The notes beneath the pieces were generated by a model that saw nothing but the letters and a program-made list of their open reading frames with translations, searched no databases and had not been told where the DNA came from. This document shows, one piece after another, positions 1-64,000 of a stretch of DNA of 64,000 nt. The translations under genes were made by a program, and so were the position numbers. Every line of letters starts with the position of its first letter. Position 1 is the first letter of the stretch. The stretch lies in contig JAQXDE010000035.1 in the NCBI GenBank assembly GCA_029251525.1, forward strand, positions 248,001 to 312,000, written 5' to 3'. The DNA is from Saprospiraceae bacterium (GTDB lineage Bacteria > Bacteroidota > Bacteroidia > Chitinophagales > Saprospiraceae).

Positions 1-1167
1 ACAAAATCCTTCAAAAGAAAAATTAGCTTTGATAAAATAAGATTGAATAAATGAAGGAAGACCAATCCATGAAAGTTTTCCATTCAAATAAACACCTTCA
101 TCTACATACTCACATTCTTGACCTAAAACATCAGGTTTATTGATAACACCTAAATAGGCTGAATTTCTTTTGGAAACATACATTCGACCATTTGGTCCTA
201 ATTGGATTCCTCCCCAGCGAGCAGAACTTGCAGAGTCAAGTTGGAATAAAGGAACTCGTGAATTATTTATTGTTGATTGATTATTGCTTGATAAGTCGTA
301 TTGATATATATATCCTTGATAAGATCTTTCTGAAACATAAAGGATGGGTGCTGATGGGGCAAATTCTACACCATAACAACCACTTCCTGTATATCCGTCC
401 AATGTAATTGGATTGGTTAATTGGCCGGTAGAATTATTAAAATCAAAAATCTCAACCTGATTTAAATTATACCAATGGGCTGCTGCTATTCGATCTCCTT
501 CTGCTGAAGCTTTTAAATAGCCAATCGAATTAAAATAACTTGATCCAAATGGTCCAATGTAAGAACCAATTGTAGAAATTACTGGATTAGAATTTACACC
601 TGTATCTGTAACTAACCACGCCATATAACTAGATGATTTCCAGGCATGTCCAATTACCCAAATGTCTTGATTGTTTTCATGTAGAACAGCAGTAATCTTT
701 TCACAAGCGGGAGTTAATAATTGAATATTTTTTATAGCATTTACATCTCCGAGCCCTCCATCTAAATTCATATCAACTTCCGAGTAGGCAACTCCGCCTG
801 GGTTTGCTGTAAAGTCAACTGTGAAAACGTAATAAATATTGGGGGAGCCTGGTTTTGGTACAATTACTCCAGATTGAGTACTTGATTTATGACCAAGTAA
901 ACCATAGCCATTTGGCATTTGGACATGATTTTTATTCCAGATAAATGTTCCGTCTGTGTAAAAAAGGAGCGCTCCATTTGAATCAGCAATACTTGCACAA
1001 CCTTCGTCAGTATTCATTATTCCGTCGGTTAATGCTATTGGTTCACCAGAGTTGAAATCAAGTCCGGCATTATGACCGAAGTACCAAATATTTGCTTCTT
1101 TTTGACTGAAAAGGGTAGTGGTCAATGCAATAAAAATAAAAACTGGGAGAAACTTTAGTTTAGTCAT
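1..1167 (-). CDS. secreted beta-propeller-like surface protein, N-terminal part (cut by the left edge)
   Basis: The frame is open for 389 codons from the ATG at 1165-1167 to the window edge, so the C-terminus is missing. Residues 1-21 form a signal peptide (MTKLKFLPVFIFIALTTTLF, then SQ). The mature protein begins NIWYFGHNAGLDFNSGEPIA and continues with DEGCASIADSNGALLFYTDG and a 'GLLGHKSSTQSGVIVPKP' stretch. This pattern is common in Bacteroidota proteins that have a WD40/lactonase-like propeller followed by PKD domains and a type IX sorting domain. Secretion by the type IX system is inference, because the C-terminus is outside the window. The gene has no close upstream partner; the nearest feature upstream is a decayed TonB receptor on the same strand. 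Confident that it is a real gene, moderate on the fold. Confidence 0.82.
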   Translation of the reverse strand, partial: MTKLKFLPVFIFIALTTTLFSQKEANIWYFGHNAGLDFNSGEPIALTDGIMNTDEGCASIADSNGALLFYTDGTFIWNKNHVQMPNGYGLLGHKSSTQSGVIVPKPGSPNIYYVFTVDFTANPGGVAYSEVDMNLDGGLGDVNAIKNIQLLTPACEKITAVLHENNQDIWVIGHAWKSSSYMAWLVTDTGVNSNPVISTIGSYIGPFGSSYFNSIGYLKASAEGDRIAAAHWYNLNQVEIFDFNNSTGQLTNPITLDGYTGSGCYGVEFAPSAPILYVSERSYQGYIYQYDLSSNNQSTINNSRVPLFQLDSASSARWGGIQLGPNGRMYVSKRNSAYLGVINKPDVLGQECEYVDEGVYLNGKLSWIGLPSFIQSYFIKANFSFEGFC

Positions 1168-1599
1168 TTTTTGGTTTTGGAATTTGAAATATAAGTATTG
1201 TAAGGATATAATTCTGATGAGAGGTTATAACATAATTATGAAGAAGATGAATTAAAGCTAACCCACAGTTGAGGTTTTAAAAAACTAACTTGTGAGATAG
1301 AGGTTAAACTTTAATTCTTTTTCCAATAAAATAATAACCGGAAATCAGAAAATTAATTCAGTTTTGACAAATGATGAAACGCCTGAAAAAGACATTACCA
1401 TTTGGTAATAGGATTAAGAGGTTTTTTTGAAAATAATAATTGATAGGTCTTTGCTAGGTAAGATGCACGTATATAGAAAACGTACTGCCATTAAAAAATA
1501 ATCTTGAAATAAATTCTAATCATCTATGTTACGCAATAATAAGGAAAAAAATAATAGTTTTCTAATAAAATTAATATTGATAAATAAATAGTATCATAA
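1168..1599. other. intergenic stretch without a gene
   Basis: No reading frame here looks like a protein on either strand. There is one small hairpin, ATTACCA/TGGTAAT at 1394-1409 with a 2-base loop, and a T run a little downstream at about 1422. The left part should hold the promoter of the minus-strand gene starting at 1167, but I see no exact TAnnTTTG box there. Confidence 0.5.
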
Positions 1600-2672
1600 A
1601 ATCTAAAGTTATAAGTCAAGGATGGTTAAATTGAGAGAAGGGAAATTTGCTTTGCTTTAAAAGAATCTGGGATGGAATCTTCCTTATTATCTTGAATGTT
1701 TATATAAAGAAAATAAGAGTTTCGACGATCATAGGTATTGTAAATAATCAAAGTCAAATCAAAAGTTCTCATCTTGTGCCAAAATTTACATGCCACCCCT
1801 AGAGTAATTCGATGAAAGTTAGGCATTCGGAAATAATTTCGTAAAGAATTTAGAGGAATTACAAATTGCGGATTTGCACCAACGACATCTTAAATGAAAA
1901 ACCTTCCAATTGGAATTGTAGTTGGATCACCTGAAGTAAAATTCCAAGTTGTAGTCAAATTACATCTACAATTTAATTGAAACAAAGTAACTGTAGATAA
2001 ATTATGACGTATATCATACTGAGGTGGAAATGAATAACCATTCCGAATTTCATTAAATTCTAACTCGCTTAAAAAAAAGGATATAACCTATCCATCTAGT
2101 AAATTTTCCATTTTTTTTTTAATAGAGTTCATAACCATAACTTGTTCCATTTCCAAAAACGACTTCTCCACTTTAATCATCATCATCAAACGGACACCGT
2201 CTCTTGAATTAACTATACGATTTATCCATTTATAATAGATTTCATTAGTCACTAATATGTCTTTGGTAATTGACCAACTAAGTCCTGCCGCAAATTGATT
2301 ACTACGCTGAGGTAATGCAATAATATCTGTCGGATACCAAATGTCTGTCGAAAGGTTAACACCGGAGTTAGAAACTGAATGAACGTATTGAGACATTTTT
2401 GTGTAATTGGCATTGAACGAAAAATTTGAAAGTAAACCATACCTCGCAGAAAAACACAATTTCAATTTTTAAATAGTAATTTCTAAATAGTAAAAACCAT
2501 ATTCATTTGTAACAGTTCCAGTTTTTAGTTTGGTTATATAAATATTTGCTCCAATTAGTGTTTCTCCATTTTTGGCATTTGATACAAAACCACTTACAGT
2601 TATTTTATTTTGAGAAAAAGTAAATAGAGGTGAAAAAATAAAAACCAAAAAAACAAATAGGCGGAGATACAA
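1600..2672 (-). pseudogene. decayed TonB-dependent outer-membrane receptor
   Basis: The remnant reads on the minus strand. Codons from 2672 give a signal peptide and a carboxypeptidase-like regulatory domain (KITVSGFVSNAKNGETLIGA ... GTVTNEYGFYYLEI), ending in a stop at 2469-2471. Just beyond, the frame resumes directly in beta-barrel sequence (FSARYGLLSNFSFNANYTKM, PQRSNQFAAGLSW). The plug domain and the first part of the barrel are therefore missing. After a stop near 2125 and a frameshift near 2068 come the barrel motifs NGYSFPPQYDIRHNL and TSGDPTTIPIGRF. Then, past another stop, FDLTLIIYNTYDRRNSYFLY and QISLLSI-stop-PSLTYNFRF, the usual C-terminal strand. Known: this is the typical layout of Bacteroidota TonB receptors. 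Inference: the gene suffered an internal deletion, several frameshifts and stops, and is non-functional. Confidence 0.8.
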
Positions 2673-2774
2673 ATTTACTAGAGTTTAAGACCATTAATAT
2701 AAGTAACAAGGTTATAGATAAATCGTTTGAAAAAACAGAATGTTATGAATTAAGAAAATTAAAAATCAAAATAT

Positions 2775-2782
2775 TACTTTTG
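2775..2782 (+). promoter_or_regulatory. TAnnTTTG -7 box for the thioesterase gene
   Basis: TACTTTTG lies 28 bases before the ATG at 2811 and matches the Bacteroidota -7 consensus TAnnTTTG exactly. I see no clear TTG box at the usual -33 distance. The position relative to the gene supports it; a single match in AT-rich DNA could be chance. Confidence 0.5.
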
Positions 2783-2810
2783 CGAAAAATAAAAAATTAA
2801 AAATAATTTG

Positions 2811-3329
2811 ATGAAATCAAAAAAAGTTAGCGAATCCAAAACCGTAATGACAGAAATGATTATGCCCAATGATACTAATCCTCTGGGTAACTTGATGGGA
2901 GGTAATCTGATGCGATGGATGGATATCGTTGGGGGGATTTGTGCAGGAAAACATTGTGAGGCTCATGTGGTGACTGCTTCTGTAGATCATGTGTCATTTC
3001 AAAAACCAATCTTGATGGGTGATGTTATTACGCTCGAAGCTTCTGTAACTCGAGCGTTTAATACTTCGGTAGAAGTTTATGTAGAAGTATTTGCTGCTAA
3101 TATTAAAGGTCATGAATCACGAATGTGTAACCATGCTTATTTTACTTTTGTGGCCTTAGATGATGAGCATAAAAAACCTAAAAAGGTACCTCAACTTAAT
3201 GCGCTGACTAGGGAGGAACAACAATTATATGATAGCGCTTTTCGTAGAAGAGAATTACGATTAGTTCTTAGCGGTCGTATTAAACCTTCCGAGGCAAAAG
3301 AGTTGAAGTTGCTTTTTAAAGAAAGTTGA
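2811..3329 (+). CDS. acyl-CoA thioesterase (hotdog fold)
   Basis: A protein of 172 residues predicted to hydrolyse acyl-CoA to free fatty acid and CoA in the cytoplasm. The N-terminal half carries the hotdog pattern NPLGNLMGGNLMRWMDIVGG followed by VTASVDHVSFQKPILMGDVI, which matches the YciA/BACH-type acyl-CoA thioesterases. In these the conserved Asn and Asp near the GG belong to the active-site region. The ~50-residue C-terminal tail is rich in Lys, Arg and Glu. I chose the ATG at 2811 over a TTG one codon upstream. It stands alone, divergent from the decayed receptor, with its own -7 box. The acyl chain preference cannot be read from the sequence. Confidence 0.88.
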   Translation: MKSKKVSESKTVMTEMIMPNDTNPLGNLMGGNLMRWMDIVGGICAGKHCEAHVVTASVDHVSFQKPILMGDVITLEASVTRAFNTSVEVYVEVFAANIKGHESRMCNHAYFTFVALDDEHKKPKKVPQLNALTREEQQLYDSAFRRRELRLVLSGRIKPSEAKELKLLFKES

Positions 3330-3461
3330 TGACTAAAAAGTGGTTGATATCTATTTAAAAAATTACATAATACCTATTAATATGATCCACCTTCGTCGAA
3401 ATTATTAGAATTGAAATTATTTTTTTTCTACCTTCTGGTTTTTTAATTTAAAGTATAATTT

Positions 3462-4127
3462 ATGCAAAATGCACTTTTATTTAGACTTCTTGGGGTGACA
3501 GGTCTTTATATTGGATTAAAATATTTTGGAGGTGAAGTTGGGTTAAAAGTATTATACCCAATAACATTATTGGTTACTTTTTTACATGAGTTAGGACATG
3601 GATTAGGAACAATCATGACTGGAGGAAAAGTACTTCACATTAATATTGAATCCAATGGAGCAGGGGTAACTGTGTCTCAAGGTGGATGGAGAGGAGTCAT
3701 CTTAATGGGAGGATATATTGGAAGTGCTGTTCTAGGAAATATACTTTTTTATATAGGAGCAAGAAAGGAAAAATGGGCTTCAAGTACAGTTACTTTATTA
3801 TGTGTAATGATGGTTTTTACAGGGATTTATTGGTATAACTCCATGTTTGCAACTAGTTTTTTAATTGCTTTTGCTATTGGGCTTTCTTGGATTTCGAAAT
3901 TCACAAAGTTAGATCGGGAAATTTTAATGTTTCTAGGATTGGCTAGTATATTATACATTATTCAAGATTTTGATGTTGGCCCTTCTTCAGATTTGAAAGC
4001 TTATGCGGAACATATGATAATTTTCCCAGAGGTGGTATGGAGATATCTATGGCTAAGTATTGCATTAGTATTGTGTGTGATTAATTTACGAATGATTTTT
4101 CGAAGTACTCCACTAACCTTAAATTAA
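3462..4127 (+). CDS. M50B-type membrane metallopeptidase
   Basis: A protein of 221 residues with about six hydrophobic segments and a zinc-protease motif HELGH at residues 42-46 inside the first membrane segments (ITLLVTFLHELGHGLGTIMT). The position of HExxH in a membrane helix and the following GGWRGVILMGGYIGSAVLGN match the Peptidase_M50B family (site-2-protease-like), known in bacteria mainly as uncharacterised relatives of SpoIVFB. The family's second metal-binding motif could be the acidic stretch IIQDFDVGPSSD near residue 170, but this is inference. The substrate is unknown. It stands alone between the thioesterase and a convergent gene that ends 42 bases downstream. Confidence 0.8.
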   Translation: MQNALLFRLLGVTGLYIGLKYFGGEVGLKVLYPITLLVTFLHELGHGLGTIMTGGKVLHINIESNGAGVTVSQGGWRGVILMGGYIGSAVLGNILFYIGARKEKWASSTVTLLCVMMVFTGIYWYNSMFATSFLIAFAIGLSWISKFTKLDREILMFLGLASILYIIQDFDVGPSSDLKAYAEHMIIFPEVVWRYLWLSIALVLCVINLRMIFRSTPLTLN

Positions 4128-4142
4128 ACTATTATTAATTAA

Positions 4143-4187
4143 GTTGTTTTAATCCAGTAGCTAAAGAAACTATTTCCTTAAAACAAC
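4143..4187. terminator. probable bidirectional terminator between convergent genes
   Basis: GTTGTTTTAA at 4143-4152 pairs with TTAAAACAAC at 4178-4187 (10 bp, 25-base loop) between the ends of the M50 gene (+) and the PorE-like gene (-). The right arm lies inside the last codons of the PorE-like gene. The long loop lowers confidence. Confidence 0.4.
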
Positions 4188-6116
4188 ATCAACTCGTCTA
4201 CTTTGACTACTTGTATCGTTATTTGGTGAGCTGGAGATGGAACCAAGCCCTTCTGTTTTTATTACGGTTTCAATAGTAACTCCATATTTTGAAAGGAAAG
4301 AAGCAATTGCTTTTGCTCTTTTTTCAGATAACTTTTTATTGTAACCTGCAGAGCCAATATTATCTGCATATCCAACTACCTCTATTTTCCAATCCTTTTC
4401 TCTGTTTAAAAGTTTAGATAATTCTTTTAATTCTATTTCAGTTTTTTGGTTTAAAGTGAAGGAGTCAAATTCAAAGAAAAATTGAACTCGTTTTTCTCTA
4501 GCAGGTAAGCCTTTTCTTACTGCAACTGTTTTTAAGTTATTTTTTGGTACTAATGGTAAGTTGATACGATTGTTGGAAGTATTGTCTTGAGCATCCAAAA
4601 ATTGAGCATCGATAAAATAGTCATAACCTTTCTGATTTATCTGGAATGAATATCCTTTATTACCGGGGACACACAGAAAAAACCAGCCAGTTTCGTCCGA
4701 TTGAATAGTGAATTTCTCTGAAGAATTACTTATACTAATTGTTGTTTCAATTGGTTCATTAGTTTCTCCATTTGTAACAAAACCCTCTAAATGCACCATT
4801 GGATTTGGTCTAAGTTCTTCTGGTAATTCAAATGTGTAAATATCTAATCCTCCAGTTCCGTTAATTCTCTCAGAGGCGAAATAGGCAGTTTTGCCATTTC
4901 CTTGAACATACATTCCTATCTCTTTTCCCGTAGAATTTATTGGGAAACCTAAGTTCTCGGGTGCCGACCAAGTACCATTTTTAAATTTTGAAACAAATAA
5001 ATCACCATCACCTTGCCCTGGATGCCCTGTAGAAGTAAAATACAAAGTAAGTCCATCGTTGGCAATGAATGGAGCTTCCTCATCTCCTTTTGTATTTATT
5101 ATTTTACCTAGATTAGTGGGGATTCCCCAATCACCATTAGGTAAAATGGTACTCAAATAAATATCACCACCTCCAAGGCCATTTTCTCGAGTACTAGAAA
5201 AAAACATTTTTGTTCCATCACAGCTTATTGATGGTTGAGAATCCCATTCATGTGAATTCAATTTTCCTTCTAACCTAGAGACTTCAATTATTTCTTCGTC
5301 TTTCAAAGTTGCTTTGTAAATATCGCAACCACCTTCAGTATCTTCACGCATACAACCTGAAAAGTAAAAAGCCTTTCCATGCATTTCAAATCTAGCCATT
5401 CCTTCATTTTCATCTGTATTTAACGAGTTTCCATAAGCTTTTCCTTTTTTCCAATCATCTCCATCACGGTAACTCAAATAAATATCTTCATTAACATCTT
5501 TTAATCTTCGAGTAAATACTAGTTTTTTTCCATCGCTTGTTACTGTTGGAAGGTACTCGTCGAATTTGGTATTAATTTTTTTTCCTAGATTATATGGTTC
5601 ATCGATAATTAAACTTTTATCTAAGTTAAACACATAATCACAATTCATTTTTCTTTCATCCAACATCAAATCATAAGTTATCTCTAAACCAGATTCTTTC
5701 TTGACATTGGTATAATTATTATCTTTCATTTTTTCATATCGATTGAAAAAATACATAGCTAATTCAGGTTCACCTAATTTAAAATAGGCTTCACCACATT
5801 CAAAAAGTGCAGCACGAGAAAGTTTATCATCTATTTCAAAGCTTTGTTCGTATGCTTTAATTGCTTTTTTGAATTGACTTGTTTCAAGATAGGTTTTTCC
5901 TAATAACCGATGTGCAACTGCGAAATTATTTTTGATTTTTACAGTATGTTCAAGTTGTTTGATGGCAGCTTGAACATCACCTTCGTTCATTTGCCATTCG
6001 GCAATTCGGAGAGATTCTTTGGCATTATTTGTATCCCTAAAATCGTTAGGGTTTTGCCCAAATGACCAAATATGGGAAAGTGAAAAAATAACAAAGTAGA
6101 TAAAAAATATATTCAT
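4170..6116 (-). CDS. PorE-like OmpA family protein (TPR + PD40 propeller + regulatory domain + OmpA)
   Basis: A protein of 648 residues for the outer membrane or periplasm. Residues 1-20 form a signal peptide ending SFG-QN, with no lipobox cysteine. TPR repeats span about 35-130. PD40/WD40-like blades follow from ~185 to 430, with repeated 'GGDIYLS', 'GDGDLFVSKF' and 'GGLDIYTF' motifs. A carboxypeptidase-like regulatory domain begins at ~440 (VHLEGFVTNGETNEPIET). An OmpA C-terminal peptidoglycan-binding domain covers ~538-648 (FFFEFDSFTLNQ, VVGYADNIGSAGYNKKLSEK). Known: this four-domain order is that of PorE (PG1058) of Porphyromonas gingivalis, a type IX secretion component that binds peptidoglycan. 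Whether this copy is PorE or a paralogue is open; a second gene with the same layout lies at 15375-17363. Confidence 0.85.
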   Translation of the reverse strand: MNIFFIYFVIFSLSHIWSFGQNPNDFRDTNNAKESLRIAEWQMNEGDVQAAIKQLEHTVKIKNNFAVAHRLLGKTYLETSQFKKAIKAYEQSFEIDDKLSRAALFECGEAYFKLGEPELAMYFFNRYEKMKDNNYTNVKKESGLEITYDLMLDERKMNCDYVFNLDKSLIIDEPYNLGKKINTKFDEYLPTVTSDGKKLVFTRRLKDVNEDIYLSYRDGDDWKKGKAYGNSLNTDENEGMARFEMHGKAFYFSGCMREDTEGGCDIYKATLKDEEIIEVSRLEGKLNSHEWDSQPSISCDGTKMFFSSTRENGLGGGDIYLSTILPNGDWGIPTNLGKIINTKGDEEAPFIANDGLTLYFTSTGHPGQGDGDLFVSKFKNGTWSAPENLGFPINSTGKEIGMYVQGNGKTAYFASERINGTGGLDIYTFELPEELRPNPMVHLEGFVTNGETNEPIETTISISNSSEKFTIQSDETGWFFLCVPGNKGYSFQINQKGYDYFIDAQFLDAQDNTSNNRINLPLVPKNNLKTVAVRKGLPAREKRVQFFFEFDSFTLNQKTEIELKELSKLLNREKDWKIEVVGYADNIGSAGYNKKLSEKRAKAIASFLSKYGVTIETVIKTEGLGSISSSPNNDTSSQSRRVDVVLRK

Positions 6117-6436
6117 AGGGATTTTTTTCAGTTTTGGTAAAATTCACATTTTGGACAAATGAGATTTTAAATATTTACCAAACTTTTTTTAGAGTTAACT
6201 CTACAATTAAACAAAAATAAGAAACATTTCAGTTCAATGAGATGCAAAGATGTAGATAAATTTAAAATCTAATCTTTTAGTGAAATTTAGGGGTAATAGA
6301 ATAAAAGGAACCGTTACTCTACTTTAAGATTAAACTTCAAACCTTCAACTATTAGTTTTGCAATAACTGTGCTGTTTTTCATTATTACTGAATTGCTGAT
6401 GAACAATAACTTAGAACTAAAATTTAACTGGAATAC
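6117..6436. other. intergenic stretch, upstream region of the PorE-like gene
   Basis: No convincing gene. It holds the perfect 12-base palindrome AGAGTTAACTCT at 6191-6202, about 75 bases upstream of the PorE-like start, which could be a protein-binding site. An isolated TAGTTTTG on the plus strand at 6353-6360 points at no gene. Confidence 0.4.
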
Positions 6437-7654
6437 TTAGTTTTCGATGTTTTCGCCCAGTTTTTGATTGGTGAATTCTTGGTCGGCTAATGATTTTGGA
6501 TTCTCTTGATATCGGATTATCATTTTATAATTGCCTTTTAATTGAGAAATTATAGGAGACAACATTAGTTCCATTAATTCATCAGCTTGATCTTTAGCTT
6601 TATCATATATTCTATCTTCAATTGCATCTCTGCGGAACTCTTGACGTAATAGGTTGAAATTTTTATTAAAATCTTCATTACTTAATTCTCGCATCCAACC
6701 TACATCAAGTTTATCGATTTTTGGATAAACCTCATGTGATAAAACCTGAGGAGCGGGTAGATTTATGTTTAATCTTTTTCTACCTTCATCTAGTTTTATC
6801 TCGAAAAAATTATCCAGTTTAAAACCAACTTTTAAAACACTAATTGCAGAGACTTCAATGTCTGTTGATGAAACTGCATAACCCCAAATTTTAGTTTGTA
6901 ATTGATTGTTAAGTCCTTTTCTATCTCTGACTTCCATCGTAGCTAATTCTGCGATTGTCTTTTCTATTTTTTTCTCAAGCATTCCTTTTGAGGAGCTAAA
7001 ATCCTTGATAGCAGCTTTTTGTTCTAGTCTACGAATCATTGGTTTGAGACTTTCAGACAGAGCAATCATGCATGGAGTTTCTACATTATTGCCCACTCCT
7101 ATAATTTTGCCACCTTTTGAAATTACTAGGTTCATAATTATCTGATTAACTAAATAACAACTATAGTTGGAGGCAACTTCATTAAGGGCTTCAGTTGCCA
7201 AGTTATAATTATTTCCATACCATGACTCGTACATGTTTGCAGAAGTATCTTTAATTTTTAAAAAATCATTATAATACATCTGTCTCAAAAAGGGATGCTG
7301 TTTTTGGTAAGTAGGCTCAATTTCCATTTTAATGGAGTCAGACAAATCCATCCGATTGGCTACATGATTTAACATACTTAAATTGAAATTATAAATTAAA
7401 TCATTGAACTCTCTTTGGTACCTTTCTGGATTGGTTAAAATGGCTAATGTAGTTTCATCATCTACTTGGAAATCAAATTCAGCTGGGATATATTTAATTT
7501 GCATTTCTTTGGGAATGCTGGTGTAGTTATCACCGTTTGATAAAGAAGATTTTTTGAAATAATTATAAAAAAGCAAAAGGCAGATTCCAAAAAATAATGT
7601 GTAGAGTAATAATTTGTCTAGAGATGTTCCTTTGCTGTAAGTATTTTCTGACAT
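6437..7654 (-). CDS. membrane-anchored protein with a DUF4230-like C-terminal domain
   Basis: A protein of 405 residues. One N-terminal membrane helix (LLLYTLFFGICLLLFYNYF, residues 15-33) is followed by a long soluble, mostly helical region facing the periplasm. Residues ~255-380 (VSAISVLKVGFKLDNFFEIK, LNINLPAPQVLSHEV, then a helical tail of the kind EFRRDAIEDRIYDKAKDQAD) resemble the DUF4230 family, whose function is unknown. The N-terminal part has no match I recognise. The gene lies 320 bases downstream of nothing obvious and is on the same strand as the PorE-like gene, but the gap makes co-transcription doubtful. No catalytic residues can be pointed to. Confidence 0.65.
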   Translation of the reverse strand: MSENTYSKGTSLDKLLLYTLFFGICLLLFYNYFKKSSLSNGDNYTSIPKEMQIKYIPAEFDFQVDDETTLAILTNPERYQREFNDLIYNFNLSMLNHVANRMDLSDSIKMEIEPTYQKQHPFLRQMYYNDFLKIKDTSANMYESWYGNNYNLATEALNEVASNYSCYLVNQIIMNLVISKGGKIIGVGNNVETPCMIALSESLKPMIRRLEQKAAIKDFSSSKGMLEKKIEKTIAELATMEVRDRKGLNNQLQTKIWGYAVSSTDIEVSAISVLKVGFKLDNFFEIKLDEGRKRLNINLPAPQVLSHEVYPKIDKLDVGWMRELSNEDFNKNFNLLRQEFRRDAIEDRIYDKAKDQADELMELMLSPIISQLKGNYKMIIRYQENPKSLADQEFTNQKLGENIEN

Positions 7655-7903
7655 AATAAGAGGTTGAAAAAATATAAGAACTTGAATCAGTAAAAAGACG
7701 ATTTAATTTAAAATTAGCAATTTAAAAGAATTAAATAATTCTCAAATATTTTTTTAAAAAAAATATTCTCATTTTTTGTAAAAATAAGAAAAAACCAACT
7801 AATGGCACATTTCTAAACCAGCACTTTTAAGTGCTGAATCATTTTAAAGAAATTCTTGTTAAACCTTTTTTATCTATTTCTAGAGAAGACTAACTACTAG
7901 TTT

Positions 7904-8395
7904 TTAGTGTCCAATTTTAGTTGCAAATTCAATATAATCAGTTGACTTGATTTCTCCAAAATCTGCTTGTCGGCCTAATGTTGTTATTTGTCCTCGATGA
8001 TATGTAGAATGATTCATAACATGATGGATAATTTGTTTTGTAGGGAGTGAATAATTATCTCCTTTGGTATCTTGAAATTCACATCTTGAATTGAAGAATA
8101 ATTCATCTTTATTTTCAATAAATTTAAGAAATGCTTCTGATATCTTCATCCCTATTTGGAAAGTCTCTTTTATATTGCCCTTAAATTCAGGAAGAATAAT
8201 ATCTGACTTTCCTTTTAATCTAGTCAGCCATATTTTTTCAGCTATCCATATATGTTTCATAGTTAATTCAATGGAGGGAAAACTATTTATAACTGACCTT
8301 GTAATAATATCCTCATCATATTGATTAAGTAAATCAACAGTTGCTTGATTAGCCCAAAGATTATATTTTAGGATATTAATCCAATGATTTTTCAT
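7904..8395 (-). CDS. DinB-family protein (four-helix metal-binding fold)
   Basis: A protein of 163 residues starting MKNHWINILKYNLWANQATV, the typical 'Y..WAN' opening of DinB/YfiT-like proteins. A first metal-ligand region is MKHIWIAEKIWL around residues 46-57, and the second pair of histidines sits in HHVMNHSTYHRGQI around 124-137. This H...HxxxHRGQ pattern is the hallmark of the DinB superfamily, which includes thiol-dependent transferases and many proteins of unknown role. The substrate cannot be inferred. It is a single gene, with about 500 bases before the next gene upstream on the same strand position and folP divergent to the right. Confidence 0.8.
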   Translation of the reverse strand: MKNHWINILKYNLWANQATVDLLNQYDEDIITRSVINSFPSIELTMKHIWIAEKIWLTRLKGKSDIILPEFKGNIKETFQIGMKISEAFLKFIENKDELFFNSRCEFQDTKGDNYSLPTKQIIHHVMNHSTYHRGQITTLGRQADFGEIKSTDYIEFATKIGH

Positions 8396-8501
8396 GTATA
8401 TATTATTTTAATAAGTGTTGAGTATTATTTAAAGATTAGTTAAATCTAGTATTGATCTTAAAGTCTTGTTTTGCATATTACGGGAAAGTCTAAAATTATT
8501 A

Positions 8502-8509
8502 TAATTTTG
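8502..8509 (+). promoter_or_regulatory. TAnnTTTG -7 box for folP
   Basis: TAATTTTG ends 41 bases before the folP ATG at 8551. A TTTTG at 8469-8473 could serve as the -33 element, but the 28-base spacing is longer than usual. Confidence 0.4.
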
Positions 8510-8550
8510 GGAGGACGAATTAAATCAAATTTAACAAACAACTTACATAA

Positions 8551-9390
8551 ATGCTTCATCAGAAATCCACAATAAATTGTAAAGGTAAATTGATTGATCT
8601 TTCAGAGCCAATCATTATGGGTATTTTAAACGTTACTCCAGATTCTTTTTTTGATGGTGGTAAATATGACAATGTAAAAGCAATGTTAAATCAAGCGGAG
8701 AAAATGATTATAAATGGGGCAACTATTATTGATGTTGGAGGAATGTCCTCTCGGCCTGGTGCTCAAATTATTTCTGTAAAAGAAGAATTGAGTAGAGTAG
8801 TTCCAATTATTGAGCAAATTAAAGTGCATTTTCCAAATGTCATTATTTCAATCGATACGGTTCAAGCAAAAGTTGCAAGGCAAAGTGTTATTGCTGGGGC
8901 TTCAATAATTAATGATATTTCCGCCGGAAGAATTGATGATCAGATGTTTAATACAGTTGCTGAGTTAAACGTTCCTTATATATTGATGCATATGCAAGGA
9001 GAACCAAAAAATATGCAACAAGATCCAAAATATAAAGATGTAACGAATAATGTTTTAGAATTTTTTATTGAAAAAATAGGGAAACTTAGAGAACTAGGTG
9101 TTAAAGATATCATCCTTGATCCAGGTTTTGGTTTTGGTAAGACTACTCAACATAATTATCAATTATTACAAAAAATTGCCATATTTAAAATTTTAGATTT
9201 ATCTTTACTTGTAGGTGTTTCTCGAAAAAGTATGATTTACAAGATTCTGAATTCAACTCCCGATGAGGCATTAAATGGAACTACAGTTTTAAATACATTA
9301 GCGCTTGAGAGAGGTGCGAAAATATTGAGAGTTCATGATGTGAAGGAAGCCCAGGAAACGATTACTCTTTGGAAACAACTTAATCAATAA
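8551..9390 (+). CDS. folP: dihydropteroate synthase
   Basis: A protein of 279 residues that joins 6-hydroxymethyl-7,8-dihydropterin diphosphate to p-aminobenzoate in folate synthesis. The TIM-barrel motifs are all present: IMGILNVTPDSFFDGGKY near the N-terminus, DVGGMSSRPGA (pterin/diphosphate loop), SIDTVQAKVA, NDISAGR, and DPGFGFGKT. Length and motif order are those of a complete enzyme. The next gene starts only 11 bases after the stop and is probably co-transcribed. In many Bacteroidota folP is followed by a diadenylate cyclase gene; here an unrelated membrane protein takes that place. Confidence 0.96.
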   Translation: MLHQKSTINCKGKLIDLSEPIIMGILNVTPDSFFDGGKYDNVKAMLNQAEKMIINGATIIDVGGMSSRPGAQIISVKEELSRVVPIIEQIKVHFPNVIISIDTVQAKVARQSVIAGASIINDISAGRIDDQMFNTVAELNVPYILMHMQGEPKNMQQDPKYKDVTNNVLEFFIEKIGKLRELGVKDIILDPGFGFGKTTQHNYQLLQKIAIFKILDLSLLVGVSRKSMIYKILNSTPDEALNGTTVLNTLALERGAKILRVHDVKEAQETITLWKQLNQ

Positions 9391-9401
9391 CAGAAGACAA
9401 T

Positions 9402-10829
9402 ATGGTTTCTCAGTCTGAAAATAATATTAAAAAATCTGCGCTGCGATTTTTAAAAATGTACTATAAATATCGTCCCCGTTCTGGGAAAACCGATGTCAAA
9501 GTGGATCAATCTACGAAAGAAGGTATTATTGCTGATGGACTGTTGACGTTTCCTCAAAAAAATAAAAAACCATTTATTGCTTCAGTTGAGGCTACTTCAT
9601 TCGAAACAAGGAATGAGGTCAAATATAGAATGCAACATCAATTATTGAATTGGGACGCCTTCATGTGGAGTAGTTTTTTAGTTGCTATTGTCATTTTGTT
9701 TGGGCATTATTTTCACCTTTTTGCGTTTCAAAGAGAGCACCTTGAATTAACTTCTGGTTTAAGTATATTATTTCTTGGTTCATTTCTTGGCTACCGTTAT
9801 TTTTTTTCAAAAAGAGCTAAGTATAAATATATTTATGCTTTAGAACAATTTAGACAATACCATGCAGATGAACAATGGGTAGCGATTGGAGACAATGTTT
9901 TTTATGGTGCTAATGATCCTTTATTTGAAGAACTCAAGACTCAATGTGTCAGAAATGGATTTGGACTTTTATCAATTGATAAAGCCTTAAAAACTCATTT
10001 GGTTATTTCAGCATCAAGAGAGGACTTATTTGGAAATGGCCGCCAAGTATTGAGTTTTATGAGTGAAAATAGTCTTGTTAAAAATCCTATCGTAAATAAA
10101 GCTATTGAGTTTTGGAGACTGATAAAAAATAGAATTGGTTGGACAACCACTAGTCAGTCAGTTTTAAGATACAGGCGAAGTCTTTACAAACCAATTTTTG
10201 CTTCTATAATCATGTTAGGTCTAATTGGTTTTGTTGCTTATGAAGACTTAAGGGAAAAAGATTTTGATTACGTAAAAAATGAATCAATTTATAATCAACA
10301 ACTTACTGAGGCAACAAAGCATCGAAAAAATGATGAGTTTGATCAAATGATAGATAATTCTGTGGTAGAACCTTTTCAAAAGAAAAGACCAGATTCTTAT
10401 ATTCCAATAGTTGAAGAAGATAAACGCGATGATTTTTTAATGAAGCGTGCTCCATTAAAAAAGACAGATTTGTTGATGGAAAAAGGTGAAAATGAGTTTT
10501 TTGTTGAGTCAGAAATAGAAAATATTACTGGTTATGATTGCTCTCGATTTTTAAATTTTTTTGGCAAAAAGCATTTAGTACAGGATGGAATCTTTACTGG
10601 GGTTGAAGCATCTGAACGTCGAATGAAATTACTTCGACGCAATGGATTTAAAGCTAATGTCTTATGGCTTGGATGTTTTTACTCAGATAGCGAGGATTAT
10701 ATCATTTATATAGAATGGCTTTATGGAGACAAAGAAGAGGCCATAAGAGAAGGTATTCTTTATCGAAAGAAGTTAAAGGATAAAGGTATGGTAGAATCTG
10801 ATTTGAAAATAAGATCGATTGAAAAATAA
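9402..10829 (+). CDS. membrane protein of unknown function downstream of folP
   Basis: A protein of 475 residues that I do not recognise. It has a soluble N-terminus (1-85) with the block TKEGIIADGLLTF ... KPFIASVEATSFETRNEVKY, a pair of membrane helices near 90-130, a cytoplasmic-looking middle (130-260), a third helix (PIFASIIMLGLIGFVAYEDL, ~265-284), and a soluble C-terminal domain (~285-475) with GYDCSRFLNFF and VLWLGCFYSDSEDYIIYIEW. The N-terminal block has D and E spacings that could suggest a nuclease-like PD-(D/E)XK core, and the C-terminus is faintly SPOR-like; both ideas are weak inference. It follows folP by 11 bases and ends at a strong terminator, so it probably shares the folP transcript. 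Confidence 0.6.
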   Translation: MVSQSENNIKKSALRFLKMYYKYRPRSGKTDVKVDQSTKEGIIADGLLTFPQKNKKPFIASVEATSFETRNEVKYRMQHQLLNWDAFMWSSFLVAIVILFGHYFHLFAFQREHLELTSGLSILFLGSFLGYRYFFSKRAKYKYIYALEQFRQYHADEQWVAIGDNVFYGANDPLFEELKTQCVRNGFGLLSIDKALKTHLVISASREDLFGNGRQVLSFMSENSLVKNPIVNKAIEFWRLIKNRIGWTTTSQSVLRYRRSLYKPIFASIIMLGLIGFVAYEDLREKDFDYVKNESIYNQQLTEATKHRKNDEFDQMIDNSVVEPFQKKRPDSYIPIVEEDKRDDFLMKRAPLKKTDLLMEKGENEFFVESEIENITGYDCSRFLNFFGKKHLVQDGIFTGVEASERRMKLLRRNGFKANVLWLGCFYSDSEDYIIYIEWLYGDKEEAIREGILYRKKLKDKGMVESDLKIRSIEK

Positions 10830-10869
10830 AAAGAAGGTCAAAACATCGTTTTGACCTTCTTTAGTTTTT
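10830..10869. terminator. strong bidirectional terminator
   Basis: AAAGAAGGTCAAAAC (10830-10844) and its exact complement (10848-10862) form a 15-bp stem with a 3-base loop. A-rich sequence precedes it and a T run follows. It separates the convergent folP operon and dusB and can serve both. Confidence 0.9.
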
Positions 10870-10880
10870 TTAGTACGAAA

Positions 10881-11870
10881 TCAAATTTGCACACCAGAAT
10901 AATCTTCTTCAATTTGATTTAAAATTCCAAAAACATCGTCTGGATTAAAATTGGTCACTAGTTTCATTCTATATGGTTTTATATTTCTGAAACCTCTAAA
11001 ATAATTAGTGTAGTGTCTTCGCATTTCAAGGATTCCTAACTTTTCACCTTTCCATTCAATCGAATGTTTCAAGTGTTGCTTAGCAGCTGCAACCCTTTCT
11101 TTAATTGTAGGTGGAGGAAGCAATTCACCAGTCTCAAAATAATGCTTCACTTCTCTAAAAATCCATGGATTGCCAATACTTGCACGCCCAATCATGATGC
11201 CGTCAACACCATATTTTTCACGATACAATTTAGCCTTTTCTGGACTATTAATATCTCCATTTCCAAAAATAGGAATATGTACACGCGGATTTTCTTTTAT
11301 TTTACCAATCAAAGTCCAGTCAGCCTCCCCTTTATACATTTGTTTACGAGTTCGTCCATGAATAGACAATGCCTTGATTCCAACGTCTTGCAATCTTTCA
11401 GCAACATCTTCAATATATTTTGTGTTGTCATCCCAACCAAGACGAGTTTTGACAGTAACGGGAAGGTTGGTAGATTTAACAATGATGTCTGTTAATTTTA
11501 CCATTCTGTCGATATCTTGTAAAATACCTGCACCTGCCATTTTACAAGTAACTTTCTTAACGGGGCAACCAAAGTTGATATCTAAAACTTCAGGCTTGGC
11601 TTCTTCAACAATTTCAGCTGCACGTCTCATTGAATCTTCCTCTGCTCCGAAAATTTGTATTCCAACTGGTCTTTCGTAATCATAAATATCTAACTTCTGA
11701 ACACTTTTTGTTGCATCTCGGATCAATCCTTCGACAGAAATAAATTCTGTATACATCATATCACATCCTTGTTCTTTGCAAAGTGCTCGAAATGGAGGAT
11801 CACTCACATCTTCCATTGGTGCTAACAAAAGAGGAAATTCGCCTAAATTTATATCTCCGATTTTTACCAT
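10881..11870 (-). CDS. dusB: tRNA-dihydrouridine synthase
   Basis: A protein of 329 residues, an FMN enzyme that reduces uridine to dihydrouridine in tRNA. The barrel motifs are clear: LLLAPMEDVSDPPFRALCKE at the N-terminus, DINFGCPVKKVTCKMAGAG with the catalytic GCP cysteine, LPVTVKTRLGWD, SIHGRTRKQMYKGEADW and GIMIGRASIGNPWIF. I start at the ATG at 11868-11870 (MVKIGDINLG) rather than the ATG 18 codons upstream. It is preceded by GGAG at a good distance, one of the few Shine-Dalgarno-like sites here, and matches the usual N-terminus. The subfamily DusB is based on overall similarity as recalled. A second Dus gene lies at 62518-63492. Confidence 0.92.
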   Translation of the reverse strand: MVKIGDINLGEFPLLLAPMEDVSDPPFRALCKEQGCDMMYTEFISVEGLIRDATKSVQKLDIYDYERPVGIQIFGAEEDSMRRAAEIVEEAKPEVLDINFGCPVKKVTCKMAGAGILQDIDRMVKLTDIIVKSTNLPVTVKTRLGWDDNTKYIEDVAERLQDVGIKALSIHGRTRKQMYKGEADWTLIGKIKENPRVHIPIFGNGDINSPEKAKLYREKYGVDGIMIGRASIGNPWIFREVKHYFETGELLPPPTIKERVAAAKQHLKHSIEWKGEKLGILEMRRHYTNYFRGFRNIKPYRMKLVTNFNPDDVFGILNQIEEDYSGVQI

Positions 11871-12053
11871 ATCTTTTCTCCAAGTTTTACACAAAAATAA
11901 GTTTTTTAATGGTAGGAATTTCAAAGATTCTTAATAAAATTCATAATGTTAAAAAACAGAGAATTTTATTAAATAATTCAACCTTTCTATTTACATTGCG
12001 CGTGCTTAAAAATAGCCACTTGATTTAAATGTCAATTTAAAAAGAACAACCTT

Positions 12054-13583
12054 ATGCTTGATAGTTTTTTAGGGAATAGTCCTCGTTGGTTTAAATATAC
12101 AATGATTGGGTTTTTAGTGTTTAATGTAGCTTCTTTATTTATTTTGGGAACTAAAATCACAGCATGGATATTCATTGCCGAATTTATTTTTACTCTCGCA
12201 ATGGCTTTGAAATGTTATCCACTTCAATCTGGTGGTATTCTTGCAATTCAAGCGCTCTTGTTAGGTTTAACCCATCCAATGTATAAATTAGACCATGGAA
12301 ATGTTGTTTACGATGAATTAGGAAAGGCTGTAAAAGGTGGAGTTATCTTAGAAGTCGAACATAACCTTGAAGTAATTTTATTATTAGTTTTCATGGTTGC
12401 AGGGATTTATTTTATGAAGCCTTTGTTAATGTATATATTTAGTAAAATCTTTATAAAAATTAGATCTAAACTGGTTTTATCACTTTTATTTGTATTTCTG
12501 TCAGCTGTATTATCGGCGTTTTTAGATGCACTGACTGTAACCGCAGTATTGATAAGTGTTACAGTGGGTTTTTACGGGGTTTATCACAAGATACATTCTA
12601 GTTCCTCGGATTATGATCATAGTGGGGTTTTGGATAGGAAGGAATTATCGGGTGAGACTTTAGAACAATTTCGATCCTTTTTAAGGAGCCTTGTGATGCA
12701 TGGAGTTGTAGGTACGGCCTTGGGTGGAGTTTGTACATTAGTAGGGGAGCCTCAAAATCTATTAATAGGAGAAAGACTGGGTTGGGATTTTATTGAATTC
12801 TTTAAGCAGATGGCGCCAATTACAATGCCTGTTTTAGCTTGTGGATTATTAACAACCATTTTCTTGGAGAAAACTAAATTATTTGGGTACGGTACCCAAA
12901 TGCCAAGCGTGGCAAGGGGAATAATTGAAAATTATACAGAAGAATCAGATGCCAAAAGAACAAAAAAAGAAAAATATGCATTGATGGTTCAGGCTATATC
13001 TGCTATTTTATTAATTGTTGGTCTAGCACTGCATTTAGCTCCTGTTGGATTGATTGGATTGGGATTAATCATTGTTCAAACTGCTTTTACTGGAATAATT
13101 GACGAGCATGCAATTGGGAAAGCATTTGAAGAAGCTTTACCATTTACTGGCCTTTTAGTTGTATTCTTTGTGATAGTTGCTATGATTCATGATCAACATT
13201 TATTTAGCCCTATTATTGAGTGGGCTCTTACTCTAGAGTTATCACAACAACCAACTATGTTTTACTTAGCAAATGGGATACTTTCAATGATAAGCGATAA
13301 TGTTTTTGTAGCTACAGTTTACATAGGGGAAGTGAAAAGTGTATTTGATGCGGGTGATATTAGTCGAGAGCAATTTGAAAAATTAGCAATTGCTATTAAT
13401 ACAGGAACAAATTTACCAAGTGTAGCAACACCAAATGGACAAGCGGCCTTTTTGTTTTTATTGACCTCTGCTCTCGCACCACTAATCAATTTGTCTTACG
13501 GGAAAATGGTAAAGATGGCATTTCCATACACTATTGTTTTGGGAGGAGTCGGACTTTTAGGGGTAATGTATTATTTGGGATAG
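12054..13583 (+). CDS. nhaB: NhaB-type Na+/H+ antiporter
   Basis: An integral membrane protein of 509 residues with about 11-13 hydrophobic segments, close to the 513 residues of Escherichia coli NhaB. It exchanges cytoplasmic Na+ for protons across the inner membrane. Motifs supporting NhaB include [50 protein letters not shown] and the conserved [20 protein letters not shown]. The gene stands alone and is followed by a UUCG hairpin. A near-consensus TACATTGC at about 11992 might be its -7 box. A second, unrelated Na+/H+ antiporter family is encoded at 21714-23009, so sodium export appears important, perhaps for a marine or saline habitat (inference). Confidence 0.93.
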
Positions 13584-13613
13584 AAGTTAATGTGAGTAAT
13601 CTAATCAGGAATT

Positions 13614-13640
13614 AGTAATTTTCGAATTACTTTTAATATT
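13614..13640 (+). terminator. terminator after nhaB with a UUCG tetraloop
   Basis: AGTAATT-TTCG-AATTACT (13614-13631) is a perfect 7-bp stem closed by a TTCG loop and followed by TTTAATATT. It sits 31 bases after the nhaB stop. Confidence 0.55.
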
Positions 13641-13714
13641 GAGTGATAATGATTTTAATTTTTTTTAAGCTTGAAAGTATCTTTTTTTTCTAAGTGAGTT
13701 ATGAAATTAAAACA

Positions 13715-14089
13715 ATGAAATTAAAAATCCTTCTTATTTTTTCTATTCCTTTTCTAATTTTTACTTGTAAAAAAATTGACGAAACATTACTTCATGGTGA
13801 ATGGAAAGTTGACTCAATGATTGAAAAAGGTAAAGCGACTGATAAAGGTGCAGAACAAGCTACCTTCAATTTTCTTTCAAATGGTACTTATACTTACGAG
13901 ATTTCATACTATAAAGAGGCAGGTAATTATACAACTAAAGATGGTAAATTGTACTCTACCGACACCTTAAATTCAGATCGGATAGAAAAGGTTGTAAGAG
14001 TTGTCCAAATTACTGCTGATAGCATGGTGTTAGAAATGAATAATGCAGGTATTCCACAAATATGGAATTGTTTTAAATCTTCCAAATAA
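13715..14089 (+). CDS. small lipocalin-like lipoprotein
   Basis: A protein of 124 residues. The start at 13715 (MKLKILLIFSIPFLIFTCKK) gives a short signal with a lipobox-like LIFTC, so Cys18 would be lipid-modified. A GTG seven codons upstream is less likely. The mature part, LLHGEWKVDSMIEKG ... ATFNFLSNGTYTYEISY ... GNYTTKDGKLYSTD ... VVQITADSMVLEMNN, has the alternating strands of the lipocalin-like/DUF4488-type small lipoproteins common in Bacteroidota. The function of these is mostly unknown, and no ligand can be proposed. It stands alone. Confidence 0.7.
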   Translation: MKLKILLIFSIPFLIFTCKKIDETLLHGEWKVDSMIEKGKATDKGAEQATFNFLSNGTYTYEISYYKEAGNYTTKDGKLYSTDTLNSDRIEKVVRVVQITADSMVLEMNNAGIPQIWNCFKSSK

Positions 14090-14124
14090 AAAATTAAAAA
14101 TTTTGTATTTTATCTAGTAATCAG

Positions 14125-14169
14125 TTTATACATTTATAAAGTACTGTTAATGTGCTGTTTATGTATAAA
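14125..14169 (+). other. inverted repeat, possible weak terminator
   Basis: TTTATACAT (14125-14133) and ATGTATAAA (14161-14169) can pair around a 27-base loop, between the lipoprotein gene and the next unknown gene. In AT-rich DNA this may be chance. Confidence 0.25.
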
Positions 14170-14234
14170 ATTAGGTTTTATGTTTCATATATTTATTTTT
14201 TATTAATTTAAAAAAAGCAGGCAAGTTTAAATTT

Positions 14235-14708
14235 TTGGCAAAAGAATTGCAAAGAAAACTATGTAATTCTATCCCAATAAATTTAAAATCTGTGAGAATG
14301 ATAAGTTATAAAAAAGTCACTCGTGTTCTTCAAAATCCACCAACAAAGGACTTGGTAGATTTATACAACGAAATAGATTTAGGGATTAGTAGACATAATT
14401 TGTGTGTAAATGAAGACGAGCCTTTAAAATATTTAAATGAGGCAGATATTTTTGGAAAAGTTAAAGGTAAATTTTGTGTAAGTGCGACGAGTATTCAAAG
14501 TAAATATGTGGCTTTTGTTTTAGGAAAACATGTTGATGCTACTTTTCCGAGCGATATTATTCAAATGTTTTTCAATATTGGAAATGATTATAAGATGCAA
14601 TTTGGAAAAATAAAAGGAAAAAAAATTGATGGATGTATATGTTTGGTGCATCAAGAAGCTAAAAACTTTGATTTACAGAAAATTTATGATTCTATTTATG
14701 ATTTATAA
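14235..14708 (+). CDS. protein of unknown function
   Basis: Up to 157 residues if translation begins at the TTG at 14235. The first in-frame ATG is at 14298 and would give 136 residues (MISYKKVTRVLQNPPTKDLV). No signal peptide or membrane helix is seen. The sequence is mixed alpha/beta with VKGKFCVSATSIQSKYVAFV and IKGKKIDGCICLVHQE, and ends in a helix, DLQKIYDSIYDL. I do not recognise a family. It lies alone between two single genes and is followed by a strong terminator, which supports it being transcribed. Confidence 0.55.
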   Translation: MAKELQRKLCNSIPINLKSVRMISYKKVTRVLQNPPTKDLVDLYNEIDLGISRHNLCVNEDEPLKYLNEADIFGKVKGKFCVSATSIQSKYVAFVLGKHVDATFPSDIIQMFFNIGNDYKMQFGKIKGKKIDGCICLVHQEAKNFDLQKIYDSIYDL

Positions 14709-14766
14709 AAATAAATCTTAAACCAACTATAAGCTAAATATTATTAGCAATAAAATTTGCGTTGAG

Positions 14767-14800
14767 GCGCCGAAATTTATATTTCGGCGCTTTTTGTTTT
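14767..14800 (+). terminator. strong terminator
   Basis: GCGCCGAAAT (14767-14776) and ATTTCGGCGC (14781-14790) form a perfect 10-bp GC-rich stem with a 4-base loop, followed by TTTTTGTTTT. It ends the unknown gene at 14235-14708. Confidence 0.88.
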
Positions 14801-14907
14801 TTACAAAGATTGCGTCTAGTTTGTTGGTAAATGAATTTTGTGATGATAATTACAATTGAGTTCAATAAATTTAGTGATATTTGCTCCGCACTTAATAACT
14901 TACAAAA

Positions 14908-15300
14908 ATGGATAAACAAGAAAAGAACCGAGGAGTTTTGTCTAGTATATTTTTAATGAAATGTCCTAGGTGCCGTGAAGGAGATTTATTTTATACGCAT
15001 ACTTTTTCCTATTCAAGGCCAACTGAGATGCCTGATAAATGTGAAATTTGTAAGCAAAGTTTTTCACCTGAACCTGGGTTTTGGTTTGGAGCAATGTTCG
15101 TTTCATACATTTGGATGGCTTGGTTTTGCTTGTTCTTTGTAGGTGGTGGTATTTTGATAGCTGGAATGAGTGTCAATGGAGCTTTTGCCTTACTAATCGT
15201 GATATGTGCGATTTTTTACTTTTGGATTTTTAGAATATCGAGATCAATGTGGATACATGTTTACGTAAAATATGATCCTTTTGCAAAGTCAAAAAAATAA
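14908..15300 (+). CDS. DUF983 family membrane protein with two CxxC pairs
   Basis: A protein of 130 residues. A cytoplasmic N-terminus carries zinc-ribbon-like pairs C19-x2-C22 (FLMKCPRCREGDLF) and C45-x2-C48 (KCEICKQSF). Two membrane helices follow, near 60-85 and 90-110. This layout and the spacing 'CPRCxxGxLF ... C..C...F..EPGFWFGAMFVSY' are typical of DUF983, a widespread family of unknown role. A near-consensus GATATTTG (TAnnTTTG with one change) lies about 33 bases before the ATG. It is a single gene, separated from the convergent gene by a strong terminator. Confidence 0.88.
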   Translation: MDKQEKNRGVLSSIFLMKCPRCREGDLFYTHTFSYSRPTEMPDKCEICKQSFSPEPGFWFGAMFVSYIWMAWFCLFFVGGGILIAGMSVNGAFALLIVICAIFYFWIFRISRSMWIHVYVKYDPFAKSKK

Positions 15301-15322
15301 GTTAAAAATATACACACAATAA

Positions 15323-15358
15323 AAAACGGGTTGCATTCAATTGGATGCAACCCGTTTT
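15323..15358. terminator. strong bidirectional terminator
   Basis: AAAACGGGTTGCAT (15323-15336) and its exact complement at 15345-15358 form a 14-bp stem with an 8-base loop. It lies between the convergent DUF983 and PorE-like genes, 22 bases past the DUF983 stop. Confidence 0.9.
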
Positions 15359-15374
15359 CTATTGTTCAAGTAAT

Positions 15375-17363
15375 TTAATCAATCACACTGAATGTAGTTC
15401 TTCGATTAGCTTGATGGTCTATCTCAGAGCACCTTGAACATAAGCAATCAACTTCTGGAGAACTTTTTCCAAAACCTTTTGCTTGTAACCTTTCTGATTT
15501 TACTCCCTTTGAGATAATATAATCAACAGCGGACTGCGCTCTTCTTTGGGACAGAGTTTGGTTATAATTGGCTTTTCCTCGGCAATCAGTATGTGATGCC
15601 ATTTGAATTCGGATTTTTGGATTCTCCAAAAGTGTTTTCGATAGCTCATTTAATGTTGGCTGCGCATCACGCCGAATATTCCATTGATCATAATCGTAAT
15701 ATATATTTTTCAAAATGATTTCTCTGTTTTTGAAAATTTTATCTAGTACGATTTCTATTTCAAACTTTTGAATAGGATTATTTTCATTTTGAGCGATTCC
15801 TACAGTACTAAATCTGGCAGAATTATTAAAATATCCTTCGTGACTCCCCAAAAAGTTATAATCTGTATTTTTATCTAATTCCAATGTGAATTTTCCATCT
15901 CTATCAATTTTTACTGAACGTTTTTTTCCATTAATATCAATTTCCACTGCTGAATCTAATAATGGTTTTCTTCCTAAAACTTTACTGTTCGGGTTATCTG
16001 TAGATTGATATATTTTTTCCAAAACATAACCATCTAAAACTAATTTATAAATAATTGAATCTGGGTTTTCAACTACTGGTTTTGGAGGAAGAGGAGGAGG
16101 AATTCTTTTTACAAATCTATAGATGTCATCACTTCCCTTTCCGTCTATTCGAGAAGAAGTAAAATATCCTTCATGTAAAATATTTCCAGAGGGCTTAAGT
16201 TTTTGGTTGACTACATAGCCAAAGTCATCCCAGCCTGAATTTATAGGAGCTTTCAAGTTAATAATGGGAGACCACGCGTCTTCTTTTGTTTTTACTGATC
16301 GAAAAATATCTAATCCGCCCATTCCAGTATGGCCTGTTGATGCAAAATACAAGGTGTCACCATGCATAAATGGAAATTTTTCATCCTTCTCAGAATTAAT
16401 AGTCCTACTCAATGGACGAGGTGTGTCCCATCCGTCTGGTGTTCGTTCAGAAACAAAAATATCATAACCGCCCCACCCATCAGGATGATCTGTTGAGAAA
16501 TAGAGACTTGATCCATCTTTTGAAAGAGATGGGTGACCATAATTTACATTTGGTTCTAGAAATTCCAAAGCTACAGCCTCTGTCCAATTATCTCCCTCTT
16601 TGTTACTGCGCATCAATTTGCAAAAATAATCTACATCTTCAGAATCATAACATCTTGAGAAATAAATTTCAGAGAAATCATTATTGAAGGCAATCGTTCC
16701 CTCATTATTTGGAGTATTGATGATTTTTGAAAATGTTTTCACCTTATTGGAAGAAATATTTGCTATAAATAAATCTGAAAATTTTCCTCCAGTCCAATTG
16801 TAAATGTCATCGCCTTTTGAGTCACTTCGATCAGAGGTGAAAACAATTTGATTATTTATATAGGGAGTCGGAGCGTACTCAGAAGAGGCACTATTAAAGG
16901 AAACTAGTTCAATCTCATAACCTGTCATGTCACCTTGTTCTTGCCAATCTAATGCAATTTTACATGCTGTAATTTCTTTGCGGTATTCATATGGACTTCC
17001 TATTTCTAGACCTAATTCTTTAAAGGCTTCCATTGCATCTCCGTATTGCTCATTTTTTTTCAAAGCATAGGAATATTCTCTAAGTGCATCTGACCCATAT
17101 TGGTTATCGTAGGCAGTTTTATACCAGGAAATGGCGGAGGAGTTTTTGTTCGTTCTTTTGTAGGATTCTGCCAGCAGGAAAGCAATTTTTCCTTTTTCGA
17201 CACGACTATCTGCCTTTTTATATTCTTTGTTTAGCATATCAACTGCAACGGAATATTGCTTTCTTTCAAAAGCCATTTTTCCATCAGTAATCTTTTGGGT
17301 AAACTTACAACCCAAAATCATAGATAAAGTAACTGCTAAAATTGTCCAAGTTTTGATATTCAT
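15375..17363 (-). CDS. second PorE-like lipoprotein (TPR + PD40 + OmpA)
   Basis: A protein of 662 residues with the domain order of the gene at 4170-6116. It has a lipoprotein signal (MNIKTWTILAVTLSMILGCK, Cys19), unlike the first copy. TPR repeats span ~25-115, PD40 blades ~160-410 (GGYDIFVSER, GGLDIFRSVK, SDDIYRF), then a proline-rich hinge (RIPPPLPPKPVVENP) and a regulatory-like beta domain ~430-530. The OmpA domain covers ~545-662 (KNIYYDYDQWNIRRDAQPTL, ASHTDCRGKANYNQTLSQRR). The tail holds a cysteine-rich insert, CLCSRC, just before the end of the OmpA fold. Known: PorE of the type IX system has this architecture. Inference: anchors a surface machine to peptidoglycan. Which of the two copies is the true PorE is undecided. 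Confidence 0.85.
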   Translation of the reverse strand: MNIKTWTILAVTLSMILGCKFTQKITDGKMAFERKQYSVAVDMLNKEYKKADSRVEKGKIAFLLAESYKRTNKNSSAISWYKTAYDNQYGSDALREYSYALKKNEQYGDAMEAFKELGLEIGSPYEYRKEITACKIALDWQEQGDMTGYEIELVSFNSASSEYAPTPYINNQIVFTSDRSDSKGDDIYNWTGGKFSDLFIANISSNKVKTFSKIINTPNNEGTIAFNNDFSEIYFSRCYDSEDVDYFCKLMRSNKEGDNWTEAVALEFLEPNVNYGHPSLSKDGSSLYFSTDHPDGWGGYDIFVSERTPDGWDTPRPLSRTINSEKDEKFPFMHGDTLYFASTGHTGMGGLDIFRSVKTKEDAWSPIINLKAPINSGWDDFGYVVNQKLKPSGNILHEGYFTSSRIDGKGSDDIYRFVKRIPPPLPPKPVVENPDSIIYKLVLDGYVLEKIYQSTDNPNSKVLGRKPLLDSAVEIDINGKKRSVKIDRDGKFTLELDKNTDYNFLGSHEGYFNNSARFSTVGIAQNENNPIQKFEIEIVLDKIFKNREIILKNIYYDYDQWNIRRDAQPTLNELSKTLLENPKIRIQMASHTDCRGKANYNQTLSQRRAQSAVDYIISKGVKSERLQAKGFGKSSPEVDCLCSRCSEIDHQANRRTTFSVID

Positions 17364-17521
17364 AAAATCATATTTAGAGTGTAATACTACAAAATAAAAC
17401 GCTTTTTATTTATTGTTTGTTGCAGACAGATAGGTTCGTCAAATCAATTGTGACATTTATTAATTAGAGGAAATTTATTAATTAATTGTTCGGAAGAATT
17501 ACTGGTGGGTACAAATAAATA

Positions 17522-17546
17522 AAGCTCGGCTTTTTGAGCCGAGCTT
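17522..17546 (-). terminator. orphan terminator-like hairpin
   Basis: AAGCTCGGCT (17522-17531) and AGCCGAGCTT (17537-17546) form a perfect 10-bp stem with a 5-base loop. On the minus strand it is followed by TATTTATTTG. No intact gene lies upstream of it on the minus strand within the following ~660 bases, so it may be left from a lost gene or may end a small RNA. Confidence 0.5.
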
Positions 17547-18205
17547 AGGAAACGAATCTTACAATTTTTTAACCAAAACTTACAAATCCAAATAGTACAA
17601 CTTGTGTGCCAGAAATTAAGTTTTGAATTATTATGAGTAAGTTTTATTCATAATGATCATAAAACTAATAATTGATTAACAATTGCTATAATCTGAATCA
17701 TTTCTCTCAAAAATGCTTTTAACAATCAATATATTCCTCAACAATAAAAAATATAAACCATATAAAAACAATTAGGCTCAGCAAACTTAAAGCTTAACTT
17801 CCTAATATTTTATCAAAAAGTTGAATCTGGATCAAGATGGAGATGACTAAGAAAAGATAAGTTGACATCCAACTCATTTGAGAGTATATAATGTTATTGC
17901 AAACAGTCCTTTACAACTTTATGACGTTTTAGGTAATTAAATTGAAAAAGTACTAGGAAGGATTTAATTTTTCAACAAAATGTAGTTTGAATTTCAGTTA
18001 AAGTTCCTAGCAATTATTTTAATAAAAACGAAAACAATGTTTAAATTGAGCCTTATTAATGCCAGATTCAAGCATGAATACGAAATTAATAATGTCAAAA
18101 TTAAAATTTAATAATTGACTCTTTTTTAAAAGTTTTCCAGATTATTCAAATTAGGAAAAGAATTACTTTTTTAAAACCTAAAGTCAACAGAACTTTTTAA
18201 TATAA
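17547..18205. other. intergenic stretch with a possible gene remnant
   Basis: This is the largest gene-free part of an 842-base gap. Apart from the hairpin at its left end and the sorting-domain-like remnant at 17869-18039, I see nothing. No -7 box is evident before the ATPase gene at 18206. Confidence 0.4.
17869..18039 (+). pseudogene. possible decayed type IX secretion sorting-domain tail
   Basis: One plus-strand frame reads THLRVYNVIANSPLQLYDVL followed by GN-stop-IEKVLGRI, then, after a shift, ISVKVPSNYFNKNEN. The run 'LQLYDVLGN.IEKV ... VPS.NYF' resembles the C-terminal type A sorting domain of type IX secreted proteins (usual form: I.iYDvLGk.v...l.Gi.Y.ik). It has at least two stops and one frameshift, and no upstream coding sequence survives. 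Low confidence. Confidence 0.3.
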
Positions 18206-20623
18206 ATGATAGATACTATCAAAAAGCAAAGTCTCAAATCTCTTCTTAATATTTTTGATATTACATTAGATTCTATAGTGAATCAGGTTTGGAGTGAAAA
18301 TCCTGATCATTTAGAGTCATTTTCAAGTGGTATGGCCAAAATCACGCATCATATTTTAGAGCTAGGAGAATATGTGAAGAATGAATTAGATGAGAGTTCT
18401 ATTGAATCAAATGAGTTATTACCAAGTTATATTATTCAATATTCGTGGATGGAAGAAGCTAAATCATTTTTGATTTTGTGGCGAGACGTTATTTTTCAAT
18501 ATCAAAAAGCTTTAGTATTAAAATCAAATCAAAAAATTTCTGAGGAGAGTTTAATGCAACTTCGTTTAACTTCAAAAGATGTTATTCAGGAAGGTGTAAA
18601 TTATCTTAAAAACTATCTAGAAAAAGAAACTACTAATCTAGAAAAGAATAAAAGAGAATTAAAGTCCAAGATTTTTGAATGGAAAAAAAATAAGAGCCCA
18701 TATGGAATCTATAGGGTGCAAATCGAAACCATAAATCAACAATGTGAAAAGTTAATAGAGCAGTATCAATCTCTTTTAAAATCATCTAAAGTTTTTCAAA
18801 ACATTGGGCAGTTAATTCAACAAAATATCACAACGAGCAAAGTTGAAATTGACCAGTTAAAAATATTGGCAAATGATGCTAAAAAATTAGTGGAAGATCA
18901 TGTTACTGATAAACCTGGAAAATTATCTACTCTCCTTATAAATATGGAATCTAAATTGGAAACTAGCCAACATTTGGAATTATTGAATATTTCGATTAAT
19001 AAAGAAATTGAATCTTTGGAAGATAATATTCAGGTTCCAATTGAAGTTGATGGCGGGTTATTACTTTTTCGAGAGATTAATTTGAAAAATATATCGAGGC
19101 TATGGTTGGAATCAGAGACCACTCCCTTGGTATACGAATTTTGGAAAGTTAATGACCAAATTCTTAATAGTTTTAAGATGGCTTTGATGAATATTCGAAA
19201 TCGAGCTATGCTATTTTCAAGTGAATTAAAAAAGGAAGATGGAACTAAAGGAGGAATAGATCCAAGGTTTGAGCAAGATAAATTTTGGTATCCGATTGTT
19301 TCTTTTTTGCAAAAAACAAATTTATGGGAGAATGAGTTAAATTCTCTTTCTGGAATTATTCAGGATAGGTTATCTAAAGAGTTTCAAATAAGCGAGATTT
19401 ATAATACAGAAAAGGTCTTTCTTCCTATACCATTGCAAACTACAATTAATCAATACCGATTAACTCAAAATCCATGGGTTTTAAATACTCAAAATTGGTT
19501 AAAAAAGCAAATTAGACGTTTCCAAAAGTTTAAAAATACTGTAGAAAAAGAAGATGCTTTAAGTATCTCTGAAAAGATTGTTCGCTTTGTTCAAAATAAA
19601 AACAGACCTATTGGTAATCATCAATATTCCAATATATTTTTGACTAAAGGATATATGGGTAAATCATTTTGGGTAGGTCGAAAGATTGAATTGGAGCGAT
19701 TTAATAACATTGTAGACCAATGGAAAATAGGTTTTCGAGGGGCAGTAATTTTAAGTGGGCAACGATTTTCTGGTAAGTCATTATTTGGTGAATATATTTC
19801 AACTCTTCATTTTCCCCAGAAATCAATTCGACTATTGCCAAATGTTACTTTAAAAGTTGGAGGACGAATTTTAGAGACCACCTATGACCTTGGCGCAGCA
19901 ATAGATTTTATCCAAAAGTACTCTGTTAATGATCAATCTTTAATTTGGATTGATGATTTGGAAAACTGGAGTGATCCCAATATTCCACTTGGACAAAATG
20001 TAAGAGCACTTATAAAATCGATTGATAATCATGGTGGAAGAATGTTTTTTATGGTTTCCATGGCGAACTGGATGGTGGCGCATTTGGACAAAACTCATGA
20101 AATACAAAAAGTTTTTCAAGCAGATATCAACTTGGATAAAATGAGTTCGGCAGAAATCAAAGAAGCGATCTTAATTAGGCATGGAGCTACCCATAAGATT
20201 TTAGTTAACAAAAATAATGAGGAACCCTCTCCTCAAGAGTTTCAAAAAATGACAGATGGCATATTCCGGTATACTTTAGGGAATATTGGAGAGTCTCTCT
20301 CTAGGTGGTCTTTTTCAATTTATAAAAAGAGCGAGGAAAAGGTAGAATTTCGAGCATCGATTAATTATGCGTTTCCTGATTTTTTAAATCCTGATGTAGC
20401 GATAATCCTGACTACTCTAATGATGGAAAAAAGGACAAATGAATATCGGTTGAGGAAACTATTTGGTTCCCCATTCCAAGAGAAATTTAATTTCATTATT
20501 CAACGATTAATAAGTATCGGGATTTTGACTCGCCATATTGATGGTTGGTTAGAGGTGAACGAGGTAGTGGTTAATGAAGTTGGAAAAATATTGGAAGAAA
20601 AAAATTATTTGAAGTTCTATTAA
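18206..20623 (+). CDS. large coiled-coil P-loop ATPase of unknown function
   Basis: A soluble protein of 805 residues with no signal peptide. Residues 1-480 are almost entirely helical and charged, with likely coiled coils around 140-290. An ATPase domain starts near 490 (FWVGRKIELERFNNIVDQW). It has a Walker A motif GQRFSGKS at 518-525 and a Walker B motif LIWIDD at 579-584, followed by a sensor-like VSMANWM. The C-terminal ~130 residues resemble a winged-helix bundle (LNPDVAIILTTLMMEKRTNE). The layout suggests an AAA+ or STAND-like NTPase, but I cannot name the family. The next gene, 71 bases on, encodes an MscS-like membrane protein. Inference: the two may form a membrane-linked system. 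Confidence 0.75.
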   Translation: MIDTIKKQSLKSLLNIFDITLDSIVNQVWSENPDHLESFSSGMAKITHHILELGEYVKNELDESSIESNELLPSYIIQYSWMEEAKSFLILWRDVIFQYQKALVLKSNQKISEESLMQLRLTSKDVIQEGVNYLKNYLEKETTNLEKNKRELKSKIFEWKKNKSPYGIYRVQIETINQQCEKLIEQYQSLLKSSKVFQNIGQLIQQNITTSKVEIDQLKILANDAKKLVEDHVTDKPGKLSTLLINMESKLETSQHLELLNISINKEIESLEDNIQVPIEVDGGLLLFREINLKNISRLWLESETTPLVYEFWKVNDQILNSFKMALMNIRNRAMLFSSELKKEDGTKGGIDPRFEQDKFWYPIVSFLQKTNLWENELNSLSGIIQDRLSKEFQISEIYNTEKVFLPIPLQTTINQYRLTQNPWVLNTQNWLKKQIRRFQKFKNTVEKEDALSISEKIVRFVQNKNRPIGNHQYSNIFLTKGYMGKSFWVGRKIELERFNNIVDQWKIGFRGAVILSGQRFSGKSLFGEYISTLHFPQKSIRLLPNVTLKVGGRILETTYDLGAAIDFIQKYSVNDQSLIWIDDLENWSDPNIPLGQNVRALIKSIDNHGGRMFFMVSMANWMVAHLDKTHEIQKVFQADINLDKMSSAEIKEAILIRHGATHKILVNKNNEEPSPQEFQKMTDGIFRYTLGNIGESLSRWSFSIYKKSEEKVEFRASINYAFPDFLNPDVAIILTTLMMEKRTNEYRLRKLFGSPFQEKFNFIIQRLISIGILTRHIDGWLEVNEVVVNEVGKILEEKNYLKFY

Positions 20624-20694
20624 AAGCAAGGATGAAATAATAGATTTGAAATCGAAGATTTATATAATATTAAAATTATTGGAGTTTGATTCTT

Positions 20695-21675
20695 ATGAAA
20701 AAAATAATTGGAACGATATTTTTACTTTTTTGTGTTTTTATTTTAGGATTTTCTCAATTTGGCGAAAGTCCTCATTCTCCTTTAGATTCTGCAATTGTTG
20801 ATTCTACTGTTTTAGAGCATTCAACTAAGAAAGAATTAAAAGGAATTTTAACAGAAGTTCTTTCACAAGGTGATAGTGGAAAGTTAAACGTTACTATCAT
20901 TAATGTACCGCCCCAAAATCCAATTTTTAGAGAAGAATTAAAGGAAGAAGCTTTAAATCAAGAATATTTTAATTGGTGGCAATTTCTCCTTAGTTCTTTG
21001 TTATTATTGGGGCTTTATTTTTTACTTGAATTTTTAAACAGGGTTTTAACCAAATATAATTTTCTAGGGAAATACCAAACTAATGTGAAAGGCTTAGTTA
21101 TGCATTCTCTTTTAATATTTGAGGCAGTTGCTTTGTTAATCTTAGGCAGCGGTTTTGTTCTGATTAATCCGTTTTATCATGGAATATTAGTTGTTATAGT
21201 TTTAGCAGTTGGATTCAATCACCTAAAGAATTATTTTAGTGGCAGAATCGTTCAATTTGATAAATCAGTAATTGAAGGGAAAAGATTGAAAACGTATAAT
21301 TCACATGGAGTTATATTCAAAAAGGGAAGGTTTGGCCTTAAATTGAGAACTCAAAAGGGTGTCCAGTTTGTCAATTATTCTAGGTTGATTTCAGATGGAT
21401 ATACGTTATTGACTGGTATAGAAGTTGGCGGGTTTTATGAATTGGAAATTCAACCTAAAAGTTTTGAATTAAAAAAGGATTATTTAATTGTTTTAAGAGA
21501 TTTGTTGACTACCACTCCATACTTAGACCTAAGTCATAAGCCACAATTGGAAAAAGTAGGTGATGGTGAATCTAGAGTAATTTTAGCTAGGGTAGAAGTG
21601 AAGGAAGAAAGTCATTTACAAGATTTGGTAACCTTGATTAAGGAACAAGATTTTTCATGTAAGGTGGTTTCATAA
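20695..21675 (+). CDS. MscS-like membrane protein
   Basis: A protein of 326 residues from the ATG at 20695, which is preceded by GGAG; a TTG three codons upstream is less likely. Residues 1-22 are a signal peptide (IFLLFCVFILGFSQFG). A periplasmic stretch of ~70 residues follows, then three membrane helices (~90-115, 135-158, 162-182). The last runs into LAVGFNHLKNYFSGRIVQFD, the pore-helix/beta junction seen in MscS mechanosensitive channels, and a beta domain (SHGVIFKKGRFGLKLRTQKG). The pore helix is short and lacks the regular Gly/Ala packing of true MscS, so gating may differ. It sits between the ATPase and the antiporter, 38 bases before the latter, probably in one transcript. Confidence 0.7.
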   Translation: MKKIIGTIFLLFCVFILGFSQFGESPHSPLDSAIVDSTVLEHSTKKELKGILTEVLSQGDSGKLNVTIINVPPQNPIFREELKEEALNQEYFNWWQFLLSSLLLLGLYFLLEFLNRVLTKYNFLGKYQTNVKGLVMHSLLIFEAVALLILGSGFVLINPFYHGILVVIVLAVGFNHLKNYFSGRIVQFDKSVIEGKRLKTYNSHGVIFKKGRFGLKLRTQKGVQFVNYSRLISDGYTLLTGIEVGGFYELEIQPKSFELKKDYLIVLRDLLTTTPYLDLSHKPQLEKVGDGESRVILARVEVKEESHLQDLVTLIKEQDFSCKVVS

Positions 21676-21713
21676 CACAATATTTATAGAGCTGAATTTT
21701 TAAAATACAAAAT

Positions 21714-23009
21714 ATGGATCTTTCTAATTTGAGTACCGAAATGATTTTAATTGGAGTATCTGCAATTATTATTATTTCATTTTTCTTTGGTGAGTTGTCA
21801 AGGAAAACTAATGTTCCATCCGTTTTAATGCTGATTATTTTCGGTGTGATTTGCCAAAGTATTGTAAAGATTGAACAAGAAACACTAAGGCCAATATTAG
21901 GTTTGTTGGGGACAGTAGGACTGATTATGATAGTTCTAGAGGCGGCTTTAGAGTTAGAGTTGAAAAGAGAAAAATATATTCCAATCGCAAAAGCTATGGC
22001 CATTGCACTAATTGGACTTTTAGCATCGGCTTATATTGCTGCAGAAATTTTATTTTATTTTTATGAAGGAGACGGAATGACAATAGAGAAGGCTTGGATT
22101 TATGCCACGCCGCTGTCTATCTTGTCAAGCGCCATTATTATTCCAAGTGTTTCAGGTTTAAATTCTGTTAAAAAAGAATTTCATATTTATGAAAGTACCT
22201 TTTCAGATATATTGGGAATTATTGTTTTTTATTATTTAACAGGACAGCTGGGGAATGAAGATGACCATGGTGGAGGTTTAGTAGGTTATGGCGGAAATGT
22301 ATTGTTAACAATTGTAGTCTCATTTATTGCAAGTTATTTGATAATTCTTATTTTTCAGAGTATTAAAAGTCATACTAAATTATTTTTATTGATTGCAGTA
22401 TTGCTTTTGTTGTATGGTGTCGGGAAAGAAATGCACCTTTCAGCTTTAATTGTTATTTTGATATTCGGATTAATAATCGCCAATATGAAATTGTTTTTCA
22501 AAGGAATATTAGGTCGTTGGCTACATTTGGAGAAGGCTAATCAGATATATGAAGGGTTGCACGTTATCACAATGGAAACTGCTTTTGTGGTTAGAACCTT
22601 TTTCTTTGTTATTTTTGGACTATCAATAAATTTATTGTCTTTAAATAGTCTAAATGTTGCTATTATTAGTGGATTGATAATCGGATCTATTTATATTATT
22701 CGTTACCTCACATTAAGGCCATCGATAGGTGAAGATATAAACCCTCAATTGTATATTGCACCTCGGGGTTTGATAACCATATTGTTGTTTTATAAGATTC
22801 CTGAAGCTGCAAAAGTAGAAGCATTTAACTCAGGAATTTTATTGTTCATAATAATTGGAACGAGTTTGATAATGACGGTTGCCATGATAATGGACAAGCG
22901 AAATACAGGGAAAGCAATTCGGAAAGCAGAAGAACAACCTGTAGGTTATGAAAAATGGAGAGCACCTTCTATTTCTGATGTTATTGATAATCAAAGTGAT
23001 AACCATTAG
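21714..23009 (+). CDS. CPA-family cation:proton antiporter
   Basis: A protein of 431 residues with about 12 membrane segments. It begins with the typical SFFFGELSRKTNVPSVLMLI helix. The central ESTFSDILGIIVFY segment holds the acidic residue expected for ion binding in CPA antiporters, and APRGLITILLFYKI matches a conserved late helix. It exchanges Na+ or K+ for H+ in the inner membrane; ion choice cannot be read. The C-terminal 40 residues are a short polar tail with no TrkA domain. It lies 38 bases after the MscS-like gene and 26 bases before the decarboxylase gene, so several of these genes may be co-transcribed. Confidence 0.88.
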   Translation: MDLSNLSTEMILIGVSAIIIISFFFGELSRKTNVPSVLMLIIFGVICQSIVKIEQETLRPILGLLGTVGLIMIVLEAALELELKREKYIPIAKAMAIALIGLLASAYIAAEILFYFYEGDGMTIEKAWIYATPLSILSSAIIIPSVSGLNSVKKEFHIYESTFSDILGIIVFYYLTGQLGNEDDHGGGLVGYGGNVLLTIVVSFIASYLIILIFQSIKSHTKLFLLIAVLLLLYGVGKEMHLSALIVILIFGLIIANMKLFFKGILGRWLHLEKANQIYEGLHVITMETAFVVRTFFFVIFGLSINLLSLNSLNVAIISGLIIGSIYIIRYLTLRPSIGEDINPQLYIAPRGLITILLFYKIPEAAKVEAFNSGILLFIIIGTSLIMTVAMIMDKRNTGKAIRKAEEQPVGYEKWRAPSISDVIDNQSDNH

Positions 23010-23035
23010 TGAATTAATATTTTAATACAAAGCAA

Positions 23036-23797
23036 ATGAATCTTAAAAATCTTGCAAAAATTGTTGATGACGCAGCATTAAACGCCAAACCGATTTCTCA
23101 ATTAAGTTTGAATAACCAATTTTCTGAAAAAGAAGCTTATGAAATCCAGGCTAATTCTATAGCTAGAAGATACAACAGAGGGGAAAAATTAGTGGGTGTT
23201 AAACTTGGCTTTACAAGTAAAGCTAAGATGGAACAGATGGGAGTTCATGATATGATATGGGGAAGATTGACTGATGGAATGTTGATTGGACAAAATTCAA
23301 GTTTACTGTTAGAGAAAATGATTCATCCTAGGGCGGAACCTGAAATTTGTTTTTTGGTGAAAAAAGAAATAAGTAAGGAGATTCCTTTGAGTGAAATCAA
23401 AGAATATATTTACGGTGTGGCAGGAGCTATTGAAGTAATTGATTCTAGGTATGAAAATTTTAAATTTTCTTTGGAGGATGTAATAGCTGATAATTGTTCT
23501 TCAGCAGGTTTTGTAATTGGAAAATGGCATAATGTAGATACACCTTTGGAAGATTTAAAAATGGATTTAATTATTAATGATGAAGTTGTTCAATCTGGAT
23601 CATCCAATGCAATTTTAGGTAATCCTTGGGAATCCGTTGTGGCTGCTTCAAGACTTTGTTCCAAGTACGATCAGGTAATTCGTTCTGGAAGTTATATTAT
23701 GGCTGGAGCTGCAACTTCTGCTGTTTATTTGGAGAAAAACCAGATTGTAAAAGTTGAGGTGGCAACATTAGGTTCTGTTCAGTTTTCTATCCAATAG
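23036..23797 (+). CDS. 4-oxalocrotonate decarboxylase / 2-keto-4-pentenoate hydratase family enzyme
   Basis: A protein of 253 residues of the fumarylacetoacetase-like fold. Motifs LVGVKLGFTSKAKMEQMGV, HPRAEPEICFLVKKEI (metal-binding Glu pair region), AGAIEVIDSRYENFKFSLED and ADNCSSAGFVIGKW match the 4-oxalocrotonate decarboxylase (DmpH/XylI) and hydratase (DmpE) group of the meta-cleavage pathway. The retained VGVKLGFTSKAKM block favours decarboxylase. In Bacteroidota such enzymes often serve 2-aminomuconate/kynurenine degradation (known for the pathway, inference here). The next pathway enzyme, 4-hydroxy-2-oxovalerate aldolase, is encoded at the far right edge. The downstream AraC gene may regulate it. 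Confidence 0.85.
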   Translation: MNLKNLAKIVDDAALNAKPISQLSLNNQFSEKEAYEIQANSIARRYNRGEKLVGVKLGFTSKAKMEQMGVHDMIWGRLTDGMLIGQNSSLLLEKMIHPRAEPEICFLVKKEISKEIPLSEIKEYIYGVAGAIEVIDSRYENFKFSLEDVIADNCSSAGFVIGKWHNVDTPLEDLKMDLIINDEVVQSGSSNAILGNPWESVVAASRLCSKYDQVIRSGSYIMAGAATSAVYLEKNQIVKVEVATLGSVQFSIQ

Positions 23798-23892
23798 GTT
23801 TATATTGAGTTAATAGATCATTGTATATATTTTGATTTGTTAAGGATACTTTATTAAAAATGATTTTGTGATAAATTAAAAAACACAATTTC

Positions 23893-24777
23893 TTGAAAGT
23901 TAAAAAACATATTCCAGGTTTTGATTTGCCAAATCTTCATAATAAGGCCTTTGAGTTTGCGATTGTTTCTAATCGTGAAATTTTAGATCATAATATTCCA
24001 ACTAATCATGATCCATTTCGACCCCATCGAATACATTTTTATGCTATTCTTTTTATCCTTGAGGGAAACGGGAAACATTTCATAGATTTTAAAAGCTATG
24101 ATTACCAAAAGGGTAGTGTTATTTTTATTGCCAAGGATCAAGTTCAAGCTTTTCAAAAAAATGATGATAGAGAAGCTTATTTTTTATTGTTTACCGAAAA
24201 CTTTATTGAACGAGGTAGCTTAAGTTCAAATTTAATGCAGGAGTTAAGTTTGTATAACTATCATTTATACTCACCTGTGATCAACCTAGAAGGAGATGGA
24301 ATGAATATTTTTAAAAGTTTAGTCAATCGAATTAAAAAGGAATATGATGCGCCTGATGATAATTTAACTGAGGAAATAATACAATCTTCCCTGAAAATAT
24401 TTTTAGGTTTGTCGGAACGTAAAAGAAAAAAAAATCAATCTACGTTATCAGTTTCAAAGTATCAAATTGAATTTAATCAATTTCAAAATTTGCTCAATAA
24501 ATACCTTTTTATTTCTCGTCAAGTTCAATTTTATGCTAACGAGATGAATATGTCCTCTAAGAAACTAAATCGGATAACACAAGAATTAATGGGCAAGCCT
24601 GTTAAAACCTATATCAATGATTCTTTGATTTTGGAAATAAAACGTTTGCTTATGAATACCTCCTTGAGTATCAAAGAAATCAGTTATAAAATTGGTTTTG
24701 AAGACCCCACTAATTTTGTAAAGTATTTTAAAAAGTATACTGAATTGACTCCTATTGATTTTCGAAAAAAGTATTAA
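23893..24777 (+). CDS. AraC-family transcriptional regulator
   Basis: A protein of 294 residues. No in-frame ATG lies between the upstream stop at 23872 and well inside the gene, so a TTG at 23893 is the likely start. The N-terminal half is a cupin-like sensing domain (FRPHRIHFYAILFILEGNGK, HFIDFKSYDYQKGSVIFIAK). The C-terminal ~100 residues hold the two helix-turn-helix motifs of AraC/XylS (YANEMNMSSKKLNRITQEL and SIKEISYKIGFEDPTNFVKY, then FRKKY). It follows the decarboxylase gene by 95 bases on the same strand, and control of an aromatic or kynurenine catabolic gene set is plausible but unproven. Confidence 0.9.
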   Translation: MKVKKHIPGFDLPNLHNKAFEFAIVSNREILDHNIPTNHDPFRPHRIHFYAILFILEGNGKHFIDFKSYDYQKGSVIFIAKDQVQAFQKNDDREAYFLLFTENFIERGSLSSNLMQELSLYNYHLYSPVINLEGDGMNIFKSLVNRIKKEYDAPDDNLTEEIIQSSLKIFLGLSERKRKKNQSTLSVSKYQIEFNQFQNLLNKYLFISRQVQFYANEMNMSSKKLNRITQELMGKPVKTYINDSLILEIKRLLMNTSLSIKEISYKIGFEDPTNFVKYFKKYTELTPIDFRKKY

Positions 24778-25143
24778 GCGAAAGTTAATTTAGTCCTAAT
24801 TTGAGCTAATTTCTTATTAAATAAATCTCCCATAATTACCATTTCTAAATTTAAACACTAAATTGAAATACTGATGATTAGATTCTGTAATGGTCTATTT
24901 TTAGTAATTGATTCGGCATTTTGTTTTGTTAATTAATTGATTTAATGTTTTTTATTCTGATTATTTTTTATTGAATGCACGAATGTCTGTGTTTTTATAC
25001 ACATTCCAAATACTCTTCTTTTTATTATGTTTCATGTTTTGTCCCGTTTTAACCATTATTCTACTTTGTTTAACCTTTTGTAATTTTTGTTTATTGTTCA
25101 ATTTTGCATTCGAAATACAAAATATATTTACACAACAATTTAG
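24778..25143. other. intergenic stretch without a convincing gene
   Basis: It is very AT-rich. A TTG-initiated frame at 24971-25156 would give a 61-residue, almost wholly hydrophobic peptide and overlaps the next gene start. I regard it as chance. An AATTTTGC about 45 bases before the CotH-like gene is a poor match to the -7 box. Confidence 0.4.
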
Positions 25144-26211
25144 ATGGAAAAATTAAAGAAGGGAGGCATGAAAGTATTAAACAATTACATTCATATTTTT
25201 GCACTAATATTGGTAGCGAATTATTCTTTTGCAAATCCCAATCCAGTCAATTTAAATAGCATTTTTGATGTACTAAATTATCAAGAAATCCTTGAGGTAG
25301 ATTTGAGTTTAGACATGGAGGACGTTTTCGGAAATAGAAGAAGTAAAGATAAACATAAAGCAGTTTTGTCATTTAGGGATAAAAGTGGTAACGATCAAAC
25401 TTGGAATATTAAAGTAGGTTTACGAGGAAGATTTAGAAGAACCAGGTGTAATAATTTAGCCCCATTAAAATTACATTTTAGTAAAAATGATTTGTTGGAT
25501 GCAGGATTAGCAAAATTTAATGATTTAAAGCTTGTTAACCAATGTATGGATGACTCAAAAAATTTGAAACAACTTTTGGTAAGAGAGTATTTAGCATACA
25601 GGTTATACAATCAAATAACTGATCAGAGTTTTAGAGTTCAATTTTTAAAAATCAATTATTTTGATACTCAAACGGGTAAATCAAGAATACAATATGGTTT
25701 TGTGATTGAGGATACTGCTCAATTGAGAGCACGGGTTAATGGAATGAAAGTTGAAAACCAATACAATGTAAGACAAGAGAAATTTGATCAGCATCAAATA
25801 AAGCTAATGTCTATCTTTCAATATATGATTGGAAACCCAGATTGGTCAATTGGGCGAGATCATAACGTAAAAATAATATTACAGGGAGATAAATTAATTG
25901 CTATCCCATATGATTTTGACTTTTCAGGTATCGTGGAAGCTCCTTATGCTATGATAAATGCAGAACTTGGTATTGCTAGTCCAAAGGATAGGGTATTTCT
26001 TGGTTTTGAAAATCATGTTGAGAATATGACTTACGAATTAGATATTTTTGAAGATAAAAGGTCATCATTAATCAAGACAATTAAAGAATGTAAGTCGTTA
26101 AAGGGGAGAAATCGAAGAGAAATGATTAAATTTATTAATTCGTTTTATGATGAGACTGAAAACTTTTATTTGCCTTTACAAAAAGATAAAGTTCCAACAT
26201 TAGGGGAATAG
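25144..26211 (+). CDS. secreted CotH-kinase-like protein
   Basis: A protein of 355 residues with a signal peptide (LNNYIHIFALILVANYSFAN). The alternative ATG at 25168 would keep the same signal. Conserved-looking parts are LKVGLRGRFRRTR-like basic strands, a helix 'LKLVNQCMDDSKNLKQLLVR' then EYLAYRLYNQI, and an acidic pair NPDWSIGRDHNVKI and IAIPYDFDFSGIVEAPYA. This 'REYLAYRLYN ... GRDHN ... PYDFDFSG' layout resembles the atypical CotH kinase fold, where the Asp residues bind metal and phosphate. The match is partial and the enzyme activity is inference. It lies 52 bases before the Pycsar-type effector gene on the same strand. Confidence 0.55.
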   Translation: MEKLKKGGMKVLNNYIHIFALILVANYSFANPNPVNLNSIFDVLNYQEILEVDLSLDMEDVFGNRRSKDKHKAVLSFRDKSGNDQTWNIKVGLRGRFRRTRCNNLAPLKLHFSKNDLLDAGLAKFNDLKLVNQCMDDSKNLKQLLVREYLAYRLYNQITDQSFRVQFLKINYFDTQTGKSRIQYGFVIEDTAQLRARVNGMKVENQYNVRQEKFDQHQIKLMSIFQYMIGNPDWSIGRDHNVKIILQGDKLIAIPYDFDFSGIVEAPYAMINAELGIASPKDRVFLGFENHVENMTYELDIFEDKRSSLIKTIKECKSLKGRNRREMIKFINSFYDETENFYLPLQKDKVPTLGE

Positions 26212-26263
26212 ATAAATAAATTCACAAAAACTGACTTACTAGTAACTCAAAAAACACATACTT

Positions 26264-26857
26264 ATGATTGAAGTTTTACAAGATGAAATAATTGTCAAAA
26301 AAGGAAAAAAGAAGGGAAAGGTGAAAAGTGGAATTTCGAAACAGACGATTAATATTATTAGAACAACTCAAAGAAACAATATCGATTTAACTGCAATTGC
26401 TGATAACAAAGCTAATGTTTTGCTAAGTTTGAACGCAATAATAATTGCTGCTCTTATTCCAATAGTGATAGCTAATGTTGATATCGTTTTTGAAAAAATG
26501 ATGATTATTCCATTAATGATTCTTGCAGTTACAAGTTTTGTTACAATATATTTGTCAGCAGCAGTTTTGAAACCATCTAATTTTGATAGAATGAGGTCAA
26601 GCGCTAATCCTGACTCAGATTCTAGCCCTTTCTTTTTTGGGAATTTTTACAAGATGGAAGCAGAGGAATATTTTAAATTTATAAAACCTTCTTTGTCTAA
26701 CCCCAAAGATTTGAAGGCTCATTTGGCTCAAGATCTTTATTATATCGGAAAAAGGTTAGGAGAGAAAATGGCCTTTGTTCGGCAGGCATACAATATTTTT
26801 ACAATAGGAATTCTAGTGACATTAATTAGTTTTGGAGCAGTAGTGTTTTTATTTTAA
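26264..26857 (+). CDS. Pycsar-type membrane effector (DUF5706-like)
   Basis: A protein of 197 residues. A basic N-terminus of ~35 residues is followed by the signature RNNIDLTAIADNKANVLLSL, which leads into two membrane helices (~62-82 and ~88-112). A cytoplasmic part (FFFGNFYKMEAEEYFKFIKP, then HLAQDLYYIGKRLGEKM) and a third helix at the C-terminus complete it. Known: this is the PycTM/DUF5706 architecture of Pycsar effectors, which permeabilise the membrane when a phage-triggered cyclase makes cCMP or cUMP. No pyrimidine cyclase gene is visible within the window, so a defence role is unproven. It may share a transcript with the CotH-like gene and ends at a strong terminator. Confidence 0.75.
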   Translation: MIEVLQDEIIVKKGKKKGKVKSGISKQTINIIRTTQRNNIDLTAIADNKANVLLSLNAIIIAALIPIVIANVDIVFEKMMIIPLMILAVTSFVTIYLSAAVLKPSNFDRMRSSANPDSDSSPFFFGNFYKMEAEEYFKFIKPSLSNPKDLKAHLAQDLYYIGKRLGEKMAFVRQAYNIFTIGILVTLISFGAVVFLF

Positions 26858-26885
26858 AAAAATAAAAATAGTAGTATTTTAAATT

Positions 26886-26926
26886 AAAAAGAGCTTTCAA
26901 TCTGTTTAGGTTGAAAGCTCTTTTTT
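26886..26926. terminator. strong bidirectional terminator
   Basis: AAAAAGAGCTTTCAA (26886-26900) and its exact complement (26911-26925) form a 15-bp stem with a 10-base loop. The A and T runs suit both strands, between the convergent effector gene and menB. Confidence 0.9.
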
Positions 26927-26940
26927 GATAAAGGATTCAA

Positions 26941-27783
26941 TTATGGGAATTTAGGAAATTTATCAAAGTTAGGTTTTCGTTTTTCCAAAAATGCATTTCT
27001 TCCCTCTTCTGCTTCTTCAGTCATATAACCTAGGCGAGTGGCTTCACCAGCAAACAGTTGTTGCCCAACCAATCCATCATCAATCATGTTGAAGGCAAAC
27101 TTCAACATTTTTATTGCCATTGGACTTTTCGCTAAAATTTCTTGTGCCCATTGATAGGCGGTATCTTCTAATTCCTCGTGAGGAATAGATGCATTGGCCA
27201 TACCCATAGCAACTGCCTCATCAGCTGAGTAATTTCTTCCTAAGAAAAAAATCTCTCGAGCTCTTTTCTGCCCAACTTGTCGAGCCAAATAAGCAGATCC
27301 ATAACCAGCATCATAACTTGCTACATCAGCATCCGTTTGTTTAAAGATAGCATGCTCCTTACTAGCTAAAGTTAAATCGCAAACTACATGTAAACTATGT
27401 CCCCCTCCAACGGCCCAACCTGGAACTACTGCAATAACAGCTTTATTCATAAATCTGATCTGCCTTTGAACTTCTAAAATATTGAGTCGATGAATTCCAT
27501 CTTCTCCTCTGTATCCAGTTTTGTCACGAACTCTTTGATCGCCTCCAGAACAAAAAGAATAAACTCCATCTTTGGGGGAAGGTCCTTCTGCAGAGAGTAA
27601 GACTACTCCAATAGTTTGATCTTCACGAGCATCAATAAATGCTTCAAAAAGTTCAGAAACTGTTTTTGGTCGAAAAGCATTTCGAACTTCTGGTCGATTA
27701 AATGCTATTCTGGCAACTCCATTTTTTTTTCTGTAAGTAATGTCCACATATTCTTTAGCGGTGATCCAACCATTATTTTCCAT
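26941..27783 (-). CDS. menB: 1,4-dihydroxy-2-naphthoyl-CoA synthase
   Basis: A protein of 280 residues of the crotonase fold that closes the second ring in menaquinone synthesis, turning o-succinylbenzoyl-CoA into 1,4-dihydroxy-2-naphthoyl-CoA. It has the MenB-specific features YSFCSGGDQRVRDKTGY, VPGWAVGGGHSLHVVCDLTL, DADVASYDAGYGSAYLARQV and EIFFLGRNYSADEA, and the usual C-terminal FLEKRKPNF. It is complete and alone. The other men genes are not in the window. It fits the menaquinone-based respiration usual in Bacteroidota. Confidence 0.96.
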   Translation of the reverse strand: MENNGWITAKEYVDITYRKKNGVARIAFNRPEVRNAFRPKTVSELFEAFIDAREDQTIGVVLLSAEGPSPKDGVYSFCSGGDQRVRDKTGYRGEDGIHRLNILEVQRQIRFMNKAVIAVVPGWAVGGGHSLHVVCDLTLASKEHAIFKQTDADVASYDAGYGSAYLARQVGQKRAREIFFLGRNYSADEAVAMGMANASIPHEELEDTAYQWAQEILAKSPMAIKMLKFAFNMIDDGLVGQQLFAGEATRLGYMTEEAEEGRNAFLEKRKPNFDKFPKFP

Positions 27784-28364
27784 GACGTACTATTTTGATT
27801 TATTTTAGAATCGAGTTATTTAAAGTTTCAAATAAATTAATAATTTTAAAACAGAGAATACTTGTTTTAGTTTATCAAATTTAATGCAAGAATACGAAAT
27901 ATCTTCTTGATTTTAATTTCCCCCATCTGCTTCCTATAATTTAGGTTTGAAAACCAATAATTCATTTGCTTTTACTTTATTTCAAATCTTTTTCAGCATA
28001 CTTTGACTAGAGAAGGAATACAAATATTTAATTTTTATAAATTATTTTCATCCCGAAAATATCATTTTTGTTGAAACTAAACATGCTTATATCTTTATTT
28101 TTAATTCAAGCTAAAAACCTTTTGAAGCTTTTAATGTTAAGGCAAAAAAATCATTTAAAATGCTCAGTCAAAGAAACTAAAGTAGTTGAAGAAATCAATG
28201 TAAAAAAAATGGTCGGTAAAAATTTAGAGAAATCCCCTAAGATGTTTTGGAAATGGATGAAGGCCTAAACTAGGTTCGAATTACAATACATTTTAAATTT
28301 GGACTTTAATCAGCTAATCAAACTCACAAGGGAAACTTTAATTAGCTTGTGAGCATTATTTTGT
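27784..28364. other. intergenic stretch with no convincing gene
   Basis: A short plus-strand frame from the ATG at 28083 to 28268 would encode ~61 residues with a hydrophobic start and a basic rest (KMVGKNLEKSPKMFWKWMKA). A neighbouring frame gives another protein-like run (FEAFNVKAKKSFKMLSQRN), so this may be a decayed gene. I cannot assign either. The right end holds a weak hairpin near the end of the methyltransferase gene. Confidence 0.3.
28323..28353 (-). terminator. possible terminator of the methyltransferase gene
   Basis: CTCACAAG (28323-28330) and CTTGTGAG (28346-28353) form an 8-bp stem with a 15-base loop just past the stop of the minus-strand methyltransferase gene. The T run on the minus strand is weak. 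Confidence 0.4.
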
Positions 28365-29159
28365 TTAAATTTTAGTCATTTTAATGGCGTAAACATGAGG
28401 GATTTTTAGTTCTCTTTTTCCGTAATAAAACCATCCATTTTCTAGTGGAGTCATATTTGGAAAACAGTCGTAAGGACTTTCTGCAAACTCTTGAAAATCA
28501 ATTATGTTTAGGCCTTGATGTATTAGTGGACGAATTAAATCTGAGAGAGAGTGCAACCAAAAATATTCTTTAAGCTGAATAGGAGCATTTCGATCAGCAT
28601 AAGTACCTTCTTCCACCTCTGTAAAAGGTTTTCCAATATTAAAGTAAGGGTAAGTTAATTTATCCTTTTCCCAATCAAACATGTACAATACCGGATGGAA
28701 ATCTGCAATAAAAAATGTTCCTCCTGGTTTCAGGAAATGACTAATTACTTTTGCCCATTTTTCTAAATCTGGAAGCCATCCTACAGTACCATAAGAGGTA
28801 AAAACTATGTCAAATTTACCTTCTAGTTTTTGATCCAATTCAAGTACATTACTTTCTATAAATTTCGCATCTAGTTTTAGTTCGGTATTTAACTCTTGAG
28901 CCAATTTTACAGCTTTTGGAGAGAAGTCCACACCCGTGACTTTTGCACCCATTCTTGCCCATTGTAAACTGTCTTGACCAAAGTGGCATTGTAGGTGTAA
29001 CATTGACTTTCCGGAAACATCACCAAGTGCATCAAGCTCTATTTTATTTAATGGATTTTTTCCATTTTTAAAGTCTTCCAAATCATAAAATTCAGAATTT
29101 TTATGTACATCAGTTTTTGAATCCCACAACTTTTTATTGGTGTCGAAATATTCTTGCAT
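28365..29159 (-). CDS. class I SAM-dependent methyltransferase
   Basis: A cytoplasmic protein of 264 residues. Motif I, which binds S-adenosylmethionine, is LHLQCHFGQDSLQWARMGAK followed by VTGVDFSPKAV (motif II). FDIVFTSYGTVGWLPDLEKW and FLKPGGTFFIADFHPVL are motifs IV-VI of the Methyltransf_11/25 type. The usual 'GxGxG' is replaced here by CHFGQD, as in a known subgroup of small-molecule methyltransferases. The acceptor cannot be told. It lies 84 bases downstream of tsaD on the same strand, so it might be co-transcribed with it. Confidence 0.88.
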   Translation of the reverse strand: MQEYFDTNKKLWDSKTDVHKNSEFYDLEDFKNGKNPLNKIELDALGDVSGKSMLHLQCHFGQDSLQWARMGAKVTGVDFSPKAVKLAQELNTELKLDAKFIESNVLELDQKLEGKFDIVFTSYGTVGWLPDLEKWAKVISHFLKPGGTFFIADFHPVLYMFDWEKDKLTYPYFNIGKPFTEVEEGTYADRNAPIQLKEYFWLHSLSDLIRPLIHQGLNIIDFQEFAESPYDCFPNMTPLENGWFYYGKRELKIPHVYAIKMTKI

Positions 29160-29243
29160 TGTCCTTTATTTTTCTTGTAAAGTAACATCACTAAACTTAA
29201 AAGAAATTAATATCATGAGTCATTAATAGTATTTAAGATTAAA

Positions 29244-30245
29244 TCAAACACTCCATCTTGCTACAGGTACCACATCTTGTCCAACAAAATCTTTTTTCAA
29301 ATATTTATAATATCCTGTTACCGCAATCATTGCTGCATTATCAGTACAATATTCAAATCGAGGAATATAAGTTTTCCATCCCATTTCTTTTCCCATTTCT
29401 TCTAGTCCACTTCTTAACGCTGAATTAGCAGAAACACCTCCAGCAATAGCCAAATGTTTAATCCCTGTTTTTTGAGCGGCAATTTTTAATTTTTTCAATA
29501 AAATACTCACAATTCTAGCTTGTACAGAGGCACAAATATCATTTAAATTTTCTTCAATAAATTTTGGGTTCTCTTTTATATTTTTCCTTAAGAAATAAAG
29601 AATAGAAGTTTTCAATCCACTAAAGCTAAAATCTAATTCACCAACTTTAGGTTCTGTAAATTTAAAAATAGGTTCCCCTAATTTAGCATACTTATCAATT
29701 AAAGGTCCAGCAGGGTAGTCAAGCCCCAGCAATTTTCCTGTTTTGTCAAAAGCTTCTCCAGCTGCATCGTCTATAGTTGAACCGAGAAGTTCCATCTTTA
29801 AATGATCTGTAACCTTCACGATTTGGGTGTGTCCACCTGATACCGTTAGGCATAGGAATGGTAAGGGTGGTTTTGGTTCCTCTGCATAATGTGCCAAGAT
29901 GTGAGCTTGCATATGATTGACTTCGATCATAGGAATTTCCAAACTCATAGCAAAGGCCTTAGCAAATGAAACACCCACTAACAGAGATCCAATTAAGCCA
30001 GGACCACGTGTAAATGCTATTGCCGAAAGATTTTCTTTTTTGATTCCAGCTTTTTTTATGGCAGCATCAACAACAGGTACGATATTAACTTGGTGAGCTC
30101 TAGACGCAGCCTCAGGGACAACTCCTCCATATAACTTATGAATCTCCTGATTGGCGATGCAATTGCTGAGAACTTCTCCATCTTGAATAACGGAAGCGGA
30201 GGTATCATCACAAGAAGATTCTATGGCTAAAATTAATACACTCAT
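29244..30245 (-). CDS. tsaD: tRNA N6-threonylcarbamoyladenosine transferase
   Basis: A protein of 333 residues, the catalytic subunit that transfers threonylcarbamoyl from its AMP ester to A37 of ANN-decoding tRNAs, acting with TsaB and TsaE. The N-terminal nucleotide loop ILAIESSCDDTSASVI, the metal-binding H111-x3-H115 (NHMQAHILAH), PFLCLTVSGGHTQIV and AIAGGVSANSALR are all present, and the length is that of the full enzyme. The gene is divergent from the decayed bactofilin on its upstream side. Confidence 0.97.
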   Translation of the reverse strand: MSVLILAIESSCDDTSASVIQDGEVLSNCIANQEIHKLYGGVVPEAASRAHQVNIVPVVDAAIKKAGIKKENLSAIAFTRGPGLIGSLLVGVSFAKAFAMSLEIPMIEVNHMQAHILAHYAEEPKPPLPFLCLTVSGGHTQIVKVTDHLKMELLGSTIDDAAGEAFDKTGKLLGLDYPAGPLIDKYAKLGEPIFKFTEPKVGELDFSFSGLKTSILYFLRKNIKENPKFIEENLNDICASVQARIVSILLKKLKIAAQKTGIKHLAIAGGVSANSALRSGLEEMGKEMGWKTYIPRFEYCTDNAAMIAVTGYYKYLKKDFVGQDVVPVARWSV

Positions 30246-30433
30246 TTTTCTTATTTAATTTCTGTTAATTGTATATTTATGGAAGATCAAAATCTATTGT
30301 TCGCATAATATATATCAATGTCAATGGCTTTTTTTGGACTTGGGTTGCTTGTTTACAACACGAGAAAACAAAGAAATGAAAAAAGGACTAATTTTTTTCA
30401 TCTCATACGTCAAAAACTATTTTAGTTACATCT
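30246..30433 (+). other. intergenic stretch with a possible small-gene remnant
   Basis: From an ATG at 30279 one frame reads MEDQNLLFA, a stop, then MSMAFFGLGLLVYNTRKQRN and FFHLIRQKLF before a stop at 30423. A hydrophobic stretch followed by basic residues could be what is left of a small membrane protein. I cannot name it, and chance is possible. Confidence 0.25.
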
Positions 30434-30463
30434 AAACCAATAGAAACCAATAGAAACCAATAG
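30434..30463. repeat. three tandem copies of a 10-bp unit
   Basis: AAACCAATAG occurs three times without change at 30434-30443, 30444-30453 and 30454-30463. It ends four bases before the ATG of the broken bactofilin gene. Such perfect short repeats arise by slippage and could alter translation or promoter spacing. Confidence 0.9.
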
Positions 30464-30467
30464 AATC

Positions 30468-30871
30468 ATGTTTCGAAGTAAATCCAGAAAAAATCAAAAA
30501 CAGAAAAAAAACTGATACCGTACAATCTTACATCGAAGGTGAACAAGACTTAACTCATATATTTGTACTAGGAATTCAAACTGGTGGAATATTTTCTTTA
30601 AAAGAAAATGTTAGACTAGATGAAATCATAGCTGGGGAAGTAAAATGTGAAAATAAATTGGTTTTGGGAGGTGCAGGAAAAAAAGGGTAATTGGGAGGCA
30701 ACTGATTCTGCAATTGACGGAAATGTTAAGAGGGGAATCAAGGTTTCTGGGACTCTTTAATTGCATGAAACTGCAAAAATGGATGGAATTATTATCACTG
30801 GGAAAATGACAGTAGATTCAGGAGCTTTTTACACAGGTGATTGCCGAGTAGGAGATCAGTATTTCAAATAA
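30468..30871 (+). pseudogene. decayed bactofilin gene
   Basis: The ATG at 30468 gives MFRSKSRKNQKQKKN and a stop. A shifted frame then reads YIEGEQDLTHIFVLGIQTGG, FSLKENVRLDEIIAGEVKCE and NKLVLGGAGKKG before a stop. A third frame continues GNWEATDSAIDGNVKRGIKV SGTL, a stop, and LHETAKMDGIIITGKM TVDSGAFYTGDCRVG. The repeated short beta turns 'I.G.v ... l.l...a.i.G.I' are those of bactofilins, polymer-forming cytoskeletal proteins that shape the cell or place cell-wall enzymes. Two frameshifts (one near a run of A) and one nonsense codon make it non-functional. Whether an intact copy exists elsewhere is unknown. Confidence 0.8.
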
Positions 30872-31005
30872 TGCTTATAAATATGAAAAAAATAAAGATT
30901 TGTTGAATTCATTAGTGAATTTAAAGTAAATAATTACCGATAAATCTTATTTTTTTAATAAAAAATACTAATATTGCGACTTAACAAATTGAAAAAAATA
31001 ATATT

Positions 31006-31605
31006 ATGAGATTGATTATTAACTTAATCTTAATTGGTGTTGTAATCCTTTTGGGTTATCTATTGTTTTTTGGGATTAAAGAGCCAATTGCTTTTGGTGA
31101 TGCTAAAAAAGAGCGTCTAGAAGCTGTTACTAATCGACTGAAGCAAGTTCGATTCGCCCAAGAATTCCACAGAGATATTACTGGTTTATTTGCAAACAGT
31201 TTCGATAGTCTGAAACATGTTTTAACCACAGATTCATTCACCCTTGTGAAAATTATTGGTAACCCTGATGATCCTAATGGAGAATTTACAAGAATTGAAA
31301 CAAAGAAATCTGCGAAAGATTCTCTAGCTTTTCTCTTCAATGATCCAACTAGTAAAGTTAAAATTGTTTTAGACTCTTTGCCTTTTGTTCCATATAGCGG
31401 AGGTGCAAGGTTTACGATTCAAGCTGATACACTAACTTACCAGAAAACACTTGTAACGGTGACAGAGGTAGGAACTCAATGGAAAACATTCATGGGTAAG
31501 TATGCTGATGCAAAATACCAAAGATACGATAACCTCTACTTCCCAAATAATTTAGTGAAATTCGGAGATATGTCAGGGCCAAACCTTGGTGGAAATTGGG
31601 AATAA
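31006..31605 (+). CDS. conserved Bacteroidota membrane-anchored protein of unknown function
   Basis: A protein of 199 residues. An N-terminal membrane helix or uncleaved signal (LIINLILIGVVILLGYLLFF) is followed by a periplasmic domain. It has a helix 'ERLEAVTNRLKQVRFAQEFH' then RDITGLFANSFDSLKHVL, a charged middle (TRIETKKSAKDSLAFLF), and beta-rich DSLPFVPYSGGARFTIQADT ending PNNLVKFGDMSGPNLGGNWE. I do not recognise a named family, though proteins like this often sit beside DUF3822 and rsmD in this phylum. Its last 10 bases overlap the start of the next gene, so translation is probably coupled. Confidence 0.7.
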   Translation: MRLIINLILIGVVILLGYLLFFGIKEPIAFGDAKKERLEAVTNRLKQVRFAQEFHRDITGLFANSFDSLKHVLTTDSFTLVKIIGNPDDPNGEFTRIETKKSAKDSLAFLFNDPTSKVKIVLDSLPFVPYSGGARFTIQADTLTYQKTLVTVTEVGTQWKTFMGKYADAKYQRYDNLYFPNNLVKFGDMSGPNLGGNWE

Positions 31606-32453
31606 TAAATACAAATATTGTTGAAGATTCATTTATAAAAAATGATACTTCAAAATATAACCTGTCCATGCTAATCTGTATGGACAGGTTTTCTTATGTC
31701 ATTTTGGATAATGAAAACCATTTACTAGCATTAAAAAGTTATCTCATTAATGCTAATCAAAAAGCTCCTAGGAAACTTGATAGTGTACTTCAAGAAATCT
31801 TCCTTGATGATGAAGTATTAAAATTACCATTCCAGAAAAAGACTGTTGGTTTTATTAATAACAAAACTACTTTTGTTCCAAATAAACTCTTTGCAGTAGA
31901 GGAGGTTGACACTTACTTAATAAACCAAGTATCTTCATTAGAGAACGATCAAGTATTTGTAGATGAATTAGAATTAATGGATGCAAAAAATGTTTATTCA
32001 TTTGATCAAAACATTTATTTCTTACTTAAAAGCTACTTACCTAATGCTCGCTTTGTCCATAATGCTACTTCAGTTGTGAAAGGCTTCTCATTTAATCAAA
32101 ATGAAAATACTGGAAAAAAGGTATGCATTAATGTTAAAGAAAATCATTTGCAAATTGCTCTTTTTGACAATCAAGAATTGATTTTTTATAATTCATTTGC
32201 TTTTCAAAATGAAAAAGATTTTATTTATCATGTAATGCTAGTTTTTAATCAATTTGGATTAAATGTTGATTCGAATTCGGTCATATTATCTGGGCAAATA
32301 ACTAAAGATTCTAAGATTTATAGAATGTTATTTCGATACATTAATCAAATTCAATTCTCAAAGGCTCCTTCAGCCATTCAATTAGGTGGTAATTATCACG
32401 GTATTCCAACTCATTTTTTCTTTGATTTATTTAGTTTAGGATTATGCGAATAG
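31596..32453 (+). CDS. DUF3822 family protein
   Basis: A cytoplasmic protein of 285 residues. The proposed start is the TTG at 31596, inside the previous gene. The first in-frame ATG (31668) would cut off the conserved opening EDSFIKNDTSKYNLSMLICM. The pattern DRFSYVILDNENHLLALKSY, FLDDEVLKLPFQKKTVGFIN and FSFNQNENTGKKVCINVKEN matches DUF3822, an actin-like ATPase-fold family of unknown role restricted largely to Bacteroidota. It overlaps rsmD by 10 bases, and this pairing is common in the phylum, which suggests a link to rRNA modification or ribosome assembly (inference). Confidence 0.85.
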   Translation: MGIINTNIVEDSFIKNDTSKYNLSMLICMDRFSYVILDNENHLLALKSYLINANQKAPRKLDSVLQEIFLDDEVLKLPFQKKTVGFINNKTTFVPNKLFAVEEVDTYLINQVSSLENDQVFVDELELMDAKNVYSFDQNIYFLLKSYLPNARFVHNATSVVKGFSFNQNENTGKKVCINVKENHLQIALFDNQELIFYNSFAFQNEKDFIYHVMLVFNQFGLNVDSNSVILSGQITKDSKIYRMLFRYINQIQFSKAPSAIQLGGNYHGIPTHFFFDLFSLGLCE

Positions 32454-32980
32454 TAGGTGGAAATTTTAAAGGGCGTAAATTTAATCCTCCTGCGAAAAGT
32501 TGGCCAACACGACCAACTACAGACTTTTCTAAAGAGGCATTGTTTAATATTCTAAATAATACTTGGGACTTTGAAGGGATGAAGGTTTTAGACTTATTTG
32601 GAGGTACTGGTAATCATAGTTATGAATTTATTTCTAGAGGATGTAATGATGTAACTTATGTAGACAAATTTGGTGGATGTATTTCATTTGTTAAGCAGAC
32701 TGCGAGAGATCTTGAGATTGAAAATAAAATCAATATTGTTCGCGGAGATGTGTTTAAATTTATTGAAACAACTCACTTGAAGTTTGATTATATTTTTTGT
32801 GGACCACCTTATCCTTTACCACGATTGGCAGATCTTCCTGATTTAATTTTTAAGCATGAGTTGTTAGCAGAAGAGGGGTGGGCAGTTGTTGAACATAATG
32901 CAATTAATGATTTTAAAAAACACGAACATTTCTTTGATGAGCGTAAATATGGAGGAACTATTTTTAGTTTTTTTAAGTAA
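32444..32980 (+). CDS. rsmD: 16S rRNA (guanine966-N2)-methyltransferase family protein
   Basis: A protein of 178 residues that methylates G966 of 16S rRNA. It begins with the diagnostic MRIVGGNFKGRKFNPPAKSW, then RPTTDFSKEALFNIL. The S-adenosylmethionine loop is VLDLFGGTGNHSYEFISRG, and the catalytic NPPY-type motif appears as FCGPPYPLP. The length is typical. It starts within the end of the DUF3822 gene and closes a three-gene operon starting at 31006. An ARG-rich or extra domain is not present. Confidence 0.93.
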   Translation: MRIVGGNFKGRKFNPPAKSWPTRPTTDFSKEALFNILNNTWDFEGMKVLDLFGGTGNHSYEFISRGCNDVTYVDKFGGCISFVKQTARDLEIENKINIVRGDVFKFIETTHLKFDYIFCGPPYPLPRLADLPDLIFKHELLAEEGWAVVEHNAINDFKKHEHFFDERKYGGTIFSFFK

Positions 32981-33132
32981 ATAATATTTTTTAAGCCAAA
33001 TAAGGATAAGGTTTAATCATTTAAGTTCATCCAATTTAACTTTCATTTTTACCATTCTCCTCTTTACTTGTCTTGCGTGTAATACTGGTTCAAACCTTGA
33101 ATTTACACAGTGTATTACAATCAAAAATTTAC

Positions 33133-33140
33133 TATTTTTG
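33133..33140 (+). promoter_or_regulatory. TAnnTTTG -7 box
   Basis: TATTTTTG lies 26 bases before the ATG at 33167 and matches the Bacteroidota -7 consensus. It also argues that the gene starts at 33167 and not at the upstream ATG at 33110, which would lie before the promoter. Confidence 0.5.
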
Positions 33141-33166
33141 CACTTGCTTTTACAATTTCGTTTCTC

Positions 33167-33601
33167 ATGAAAAAATTAATTTGGATCATCCTACTTTTTT
33201 TGTGTTATTCTTCCTTTGGGCAGGGTAACTTAAATGGCTTGTGGTCAGGAAAAATTACACAGGAAGAAGGCGGGTTTGCTCCAGATTATACTTTCGAAAT
33301 TTATATTACTCAGGATGGAAATAAGATTAAGGGTAGGTCATATGTTTATGTCGATGAAATATATGCATCATTTGATATTTTAGGAGAAGTCAATAATGAA
33401 ATTTATTTAAGTTTGAGAGATAATGAAATCTTAGACAACAAAGTAAATGATGGGATGGAGTGGTGTTTGAAAAAGTATCAATTGGTATTTAAAATAAAAA
33501 AAGGAATTTCTAGTTTGGAGGGTTTTTGGCAGGGAAAAACTTCTTTCAGTACCTGTATTCCAGGTAAAGTTTTTTTAAAAAAACAGGCTCCTAGAGCCTG
33601 A
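33167..33601 (+). CDS. small secreted protein of unknown function
   Basis: A protein of 144 residues from the ATG at 33167, with a signal peptide MKKLIWIILLFLCYSSFGQG. The mature part has strands LNGLWSGKITQEEGG, YTFEIYITQDGNKIKGRSYV and SSLEGFWQGKTSFSTCIPGK. The repeated 'L.G.W.GK' motif suggests a small lipocalin- or DUF-type beta barrel found in many Bacteroidota. The stop codon at 33599-33601 lies inside the terminator stem, so the last few residues (KKQAPRA) may be recent additions or the gene may be slightly truncated. It stands alone. Confidence 0.65.
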   Translation: MKKLIWIILLFLCYSSFGQGNLNGLWSGKITQEEGGFAPDYTFEIYITQDGNKIKGRSYVYVDEIYASFDILGEVNNEIYLSLRDNEILDNKVNDGMEWCLKKYQLVFKIKKGISSLEGFWQGKTSFSTCIPGKVFLKKQAPRA

Positions 33602-33607
33602 ATTTTT
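33584..33607 (+). terminator. terminator overlapping the stop codon
   Basis: CAGGCTC-CTA-GAGCCTG (33584-33600) is a perfect GC-rich 7-bp stem with a 3-base loop, preceded by A7 and followed by AATTTTT. The stop TGA of the small secreted protein begins within the right arm. Confidence 0.7.
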
Positions 33608-34175
33608 AAATGAAAAAAAATTACTTTTGCGGAATATTTAATGATTGAAACAAACATATCATTCTTTTTTTCCAAATTTATTATAGTACAACTCTTAATC
33701 AATATCATTTTTTAGAGATCTTGAATGATGTATTAATTGGGCTGCAAAATGTAGATCAGTTTTAACTCATGTAGGTTTGGTATTTACAAATAAGTATGAC
33801 ACCATGGCCTAAAATATCGATGAATAATTTGGAAGTTATTAAATTGAAATACAAAGTATGGAAAAGGTTAAAAAGAGAAACTTTGGATTAGGGATAAAAT
33901 GAAATAATAGAATGAGATCATACATACTTTAAAACTTTATAAAGTTGTTCTTGAAATTATCAAATGTCAAAGAAAATAGGAACAATTTTTATCAATGATT
34001 TTCAATCAAAAATTCCAAAAAAATATAATATCGAATTTATAAATCAAGGGATAAACTAGAAATAAATAATTGAATATCACCTAAGGAAACTAAAAGTTTA
34101 GTTTTTATTTAACAAATCAAAACAAACCTGATTTCCTGAATTCGAAAAAAAATAAAATAAATTAATATCCGATTA
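33608..34175. other. intergenic stretch without a recognisable gene
   Basis: TACTTTTG at 33622-33629 matches the -7 consensus and is followed by ATG at 33641, but the frame (MIETNISFFFSKFIIVQLLI) stops after 24 codons. This might mark a decayed gene. The right 450 bases, the region before argS, hold nothing I can identify. Confidence 0.35.
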
Positions 34176-36017
34176 ATGAATATTACAGAAATTATAAAAG
34201 AAGGGACTGCGTTAGCAGTTAAAGAATTGTACAATCACGAGATTAATGTGAACGATGTTAATATTAACTCGACAAGGAAGGAGTTTGATGGTGATTATTC
34301 AGTAGTCGTTTTCCCATTTACCAAAGTTGCTCGCAAAAAGCCAGAACAGATTGGAGAAGAATTAGGGAAATATTTAGTGGGGAAATATGATGACTTAATA
34401 AATTATAATGTCATTAAAGGTTTCTTGAATTTAGAAGTGAGCAACAAATATTGGAATCAATACCTCTCCCAAGTCGCAGAAAAAGAAACATTTAAAAAAC
34501 CTTTTCACGGAGAGAAAATCATGATTGAATTTTCTTCTCCTAATACAAATAAGCCACTGCATCTAGGACATGTTAGGAATATTTTATTAGGTTGGTCCTC
34601 TTCTAAAATTTATGAGGCACTTGGTTACGAAGTGCAAAAGGTGCAGGTGATCAATGATAGAGGAATAGCTATTTGTAAAAGTATGTTAGCTTGGCAAATG
34701 ATTGGCAAGGGAGAAACTCCAAAGGAGGCAGGAATTAAAAGCGATCATTACGTTGGGAAATGGTATGTCGAGTTTGAAAAATTATTTCAGGCAGAATATC
34801 AAACTTGGCAAAAAACGGATGCAGGTCAATCAATTTTTTTAAATGATAAAAAAGATGGCCAAGAGGAAGCTGCTTTTTTTAAAGGATTTAAAAACACTTA
34901 TTTTAATGAGCACTCTAAGGTTGGTGCGGATGCAAAAGCAATGTTATTAAAATGGGAAGATAATGATGATGATGTGAGAAGTCTTTGGAGAAAAATGAAC
35001 GGCTGGGTATACGAAGGTTTTGATACTACATATAGAAATCTAGGTATTGAATTTGATAAATTATATTACGAATCAGATACTTACCTTTTAGGTAAAGATA
35101 TCATTGAGGATGGATTGTCAAAAGAAATTTTTTACAAAAAGGATGATGGATCTGTTTGGATAGATTTGGAAGATGCAAAAATGGATCACAAATTGGTTTT
35201 GAGAAGGGATGGAACTTCTGTCTATATGACGCAGGATATTGGAACCGCGGAACATAGGTTTCAAGATTTTGGAGCAAAAAGAATGGTTTACGTTGTTGCA
35301 GACGAGCAAAATTATCACTTTAAAGTTTTGTTTGAAATAATGAGAAGAATGAGCGCTTCTTATGCTGATGGATTGTTTCATTTGAGTTATGGGATGATCG
35401 ACTTGACTACGGGGAAAATGAAATCAAGGGAAGGGACTATAGTTGATGCTGATGACTTAATGACGGAAGTAATAGAAGCAGCTAGGGTTAATGCATTAGA
35501 AAAAGGTGGATTAGAAGGGCTAGAGGAAGCGAGGAAGAAGGATGTTTATCGAAAAATAGGATTAGCAGCACTTAAGTTTTTTATAATTAAAGTCAATGCA
35601 AAAAAGAGAATGATTTTTAACCCTGAGGAGTCAGTTGACTTGCAGGGTAATACTGGACCATATATCCAATATGCTTATGTAAGAATTCAATCTGTTTTGA
35701 AAAAAGCAGGGGAAGTAGATACGTCGATTGCTACAAAATATGAAAACCTTGGCGTAACAGAAAAAGAATTGATTGGACAAATTTATAGATTGGATGAAAT
35801 TATAAGAATGTCTGCAGATCAATTTGATCCTTCCTTCTTGGCATCTTATTGTTATGAAATGGCAAAAACTTATCATAGATTTAATCATGATCATAGAATC
35901 ATAAAAGCAGAATCGGAAGAGGCAAAAGCATTTAGAATTAGATTGTGTAAAGTGACTGGGAAAGTGTTACAATTCGTAATGGAATTGTTAGGTATTGAAA
36001 TGCCAGAAAGAATGTAA
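34176..36017 (+). CDS. argS: arginine--tRNA ligase
   Basis: A protein of 613 residues that charges tRNA-Arg. The additional N-terminal domain typical of ArgRS spans ~1-110. The HIGH motif is HLGH at 129-132 (SPNTNKPLHLGHVRN), followed by VQVINDRGIAICKSMLAW. The KMSKS-like loop is GKMKSREGT, and the helical anticodon-binding domain ends with the characteristic C-terminus LLGIEMPERM. Complete and typical. It is followed after 30 bases by glnS on the same strand, so the two ligases are probably co-transcribed. Confidence 0.97.
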   Translation: MNITEIIKEGTALAVKELYNHEINVNDVNINSTRKEFDGDYSVVVFPFTKVARKKPEQIGEELGKYLVGKYDDLINYNVIKGFLNLEVSNKYWNQYLSQVAEKETFKKPFHGEKIMIEFSSPNTNKPLHLGHVRNILLGWSSSKIYEALGYEVQKVQVINDRGIAICKSMLAWQMIGKGETPKEAGIKSDHYVGKWYVEFEKLFQAEYQTWQKTDAGQSIFLNDKKDGQEEAAFFKGFKNTYFNEHSKVGADAKAMLLKWEDNDDDVRSLWRKMNGWVYEGFDTTYRNLGIEFDKLYYESDTYLLGKDIIEDGLSKEIFYKKDDGSVWIDLEDAKMDHKLVLRRDGTSVYMTQDIGTAEHRFQDFGAKRMVYVVADEQNYHFKVLFEIMRRMSASYADGLFHLSYGMIDLTTGKMKSREGTIVDADDLMTEVIEAARVNALEKGGLEGLEEARKKDVYRKIGLAALKFFIIKVNAKKRMIFNPEESVDLQGNTGPYIQYAYVRIQSVLKKAGEVDTSIATKYENLGVTEKELIGQIYRLDEIIRMSADQFDPSFLASYCYEMAKTYHRFNHDHRIIKAESEEAKAFRIRLCKVTGKVLQFVMELLGIEMPERM

Positions 36018-36047
36018 ATTTTAAAATGAAATTTTAATAAATAAAGA

Positions 36048-37745
36048 ATGAGTGAAACAGCTAAAGAATCTCTAAATTTTATCGAACAAATCATTACAGA
36101 TGATTTGGAGACGAAAAAAAATGTAACCGTTCATACTCGTTTTCCACCTGAGCCAAATGGATTCTTGCATATTGGTCACGTTAAAGCGATTGCAATTAAT
36201 TTCGAAACTGCTAAAAAATTTGGAGGGAAAACTAACCTCCGTTTTGATGATACTAATCCTACAACAGAGAAAACTTTATATGTTGATAATATCAAAAATG
36301 ATATCAAATGGTTAGGTTATGATTGGGAAGATCGGGAGTATTTTGCATCTGATTATTTCGATCAGTTGTATTTATTTGCAATAGATTTAATCAAAAAGGG
36401 ATTAGCCTATGTAGATGAATCTACTCCTGAGGAAATTGCAGAAATGAAAGGTGATCCAAATACACCAGGTAGGAATAGTCCGTATCGAGATAGAACTATA
36501 GAAGATAATTTACGACTTTTTGAAGGAATGAAAAATGGTGAGCACTCTGATGGAAGCATGGTACTTCGGGCAAAAGTAGATATGGGACATCCTAATTTGT
36601 TGATGCGTGATCCAAATATTTATAGAATTAAAACAGCCACTCATCATAGAACGGGAGACAAGTGGTGTATTTATCCTTTGTACGATTTTGCTCATGGACA
36701 ATCCGATTCTATCGAAAATATTACTTATTCGTTGTGCTCATTGGAGTTTAGGCATCATCGAGATTTTTATAATTGGTTGATTGAGAAATTGGAGATTTTT
36801 CCATCTCGTCAAATTGAATTTGCTCGGATGAATGTGGCTCATATGATCACGAGTAAAAGAAAATTATTGAAATTGGTGGAGGAGAATTTTGTAACAGGAT
36901 GGGATGATCCAAGAATGCCTACTGTTGCTGGAATGAGAAGGAGAGGATTCCCAGCTGCAGCATTGAGAGCTTTTGTTAATAAAGTTGGAGTAGCCAAAAG
37001 AGAAAATACTATTGAATTAGATTTATTAGAGAGTTGTGTTCGTGATGAATTGAATAAAACAGCTACTCGAGTGATGGGAGTTTTGAATCCATTGAAAATG
37101 GTTATTACTAATTATCCAGAGGGACAAGTAGAGCAGATGCCTGCTGATAATAATCCGGAAGATGAAAATAGTGGTTCTCGAACGATGCCTTTTTCTAGAG
37201 AGTTGTATATAGAGAGAGAGGATTTCATGGAAGATGCGCCAAAGAAATTTTTTAGACTTGGGCCAGGGAAAACAGTCCGGTTAAAAAATGGATTTATCGT
37301 TTCTTATGAAAATCATTTGAAGGATGAAGTTGGAAATGTAATAGAGGTTCATGTGACTTATTATCCAGATTCAAGATCAGGTTCTGATAATTCTGGAATT
37401 AAGGCAAAAGGAGTTTTACATTGGGTATCCATAGAACAAGCTGTAAAAGTGGAGATTCGAGATTATGATAAATTATTTACTGTGGAATCTCCTTTAGCTG
37501 ACGAGAAAAAAGACTTTATGGAATTTTTCAATAATGAGTCATTGAAAGTGATGAATAATGTGTTTGTGGAGCCAAGTTTACAATCTGCCAAACATGGTGA
37601 TCTTTTTCAATTTATGCGTAAAGGATATTATTGCATGGATCAAGAGTCAACAGATGACAAATTGGTTTTTAATAAAACGGTTGGTTTGAAAAGCTCTTGG
37701 AAACCCAAGAGTAATCAAAATCAGAGATCAAACAATAAAAAGTAA
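36048..37745 (+). CDS. glnS: glutamine--tRNA ligase
   Basis: A protein of 565 residues. The class I signature is PPEPNGFLHIGHVKAIAINF with HIGH at 41-44. The pocket motif LRFDDTNPTTEK, then CSLEFRHHRDFYNWLIEKLE and the KMSKS counterpart MITSKRKLLKLV are those of GlnRS. The C-terminal half is the beta-barrel anticodon domain (EDFMEDAPKKFFRLGPGKTV). Residues choosing Gln over Glu were not checked, but the R-F-D-D-T-N-P-x-x-E form and overall length fit GlnRS and not GltX. A basic C-terminal tail (KPKSNQNQRSNNKK) is present. It lies 30 bases after argS. Confidence 0.95.
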   Translation: MSETAKESLNFIEQIITDDLETKKNVTVHTRFPPEPNGFLHIGHVKAIAINFETAKKFGGKTNLRFDDTNPTTEKTLYVDNIKNDIKWLGYDWEDREYFASDYFDQLYLFAIDLIKKGLAYVDESTPEEIAEMKGDPNTPGRNSPYRDRTIEDNLRLFEGMKNGEHSDGSMVLRAKVDMGHPNLLMRDPNIYRIKTATHHRTGDKWCIYPLYDFAHGQSDSIENITYSLCSLEFRHHRDFYNWLIEKLEIFPSRQIEFARMNVAHMITSKRKLLKLVEENFVTGWDDPRMPTVAGMRRRGFPAAALRAFVNKVGVAKRENTIELDLLESCVRDELNKTATRVMGVLNPLKMVITNYPEGQVEQMPADNNPEDENSGSRTMPFSRELYIEREDFMEDAPKKFFRLGPGKTVRLKNGFIVSYENHLKDEVGNVIEVHVTYYPDSRSGSDNSGIKAKGVLHWVSIEQAVKVEIRDYDKLFTVESPLADEKKDFMEFFNNESLKVMNNVFVEPSLQSAKHGDLFQFMRKGYYCMDQESTDDKLVFNKTVGLKSSWKPKSNQNQRSNNKK

Positions 37746-37794
37746 AGATATATACTGCCCCTAGGTTGTACTGTTTTTATAAAAATTATTAATT

Positions 37795-39048
37795 ATGAAA
37801 AATATTTTATTTATAGCACTTATATTATCAAGCTTCTTTTCTTTTGCCCAAAAAGGAGAAACGATTATAATTCCTCCCTCGGAAATTTTGCAGCAGGTGA
37901 AAATAGATGTTGTTTATCTAGCATCTGATTATCTTCAAGGTAGAGAAACAGGAACTGTTGGAGAAGGAAGAGCGGCAAATTATATTGTTCACCGTTTTCA
38001 CCAAATTGGGTTAACACCACAAGGCGAAAGTAGGACTTGGTTTCAAGAATTTCCGTTTTTTGAAATCACGAACCCACATGCCCCTGATAAAGGAAGGATT
38101 GAAGGGAAAGGAAAAAACGTAATTGGTTTTATTGATAATGGTGCAAAAAACACCGTTGTTATTGGAGGACATTATGATCACCTTGGAATGGGCGGAAGTG
38201 GTTCATTACATGCTGGTGATCCAGAAATTCATAATGGTGCAGATGATAATGCAAGTGGAATAGCAGCGATGTTTCGTATTGCGGAGTATTTGAAAAACTC
38301 TAATTTAAAGTCAAATAATTATATGTTTATTGCTTTCTCTGGAGAGGAGAAAGGGTTGTTTGGTTCTAAATATTTTGCTTCGAATCCTACAATTGACATT
38401 GATCTAATTAATTATATGTTTAATATGGATATGGTTGGAATGTTGAATGAAGAAAAAGTTTTGGCGGTGCAAGGAACGGGTACATCACCTGCTTGGAAAC
38501 CAATTTTAGAAAGGAAAAATTTACAAGGTCTTAATATTAAGGGTAGAGAATCAGGTGTTGGGCCGAGTGACCATACTTCATTTTACTTAAAAGATATACC
38601 TGTCTTACATTTTTTTACAGGACAACATTCTCACTATCATAAGCCCTCTGATGACTCTGAGAATTTGAATTATCAAGGCATAGTAGCAGTTTCTGATTTC
38701 TTGATCAGTTTGATTGAACATGCAGATGGGGAGAAACTAGAGTTTACCAAAACTAAAGACTCTTCGGAGAAAAAAGCAGCAGCTTTTAAGGTTACATTGG
38801 GAGTTATGCCTGATTATGTTTACACAGGTAAGGGCATGCGTGTAGATAGTGTCATAAAAGGAAGAGTAGGGGATAAAGGTGGATTGAAAAATGGGGATGT
38901 CGTCATAAAAATTGGCGATATTGAAGTGGAGGATATCTATAAATATATGGAAGGTTTGGCCAAATTTAAAAAAGGTGATACAGCAGAGGTTGTTATTTTG
39001 AGAGGAAAAAAATCTAAGAAGAAAACGTTGAAAGTTATATTTGAATAA
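37795..39048 (+). CDS. secreted M28 family aminopeptidase with a PDZ domain
   Basis: A protein of 417 residues with a signal peptide (MKNILFIALILSSFFSFAQK). The zinc-peptidase core has H126 and D128 in VVIGGHYDHLG, the metal-bridging Asp in HNGADDNASGIAAM (150-151), catalytic Glu pair in FSGEEKGLFGSKYF (~184-185), and a late His in FFTGQHSHYHKPSDD. Residues ~330-417 form a PDZ domain (MRVDSVIKGRVGDKGGLKNG, then DVVIKIGDIEV). Such enzymes remove N-terminal residues from peptides in the periplasm or outside the cell. The PDZ probably binds substrate or partner C-termini. It follows glnS by 49 bases. Confidence 0.92.
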   Translation: MKNILFIALILSSFFSFAQKGETIIIPPSEILQQVKIDVVYLASDYLQGRETGTVGEGRAANYIVHRFHQIGLTPQGESRTWFQEFPFFEITNPHAPDKGRIEGKGKNVIGFIDNGAKNTVVIGGHYDHLGMGGSGSLHAGDPEIHNGADDNASGIAAMFRIAEYLKNSNLKSNNYMFIAFSGEEKGLFGSKYFASNPTIDIDLINYMFNMDMVGMLNEEKVLAVQGTGTSPAWKPILERKNLQGLNIKGRESGVGPSDHTSFYLKDIPVLHFFTGQHSHYHKPSDDSENLNYQGIVAVSDFLISLIEHADGEKLEFTKTKDSSEKKAAAFKVTLGVMPDYVYTGKGMRVDSVIKGRVGDKGGLKNGDVVIKIGDIEVEDIYKYMEGLAKFKKGDTAEVVILRGKKSKKKTLKVIFE

Positions 39049-39617
39049 ATATTAGTTGATAATTTCTTAAAGACTTACCTCTGTTTTTACATTGTGGATG
39101 TTTTTTTGTTGAAAAAGTATTCATTCCATACAAGCTTTATAATAATTCCAAAATAAAAAGAAGATCAATTTTGTTCCACTTCTTCTGGTTATCGTAATTC
39201 AGTTATTTATATGTTTCTGGAAGGAAAAGGGCTGAAAATGAAATCTTCAGTCCTTTCTAGCATCCTTTATACTTAAATACATACAATACATAATTTGTTG
39301 TTCAGTTTACGTATTTTCTAGCAATGTGCATTTTTAGAAAAATAAAAAGAGGGAAAAAAATAAGCACATCATGCGATTATATGAAGCTAGAAATCCAGAG
39401 GTTTTCGATAAAATAGAGAAAATTGTTCAAAATATAATCGAGAACCTAAATTTGAATTAATTATAACCTATTTGATTGGTATTACAATAATATTTCTATT
39501 CCGCCAAATAGAATATATATTTCAAAATTAATAATTTACTAGTGGATAAAAGTTTCGATTCTTAGTCAATTGAAAAAATGAACAAGGATTTTAATTGTAA
39601 GATAATATTATGATTAT
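39049..39617. other. intergenic stretch
   Basis: Besides a probable terminator at 39226-39256, a 29-codon frame at 39371-39460 (MRLYEARNPEVFDKIEKIVQ, then NIIENLNLN) looks protein-like but has no homologue I recognise. It could be a fragment. Nothing else was found. Confidence 0.35.
39226..39256 (+). terminator. possible terminator of the M28 peptidase gene
   Basis: AAAGGGCTGAA (39226-39236) and TTCAGTCCTTT (39246-39256) form an 11-bp stem with one G-T pair and a 9-base loop, 178 bases past the stop. No strong T run follows. Confidence 0.4.
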
Positions 39618-40649
39618 ATGATAAATATAGTAAGAGGAATAAAGTATTCTGTATTAGATTTGGCTTTAATTTCGGAAGGGGATACAACAGCTGAAACGCT
39701 TCAAAATAGTCTTGTTTTGGCTCAAAAAGTAGAGGGATTTGGTTATCATAGATTCTGGTTAGCAGAGCATCATAACTCCATTAGCATAGCTAGCTCTGCT
39801 ACATCAGTTTTAATAGGGTATATCGCAGGAGGTACCAAAAAAATCAGAGTGGGTTCAGGTGGTATTATGTTACCAAATCATTCTCCACTAATCGTTGCAG
39901 AACAATTTGGAACCCTAGGAAATTTATACCCAAATCGCATTGACCTCGGGTTAGGGAGGGCACCTGGAACAGATCAAGAAACTGCTTTTGAAATTCGTTC
40001 AGATAGAATGAATTCAGTGCATAAATTCCCAGAGGAGATTCAGAAAATCCAACAATATTTTTCCAATAATAATGCTGCTGCAAGAATACGAGCAAATGTT
40101 GCAGAAGGGATAAATGTTCCGATTTACATCTTAGGATCAAGTACAGATAGTGCTCATCTAGCTGCAAAAAAAGGGTTGCCCTATGCATTTGCAAGTCACT
40201 TTGCCACAACACAGTTATTTGAAGCACTTGAAATTTATAGGAATGAATTTCAACCTTCTGAATTTTTAGATCAACCTTATGTCATGGCTGCCACTAATGT
40301 AATTGTGGCAGATACAGATAAAGAAGCAAGAAGATTTTTTACCTCGCTTATTCGAGGGGTTATTGGAATTTTAACTGGCAACAGAAATTTTTTACAACCA
40401 CCTTCGGAAATGACACCAGATTTGATTGATTTTATGAAGCACCCCGCTGTTGAGCAAATGTTAAAATATTCTTTTGTAGGAAATAAAGATCGAGTGAGGG
40501 ATAAAATGGAAGAATTTTTAGCACAAACAAAAATTGATGAAATAATTGCGGTTACTAATATTTACGATGCACAAGATCGAGTGAAGTCCTATCATTTATT
40601 TTCTGGGATTATGAATGAAATTAATGGCAAAAGATCAACTTGCAATTAA
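39618..40649 (+). CDS. luciferase-like (LLM class) flavin-dependent oxidoreductase
   Basis: A cytoplasmic protein of 343 residues of the bacterial-luciferase TIM-barrel fold. It shows the family pattern YSVLDLALISEGDTTAETLQ, GYHRFWLAEHHNSISIASSA, RVGSGGIMLPNHSPLIVAEQ, NRIDLGLGRAPGTDQETAFE and VPIYILGSSTDSAHLAAKKG. This is the group-1 or MsnO8-like LLM family, which uses reduced FMN. The substrate is unknown, and these proteins rarely emit light. It stands alone with long flanking gaps. Confidence 0.9.
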   Translation: MINIVRGIKYSVLDLALISEGDTTAETLQNSLVLAQKVEGFGYHRFWLAEHHNSISIASSATSVLIGYIAGGTKKIRVGSGGIMLPNHSPLIVAEQFGTLGNLYPNRIDLGLGRAPGTDQETAFEIRSDRMNSVHKFPEEIQKIQQYFSNNNAAARIRANVAEGINVPIYILGSSTDSAHLAAKKGLPYAFASHFATTQLFEALEIYRNEFQPSEFLDQPYVMAATNVIVADTDKEARRFFTSLIRGVIGILTGNRNFLQPPSEMTPDLIDFMKHPAVEQMLKYSFVGNKDRVRDKMEEFLAQTKIDEIIAVTNIYDAQDRVKSYHLFSGIMNEINGKRSTCN

Positions 40650-41303
40650 GTAATCCTTTATTCGTACTTTTGATTTCATTATTAATTTTCATTGTTTAGC
40701 TTCTATTAATTTAAAAGTGTTTTTTCAAGTTTTAAACATAACCTGATATATTTTACATCCATTAAATACTTTTGTAACTCCTAAAACAATTTCAATTCAG
40801 TTAAAAGAATATTCATCATTAACAATAAAGCTAAATCACAATTGCTTACTGTTGAAAAGTATATCTTTTATAATCACCCAGTCAAAAAAAAGTTCCTTAT
40901 TGTAATTAAAACACTAATAAATTTTTTATATTTACATCTGTATACATTTAAACCCATGGACCTAAGTAAATTAAAGGATTCAAGAATGTTAAGGGTTTTA
41001 ATAATTTTTTTTTAGCCTGTAGGTAGAGTTAAATTTTATTAGAAAAATGCTCCTCAAAAAGGAACAGGTAGACTTTTTAGATAAAACCCAATCTAGTTTC
41101 ATCAAATTCTTTTAGATGGAGATCAAAATCATAATATTTTCCGATATAATATATTAATGGTCATCTTTTTACTATTTTTAGCGATAATATTTTAGTTTTA
41201 ACACCCTTTTAATAAGTTGAATAGTCATAAATGAGTTCTTAACCGAATAGATTTTCTTATTTTAATTATTTTTTAAAAACAAAACTTTATTAAATCAAAA
41301 AAA
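40650..41303. other. long upstream region of the susC gene
   Basis: No gene found. Exact TAnnTTTG boxes occur at 40665-40672 and 40767-40774 (both TACTTTTG), 530-640 bases before the susC start. If used, they would give a long leader. Long leaders are common for SusC operons, but a box nearer the gene may have been missed. No palindromic regulator site stood out. Confidence 0.35.
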
Positions 41304-44300
41304 ATGAATATGAAAAGTACACACTTACTTTATTCTTTCTTAAAAGCTCATCTAAAGGATGGACTTTTGACTTTACTATTTTTAGGGATTTGTGCATCAG
41401 GATTCGCACAAGTATCTGGTACAGTAGTAGATGATAAATCCAATGAAACTTTGATTGGAGCTTCTATTCTTATCAAGGGGGCTACCGACGGAACAGCAAC
41501 TGATATTGATGGGAAATTTTCAATTTCAAATGCGAAACAAGGAGATGTATTAGTTGTATCTTACACAGGTTATAACACTGCGGAAGTTACTGTTGGAAAT
41601 GAATCAACAATGGAAATTAGGTTATCTCAAGGGATTTCACTTGATGAGGTTGTTGTAACGGGTTATGCAACTCAAACTAGAGGTGACATTACAGGTTCTG
41701 TAGCTTCAGTTGACATGTTGGAAGCTGTAAAAACACCTGTTGTAAACGCAGGTGAAGCTCTTCAAGGTAGAGTTACTGGAGTTCAAGTTGTTACAAATGC
41801 AAACCCAGGGGAAGCTCCAAAAATTAACATTCGTGGATTTGGTACTAGCAACAATACAAATCCATTATTCATTATTGATGGAGTACAAACGGATGATCCA
41901 AATGCCTTAAATAATCTTAATCCTGATGATATTGATCAAATGAATGTTTTGAAGGATGGTGCAGCAGCAATTTACGGAGCAAGAGCTTCTAATGGTGTTG
42001 TGATTGTGACCACTAAAGGTGGTGGATATAACATGGATAAACCAGTTGTTACCTTCAATGCATACACGGGTTACTCTGAGCTTTCAAATAAACCAGGTTT
42101 ATTGAACGCTCAGCAACATGCTGATATGATTTGGCAAAGTTTATCTAATGATGGAGTAGCAACCGAGCATCCTCAATACGGTAGTGGATCATCTCCTGTA
42201 TTGCCGTCATCAATCATAGGGTACACAAGAGTTGAATCTTATGACCCAATTACATTTGCTGCACCTGGTGTGTACAATGCGACTGTTACTCCTGGAGGAA
42301 CAGACTGGATTGACGCGGTCACTGAAACTGCTCCTCTTTCAAATGTTTCATTGGGTGTTTCTAATGGTGGAAAAAATGGCAAATATTATTTATCAGCTGG
42401 TTACTTAAGCCGAGATGGAATTTTGACAAATACTGGCTTTCAAAGAGCAAGTATGAAGGTTAATTCTGAATTTAGGTTTGCTGATAGAGTTAAGATTGGT
42501 CAGCACATGAATTTAGCTTACACGGATAGAAATAATGGTGTATCAGAGGCAATCGAGAACGCTTCACGAATAACACCTCTATTACCTGTAACAGATGACG
42601 ATGGTAATTATACTGGGGTTGCTGGTCCTGGACTAAGTAATACGAGAAGTCCTGCAGCTCAATTAGACAGAACAAAAGATAATTTCAATAAAAGATTCTC
42701 TCTTTTTGGAGATGCCTATATCTCAATTGACATTATGGATGGATTAACTGCTAAAACTGTTTTAGCAGGTGGATTTAATACAACAGATACTAGAGCGTTC
42801 ACAGCCCTTGATCCTGAACATGGTGAGCCAATTTCAACAAATACATTGAATGAGCAAAACCAAACTGCTAATAATTGGAACTGGACAAATACTCTGAATT
42901 ATAGGAAGAGTTTTGGAGATCACTACATAAATGTAATTGCAGGAGTAGAGGCTTTAAAAGAAAATTCAAAAGGTTTTGGAGTTTCTAGACAAGGTTATTT
43001 ATTTGAAAGTCCTGATTTTTACTTGTTAGGTAATGGTTCAGGAACACCTAATGTTGATTATGCATTTGCCGGAGCCAGTTCATTATTCTCTGTTTTTGGT
43101 AGCGCTAACTATAACTTAAAAGATAAATACTTCGTAACTGCCACTATCCGTAGAGACGAATCTTCAAGATTCCTTGGAGATAATAAATCTGATATCTTTC
43201 CATCATTTAGTGTAGGTTGGGATTTAACACAAGAAGATTTTTTCCCACAAGGCGGATTTTTTGATAGAGTTAAGTTGAAAGGATCTTGGGGACAATTAGG
43301 TAATCAAACTTTACCTGCAAATAACCCAACAATTAATATTTCAAACTTAAGTGAATCATTAGCAAATTACGCATTTGATGGATCTACAGTTACAACGGGT
43401 GCTTTGTTGACTCAAGTTGGTAATCCTAATTTGAAATGGGAAACTTCAGTTACTACTAACTTTGGTGTTGATTTATCTATGTTGAATAATAGATTCCAAG
43501 TTACTGCTGAGTTTTTTAATATTCAAACGAAAGACTTGATTTCAAGGGACTTCAGCTCAATTAGTTCTACAGCTATTGATGCAGGTGCTCCATTAGTAAA
43601 CCTAGGAGATATCCAAAATACTGGTGTTGACTTAAGTATTGGATATGGAGATAGAACTAGTAGTGGATTTGGATATGACGTTTCTGTTAACTTATCTAAG
43701 TACAAGAATGAAGTTATAGCTCTTATTGGTGATGCTCCAGTCGCAGGTCGTGGAGATATTCGTAATGGTTCAGTAACAAGAACGGAAGTAGGAGAAGAAA
43801 TGTCTTATTTCTATGGTAGAGAAGTTTCTGGTTTTGATGAAAATGGACGATTTACTTATACTGATATCAACGGAGATGGAGTAGTTAATGATGATGATAG
43901 AACTAAATTAGGTTCTCCTCATCCTGATTTTACTTACGGAATCAATGTTAAGTTAGATTATAAAGGTTTCGATGCATCTTTATTCTTTACTGGATCTCAA
44001 GGAAATGAAGTTTACAATTATAACAAAGTATTTACTGATTTTGGTTTATTTTTCAATGGTAATAGAAGTGATAGAGTATTGGATGCTTGGACACCTTCCA
44101 ACACAAATACTAATGTTCCTGCTTTGACATCTTCTTATCCTTTGGAAGAAGCTTCAGCTAACTCTTATTTTGTTGAAGATGGTTCTTACTTTAGATTAAG
44201 AAATCTTCAAGTTGGTTATACTTTACCAAAATCTATTACGGATAGAGCTAAAATGGAGTCTTTAAGAATTTACTTCCAGGCAACTAATGTTTTCACTATT

Positions 44301-44420
44301 ACTGACTATCAAGGATTTGATCCAGAAATTATTGCGTACGATAATTTAAGTTTAGGGATCGATAGTAGAATTTATCCTAACTCAAGAGTAATAACTTTTG
44401 GAACTAACATCCGATTTTAA
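41304..44420 (+). CDS. SusC/RagA-type TonB-linked outer-membrane transporter
   Basis: A protein of 1038 residues that imports a nutrient through a 22-strand barrel with energy from TonB. After a signal peptide ending in CASGFAQ comes the carboxypeptidase-like regulatory domain (SGTVVDDKSNETLIGASILI). The TonB-box region is SLDEVVVTGYATQTRGDITG, and the plug domain contains RVTGVQVVTNANPGEAPKIN and NPDDIDQMNVLKDGAAAIYG. The barrel ends with the typical late motif YTDINGDGVVNDDDRTKLGS (Ca-binding-like loop), LFFTGSQGNEVYN and C-terminal SRVITFGTNIRF. Complete. It is followed by susD after 103 bases. The imported molecule is unknown; the locus has no glycoside hydrolase to suggest a polysaccharide. 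Confidence 0.96.
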   Translation: MNMKSTHLLYSFLKAHLKDGLLTLLFLGICASGFAQVSGTVVDDKSNETLIGASILIKGATDGTATDIDGKFSISNAKQGDVLVVSYTGYNTAEVTVGNESTMEIRLSQGISLDEVVVTGYATQTRGDITGSVASVDMLEAVKTPVVNAGEALQGRVTGVQVVTNANPGEAPKINIRGFGTSNNTNPLFIIDGVQTDDPNALNNLNPDDIDQMNVLKDGAAAIYGARASNGVVIVTTKGGGYNMDKPVVTFNAYTGYSELSNKPGLLNAQQHADMIWQSLSNDGVATEHPQYGSGSSPVLPSSIIGYTRVESYDPITFAAPGVYNATVTPGGTDWIDAVTETAPLSNVSLGVSNGGKNGKYYLSAGYLSRDGILTNTGFQRASMKVNSEFRFADRVKIGQHMNLAYTDRNNGVSEAIENASRITPLLPVTDDDGNYTGVAGPGLSNTRSPAAQLDRTKDNFNKRFSLFGDAYISIDIMDGLTAKTVLAGGFNTTDTRAFTALDPEHGEPISTNTLNEQNQTANNWNWTNTLNYRKSFGDHYINVIAGVEALKENSKGFGVSRQGYLFESPDFYLLGNGSGTPNVDYAFAGASSLFSVFGSANYNLKDKYFVTATIRRDESSRFLGDNKSDIFPSFSVGWDLTQEDFFPQGGFFDRVKLKGSWGQLGNQTLPANNPTINISNLSESLANYAFDGSTVTTGALLTQVGNPNLKWETSVTTNFGVDLSMLNNRFQVTAEFFNIQTKDLISRDFSSISSTAIDAGAPLVNLGDIQNTGVDLSIGYGDRTSSGFGYDVSVNLSKYKNEVIALIGDAPVAGRGDIRNGSVTRTEVGEEMSYFYGREVSGFDENGRFTYTDINGDGVVNDDDRTKLGSPHPDFTYGINVKLDYKGFDASLFFTGSQGNEVYNYNKVFTDFGLFFNGNRSDRVLDAWTPSNTNTNVPALTSSYPLEEASANSYFVEDGSYFRLRNLQVGYTLPKSITDRAKMESLRIYFQATNVFTITDYQGFDPEIIAYDNLSLGIDSRIYPNSRVITFGTNIRF

Positions 44421-44439
44421 CAAAAATTGGAAGGAGTAA

Positions 44440-44474
44440 GACAATTTCAGTTTATGAAACTTTAAACAATTGTC
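44440..44474 (+). other. hairpin between the susC and susD genes
   Basis: GACAATT (44440-44446) pairs with AATTGTC (44468-44474), with AGTTT/AAACT nested inside (44449-44461). It may adjust the ratio of SusC to SusD message, as intercistronic hairpins do in other loci. Function is inference. Confidence 0.35.
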
Positions 44475-44523
44475 ATAACTTAACCATTATTAATTTATTA
44501 ATAAATTATAAAAAAAATTAAAA

Positions 44524-46212
44524 ATGAGAATTATTTTATTAACCTTATGTATACTACTAACTGTAGTTTCTTGTAAGGAGGATTTCACTAGTAACCCTGC
44601 AATAGGAGCTCTTAGTGACGAATCCTTAAAAAATGAAACAGGAGTAAATCTTTTACTTACTGGAGCATATTCTGTACTAAATGCTCAAAGAGCTAACAGC
44701 TATGGTAATGGTTGGGGGCTTGCAGCTGACAACTGGACAATGGATGTATTGTCTGATGATGCTCACAAAGGAAGTACTGATGATGATCAGGCTGATCTTA
44801 AAGAGATTGAGTTAATGAACTGGGCAACTGGTAATGGTTATTGGATTGCAAGGTGGGGAGCTCTTTATGCTGGTGTTAACAGAGCGAATGCTGTTATTGA
44901 CTTAATCAGTAAAATCGAGGAAGGTGATTTTTCAGGACAATTAGCTGAGGCTAGATTCTTGAGAGCAAATGCCAACTTCCAAATTCAAGTGATGTATGGA
45001 AATGTTCCTTACGTTGGAGAAGTAGAGTACGCTGCAACTGAGTTTAATCAACCTAATTCCGGTCCAATTTGGGATAAAATTGAGGCAGATTTTGAGTATG
45101 CAGCAAACAACCTTCCAGTTAGCCAGTCTGATGTAGGCAGACCTAATTCTTGGACAGCAAAAGCATTTTTAGGTAAGACTTATTTGTACCAATCTAAGTG
45201 GTCAGAGGCTTCATCTACACTAAATGATGTAGTGAATAACGGTCCTTATGGATTACTTTCTGAATTTGTACACAATTTTAGATCAGAAGGAGAGAATGGT
45301 TCAGAGTCAATTTTTGCCATTCAATTTGCTACTGATGGTGGTCAGTCTTTTAATGCAAACAGTACTGGTGCATTGAATTTCCCTAATCCAGGTCCGTTTG
45401 GTGCTTGCTGTGGTTTCTATCAACCAACTCAAGATTTATTGAACGCTTTTCAAACTGATGCAAATGGTTTACCGTTATTAGATACTTATAACCAGCAAGA
45501 TGTTGCTAGTGATTATGGTGTTCTTTCAGCTGACCCATTTACACTTCATACTGGAAACTTAGATCCAAGATCTGATTATACTGTTGGTAGAAGAGGGATT
45601 GATTATAATGGATATGGTGCACATGTTGGTAGTGACTGGATTCGTGCAACATTTGCTGACATTTCAGGCCCTTACTTACCTAAGAAAAATGTTTATTGGG
45701 CAGATGATGCAACTAATACACAATCTACAGGTGGCTGGGGACAGCAATTGTCTGGTGTTAATTACCATATTATGCGTCATGCAGATTTATTGTTAATGGC
45801 TGCAGAAGCTGCGGTTGAAACAGGCGATTTAGGTACAGCTCTTGCTAATGTTAACCTTATAAGAAATAGAGCAAAGAACTCTAGCTATATGCAAGTTGTA
45901 GGTGGTGGAGCTGACGCTGCTAATTATGTAATTGAGCCTTACACAGATTTCCCTGACGTAGATTTTGCAAGAAAAGCTGTTCGTTTTGAACGAAGACTTG
46001 AGTTAGGTATGGAAGGACATCGTTTATTTGATCTTAGACGATGGGGTGTTACAAAACAAGTAATGACTGATTACTTCACTAACGAAGCAAGAACAATAAC
46101 AAATTTTGGTGATAAAGTAAGTGCTTTCGAAGATAAGCATGTACTTTTTCCAATTCCCCTTGGAGCTATTGATTTAAGTGATGGAGCACTTATTCAAAAT
46201 CCAGGATATTAA
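44524..46212 (+). CDS. SusD/RagB-type nutrient-binding lipoprotein
   Basis: A protein of 562 residues that caps the SusC transporter on the cell surface and binds its substrate. Lipoprotein signal MRIILLTLCILLTVVSCKED with the lipidated Cys at 17. The helical SusD core starts with LSDESLKNETGVNLLLTGAY. Typical motifs are EARFLRANANFQIQVMYGNV, AKAFLGKTYLYQSKWSEASS, IMRHADLLLMAAEAAVETG, NLIRNRAK and RKAVRFERRLELGMEGHRLF followed by DLRRWG near the end. Complete. It pairs with the SusC gene upstream, and a long hairpin separates it from the FG-GAP gene. Confidence 0.96.
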   Translation: MRIILLTLCILLTVVSCKEDFTSNPAIGALSDESLKNETGVNLLLTGAYSVLNAQRANSYGNGWGLAADNWTMDVLSDDAHKGSTDDDQADLKEIELMNWATGNGYWIARWGALYAGVNRANAVIDLISKIEEGDFSGQLAEARFLRANANFQIQVMYGNVPYVGEVEYAATEFNQPNSGPIWDKIEADFEYAANNLPVSQSDVGRPNSWTAKAFLGKTYLYQSKWSEASSTLNDVVNNGPYGLLSEFVHNFRSEGENGSESIFAIQFATDGGQSFNANSTGALNFPNPGPFGACCGFYQPTQDLLNAFQTDANGLPLLDTYNQQDVASDYGVLSADPFTLHTGNLDPRSDYTVGRRGIDYNGYGAHVGSDWIRATFADISGPYLPKKNVYWADDATNTQSTGGWGQQLSGVNYHIMRHADLLLMAAEAAVETGDLGTALANVNLIRNRAKNSSYMQVVGGGADAANYVIEPYTDFPDVDFARKAVRFERRLELGMEGHRLFDLRRWGVTKQVMTDYFTNEARTITNFGDKVSAFEDKHVLFPIPLGAIDLSDGALIQNPGY

Positions 46213-46287
46213 TAATTAACTAAAGTTATCAGGTTAGGGATTTTTTCCTTGATTTGATAGCTTTTAGTTTATTTATTTAAAAAATCA

Positions 46288-46360
46288 AGTCTTTAAAGTC
46301 TTACAATGATTATTTCTAAGCCTAAATCTTAGAAAATTTGATTGTAAGTCTTTAAAGATT
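46288..46360 (+). other. long imperfect hairpin downstream of susD
   Basis: Arms 46288-46320 and 46328-46360, 33 bases each, are complementary at 26 of 33 positions plus one G-T pair, with a 7-base loop. Core pieces are CTTTAAAG...CTTACAAT and TTTCTAAG. A short T run follows. It lies in the 166-base gap between susD and the FG-GAP gene and could be a partial terminator or RNA-processing site. Confidence 0.6.
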
Positions 46361-46378
46361 TTTAGTATAAACAAGAAT

Positions 46379-49300
46379 ATGAAATTCTCCTTTTTCAAAT
46401 CTACCATCCAGATTTTCCTCTTTATAGCTATGTTTTTCTCTTGTAATAATAATACAGAAAATTATACTGCGTTTAACAAGCTTATTTCAGATAACTCTGG
46501 AATTGATTTTTCGAATGACCTAATAGAAAATGATAGCCTTAATTATTTTACCTATGCCTATATTTATATGGGAGGTGGCATTTCGGCAGGCGACATAAAT
46601 AATGATGGCTTGATTGATTTATATTTCACAGGTAATATGGTTTCTAATAAATTATATTTGAATAAGGGGGATTTAAAATTTGAAGATATATCAGTTTTAG
46701 CAGGAATTGAAGGAGATTCGAGATGGTACACTGGAACAACAATGGTAGATATTAATAATGATGGTTTTTTAGATATCTATTGTTCGGTTGGTGGAAAATT
46801 CTCTCCAAAAGAAAATCAGCTTTTTATAAATAATGGGGATAACACATTTACTGAACAAGCAAAAAAATATGGAATTGATGATTCTAGTAATAGTGTTCAA
46901 TCAACTTTCTTCGATTATGACTTAGATGGCGACTTAGATTTGTATGTGGCTAACTATCCACCTACATCATTTAATGCGCCTAATCACTATTATGCATTTA
47001 GACAAAAAAATCCTAGCGATTTAGAAACAGATAGATTATTTAAAAGAGAAGGAGATATATTTATAGATGTTACAGAAGCAGCAGGATTGAAAACTTTTGG
47101 GCTATCCTTAAGTGCAACTGTCGGGGATGTGAATCAAGATGGTTGGCCTGATATTTATGTTTCAAATGATTTTAGCACGCCAGATTATCTTTTTATCAAT
47201 AACAAGAATGGTACATTTTCTGAAAAAGTGAAACAAGCTACACAGAATACCTCTTTTTACGGAATGGGGGTAGATATTGCCGATTTTAATAATGATAATT
47301 TACTGGACATTATTCAGGTTGATATGACTTCTCAAATTAATCGAAGAGCAAAAGCTAATATGGCAAGTATGAATCCAAGACTTTTTTGGAGTACTGTAAA
47401 TTCAGGGTTTCATTATCAGTATATGCAAAATAGTTTACAGGTAAATAATGGCAATTATCAAGAAGGTATACCTCATTTTAGCAACCTATCTAGAATAGCA
47501 GGATTATCGTCTACAGACTGGAGTTGGGGTCCGCTCATTGCTGATTTGGATAATGATGGTTGGAAAGATATTTTTATTTCAAATGGGACTCGAAGAGAAA
47601 TCAATAATCGAGATTTTTTTCTAAGAATAGAAAAGAAAGGAGTTCATCCTGATAGTACACTTGAGAAGACTTTGGCTATGCCTTCCGAAAAAATTGAAAA
47701 TTACGTATTTAAAAATAACAGAGATCTTACATTTGTACAGAAAAATAAAGACTGGGGCCTTGATGAAAAAACATTTTCAAATGGGAGTTTATATGTAGAC
47801 TTAGATAATGATGGTGATCTTGAAATAGTAACTAATAACATTGACGATAAAGCATCTATTTATGAAAACAAGAATATTGAAAATAATAATTTCCTCTCAC
47901 TCAAATTCAATGGAACAAAGCAAAATAATTTGGGGCTTGGAGTAAAAGTTATACTGTTTGCAAATAATGAAAAACAATTTCAAGAGTTAACATTGACTAG
48001 GGGTTTTCAGTCTTCGGTAGCACCGCAAATGAATTTTGGTATAGGTAAAGCTGAAAATATTGATTCAATAAAAGTTATTTGGCCTGATCGGAATTATCAA
48101 ATTATTACTAATGTTTCTGCTAATTCAATATTAGTAATAAATCATTCTGAATCAAGGTCACAGTTGGAATATACTGGCATTAAGTCAAACAAAATATTTA
48201 AAACAATTGCCGAAGAAGATTTGATGTTAAATCATTTACATAGTGAAAACCCTTTTAATGATTTTGAAAAGGAAATTCTTTTACCTCATCAGACATCTAT
48301 GTTTGGTCCTAATATTGGAGCAGCTGATTTGAATGGAGATGGAACGGAGGATATAGTAGTGGGTGGATCTTCTAAGTTTGCTACTTCGATTTACTTTCAA
48401 GATGAGAATGAATTTAAAAAATCAGATACAAAAATATTTGATACCGATGAAGTTTTTGAAGATATGGGAATACATATTTTTGATGTTGAAAATGATGGTG
48501 ATCAAGATATTTATATTGCAAGTGGGGGGAATGAATTTTCTCCAAAGTCAAAAGACTTACAAGACCGATTATACCTAAATGATGGAAAAGGGAATTTTAT
48601 AAAATCTGATTCTGGATTACCTGAGATGTTGACGAGTAGTTCAAGAGTTTATAGTTATGATTATGATAATGACGGAGATAAAGATTTATTTGTAGCAGGA
48701 AGATTAGTTCCAGGAAATTATCCATCTCCAACGGATAGTTATATCCTAGAGAATAAAAGCTCAAAAGATAACGTCATATTTGAAAATGTAACATCTAAGG
48801 TCGCTCCAGATTTAGAAAAGATAGGTATGGTAACTGATGCCGTTTGGTGTGATTATGATAATGATGGTTGGACTGACTTGATCCTAGTAGGAGAGTGGAT
48901 GCCTATTGTTGTTTTAAAAAATGAAAATGGGGAATTTAAAAATGTTTCTAATTCGCTTGGAGTAGATGATACCAGAGGTTGGTGGTTTAGCATAGAGAAA
49001 GGGGATTTTGATAATGATGGTGATATGGATTTTGTAGTTGGAAATCTTGGACTAAATTACAAATACAAAGCTACCGAAAAAGAAACTTTCGATATTTATT
49101 TTAACGATTTTGACAAAAATAATAAAAACGATATTGTCCTTAGTTATTATAATGAAGGGGAACAATTTCCTGTTCGTGGAAGAGAATGTTCTTCGCAACA
49201 AATTCCTGCAATCAAAAGTAAATTTAAAGATTATGAATCTTTTTCGGTGGCAACATTAGAGGATGTTTATACTAAAGATGATCTTGAAAAATCTTTGCAT

Positions 49301-49693
49301 TATCAAATTAAATCATTTGCAAGTGTATATTTAGAAAACACCGCAGATGGTTTTAAAATCCAGACTTTACCTAATTTAGCCCAAACCTCATGTATCAATA
49401 AAATTTTAGTTGAGGATTTCAATAAGGACGGACATTTGGATGCACTTATAGCAGGCAATTTACATGCTTCAGAAGTAGAAACACCAAGAAGTGATGCGGG
49501 CGTAGGTCTCCTATTGTTAGGTAATGGGAAAGGTGATCTGACTCCTATGCAAACTACAGAAAGTGGACTTCTTGTCTCGGGGGATGTTAAAGATATCGTT
49601 AAAATAAAAATAAAAGGAATAGATTATTTGGTTGTTGCAAAGAATTCTGATTTACTCCAATTTGTAGAGGTACAAAATAAATTTTTGTATTAA
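46379..49693 (+). CDS. FG-GAP/VCBS repeat lipoprotein with an ASPIC/UnbV domain
   Basis: A protein of 1104 residues predicted to sit on the cell surface. The signal FLFIAMFFSCNNNTENY gives a lipidated Cys near residue 22. It carries about ten FG-GAP/VCBS repeats with Ca-binding D-x-[DN]-x-DG loops such as GDINNDGLIDLYFTG, VDINNDGFLDIYC, YDLDGDLDLYVANY and DYDNDGDKDLFVAG. An ASPIC/UnbV domain at ~510-595 (GLGVKVILFANNEKQFQELT, QMNFGIGKAENIDSIKVIWP) splits two sets of propeller repeats. Such proteins commonly follow SusC/SusD genes in this phylum. They may bind or present the imported compound, but their exact role is unknown. It starts 166 bases after susD. Confidence 0.93.
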   Translation: MKFSFFKSTIQIFLFIAMFFSCNNNTENYTAFNKLISDNSGIDFSNDLIENDSLNYFTYAYIYMGGGISAGDINNDGLIDLYFTGNMVSNKLYLNKGDLKFEDISVLAGIEGDSRWYTGTTMVDINNDGFLDIYCSVGGKFSPKENQLFINNGDNTFTEQAKKYGIDDSSNSVQSTFFDYDLDGDLDLYVANYPPTSFNAPNHYYAFRQKNPSDLETDRLFKREGDIFIDVTEAAGLKTFGLSLSATVGDVNQDGWPDIYVSNDFSTPDYLFINNKNGTFSEKVKQATQNTSFYGMGVDIADFNNDNLLDIIQVDMTSQINRRAKANMASMNPRLFWSTVNSGFHYQYMQNSLQVNNGNYQEGIPHFSNLSRIAGLSSTDWSWGPLIADLDNDGWKDIFISNGTRREINNRDFFLRIEKKGVHPDSTLEKTLAMPSEKIENYVFKNNRDLTFVQKNKDWGLDEKTFSNGSLYVDLDNDGDLEIVTNNIDDKASIYENKNIENNNFLSLKFNGTKQNNLGLGVKVILFANNEKQFQELTLTRGFQSSVAPQMNFGIGKAENIDSIKVIWPDRNYQIITNVSANSILVINHSESRSQLEYTGIKSNKIFKTIAEEDLMLNHLHSENPFNDFEKEILLPHQTSMFGPNIGAADLNGDGTEDIVVGGSSKFATSIYFQDENEFKKSDTKIFDTDEVFEDMGIHIFDVENDGDQDIYIASGGNEFSPKSKDLQDRLYLNDGKGNFIKSDSGLPEMLTSSSRVYSYDYDNDGDKDLFVAGRLVPGNYPSPTDSYILENKSSKDNVIFENVTSKVAPDLEKIGMVTDAVWCDYDNDGWTDLILVGEWMPIVVLKNENGEFKNVSNSLGVDDTRGWWFSIEKGDFDNDGDMDFVVGNLGLNYKYKATEKETFDIYFNDFDKNNKNDIVLSYYNEGEQFPVRGRECSSQQIPAIKSKFKDYESFSVATLEDVYTKDDLEKSLHYQIKSFASVYLENTADGFKIQTLPNLAQTSCINKILVEDFNKDGHLDALIAGNLHASEVETPRSDAGVGLLLLGNGKGDLTPMQTTESGLLVSGDVKDIVKIKIKGIDYLVVAKNSDLLQFVEVQNKFLY

Positions 49694-49881
49694 ATTTATA
49701 CTAATAAGTGATTTAGTGCTAAATAGTATTAGGATCAGTAAAAAATGAATTGAATCAATATTTTAAATTTTTAATGTTTAATATGGACTGGAGGTTATAA
49801 ACTGTTTAGGAACATTACTTCCTATTCTGTTAGTTTAAATTTTGTATTTGATTTTAGTTCGTACTAATCTTTTAAAAGAAT

Positions 49882-51189
49882 ATGAATCTAAAGAAGAAAA
49901 ATTCAGATTATTATATTTCAACAATCCTTACTTATTTTTCATTTTCGATTCTTTCCTATTTAATATTATATCAATTAGGCATAGTAGACTATTTACCTTC
50001 TAACAATACTCTAGATAGTGGCGACTCAGGCTTTTATCATTCTATTATGAATAATGGTTATCAGACGTCTGGTAAATTTTCTAAAAATCCTGGTTTCTTT
50101 CCTTTCTTCCCATATTTTTGGCGTCTTACCCAGTTATCCTCAATAGGTATTAGCATATTAAACACACTTTTATTTCTTACGAGTTTGAGTTGGTTGTGTA
50201 ATATTTTAAAACCTGATAAAATTACCTTGCTTTTTTATATGGGCTCACCATATTTATTTTTTATGTGGGTGCCTTTATCAGAATCACTATTTTTTTTCTT
50301 TTGCGTTTCGATAGTTTACGGTATCATAAATGATAAATCTAAATATGTTTTCTTAGGAATTTTATTTTCAGCATTAACTCGTCCAATTTTTTTATTTTTT
50401 ATTCCCGCTTTCATAGGAATGACACTAATGAGCCAGCCTATAGAAAAAGTTTTTTCTAAAGTTATTTGGGGTAAGATAATTCTTAGGTACATAGTTCCTT
50501 GTATGTTAGGTATATTTTTGGTTGTACTTTTTCAATATTGCCAAACTGGGATATGGTTTATTTATTTTGAAATTCAATCAACTGTTTGGGGACGAGCATT
50601 CAACTATGGACCAACTTTCCCACTAGGATACAATACTCCATTTTGGAATTTAAATGGAAGTTATTTCAGTTTTTGGATTGGTGCGACTATTTCTACTTTT
50701 GGACTAAAGTTATTGGTTGACTGGTTTAGGAAAAAAGAAATTTTAACTCAAATAAAAAATTATGAATTATTCTCAGTAATTTTTATTTGCATGGTTCTAA
50801 TGAGTATTCTTTTTTTTAATGCAACTTGGATGTGGAATCCAGAAACTGAAACTAGTTCTACACATTTTACAGGAATCAATAGATACATCCATCCAACTGT
50901 TTTTATTTTAATTCTTTTAATCTACTTTTTTAGGACAAGGAAATTTACAGCAATTCAATATTTTTCTCTTTTTGTTTTTACTCACCTAGTTTGGTTTTCA
51001 TTTGATTTACATTACTATAGTCATATTCAGAGATATTTAGTATTTTCAATTCCTACTATTTTTATTATTGCTTTAGGTTTGTACCACGCTTATCGTTGGA
51101 AACTATTAGGCTATGGGTTGGTTACTTTTTCATTTATATTGCAGAGTATTTTATTTAATTACTTTTTGAGTTTTATCCAAGTAGATTAA
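49882..51189 (+). CDS. GT-C-fold membrane glycosyltransferase-like protein
   Basis: An integral membrane protein of 435 residues with about 10-11 helices. The first periplasmic loop holds NNTLDSGDSGFYHSIMNNGY and KNPGFFPFFPYFWRL. This resembles the 'D-S-x-x-Y...FFPLYP' loop of PIG-V-type mannosyltransferases (GT76) and other GT-C enzymes, whose acidic residue in that loop is catalytic. Later loops carry WNPETETSSTHFTGINRYIH. It would transfer a sugar from a lipid carrier in the periplasm, but donor and acceptor are unknown. The gene may belong to the susCD transcription unit or stand alone; the gap is 188 bases. Confidence 0.6.
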   Translation: MNLKKKNSDYYISTILTYFSFSILSYLILYQLGIVDYLPSNNTLDSGDSGFYHSIMNNGYQTSGKFSKNPGFFPFFPYFWRLTQLSSIGISILNTLLFLTSLSWLCNILKPDKITLLFYMGSPYLFFMWVPLSESLFFFFCVSIVYGIINDKSKYVFLGILFSALTRPIFLFFIPAFIGMTLMSQPIEKVFSKVIWGKIILRYIVPCMLGIFLVVLFQYCQTGIWFIYFEIQSTVWGRAFNYGPTFPLGYNTPFWNLNGSYFSFWIGATISTFGLKLLVDWFRKKEILTQIKNYELFSVIFICMVLMSILFFNATWMWNPETETSSTHFTGINRYIHPTVFILILLIYFFRTRKFTAIQYFSLFVFTHLVWFSFDLHYYSHIQRYLVFSIPTIFIIALGLYHAYRWKLLGYGLVTFSFILQSILFNYFLSFIQVD

Positions 51190-51278
51190 TGAAAATATAG
51201 TTAGGGATTAGATTTTCGATTTATTCAAGAATACCATTATCTTATATTTATTATAAACAAAACAAAAATCAAAATAAC

Positions 51279-52190
51279 ATGAAGAATGATCGTAGGAAGT
51301 TTTTGCAAATATCAAGCACCTTGGCGGCTGGTTCATTAGTTCTCCCTAATTTCGGATGTGGGACTTCTAATTCTGATAAAGGAACAACTGAGAGTACTGT
51401 TGTAACTGATGCTTTGAAACCAAGTATAGATGAATTTGGTATCCAACTCTATACCTTACGGGATGATATGCCACAAGATCCAAAGTCTGTTTTGAAACAA
51501 TTATCAAGTTTTGGATATAAGCAAATTGAAGGATATGAAGGTGAACAAGGATTATTTTGGGGAATGGGAAATAAGGATTATAAAAAATATCTTGATGATC
51601 AGGGAATGAAAATGGTTTCTGCTCATTGTAATATTTACGAAGATTTTGAAACTAAGGTAACTCAGGCTGCTGAGATAGGTATGGATTACTTAGTTTGCCC
51701 ATGGGTTGGACCGCAAAAAACAATGGATGAATGGAAAAAGGTTTGTGATTTATTTAATTCATGTGGGACAATTTGCAAAAAGCATGGAATTAATTTTGCC
51801 TATCATAATCATGCTTATTCGTTTAAAGCATTTACAGGAATGATTCCTCATGATTTTATAATGGATAATACTGATCCAGAATTAGTAGATCATGAAATGG
51901 ATATTTATTGGGTCGTTACTGGAGGAGCTGATCCAATAACTTATTTAGAAAAATATTCTAATCGGTTCCGACTTTGTCATGTAAAGGATAGGTTGAAAGA
52001 TGCAGGTGAAGAACGAGAAGCTTCGTGTAACCTAGGTACAGGATCAATCGATTTTTCTAAAATATTGAAAGTGGCAAAAGATAATGGAATGAAATATTTT
52101 ATCGTTGAGCAAGAGCGGTATGATAATTCTACTCCACTTGAAAGTGCTAAAGTTGGAGCTGATTATTTGAAAAAATTAGTTTTTACTTAA
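51279..52190 (+). CDS. exported sugar phosphate isomerase/epimerase-like TIM-barrel protein
   Basis: A protein of 303 residues of the xylose-isomerase-like (AP_endonuc_2) fold. The N-terminus MKNDRRKFLQISSTLAAGSL has a twin-arginine motif, followed by a cysteine in FGCGTS that could be lipidated. The barrel shows FGIQLYTLRDDMPQDPKSVL, FGYKQIEGYEG, MVSAHCNIYEDFE, INFAYHNHAYSF (metal-binding His), DHEMDIYWVVTGGADP and HVKDRLKDAGEERE. Exported members act on sugars or sugar acids in the periplasm. Position after the SusC/SusD set suggests processing of the imported compound (inference). Confidence 0.88.
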   Translation: MKNDRRKFLQISSTLAAGSLVLPNFGCGTSNSDKGTTESTVVTDALKPSIDEFGIQLYTLRDDMPQDPKSVLKQLSSFGYKQIEGYEGEQGLFWGMGNKDYKKYLDDQGMKMVSAHCNIYEDFETKVTQAAEIGMDYLVCPWVGPQKTMDEWKKVCDLFNSCGTICKKHGINFAYHNHAYSFKAFTGMIPHDFIMDNTDPELVDHEMDIYWVVTGGADPITYLEKYSNRFRLCHVKDRLKDAGEEREASCNLGTGSIDFSKILKVAKDNGMKYFIVEQERYDNSTPLESAKVGADYLKKLVFT

Positions 52191-52212
52191 AATAAAAAAT
52201 AGATCAAATAAG

Positions 52213-52253
52213 AAAAAGCCTCAATTGAAAATTCAAATTGAGGCTTTTTTTTT
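52213..52253. terminator. strong bidirectional terminator
   Basis: AAAAAGCCTCAATT (52213-52226) and AATTGAGGCTTTTT (52236-52249) form a 14-bp stem with a 9-base loop, followed by further T. It separates two convergent genes. Confidence 0.9.
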
Positions 52254-52278
52254 GACAAGTTGAAATAACTTTTAATTT

Positions 52279-53163
52279 TTACTTCAAGTTGTTTTTGAAA
52301 AAATCAATTGTTCTTTTCCAAGCCAATTGAGCTTGCTCCTTATCATATCTTCCAGTCGAATCATTATGAAATCCATGATTCGCTTTTGGGTAAATATGAG
52401 CTTCGTAAGTTTTACTATTTTTCTTTAATGCTTCTTCAAAAGCTGGCCATCCTTCATTGACTCTTTTATCTAATTCTCCCAATTGAACCAGTAGAGGAGC
52501 TTGAATTTTTGGAACTAATTCACCATCAGGTTGTCTGCCATAGAATGGTACTGCTGCTTTCAAACCAGGTAATCTTACAGCCATCATATTTGAAATCCAT
52601 CCACCAAAACAAAAACCAACTACTCCAACATTTCCATCACAGTTGGGATGTGATTTTAGATATTCATAAGCAGCAATAAAATCTTCTAGCATTTCATTCT
52701 TATCCCGTTTGCGTTGCATAGTTCGACCATCGTCATCATTTCCAGGATAGCCACCAAGAGGAGTCAAGGCATCAGGAGCTAGCGAAATAAAGCCAGGTAA
52801 AGCTGCTCGTCTTCCCACGTCTTCGATGTGTGGATTCAGGCCTCGATTTTCATGAACGACAATTATACCTGGAAGTTTTCTCTTTATTTTTGCGGGACGA
52901 GAAAGTAAACCTTTGATTTCGCCTCCTCCTTTTTCAGAATTGAAAGTGATAAATTCCGTTGCCAATCTAGAGTCATCTTTGGAGATTTGTATCTCATCAT
53001 AGTTAGGCATTACGCAACTAAGTAAATTACTCATAGTCAATCCACCAACTGCGTAAATGGATAGTTTTTCCATAAATTTTCTTCGATCAATTCGGTTGTG
53101 TGCATATTCATCATAAAGATCAAATACTTCTTGATTGAGGTCTTCTTTTTTTATTTTTTTCAT
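52279..53163 (-). CDS. exported dienelactone hydrolase family protein
   Basis: A protein of 294 residues of the alpha/beta-hydrolase fold. The catalytic triad is visible as Cys185 in [10 protein letters not shown], Asp232 in [10 protein letters not shown] and His263 in [11 protein letters not shown], as in dienelactone hydrolase, where Cys replaces Ser. A ~50-residue N-terminal extension contains an RRKF twin-arginine-like motif ([20 protein letters not shown]) and a possible lipobox Cys50, so it is likely exported by Tat. The substrate is unknown; many relatives cleave esters or lactones. The gap to the upstream LytTR gene on the same strand is only 22 bases, so it may be the third gene of that operon. 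Confidence 0.88.
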
Positions 53164-53185
53164 AATTAGAATTTTGGTTAAACTG

Positions 53186-53878
53186 TTATTTTAAAAAACG
53201 TTCGGCAAAACTTTCTTTAAAAGCACGACCAATTGGAATGATCATTTTTTCATTTAGGAAAACTTGGTTACTCGCTACTTTTTCAATTTTAAAAGTATTG
53301 ATTATATACGATTTATGAATCCTCATAAATTGATTGTTGTCCAAATTTTCTAACCAATATCGAAGCGGTTCAGATGATAAATGTTTCTTATCTGCCAAAA
53401 ATATTTCTGTATAATCAGCATCTGATTTGATGTAGAAAATATTATCAATTATTACTTTTATATGTTCGTAACCTGATTTTATAAAAATTTCTTTTTTTGA
53501 ATTTTCTAATTTTTCAGAAACTTGTCCAATATTTTTAGTTGGCATTTTTGAAATTGCTTTGACAAACCTCTGAAAGGAAAATGGCTTTAGTAAATAATCC
53601 ACTACATTAAATTCATAACTCTCTAAAGCGTATTCCGAAAATGCTGTCGTCAAGATAATGGAAGGAGGGTTTGACAGCGATTTTAAAAAATCAATTCCTG
53701 AAATTTTAGGTAAATGAATATCTAAAAAGATTAAATCTATTTCCTCCGTTTTTAAAAAATCCATTGCTTGGATAGCATTTGAAAAAGTAGCCTTCAATTT
53801 CAAAGTCCCAAGGTCTTCAATGTATTTCTTTAAAATCCTTTGAGCAGGTGGTTGATCTTCAATAATGATACAATTCAT
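53186..53878 (-). CDS. LytTR-family response regulator
   Basis: A protein of 230 residues. The receiver domain (1-120) has the acidic pair EDQPP, the phosphate-accepting Asp53 in [11 protein letters not shown], the switch residue in [14 protein letters not shown], and Lys in [10 protein letters not shown]. The LytTR DNA-binding domain (~130-230) has [35 protein letters not shown] and [20 protein letters not shown]. It partners the histidine kinase gene 2 bases upstream. Targets are probably near: the divergent TonB receptor gene at 55219 or the hydrolase downstream (inference). Confidence 0.95.
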
Positions 53879-53880
53879 TC

Positions 53881-54906
53881 TTATTCTTTGGTTGCTAGGT
53901 CTATTGTCAATCGAACTTCGTAAATATTATTTTTATTTTGAATGTATAATTGATGTGCATTTGGGTAAATTAATTCTAATCTTTTTTTAACATTCTCTAG
54001 TCCAATTCCATTTGAAAGGCTATCAGTATTTGATTTAGGGAGGAATGAATTTTTACAAAGGAAACTTAAAGTTCCAGATGTTGAAAGGTGCAAATCCACT
54101 TCAATCGTAATATTATCCACTTGACTAGCTGTGCTGTGTTTAAATGCGTTTTCAATAAAAACGATTAAAATTAAAGGAGCGATTTTAAAATTGGCAAGAA
54201 TGTTTTGGGTGGAGAATTTTACCGATCCTCTCTCCTCAACTTGCATTTCACTAAGACTAATAAAATTTTCCAACTGATCAACCTCCTTGGTAAGTGGAAC
54301 AAAATCTTCTTTACATTCATACAACATATATCGGAGTAGCCCTGAGAGTTCTAGAATTATTTCAGGTGTTTCAGGTGATTGCTCAATAGCGTATGAATAA
54401 AGGTTATTTAAATTGTTAAACAGAAAATGAGGATTGATTTGTGTTTTTAAAAATTGTAATTCACTTTCTTTAACTGCAATTTTTAACTCGTCCACTTCTT
54501 GCTGTTTACCCAAGGCATCCCATCCAAATTTGAATCCTGACAACATTGCAATTGGTGGTAATACTTGAGACAGGGTTATTAAAATACCTCCAAATATATT
54601 CGCCCGATTTCCTGTGAAAAATATTTTTTCCAAAATAAATTCTTCAACCATAATTACTCCGATAAAAGTTAACAATACAATTACAAAAAATAGGATTGTC
54701 TTTTTTTGATAATAAAATAGAGGGAGTAATACATAATTTATGAAAAAAGCAGCGAATGCATAATTTAGAAAAAAGGCAATTTTATAGGCTGGAATACTAG
54801 TTTGGTTTCTTTCCATTGAATAGAAAAGGAAAACCAATGCGTGCAACACGATTTGGAAAATCACTTCTTTGTAGGACCATCCTTTAGTATTAATTTTTTC
54901 GGTCAT
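53881..54906 (-). CDS. LytS/YehU-type sensor histidine kinase
   Basis: An inner-membrane protein of 341 residues with about four membrane helices in the first 125 residues and no large sensing domain outside the membrane. The His_kinase domain has the phospho-acceptor H160 in FLKTQINPHFLFNNLNNLYS, N-box VFIENAFKHS, and G-box SNGIGLENVKKRLELIYP. It phosphorylates the LytTR regulator that follows at once. A -7 box, TATCTTTG, ends 5 bases upstream of the ATG, so the message may be leaderless. Short-loop membrane sensors of this kind usually sense membrane state or a partner protein. Confidence 0.94.
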   Translation of the reverse strand: MTEKINTKGWSYKEVIFQIVLHALVFLFYSMERNQTSIPAYKIAFFLNYAFAAFFINYVLLPLFYYQKKTILFFVIVLLTFIGVIMVEEFILEKIFFTGNRANIFGGILITLSQVLPPIAMLSGFKFGWDALGKQQEVDELKIAVKESELQFLKTQINPHFLFNNLNNLYSYAIEQSPETPEIILELSGLLRYMLYECKEDFVPLTKEVDQLENFISLSEMQVEERGSVKFSTQNILANFKIAPLILIVFIENAFKHSTASQVDNITIEVDLHLSTSGTLSFLCKNSFLPKSNTDSLSNGIGLENVKKRLELIYPNAHQLYIQNKNNIYEVRLTIDLATKE

Positions 54907-54911
54907 GATTT

Positions 54912-54919
54912 CAAAGATA
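54912..54919 (-). promoter_or_regulatory. TAnnTTTG -7 box of the two-component operon
   Basis: On the minus strand TATCTTTG lies 5 bases before the ATG at 54906. With the usual ~7-base distance from the box to the start of transcription, the message would start at or just before the ATG and have almost no leader. The dihydrouridine synthase gene at 62518 shows the same arrangement. Confidence 0.55.
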
Positions 54920-54986
54920 GTTTTTCATGTGGATTTTTGGAAATGATATCTTTAAACAACTGATTTAGCGGGGTAAACAGCAAAAA

Positions 54987-55100
54987 GAATATCTTAAGAA
55001 CAAGGATATGAGAAGTAGGACGATGTTAATTTAAGATTGTACGATGAGAAGTATAACCAAATTTTTGAAATCCTTGTTCTTAAATCGCTAATCGATATTT
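54987..55100. repeat. palindromic repeat element, copy 1
   Basis: In the 312-base gap between divergent genes. TTAAGAACAAGGAT (54994-55007) is repeated inverted, exactly, at 55070-55083. Outer GAATATC and GATATTT ends extend the symmetry to about 114 bases. The words AAGGA, GAGAAGT and ATGTTA are shared with the element at 58834-58942. The remainder of this gap, 55101-55218, holds nothing else I can identify. Confidence 0.65.
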
Positions 55101-55218
55101 CCCAAGTCGTTAACCCCCTAACTTCTGCCGTTCAAAGATTTGATTTTCATCTGAGAAACAAGCCCCATAATATTGTGTTACAATTATTTAAAATCAAATC
55201 AATTTAAAATTATAGAAA

Positions 55219-57591
55219 ATGAACTACTTGAAAACTCTATTATTTATTCTTATCTCCTCCAACTTTCTTTTTGCCCAAAATCAAAAGATAGAAATAACAG
55301 GAACTGTTTTAGATAAAAACAGTCAAAATCCTGTAGAATTTGCAACAGTAATGATTGGCGATAATAAAACTAAAACAGCGATTACAGGAGTTACCACAGA
55401 ATTGGATGGGGAATTTAAGGTGGAAACTAATGCAACTGATTTTTACATTGAGATTAGTTTTATCGGTTTTGAAAATAAGACGATTACTGAATTTTCAATT
55501 AAGAATGGGAAGGTAAGTCTAGGTCAGATTTATATGAGTGAAAATAATCAGGAGCTGGAAGAAGTTGTTGTCAGAGCAGAAAAATCAACTACTGAATTTC
55601 GCCTTGATAAACGGGTTTTTAATGTTGGAAAAGATTTAAGTAGTACTGGAGCAAGCGCCTTAGAAGTGTTAAATAATGTTCCTTCTGTTAATGTGGACAT
55701 TGAAGGTGCAGTTAGTCTTCGAGGAAGTTCTGGTGTTCAAATTCTTATTAATGGAAAACCATCTGTCTTGGCAAGCGAACAAGGGAATGCCCTTGGAACG
55801 ATTACGGCAGATATGATTGACAAGATAGAAGTGATTACAAATCCTTCTGCAAAATATGATGCTGAAGGAACCTCCGGAATCATCAATATTGTCATTAAAA
55901 AAGAAGAACGAAAAGGAATTAATGGTTCTGTATCAATCAATACAGGTTTTCCTCAAAATCATAGTATTGGTTTGAGCTTAAATCGTCGAACTGAGAAATT
56001 TAATCTTTTTAGTCAAGTAGGAGTGGGATATCGAGAAATGCCAAATGACTCTGAGAATATCAATCGAGATTTAGTAAATGGTAAGACTGTATATTCAAAT
56101 GGTACGGAGCACCGTAATGAAAAGTTTTATAATTTAATATTGGGAACCGATTACCATATCAATAAAAACAATGTACTTACATTATCTGGAAGTTTTGCTT
56201 ATGAGGTAGAAGAGCAACCTTCATTGATTAATTTCAAATTGGAAGATGCAGCTGGAGATATTATTAATGAATGGAGTCGAACTGAAACTACTGAAGCTAA
56301 TAATCCAAAATATCGTTACGAGTTACAATACAAAAGTAACCTTAAGGGGCATAAAGATCATGCTTTATTGATAAGCGGATTAGGTAATTTTTTCGGCAAA
56401 GACCAATCCTCAAAATTTTTTAATAACGAAACTGTAGGGAGTGAAGCTTTTGCAGATCAGCAAACTGCCACTAATTTTAAAGAAGGAAAATATACTTTTA
56501 GCTTAGATTACACCAAACCTTTTTCTGATAAAATAACTTTAGAAACTGGTGCTCAATATGTTATCAATAATGTGAGTAATGATTTCGAGGTTAGGAATTT
56601 AATTAATGATGAATGGATTGCAGATGCTAGTCTAACCAATTTATTTGAATATGATCAAAAGGTGCTTGGTGTATATGGAACAGGTGCATATGAAGGTGAT
56701 AAATGGGGAGTCAAGTTAGGATTAAGAATGGAAAACACAGACCTCAAAACCTTGTTGGTAAATACTAATCAAGACAACGAAATAAATTTCACCAATTTCT
56801 TTCCAACGCTTCATACTTCTTATAAATTGACAGAAGCCTTTTCTATCCAAGGAGGTTATTCACGTAGAATTTTCAGACCAAGATTATGGGATCTAAATCC
56901 TTTTTTCAATATCAGAAATACCTTTTCCATCAGAACAGGAAATCCTGATTTACTTCCTGAGTTTACTGATTCCTATGAGGTGTCGAGTATTTATATTGCT
57001 GGCAAAACTACTTTTAGTGCTAGTGTTTACCATCGTTATACAACAGATGTGGTAGAAAGAGTTTCTACTTTTGAAAATAATGTCAACACTACCATGCCAA
57101 TGAATATTGGAACGAATCGGTCAACTGGTTTGGAAATTAATGTGAAATATTCAGCCAGTAAAAAATTATCTTTTAATGGTGACTTCAATTATAACTATTT
57201 TAATCGGCAAGGTGAATTAGAAGCGACTTCATTTGATTTTAATGCAAACCGTTGGTCTTCTAAAATAACTTCTAAAATTAAATTCCCTGCAGGTATTGAT
57301 TTTGAAATCACGGGACAGTATCGTTCTAAATATCAAACGGTGCAGAGTGTAGTGTCTGGTAATTTATTTGCGGATATAGGTTTGAGAAAAAAAATCATGA
57401 AAGGTAAAGGAGTTCTTAATTTTAGTGTAAGAGATTTAATTGCTTCAAGAATTAGAGAAAGTGAAACTAGTCAAGATGATTTTTATGCTTATAGTTTTAG
57501 ACAAAGAGGAAGGTTTATCACTTTAGGATTTAGTTATGGTTTTGGAAAAGGAGAAGCGATGGAGTTTTCAGGAGCGAAAAGAAGACATTAA
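55219..57591 (+). CDS. TonB-dependent receptor of the outer-membrane beta-barrel (PF14905-like) family
   Basis: A protein of 790 residues. Signal peptide MNYLKTLLFILISSNFLFAQ, a carboxypeptidase-like regulatory domain (ITGTVLDKNSQNPVEFATVM), then a TonB-box region ELEEVVVRAEKSTTEFRLDK. The plug domain shows NNVPSVNVDIEGAVSLRGSS, QILINGKPSV, IEVITNPSAKYDAEGTSGII and NIVIKKEERKGINGSVSINT. The barrel carries the family marks GGYSRRIFRPRLWDLNPFFN and RTGNPDLLPEF. This smaller class has no SusD partner and often takes up metal complexes or peptides; the substrate is unknown. It is divergent from the two-component operon, which may regulate it. A terminator follows the gene. Confidence 0.95.
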   Translation: MNYLKTLLFILISSNFLFAQNQKIEITGTVLDKNSQNPVEFATVMIGDNKTKTAITGVTTELDGEFKVETNATDFYIEISFIGFENKTITEFSIKNGKVSLGQIYMSENNQELEEVVVRAEKSTTEFRLDKRVFNVGKDLSSTGASALEVLNNVPSVNVDIEGAVSLRGSSGVQILINGKPSVLASEQGNALGTITADMIDKIEVITNPSAKYDAEGTSGIINIVIKKEERKGINGSVSINTGFPQNHSIGLSLNRRTEKFNLFSQVGVGYREMPNDSENINRDLVNGKTVYSNGTEHRNEKFYNLILGTDYHINKNNVLTLSGSFAYEVEEQPSLINFKLEDAAGDIINEWSRTETTEANNPKYRYELQYKSNLKGHKDHALLISGLGNFFGKDQSSKFFNNETVGSEAFADQQTATNFKEGKYTFSLDYTKPFSDKITLETGAQYVINNVSNDFEVRNLINDEWIADASLTNLFEYDQKVLGVYGTGAYEGDKWGVKLGLRMENTDLKTLLVNTNQDNEINFTNFFPTLHTSYKLTEAFSIQGGYSRRIFRPRLWDLNPFFNIRNTFSIRTGNPDLLPEFTDSYEVSSIYIAGKTTFSASVYHRYTTDVVERVSTFENNVNTTMPMNIGTNRSTGLEINVKYSASKKLSFNGDFNYNYFNRQGELEATSFDFNANRWSSKITSKIKFPAGIDFEITGQYRSKYQTVQSVVSGNLFADIGLRKKIMKGKGVLNFSVRDLIASRIRESETSQDDFYAYSFRQRGRFITLGFSYGFGKGEAMEFSGAKRRH

Positions 57592-57627
57592 TAAGTTGTT
57601 TCATAATATACTGATACTAATTCGGAA

Positions 57628-57671
57628 AAGTCCCGAATATCTAAGGAATTAGATGTTTGGGACTTTTTTTT
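57628..57671 (+). terminator. strong terminator after the TonB receptor gene
   Basis: A 17-bp stem, 57628-57644 with 57649-57665 (two G-T pairs), closed by a GGAA loop and followed by a T run to 57671. It means that the sigma-factor gene downstream needs its own promoter. It also rules against a TTG start at 57670, which would lie inside the T run. Confidence 0.85.
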
Positions 57672-57771
57672 GAAAAAAGATGAAAAATTTAAAGTAAAAT
57701 TACAACTGAATCGTCTTCCTAAGAGAATGAACATTATTTTCAATTATTCTCTGAAAAAATCAAAGACTTTT

Positions 57772-58338
57772 ATGTCTACATCAATGGCGGAAAAACAAGG
57801 AAAAAAAATCACCGGAGTTGTTCAGGAATACAGCAATAAGTTGTTTCGATTTATTCGAGGCAAGGTTGCTACGAATGTAGAAGCAGAAGATATTTTGCAA
57901 GAAGTTTGGTTTCAGTTAAGTAAAGTGGTTGAGTTGGATTCAATTGAACAATTGAGTGGGTGGTTGTTTAGAGTCGCACGAAACAAAGTGACTGATAATT
58001 ACAGAAAGAAAAAACCAGAGTTGTTGGAAGATTTTTCTTATGAAAATGAAGAAGGTGATTTGTTTTTAAAGGATATTCTGATGTCAGATTTTCCAACACC
58101 GGAGGAAGAGAATTTGAAAGAATTATTTTGGGAAGAGCTGTTTAAGGCATTGGATGAACTGCCAGAGAAACAAAAAAACGTTTTTATTTGGAATGAATTA
58201 GAAGATCAAACTTTTCAAGAGATTTCAGATAGAACGGGCGATAATATTAAGACATTGATTTCGAGAAAAAGATATGCGGTAAAACATTTACGGACTAGGA
58301 TGGAAAGTTTGTACAAAGAATTTTTTGAAGATGATTGA
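57772..58338 (+). CDS. ECF-type RNA polymerase sigma factor
   Basis: A protein of 188 residues from the ATG at 57772 (MSTSMAEKQGKKITGVVQEY). An in-frame ATG at 57727 is possible. Region 2 contains RFIRGKVATNVEAEDILQEV, WFQLSKV and LSGWLFRVARNKVTDNYRKK, which bind the core enzyme and -10 DNA. An acidic linker (DFSYENEEGDLFLKDILMSD) joins region 4 (ELPEKQKNVFIWNELEDQTF, then QEISDRTGDNIKTLISRKRY). It probably controls a small regulon. The small basic membrane protein 94 bases downstream could be its partner, as such pairs recur in this phylum, but it does not look like a standard anti-sigma factor. Confidence 0.9.
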   Translation: MSTSMAEKQGKKITGVVQEYSNKLFRFIRGKVATNVEAEDILQEVWFQLSKVVELDSIEQLSGWLFRVARNKVTDNYRKKKPELLEDFSYENEEGDLFLKDILMSDFPTPEEENLKELFWEELFKALDELPEKQKNVFIWNELEDQTFQEISDRTGDNIKTLISRKRYAVKHLRTRMESLYKEFFEDD

Positions 58339-58431
58339 CGAGTTTAAATCCTATTTATTTTACGTTTAAGCTTCAACGTATACTTTTAGAAAAAAATCAA
58401 TCAAATTGACAAAAGCAAAATTTAACTAATC

Positions 58432-58827
58432 ATGTACAATAATAATTTAAAAAATAAGAAATTTCACCCAATCAAAATTCTAGGAATAGCTGGGATGGTG
58501 GTGTTATTTTTAGGGATCGCTGGAGGAGTTGTAATGTTTTTGTGGAATGCAATTATCCCTGAAGTAACAGGATGGAAACCTTTGACTTATTGGCAATCAA
58601 TAGGACTTTTAGTACTTTTTAAAATTCTATTTGGCGGCTTTGGAAGAGGCTCTGGAAGACACCATCACCGTCGATCACGATGGAAGGTAATGAGAAACAA
58701 GTGGAGAGGAATGGGTTCAGCTGAAAGAAAGCAAATGAAAGAAAAATGGATGCATATGAATAAAGAGGAGAAAAGAGCGTTTAAACAAAAATGGAAAAAT
58801 TACTGTAAAGGGAAGGAAGAGGAATAA
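58432..58827 (+). CDS. small basic two-helix membrane protein
   Basis: A protein of 131 residues. Helix one spans ~16-38 (ILGIAGMVVLFLGIAGGVVM), followed by the loop IIPEVTGWKPLTYWQSIGLL leading into helix two (~55-68). Then comes GGFGRGSGRHHHRRSRWKVM and a strongly basic helical tail (KQMKEKWMHMNKEEKRAFKQ). The 'LWN.I.P...G...LTYWQ..GLLVL.KILFGG' core is a recurring Bacteroidota pattern with no known function, often next to ECF sigma genes. The His/Arg cluster could bind metal or nucleic acid (speculative). It probably forms an operon with the sigma gene. Confidence 0.7.
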   Translation: MYNNNLKNKKFHPIKILGIAGMVVLFLGIAGGVVMFLWNAIIPEVTGWKPLTYWQSIGLLVLFKILFGGFGRGSGRHHHRRSRWKVMRNKWRGMGSAERKQMKEKWMHMNKEEKRAFKQKWKNYCKGKEEE

Positions 58828-58833
58828 TTTTTT

Positions 58834-58942
58834 GAATATTGAATATCGATCAAGGAAAATCGATTTGAGAAGTTTGACAATGTTATTATGGACTATCAAC
58901 ATACTTCTCAAATCCTTATTCGATATTCCTTATTCGATATTC
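58834..58942. repeat. palindromic repeat element, copy 2
   Basis: About 109 bases. The inner arms GATTTGAGAAGT (left, ending ~58873) and ACTTCTCAAATC (right, from ~58902) pair exactly. The outer arms, built on the words GAATAT, AAGGA and ATCGA, pair imperfectly, out to GAATATT and GATATTC at the ends. It separates two convergent genes. Its right end contains the stop codon and last three codons of the formylglycine-generating-enzyme gene. I recall similar 'GATATTCCTTATTCGATATTC'-type palindromes from other Bacteroidota; this is not checked. Confidence 0.75.
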
Positions 58943-59979
58943 TTGACACATCGAAATCCTGTATGATTTAATCCAGTATCGGGACTAGAACCCATTCGAC
59001 GAGCATTTCTATAACCAGAGCAATATCCATCATTGCAAAGAAATGAGCCACCTCTAATTATCTTTTCTTGTTGATATGGGTTGTATGGATTAAAACCCAC
59101 ATCAGGCCCTTGAGTATTGATTTTTTCAGCATTAGGTTTTTTATAAAATTCTACATCTAACCAATCTGAGCACCACTCCCAAACATTTCCAGACATGTCA
59201 AAAAGGCCGTACTCATTTGCTTCAAAAGATTTAACTGGCGCTGTTGTCGAATATCCATCACTCATAATGTTTTTGAAAGGAAATGCTCCTTGCCAAAAAT
59301 TAGCTTTAGGTTTTCCTTTATTGACATTTTCATTCCCCCAAGGATAGATCGTGTTTTCTTTTCCACCTCTTGCTGCCCATTCCCATTCTGCTTCGGTAGG
59401 TAACCTTTTTCCAGACCATTTAGCATATTCCGCAGCATCTTCCCAAGAAATATGAACAACTGGGTGGTTCATTTTATTTTCCAAGTTACTATTAGGTCCC
59501 TCAGGATGTTGCCAGTCTGCACCTATTGTCCATCGCCACCATAAGGCTGGATTATTGAGAGGGACTTGTTCGGTTAATTCATGAAAAACCAATGCTCCAG
59601 GTTGAAGCAAACTGTCTGCAGGTTTTGGTGTGTTTGGTGGAAGACTAGTTTTTATCTCTTCCCAAATAATAGGTCGTTCTGCTGTTGTAATGTATTTTGT
59701 GGCTGCTATAAATTCTTTGAATTGTTGATTTGTCACTTCACTTTCATCCATCCAAAATGAATTTATTTTCACCTTATGTTTTGGAAATTCATTTGCGTCT
59801 GCTTGATCATTATCTCCACCCATATTTAAAGTCCCGCTTGGTATTAAAACCATCTCGTCTTTTTTTTCAATTATGATTGAGGTAGTATTGCTCGTGCAAC
59901 TCAAATGACATGTAACACAAAACAATAAAGAGATTAAAACGAAATAATGATTTTTGAAAAATGAGTGAGGCAAAGTCAT
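58930..59979 (-). CDS. formylglycine-generating enzyme (SUMF1) family lipoprotein
   Basis: A protein of 349 residues. A lipoprotein signal FVLISLLFCVTCHLSCTSNT puts it in the envelope. The FGE-sulfatase domain has the usual MVLIPSGTLNMGGDNDQADA opening, FWMDESEVTNQQFKEFI, HPVVHISWEDAAEYAKWSGK, RLPTEAEWEWAARGGKENTI, DMSGNVWEWCSDW and HTGFRCV. Unlike many SUMF1-like proteins, it keeps both cysteines of true FGE, Cys315 and Cys320 (GGSFLCNDGYCSGYR), with the same spacing of five. It could oxidise a sulfatase cysteine to formylglycine, but no sulfatase gene is in the window. GldK/GldJ gliding lipoproteins share this fold; their presence as an alternative cannot be excluded. The last codons come from a palindromic repeat. 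Confidence 0.85.
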   Translation of the reverse strand: MTLPHSFFKNHYFVLISLLFCVTCHLSCTSNTTSIIIEKKDEMVLIPSGTLNMGGDNDQADANEFPKHKVKINSFWMDESEVTNQQFKEFIAATKYITTAERPIIWEEIKTSLPPNTPKPADSLLQPGALVFHELTEQVPLNNPALWWRWTIGADWQHPEGPNSNLENKMNHPVVHISWEDAAEYAKWSGKRLPTEAEWEWAARGGKENTIYPWGNENVNKGKPKANFWQGAFPFKNIMSDGYSTTAPVKSFEANEYGLFDMSGNVWEWCSDWLDVEFYKKPNAEKINTQGPDVGFNPYNPYQQEKIIRGGSFLCNDGYCSGYRNARRMGSSPDTGLNHTGFRCVKNIE

Positions 59980-60112
59980 AAATTTAATTTTATTTAAAAA
60001 CGCTCGATAAGCAAAACTATGATTTTAATTGAAATAGATATGTAATTATTTTTTTTTAAATGAAAAAAAAATGATTCTTTGTAGAAATATATTTTCATTA
60101 AAAAATAATCTA

Positions 60113-60877
60113 ATGCTAAACGCAATCACTCGAGCTATAAGCCCAAATATGCATAATTGTGAACTCACACATTTTGAGAGAGAACCAATCAATATTCAAC
60201 AAGCCATTCAACAGCATAAAGAATATGAAAAAATTTTAGAGAAACTAGGATGTAAAATCATTTCTGCTGTTGCTGCACCAGATTTACCTGATAGTGTTTT
60301 TGTGGAAGATTGTGCAATTGTACTAGATGAGATTGCAATCATGACTCACCCTGGTGCTGAAAGTAGAAGAGAAGAAGTAAAAGGGATTGCAGAAGTTTTA
60401 GCACCTCATAGAGAGTTGTTTTTTATTGAATCTCCAGGGATTATTGACGGTGGAGATGTTTTAGTTATTGGGAGAAATATATGGGTGGGGTTGAGTAATA
60501 GAAGTAATCTCGGAGCCATTGAACAATTGCAAAAAATAACTTCAGCATTTGGTTATACTGTTTTAGGAGTAGAGGTTACAGATTGTTTGCATTTGAAATC
60601 TGCGGTTACTCAGGTAGCTGAAAATACTGTGCTATTAAATCCAAGTTGGATTAAAGTTGGTATTTTTAAGGACTTTAAAATCATCGAAACTCATCCAGAT
60701 GAACCCAATGCTTCAAATGCATTACCAATAAATGATGTTGTTCTTTTTCCAAAAGCTTATCCTTTGACTGCAAAAAGATTAGAAGAAAACGGTATCCAAA
60801 TTATCTATTTGGACAATTCAGAGGTAACGAAAGCAGAGGGAGCATTGACATGCTGCAGTATAATTTTTAAAACATAA
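60113..60877 (+). CDS. dimethylargininase-family (DDAH-like) amidinohydrolase
   Basis: A protein of 254 residues from the ATG at 60113 (MLNAITRAISPNMHNCELTH), where the family begins; an ATG 14 codons upstream adds an unrelated extension. It has the pentein fold of arginine-modifying enzymes: PDLPDSVFVEDCAIVLDEIA, GIIDGGDVLVIGRNIWVGLS, the catalytic His in DCLHLKSAVT and the nucleophile Cys near the end (EGALTCCS, first Cys, ~247). It should cleave N-methylated arginine to citrulline and methylamine, or act on a related amidine. Alternatives are other small amidinotransferase-like enzymes. It converges with the DUF1295 gene, ending only 3 bases away. Confidence 0.87.
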   Translation: MLNAITRAISPNMHNCELTHFEREPINIQQAIQQHKEYEKILEKLGCKIISAVAAPDLPDSVFVEDCAIVLDEIAIMTHPGAESRREEVKGIAEVLAPHRELFFIESPGIIDGGDVLVIGRNIWVGLSNRSNLGAIEQLQKITSAFGYTVLGVEVTDCLHLKSAVTQVAENTVLLNPSWIKVGIFKDFKIIETHPDEPNASNALPINDVVLFPKAYPLTAKRLEENGIQIIYLDNSEVTKAEGALTCCSIIFKT

Positions 60878-60880
60878 GTG

Positions 60881-61801
60881 TTAATTAGTTTTTTTGGGAA
60901 ACCACGGAAAAAACATATTTACACGTTCCTTATAATTTTTGTATTCAGGCCTTTTTTTTAAGGAGTAGTATTCTGATGGTATAGCTCCTGTCAAATAAAC
61001 TAAAGACAAATACATCACCCAAGAAACAAATAATAATCCTAAGCCAAGTAAAATCCAAATAACCATATGTTCTGACGATTGTAACGTTATCCAAGATGGA
61101 ATTGCTGCAATAACTAATGCATTCCATACCATCCACTCAGCGAAGTAATTGGGGTGTCTAGAGTATTGCCAGAGTCCGATATTACATACTTTATTTTTTT
61201 TACCAAGGGCAGACATTTTCCTTAAAAAACTTAATTTTTGTGTATCAGCTTTTGCTTCCATTAAAAAAGCTAGAATCCATAAAATCAATCCAATAATTTC
61301 AAAAATAGAAAAAGTTGGATTTGGATTTGAGGAAATTATTAGTGCAGGAAAAGCCAAAAATGAGGCATTGGCCAGACCTTGAGCCAACGCATCAACTTGC
61401 ATTGCTAGAGAAGTATTGGTTTTGCCAGCTCGTTCCCATCTACCTTTTTGATATTGATATCTTGGAAATTCTTTTTTCATATACCCTTTTTTCCAAAGCA
61501 TCAGTGCACCGATACCCATGCGCATTCCAATAAAAATATAAATACCTGCCACAATCCAAACTCTTAAATGATATCCCTCTCCAAAAAGAAGCGTAAGTAC
61601 ACCAATCACGAAAAGTCCCCACGGCCAACCAATATCAACGTAGCTTAATCTTCCAGTCTTCATGATTGGCCAGCAAACAACCAAACTGAAAAGAATTAGT
61701 TGTGTTAATCCATTTATTAAGGGAAGATTATTAAAAGAAGAGGTGATTAGTAAAATTACCCATCCAATGATAAACGGGAATAGTGACTTAATATATTTCA
61801 T
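60881..61801 (-). CDS. DUF1295 (steroid 5-alpha-reductase-like) membrane protein
   Basis: An integral membrane protein of 306 residues with about seven helices. The C-terminal half has the family motif LWQYSRHPNYFAEWMVWNAL and ends YYSLKKRPEYKNYKERVNMF, as in isoprenylcysteine methyltransferase and 5-alpha-reductase-like proteins, where the R-H-P-N-Y-x-x-E pattern binds the cofactor. The N-terminal part has LSYVDIGWPWGLFVIGVLTL, typical of DUF1295. Predicted to reduce or modify a lipid in the membrane; the substrate is unknown. It stands alone, ending against the convergent dimethylargininase-like gene. Confidence 0.88.
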   Translation of the reverse strand: MKYIKSLFPFIIGWVILLITSSFNNLPLINGLTQLILFSLVVCWPIMKTGRLSYVDIGWPWGLFVIGVLTLLFGEGYHLRVWIVAGIYIFIGMRMGIGALMLWKKGYMKKEFPRYQYQKGRWERAGKTNTSLAMQVDALAQGLANASFLAFPALIISSNPNPTFSIFEIIGLILWILAFLMEAKADTQKLSFLRKMSALGKKNKVCNIGLWQYSRHPNYFAEWMVWNALVIAAIPSWITLQSSEHMVIWILLGLGLLFVSWVMYLSLVYLTGAIPSEYYSLKKRPEYKNYKERVNMFFPWFPKKTN

Positions 61802-62505
61802 CCCTAAAAATATATATAGTTATTGATTAAAAAGAATTTTTCTTGTTTTTGCAATTTACATGGAACAAGTTAAGTTCAAGAAATTCCTTTTGGATATTTT
61901 TATAATTATATTCTTACTGAATCTTAGGTATAAAATAATCCAGTTTTTTTCGATTGTCCACTTTTACTTTTATTTATCCTGCTTGCCTCTTACCTCGAAC
62001 TCCCAAAATACCCATTCTTTGGTGAGTGCGAAAAAGTGACTATTGATAATATGTGTAAATTTTTATTTGATTATTATTTAATATCAATAGGATGCAAAAA
62101 CGACAGAAGTACATTTGGAAAAGAGAATTTATAAAAAAGTACAATTTGAGAACATTGAGTGGAATTAACTTTTTACTGATGCTTTGAAAAAAAATTGTCG
62201 AGTTGGTAGATAATTTGAAAAAAGTATTTGTGGTGGCAAAATTTTTTACCATTAAGTTTAGGATAGAGAAACGAGGAATATAAATCAATGTTGGTTATTT
62301 TATATGCAGAATTAGATAAATATGGTTTTAATATCTACAATGATGGAAAAGTTTAAAATTGAAAATAAATGTTTAAGCTAGTGCGATGGAATAAGGGAAA
62401 ATTAGAATTGCTGAATTTATTTTCGAATCTGAAATCCTCAATCAAATAGATTGATCTAAATATTTAAAATGGTCTACCTACTATATTAACTTAATTGGAA
62501 AAACT
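61802..62505. other. intergenic stretch without a convincing gene
   Basis: About 700 bases between divergent genes. A minus-strand frame at 62040-62288 (82 codons) has the composition of chance AT-rich translation. A plus-strand piece near 62288-62340 (MLVILYAELDKYGFNIYNDG) looks more protein-like but is bounded by stops, and may be part of a decayed gene. I see no hairpin or repeat. Confidence 0.35.
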
Positions 62506-62513
62506 TATCTTTG
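62506..62513 (+). promoter_or_regulatory. TAnnTTTG -7 box, probably for a leaderless message
   Basis: TATCTTTG lies 4 bases before the ATG at 62518. It matches the consensus exactly and, as for the histidine kinase gene, leaves almost no room for a leader. Confidence 0.55.
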
Positions 62514-62517
62514 CAAA

Positions 62518-63492
62518 ATGAGTCCCACACTGCTTTCTTCTCCCTTACAAGGGTTTACAGATTATAGATTTAGAAATACTTTCAATAAATATTTTGGTGG
62601 AGTGGATACTTTTTATGCACCCTATATTAGATTGAATGGAAAAATGGTCATTAAGGCAAATTTTGATCGAGATATTCAATTGAAAAATAATACAACTGTA
62701 AATGTTATTCCTCAAATTATGACCAATGATGCTGATGAATTTATTTTCGTCACTAAATTTGTTCAAAGCTTAGGTTATCAAGAACTAAATTGGAATCTTG
62801 GATGTCCGTATCCGATGGTAATTAATAAATGTATGGGTTCTGGATTGATTAATGATCCTGATCGAATTGATCGCATCCTTGACAGAGTGCATTCTGAAAC
62901 TGATATTACTGTTTCTATGAAAATGAGAATGGGGTATGATGATAATAAAGAAATAATTAATTCATTTCCTGTGCTTGGAAAATATCCTTTAAAAAATATA
63001 GCAATACATGCACGAATAGGAAAACAGCTATATAAAGGTGGTGTTGATTTAGATGGTTTTCAAAAATGTATTGATCATAGTCCTCATAAACTTTACTATA
63101 ATGGAGACATTACGACAGTTGAGATATTTCGGAGGATGAAGGAACGTTTTCCAGTGATAGATCATTGGATGCTTGGCCGAGGGTTAATAGCTGATCCTTT
63201 TTTGCCATTAATGATAAAAAATAATTCGGAAGAATATCCTGAAGATCGTTTTGAGATATTTAGCAAATTTCACGACAGGCTATTTTCAGAATACGAACAG
63301 AAGTTAACTGGTGATAAACAAATCATTATGAAGATGCTCCATTTTTGGCAGTATTTTGCAAAACCACTTTCTAACCCAACGAAGATTGTGAAAAAAATAA
63401 AAAAGGCAAAAACTATAGCGGTATACGATGAAGCGGTAGCTGAAATTTTAGATAATGAACGAGAGTTTCATTATTCTAAAATTTCAACCTAG
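62518..63492 (+). CDS. tRNA-dihydrouridine synthase family protein (second copy)
   Basis: A protein of 324 residues with the Dus barrel: LLSSPLQGFTDYRFRNTFNK at the N-terminus, NWNLGCPYPMVINKCMGSGL with the catalytic GCP cysteine, VSMKMRMGYDDNKE, AIHARIGKQLYKGGVDLDGF, LYYNGDITT and HWMLGRGLIADPFL. The 'LQGFTDYRFRN' start and 'YPMVINKC' differ from the DusB at 10881-11870 and are nearer the DusC-like group. It would modify another uridine in tRNA. A fungal or archaeal-type tail is absent. It has its own -7 box and is convergent with the aldolase gene at the right edge. Confidence 0.9.
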   Translation: MSPTLLSSPLQGFTDYRFRNTFNKYFGGVDTFYAPYIRLNGKMVIKANFDRDIQLKNNTTVNVIPQIMTNDADEFIFVTKFVQSLGYQELNWNLGCPYPMVINKCMGSGLINDPDRIDRILDRVHSETDITVSMKMRMGYDDNKEIINSFPVLGKYPLKNIAIHARIGKQLYKGGVDLDGFQKCIDHSPHKLYYNGDITTVEIFRRMKERFPVIDHWMLGRGLIADPFLPLMIKNNSEEYPEDRFEIFSKFHDRLFSEYEQKLTGDKQIIMKMLHFWQYFAKPLSNPTKIVKKIKKAKTIAVYDEAVAEILDNEREFHYSKIST

Positions 63493-63523
63493 GATTGTTA
63501 ATGTTTGTAAGTAATTTTCTAAT

Positions 63524-64000
63524 TTATTTTTTTTTCTCCACCATATCTAGTGCCACATCAATAATCATATCTTCCTGACCACCTACCATATTTCTTTTCC
63601 CTAATTCCACTAAGATAGATCGTGTGTCCAATCCGTATTTCTTTGCAGCCCTTTCCGAATGTAAGAGAAAACTAGAATACACTCCAGCGTATCCTAAAGA
63701 AAGAGTTTCTCGGTCAACTCGCACAGGTCTTGATTGCAAAGGTCTAACGATATCATCTGCAATATCCATTAATTGATATAAATCACAATTGGGTTCTTTT
63801 CCCATTTTTTTTATGACAGCAATTAATACTTCAAGTGGAGCATTTCCTGCTCCTGCGCCCATCCCTGCAAGTGATGCATCTAATCGGTTTGCACCATATT
63901 GCATAGCAGCAACAGTATTAGCAACACCCAGTGAAAGGTTGTGATGACAATGGATTCCTACTTCTGTTTCTGGTTTTAAAATATCCCGATAAGCCTTTAC
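63524..64000 (-). CDS. 4-hydroxy-2-oxovalerate aldolase, C-terminal part (cut by the right edge)
   Basis: The frame is open from the edge through 158 codons to the stop at 63524, so the N-terminus lies outside the window. The visible part begins [20 protein letters not shown], where the His-x-His pair binds the Mn/Mg ion, then [20 protein letters not shown] and [17 protein letters not shown]. It ends with [20 protein letters not shown]. This is the DmpG/MhpE/BphI class II aldolase that splits 4-hydroxy-2-oxovalerate into pyruvate and acetaldehyde in meta-cleavage pathways, channelling the aldehyde to a dehydrogenase partner. The related decarboxylase gene is 40 kb away at 23036. More pathway genes probably lie to the right. 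Confidence 0.93.

Follow-up and report, generated by a model that had tools for sequence, protein, structure and literature searches.

What do an ATPase, a membrane protein related to MscS channels, and a cation/proton antiporter do together when their genes stand side by side on one strand (Table 1)? The window analyzed here, a stretch of 64,000 nucleotides from a Saprospiraceae bacterium, carries such a trio. The original prediction described an 805-residue open reading frame with Walker A and Walker B motifs, a signal-bearing, multihelix membrane protein with a degenerate MscS-type junction, and a CPA antiporter 38 bases farther on, and each of these elements was recovered.

Table 1. Features of the three-gene locus, in window coordinates
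Feature	Position	Strand	Basis
ATPase, 805 aa	18206..20623	+	ORF; 14-row alignment; Pro/Gly-poor N-terminal region (~1-448); nucleotide-binding domain of AAA/STAND type at the C terminus
Walker A GQRFSGKS, residues 518-525	19757..19780	+	Motif; all four architecture classes show Walker A in their consensus
Walker B-like LIWIDD, residues 579-584	19940..19957	+	Motif position
Winged-helix-like C-terminal segment, ~residues 735-800	20408..20605	+	Alignments; putative assignment
MscS-like membrane protein, 326 aa	20695..21675	+	Signal-like N terminus, predicted membrane segments; profile match to canonical class
MscS-type pore-helix/beta-domain junction and beta domain, ~residues 180-235	21232..21399	+	Alignments
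CPA-type cation/proton antiporter, 431 aa	21714..23009	+	Pfam PF00999; conserved motif ESTFSD

Among 60 relatives, one identical set of 14 genomes carries all three genes (for the antiporter, its closest type), and the other 46 are without the ATPase. In all 14 genomes carrying the genes, the trio is adjacent, in the same order, and co-directional. Judged from this kept order and adjacency across relatives, the trio is a fixed operon. Scans for promoters (42 sites versus 40.7 in shuffles) and terminators (4 versus 3.0) returned sites at about the shuffle level and are thus uninformative on co-transcription, and an Rfam scan of positions 12000 to 28500 at the gathering threshold found no element. 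The antiporter is a clear member of its family, matching Na_H_Exchanger with an E value of 1.6e-19 (70.5 bits versus a cut-off of 26.2, residues 21 to 386), and its ESTFSD motif is identical in 14/14 aligned orthologues. This separate-antiporter version was found at 42 loci, the window included, and the antiporter is constant there; families of flanking genes outside the trio recur in at most 6 of the 41 relatives' loci. The original prediction had allowed that the antiporter might be an unrelated neighbor; it is neither unrelated nor optional, being constant at these loci, while other lineages have the ATPase fused to other transporters (described below).

The ATPase contains 25 prolines and glycines in residues 1 to 470, which is compatible with a long helical region (the ~480 helical residues of the original prediction being a putative figure), and the whole protein is without a hydrophobic membrane segment. 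Its C-terminal half is more conserved than the rest, and a Walker A motif followed by such a Walker B motif arose in 5 of 5000 shuffled versions of the protein. For the winged-helix-like segment, the profile weakly matched a transcriptional regulator of solved structure (E 0.26), and a predicted model, covering the C-terminal 365 residues only and built on a 2-row alignment, had a pLDDT of 35.3. Against Pfam at an E value of 1, the window ATPase matched no model, RCK (TrkA_N) included. The homologue L161 exceeds the AAA_22 cut-off (32.5 bits versus 27), and other members fall below the cut-offs for the AAA_22, AAA_16, and nSTAND models. The single PADLOC match of the window ATPase was to Csm3 (E 0.0062, 14.6 bits, residues 127 to 223), within the helical region. 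Profile matches to PDB entries, namely, a fibronectin-binding protein (E 0.0031) and many haemagglutinin stems, also fell in the helical region and resemble chance matches between coiled coils, and phmmer matches of the single window ATPase to HIV protease (E 0.13 and up) were set down to chance. Neither the ATPase nor the MscS-like protein was placed in a known housekeeping family, as they match no named family other than this weak hit to Csm3.

Nucleotide-binding motifs are widespread but uneven among the relatives. A strict Walker A lies within the last 430 residues in 82/104 relatives; arginine replaces the lysine in 9, the final Ser/Thr is absent in 3, and no Walker A was found in 10, some of which are short ORFs. 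The antiporter class keeps the acid pair of Walker B; among transporter-less and CPA-fused proteins, this pair is weaker (EN). Walker A together with a strict Walker B occurs in 31/40 antiporter-class proteins, 2/50 transporter-less, 2/5 SLC12-type, and 0/7 CPA-fused proteins. As this combination is uncommon outside the antiporter class, ATP hydrolysis may not be general.

Across Bacteroidota, an MscS-like gene adjoins 102 of the 106 ATPase-domain matches. The undescribed ATPase-plus-MscS-like system put forward by the original prediction is supported and had been understated. The ATPase homologues are hence not found mostly without this partner. Of the four exceptions, one is an antiporter-type locus from which the MscS-like gene is missing (L137), one (L194) runs off its contig end, and two were judged to be chance matches and are likewise without an MscS-like neighbor (L143 at E 9.7e-4 and L192 at E 5.8e-4); counting real and assessable matches only, the figure is 102/103. 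In these counts, two rows for G099 in the match listing are one gene; L183 enters the 102 on the evidence of its open frame and is absent from the 40-protein alignment A5; and L045, found via its membrane protein, lies outside the 106 but is counted among the 50 transporter-less loci.

Besides the transporter-less and separate-antiporter versions, two classes have the ATPase fused to a transporter. In the SLC12/APC-type class, all six proteins (L046, L104, L107, L109, L140, and L194) carry an AA_permease part joined to the ATPase; the SLC12 model itself scores above its cut-off in L104, while L109 and L194 each miss that cut-off by less than 1 bit. In the CPA-fused class, seven genes encode an ATPase with an exchanger-like N terminus, four of them (L121, L148, L161, and L178) with a Pfam match to Na_H_Exchanger. 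The other three, L122, L123, and L176, were classed by length and hydropathy. The N termini of L122 and L176 are 32 to 35% identical to that of L121, and that of L123 is not clearly like the other members; neither L122 nor L123 matched an exchanger model in Pfam at an E value of 0.001. The tree splits the architectures with 5 changes, the minimum possible, versus 43.7 in shuffles.

One explanation for an ATPase so constantly paired with an integral membrane protein is that the ATPase, with its AAA-type domain and long N-terminal region, is an assembly or quality control factor that inserts or remodels its membrane partners rather than regulating transport. We regard this as improbable: fusion to clients from two transporter families would be unexpected for a general chaperone, and the long N-terminal region is absent from some ORFs of 380 to 433 aa (L115, L117, L120, L144, and L147).

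STAND-like NTPases and membrane effectors are also found in defense systems, and the original prediction had mentioned anti-phage systems. In such a role, the ATPase would sense infection and kill or arrest the cell through the membrane proteins. The patchy presence of the genes (14/60) and a gene for a PycTM-type effector 3.3 kb downstream (positions 26264 to 26857) would suit such a role. However, that gene family was seen in the window and in L032, L033, and L035, all of one genus, and at no other trio locus compared. None of the three proteins has a credible PADLOC match, the Csm3 match being weak. With the window ATPase as the only query, tblastn at an E value of 0.001 found no match in 72,556 plasmid and 50,697 phage records, and none of the 12 candidates from a pattern scan of viral contigs was confirmed. 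Also, 37/50 transporter-less loci share relatives of the same two upstream chromosomal neighbors (34 of these loci belong to a single family and the other 3 to two further families). A defense function is very improbable in our view. Of the original interpretation as a whole, the ATPase/MscS-like system is supported, the antiporter as an unrelated neighbor is corrected, and phage defense is not supported.

The start codon of the MscS-like protein is the ATG at position 20695, reading M-K-K, rather than the TTG at 20686. Its signal-like N-terminal segment is followed by a hydrophobic one at about residues 94 to 114 and by overlapping ones at about 130 to 176. Alone, it matched no Pfam family at E values of 1 or 0.01. 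Class profiles were more informative: a profile of 40 proteins from the window class aligned with one of 50 canonical MscS-type proteins at an hhalign probability of 97.5 (E 8.6e-12), and a profile of 14 proteins of the window class (A4) matched MscS in PDB with an E value of 4.9e-4, MscS-family chains being the top matches. A4 is the 16-row profile A1 without the canonical MscS L045 and without L046; because A1 contained these two, its match to YnaI (E 3.5e-6) was set aside as evidence. A predicted model (pLDDT 48.6, 2-row alignment) returned MscS-family chains in the first ten rows of a fold search, with TM-scores by query length of ~0.2 that carry little weight. The MscS beta domain (PF00924) was recognized by Pfam in 72/102 class members scanned: 50/50 transporter-less, 7/7 CPA-fused, 5/5 SLC12-type, and 10/40 antiporter-class proteins. 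On the strength of class profiles, rather than of the window protein alone, we regard the membrane protein as homologous to MscS.

The pore helix is where the classes part. The spacing between its anchors is 21 to 22 residues in the antiporter class versus 27 in canonical proteins, shorter by 5 to 6 in 40/40. The mean Gly+Ala fraction is 0.31 in the transporter-less class versus 0.15, 0.17, and 0.13 in the antiporter, SLC12-type, and CPA-fused classes, respectively, although single values overlap (0.25 to 0.50 transporter-less, 0.00 to 0.25 antiporter, 0.05 to 0.40 SLC12-type). These figures rest on a count by residues, which replaced a first count by fixed alignment columns (antiporter, 0.20; none, 0.33; SLC12-type, 0.20; CPA-fused, 0.12). 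A glutamine just before the junction is present in 50/50 transporter-less proteins, 9/40 antiporter-class, 0/5 SLC12-type, and 0/7 CPA-fused proteins. The changes track clades and so represent few independent events. The MscS protein of the 50 transporter-less loci looks like a complete channel; where a transporter is present, the pore helix is in most cases reduced in length or in small-residue content. The window class does not show the small-residue-rich pore helix (TM3) of the MscS family, and as its helix is both small-residue-poor and short, we call the protein MscS-like and not an MscS channel.

Alternatively, the MscS-like protein could be a tension- or ATPase-gated channel in every version, with the ATPase gating the channel and not the transporter, which would restore gradients afterwards. 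MscS homology in every class, the canonical pore helix of the transporter-less class, a near-constant ATPase/MscS-like pairing whatever the transporter, and the full 27-residue spacing kept by the CPA-fused class (7/7) are all in keeping with this. Yet each of the three transporter classes has, on average, fewer small residues in this helix, which is also uniformly shortened in the separate-antiporter class, and at the surveyed loci it is the ATPase that is fused to transporters, the MscS-like protein always being a separate ORF. We consider this explanation unlikely.

The reading that we prefer, with a probability of about 0.5, is that the trio forms one ion transport complex in which the ATPase regulates ion flux and the antiporter conducts in the window lineage. 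More generally, the joining of an ATPase-plus-MscS pair to differing ion transporters points to a previously undescribed control of membrane ion flow. Weighing against this reading are the absence of the ATPase from 46/60 relatives, the uneven Walker motifs, the locus without an MscS-like gene (L137), the overlapping pore-helix values with few independent changes, the full helix spacing of the CPA-fused class, and the less certain classing of L122, L123, and L176. What the data show is the kept gene order and adjacency, the joining of the ATPase to transporters by fusion, the kinship of the membrane protein with MscS, and the changed pore helix; a physical complex, the direction of control, the ion, the signal sensed, and the cellular role are all things we infer, as follows. 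The ATPase would act in the cytoplasm as an AAA/STAND-type switch that binds nucleotide. The MscS-like protein would anchor it at the inner membrane and, with its beta and C-terminal domains, form a cytoplasmic platform. ATP binding or hydrolysis would, via this platform, open or close ion flow. In transporter-less lineages the conducting part would be a canonical MscS-type channel; in the window lineage, the MscS pore would have degenerated and the antiporter would now conduct, with the ATPase setting cation/proton exchange activity, probably to keep ions, pH, or volume in balance.

Several known systems share parts of this arrangement. MscS-type channels, taken as opened passively by membrane tension, include MscS and YnaI, to which the membrane protein is related; here, however, an AAA/STAND-type ATPase adjoins, and the pore helix is altered when a transporter is present. 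In Trk/Ktr potassium systems (TrkH plus TrkA), an ion transporter in the membrane is served by a nucleotide-binding protein in the cytoplasm, and TrkH in fact lies beside the CPA-fused ATPase in the operons of L121 and L123, with TrkA in L123 also; the nucleotide-binding part here, though, has a P-loop in place of an RCK domain and is accompanied by an MscS-like subunit. Control of SLC12 and CPA transporters is ascribed to phosphorylation, pH, or small ligands. The fusions resemble SLC12 cation-chloride cotransporters and the APC superfamily in their N-terminal part but differ in the C-terminal ATPase and the MscS-like partner (not assessable in L194). Among AAA_22/AAA_16/nSTAND NTPases, to which some homologues are linked, we found no description of an MscS-paired subfamily. 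The ATPase/MscS-like/transporter arrangement, including these partners for a CPA antiporter, was undescribed in the open-access literature searched, which consisted mainly of the openings of abstracts plus reference-list passages of PMC4301019, and none of Pfam, NCBIfam, and PADLOC has a name for the system. The novelty would thus lie in the arrangement, the component families being already known and the function putative.

Tentatively, and at somewhat less than even odds, these loci may represent Bacteroidota-wide, ATP-driven or ATP-gated ion flux machines, in which a common control module of ATPase and MscS platform serves at least three conducting parts (canonical MscS pores, cation/proton antiporters, and SLC12-type cotransporters) and MscS has turned into a regulatory adaptor. 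If true, many members of a large bacterial phylum would share a nucleotide-driven control of ion flow, and the series from working channel to adaptor would offer a natural setting in which to view the role of the MscS cytoplasmic domain.

The original prediction had read a coiled-coil ATPase and an MscS-like protein as a candidate system, with the antiporter either serving ion balance or an unrelated neighbor, and ORF and motif checks agreed with its reading frames, Walker motifs, gene order and spacing. The membrane-protein gene was also where it had been described, except for its start, which lies at 20695. The third gene is an antiporter as proposed (Pfam Na_H_Exchanger, E 1.6e-19). Neither the window ATPase nor the membrane protein matched any Pfam or NCBIfam model at E 1, and their sole PADLOC match was Csm3 (E 0.0062), in the helical region of the ATPase.

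Among 60 genomes (the window's own and 59 relatives), the ATPase was present in 14, and the MscS-like protein was found in the same 14 plus genome G009, where a weak match (E 1.9e-8) turned out to be a canonical MscS. The antiporter query matched 24 of the 60, with at least 63% identity solely in the 14 ATPase-bearing genomes and at most 53% at its other matching places. In 14/14 the three genes lay next to one another on a single strand with their order unchanged, and the genes flanking them varied from genus to genus. When 136 flanking genes from the 41 relatives' antiporter-class loci were compared, no family recurred in more than 6 loci.

A 15-row profile of the ATPase domain matched 61 of 395 phylum-sampled and 33 of 298 order-sampled genomes, and pooling these searches with the 60-genome set gave 106 distinct genes. 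Surroundings were fetched for the 105 beyond the window. A same-strand MscS-like gene adjoined 102 of the 106, in line with the predicted ATPase-MscS association; this count includes locus L183, whose neighbor was established from the reading frame. A 125-aa ORF separates the two genes at L142, and the MscS gene lies upstream at L124 and L125. Outside the 102, the ATPase gene of L194 ends at a contig edge, and no MscS-like gene was present beside the ATPase of L137. Matches to the ATPase domain at L143 and L192 were judged to be chance. The searches were confined to Bacteroidota genomes together with plasmids, phages and viral contigs; the one exception, a genome-contig scan queried with the window ATPase, yielded a single relative, L031 (uncultured Saprospiraceae bacterium). 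Our searches of open-access full text turned up no description of this arrangement.

Classes were assigned from length, hydropathy and neighbors, with Pfam checked afterwards. Separate ATPase, MscS-like and antiporter genes occurred at 42 loci including the window, 1 of them without the MscS-like gene, and ATPase with canonical MscS and no transporter at 50, including L045. Six genes were permease-ATPase fusions (1640-1703 aa, plus the cut-off L194); all matched AA_permease, and the SLC12 model was above cut-off in L104, narrowly below in L109 and L194, and unlisted among the Pfam matches of the remaining three. Seven genes were CPA-fused (1465-1501 aa, 8-13 predicted membrane segments). Among the six of these that were scanned (all but L176), L121, L148, L161 and L178 matched Na_H_Exchanger; L122 and L176 share their N terminus with L121 by sequence comparison, and L123 was placed by its length and hydropathy label, its exchanger N terminus being putative. 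A TrkH gene also occurs at L121 and L123, and TrkA at L123. The CPA-fused N terminus is only marginally like the separately encoded antiporters (best E 0.031), and therefore this transporter was probably acquired separately. When 105 ATPase domains were placed in a maximum-likelihood tree, built quickly and without an outgroup and containing some long branches, the architectures sorted with 5 changes, the minimum possible, against 43.7 in shuffles; support was 92 for the transporter-less and 77 for the CPA-fused group.

Features in the window and at related loci (L-numbers).
Feature	Position	Strand	Match or setting
ATPase	window 18206-20623	+	
MscS-like protein	window 20695-21675	+	
Antiporter	window 21714-23009	+	
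PycTM-type effector membrane protein	window 26264-26857		PF18967 E 2.2e-17; PADLOC PycTM 3.6e-17; weakly CotH-like gene directly upstream
OmpA/PD40 protein, 662 aa	window 15375-17363	opposite	PADLOC ZorB 2.9e-7, residues 554-659, on the OmpA domain
414-aa protein, 6-9 predicted membrane segments	L121:10547-11791; L122:1726-2970		Precedes CPA-fused ATPase gene; no Pfam matches
Adenylate/guanylate cyclase-type gene	L046:4660-5829		Directly 3' of MscS-like gene, SLC12-type fusion system
Peptidase M49-type gene	L110:3979-5628		Directly 3' of MscS gene, transporter-less locus; genes of similar size and position at L111 and L120
ATPase, 861 aa	L137:5075-7660		Only antiporter-class ATPase without MscS-like neighbor; additional C-terminal residues by eye

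The MscS label of the neighbors came from a profile built partly from those same neighbors, with Pfam as the independent check. At E 0.01 the MscS beta domain was found in 50/50 transporter-less, 7/7 labelled CPA-fused, 5/5 SLC12-type and 10/40 antiporter-class proteins; the last are tied to the family by profile comparisons with the transporter-less (E 8.6e-12) and SLC12-type (E 1.2e-22) classes. Between two anchor positions taken from a single 102-sequence alignment, and counting sequences rather than independent events, the pore helix spacing was 27 residues in 50/50 transporter-less and 7/7 CPA-fused proteins, and 21-22 in 40/40 antiporter-class and 4/5 SLC12-type proteins. Mean Gly+Ala over the 20 residues before the junction was 0.31 (0.25-0.50), 0.13 (0.00-0.20), 0.15 (0.00-0.25) and 0.17 (0.05-0.40), respectively.

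Three motifs stand in the consensus of every class: Walker A, RH, and GN with a Trp after it. Of 104 relatives examined over their C-terminal 430 residues, 82 had a strict Walker A, 9 had Arg replacing Lys, 3 lacked the final Ser/Thr and 10 showed no Walker A, two of these ten being short 298-aa ORFs. A strict Walker B followed in 31/40 antiporter, 2/50 transporter-less, 2/5 SLC12-type and 0/7 CPA-fused ATPases, and one homolog passed the AAA_22 cut-off in Pfam. From these motifs, most family members are likely to bind nucleotide and the window protein is likely to hydrolyze it; hydrolysis by the other ATPases is uncertain. ORFs of 380-433 aa (putative starts) at L115, L117, L120, L144 and L147 lack the long N-terminal region and still adjoin a canonical MscS gene.

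An anti-phage role, raised in the original prediction, would fit the patchy distribution of the ATPase (14/60 genomes in the window's surroundings; 44/77 in the family of genome G330) and the PycTM effector gene near the window operon, around which ten scanned neighbors gave no PADLOC cyclase match. We disfavor it because the window ATPase had no match in plasmids or phages and no confirmed one in viral contigs, and because relatives of the same two upstream neighbors are kept at 37/50 transporter-less loci (34 of the 37 from one family).

The main rival is that the MscS-like protein may be a channel that still conducts. We favor instead a system in which ion flux would be controlled through an MscS-type platform, a reading suggested by the near-fixed ATPase-MscS pair, the ATPase-transporter fusions and the altered pore alongside a transporter.
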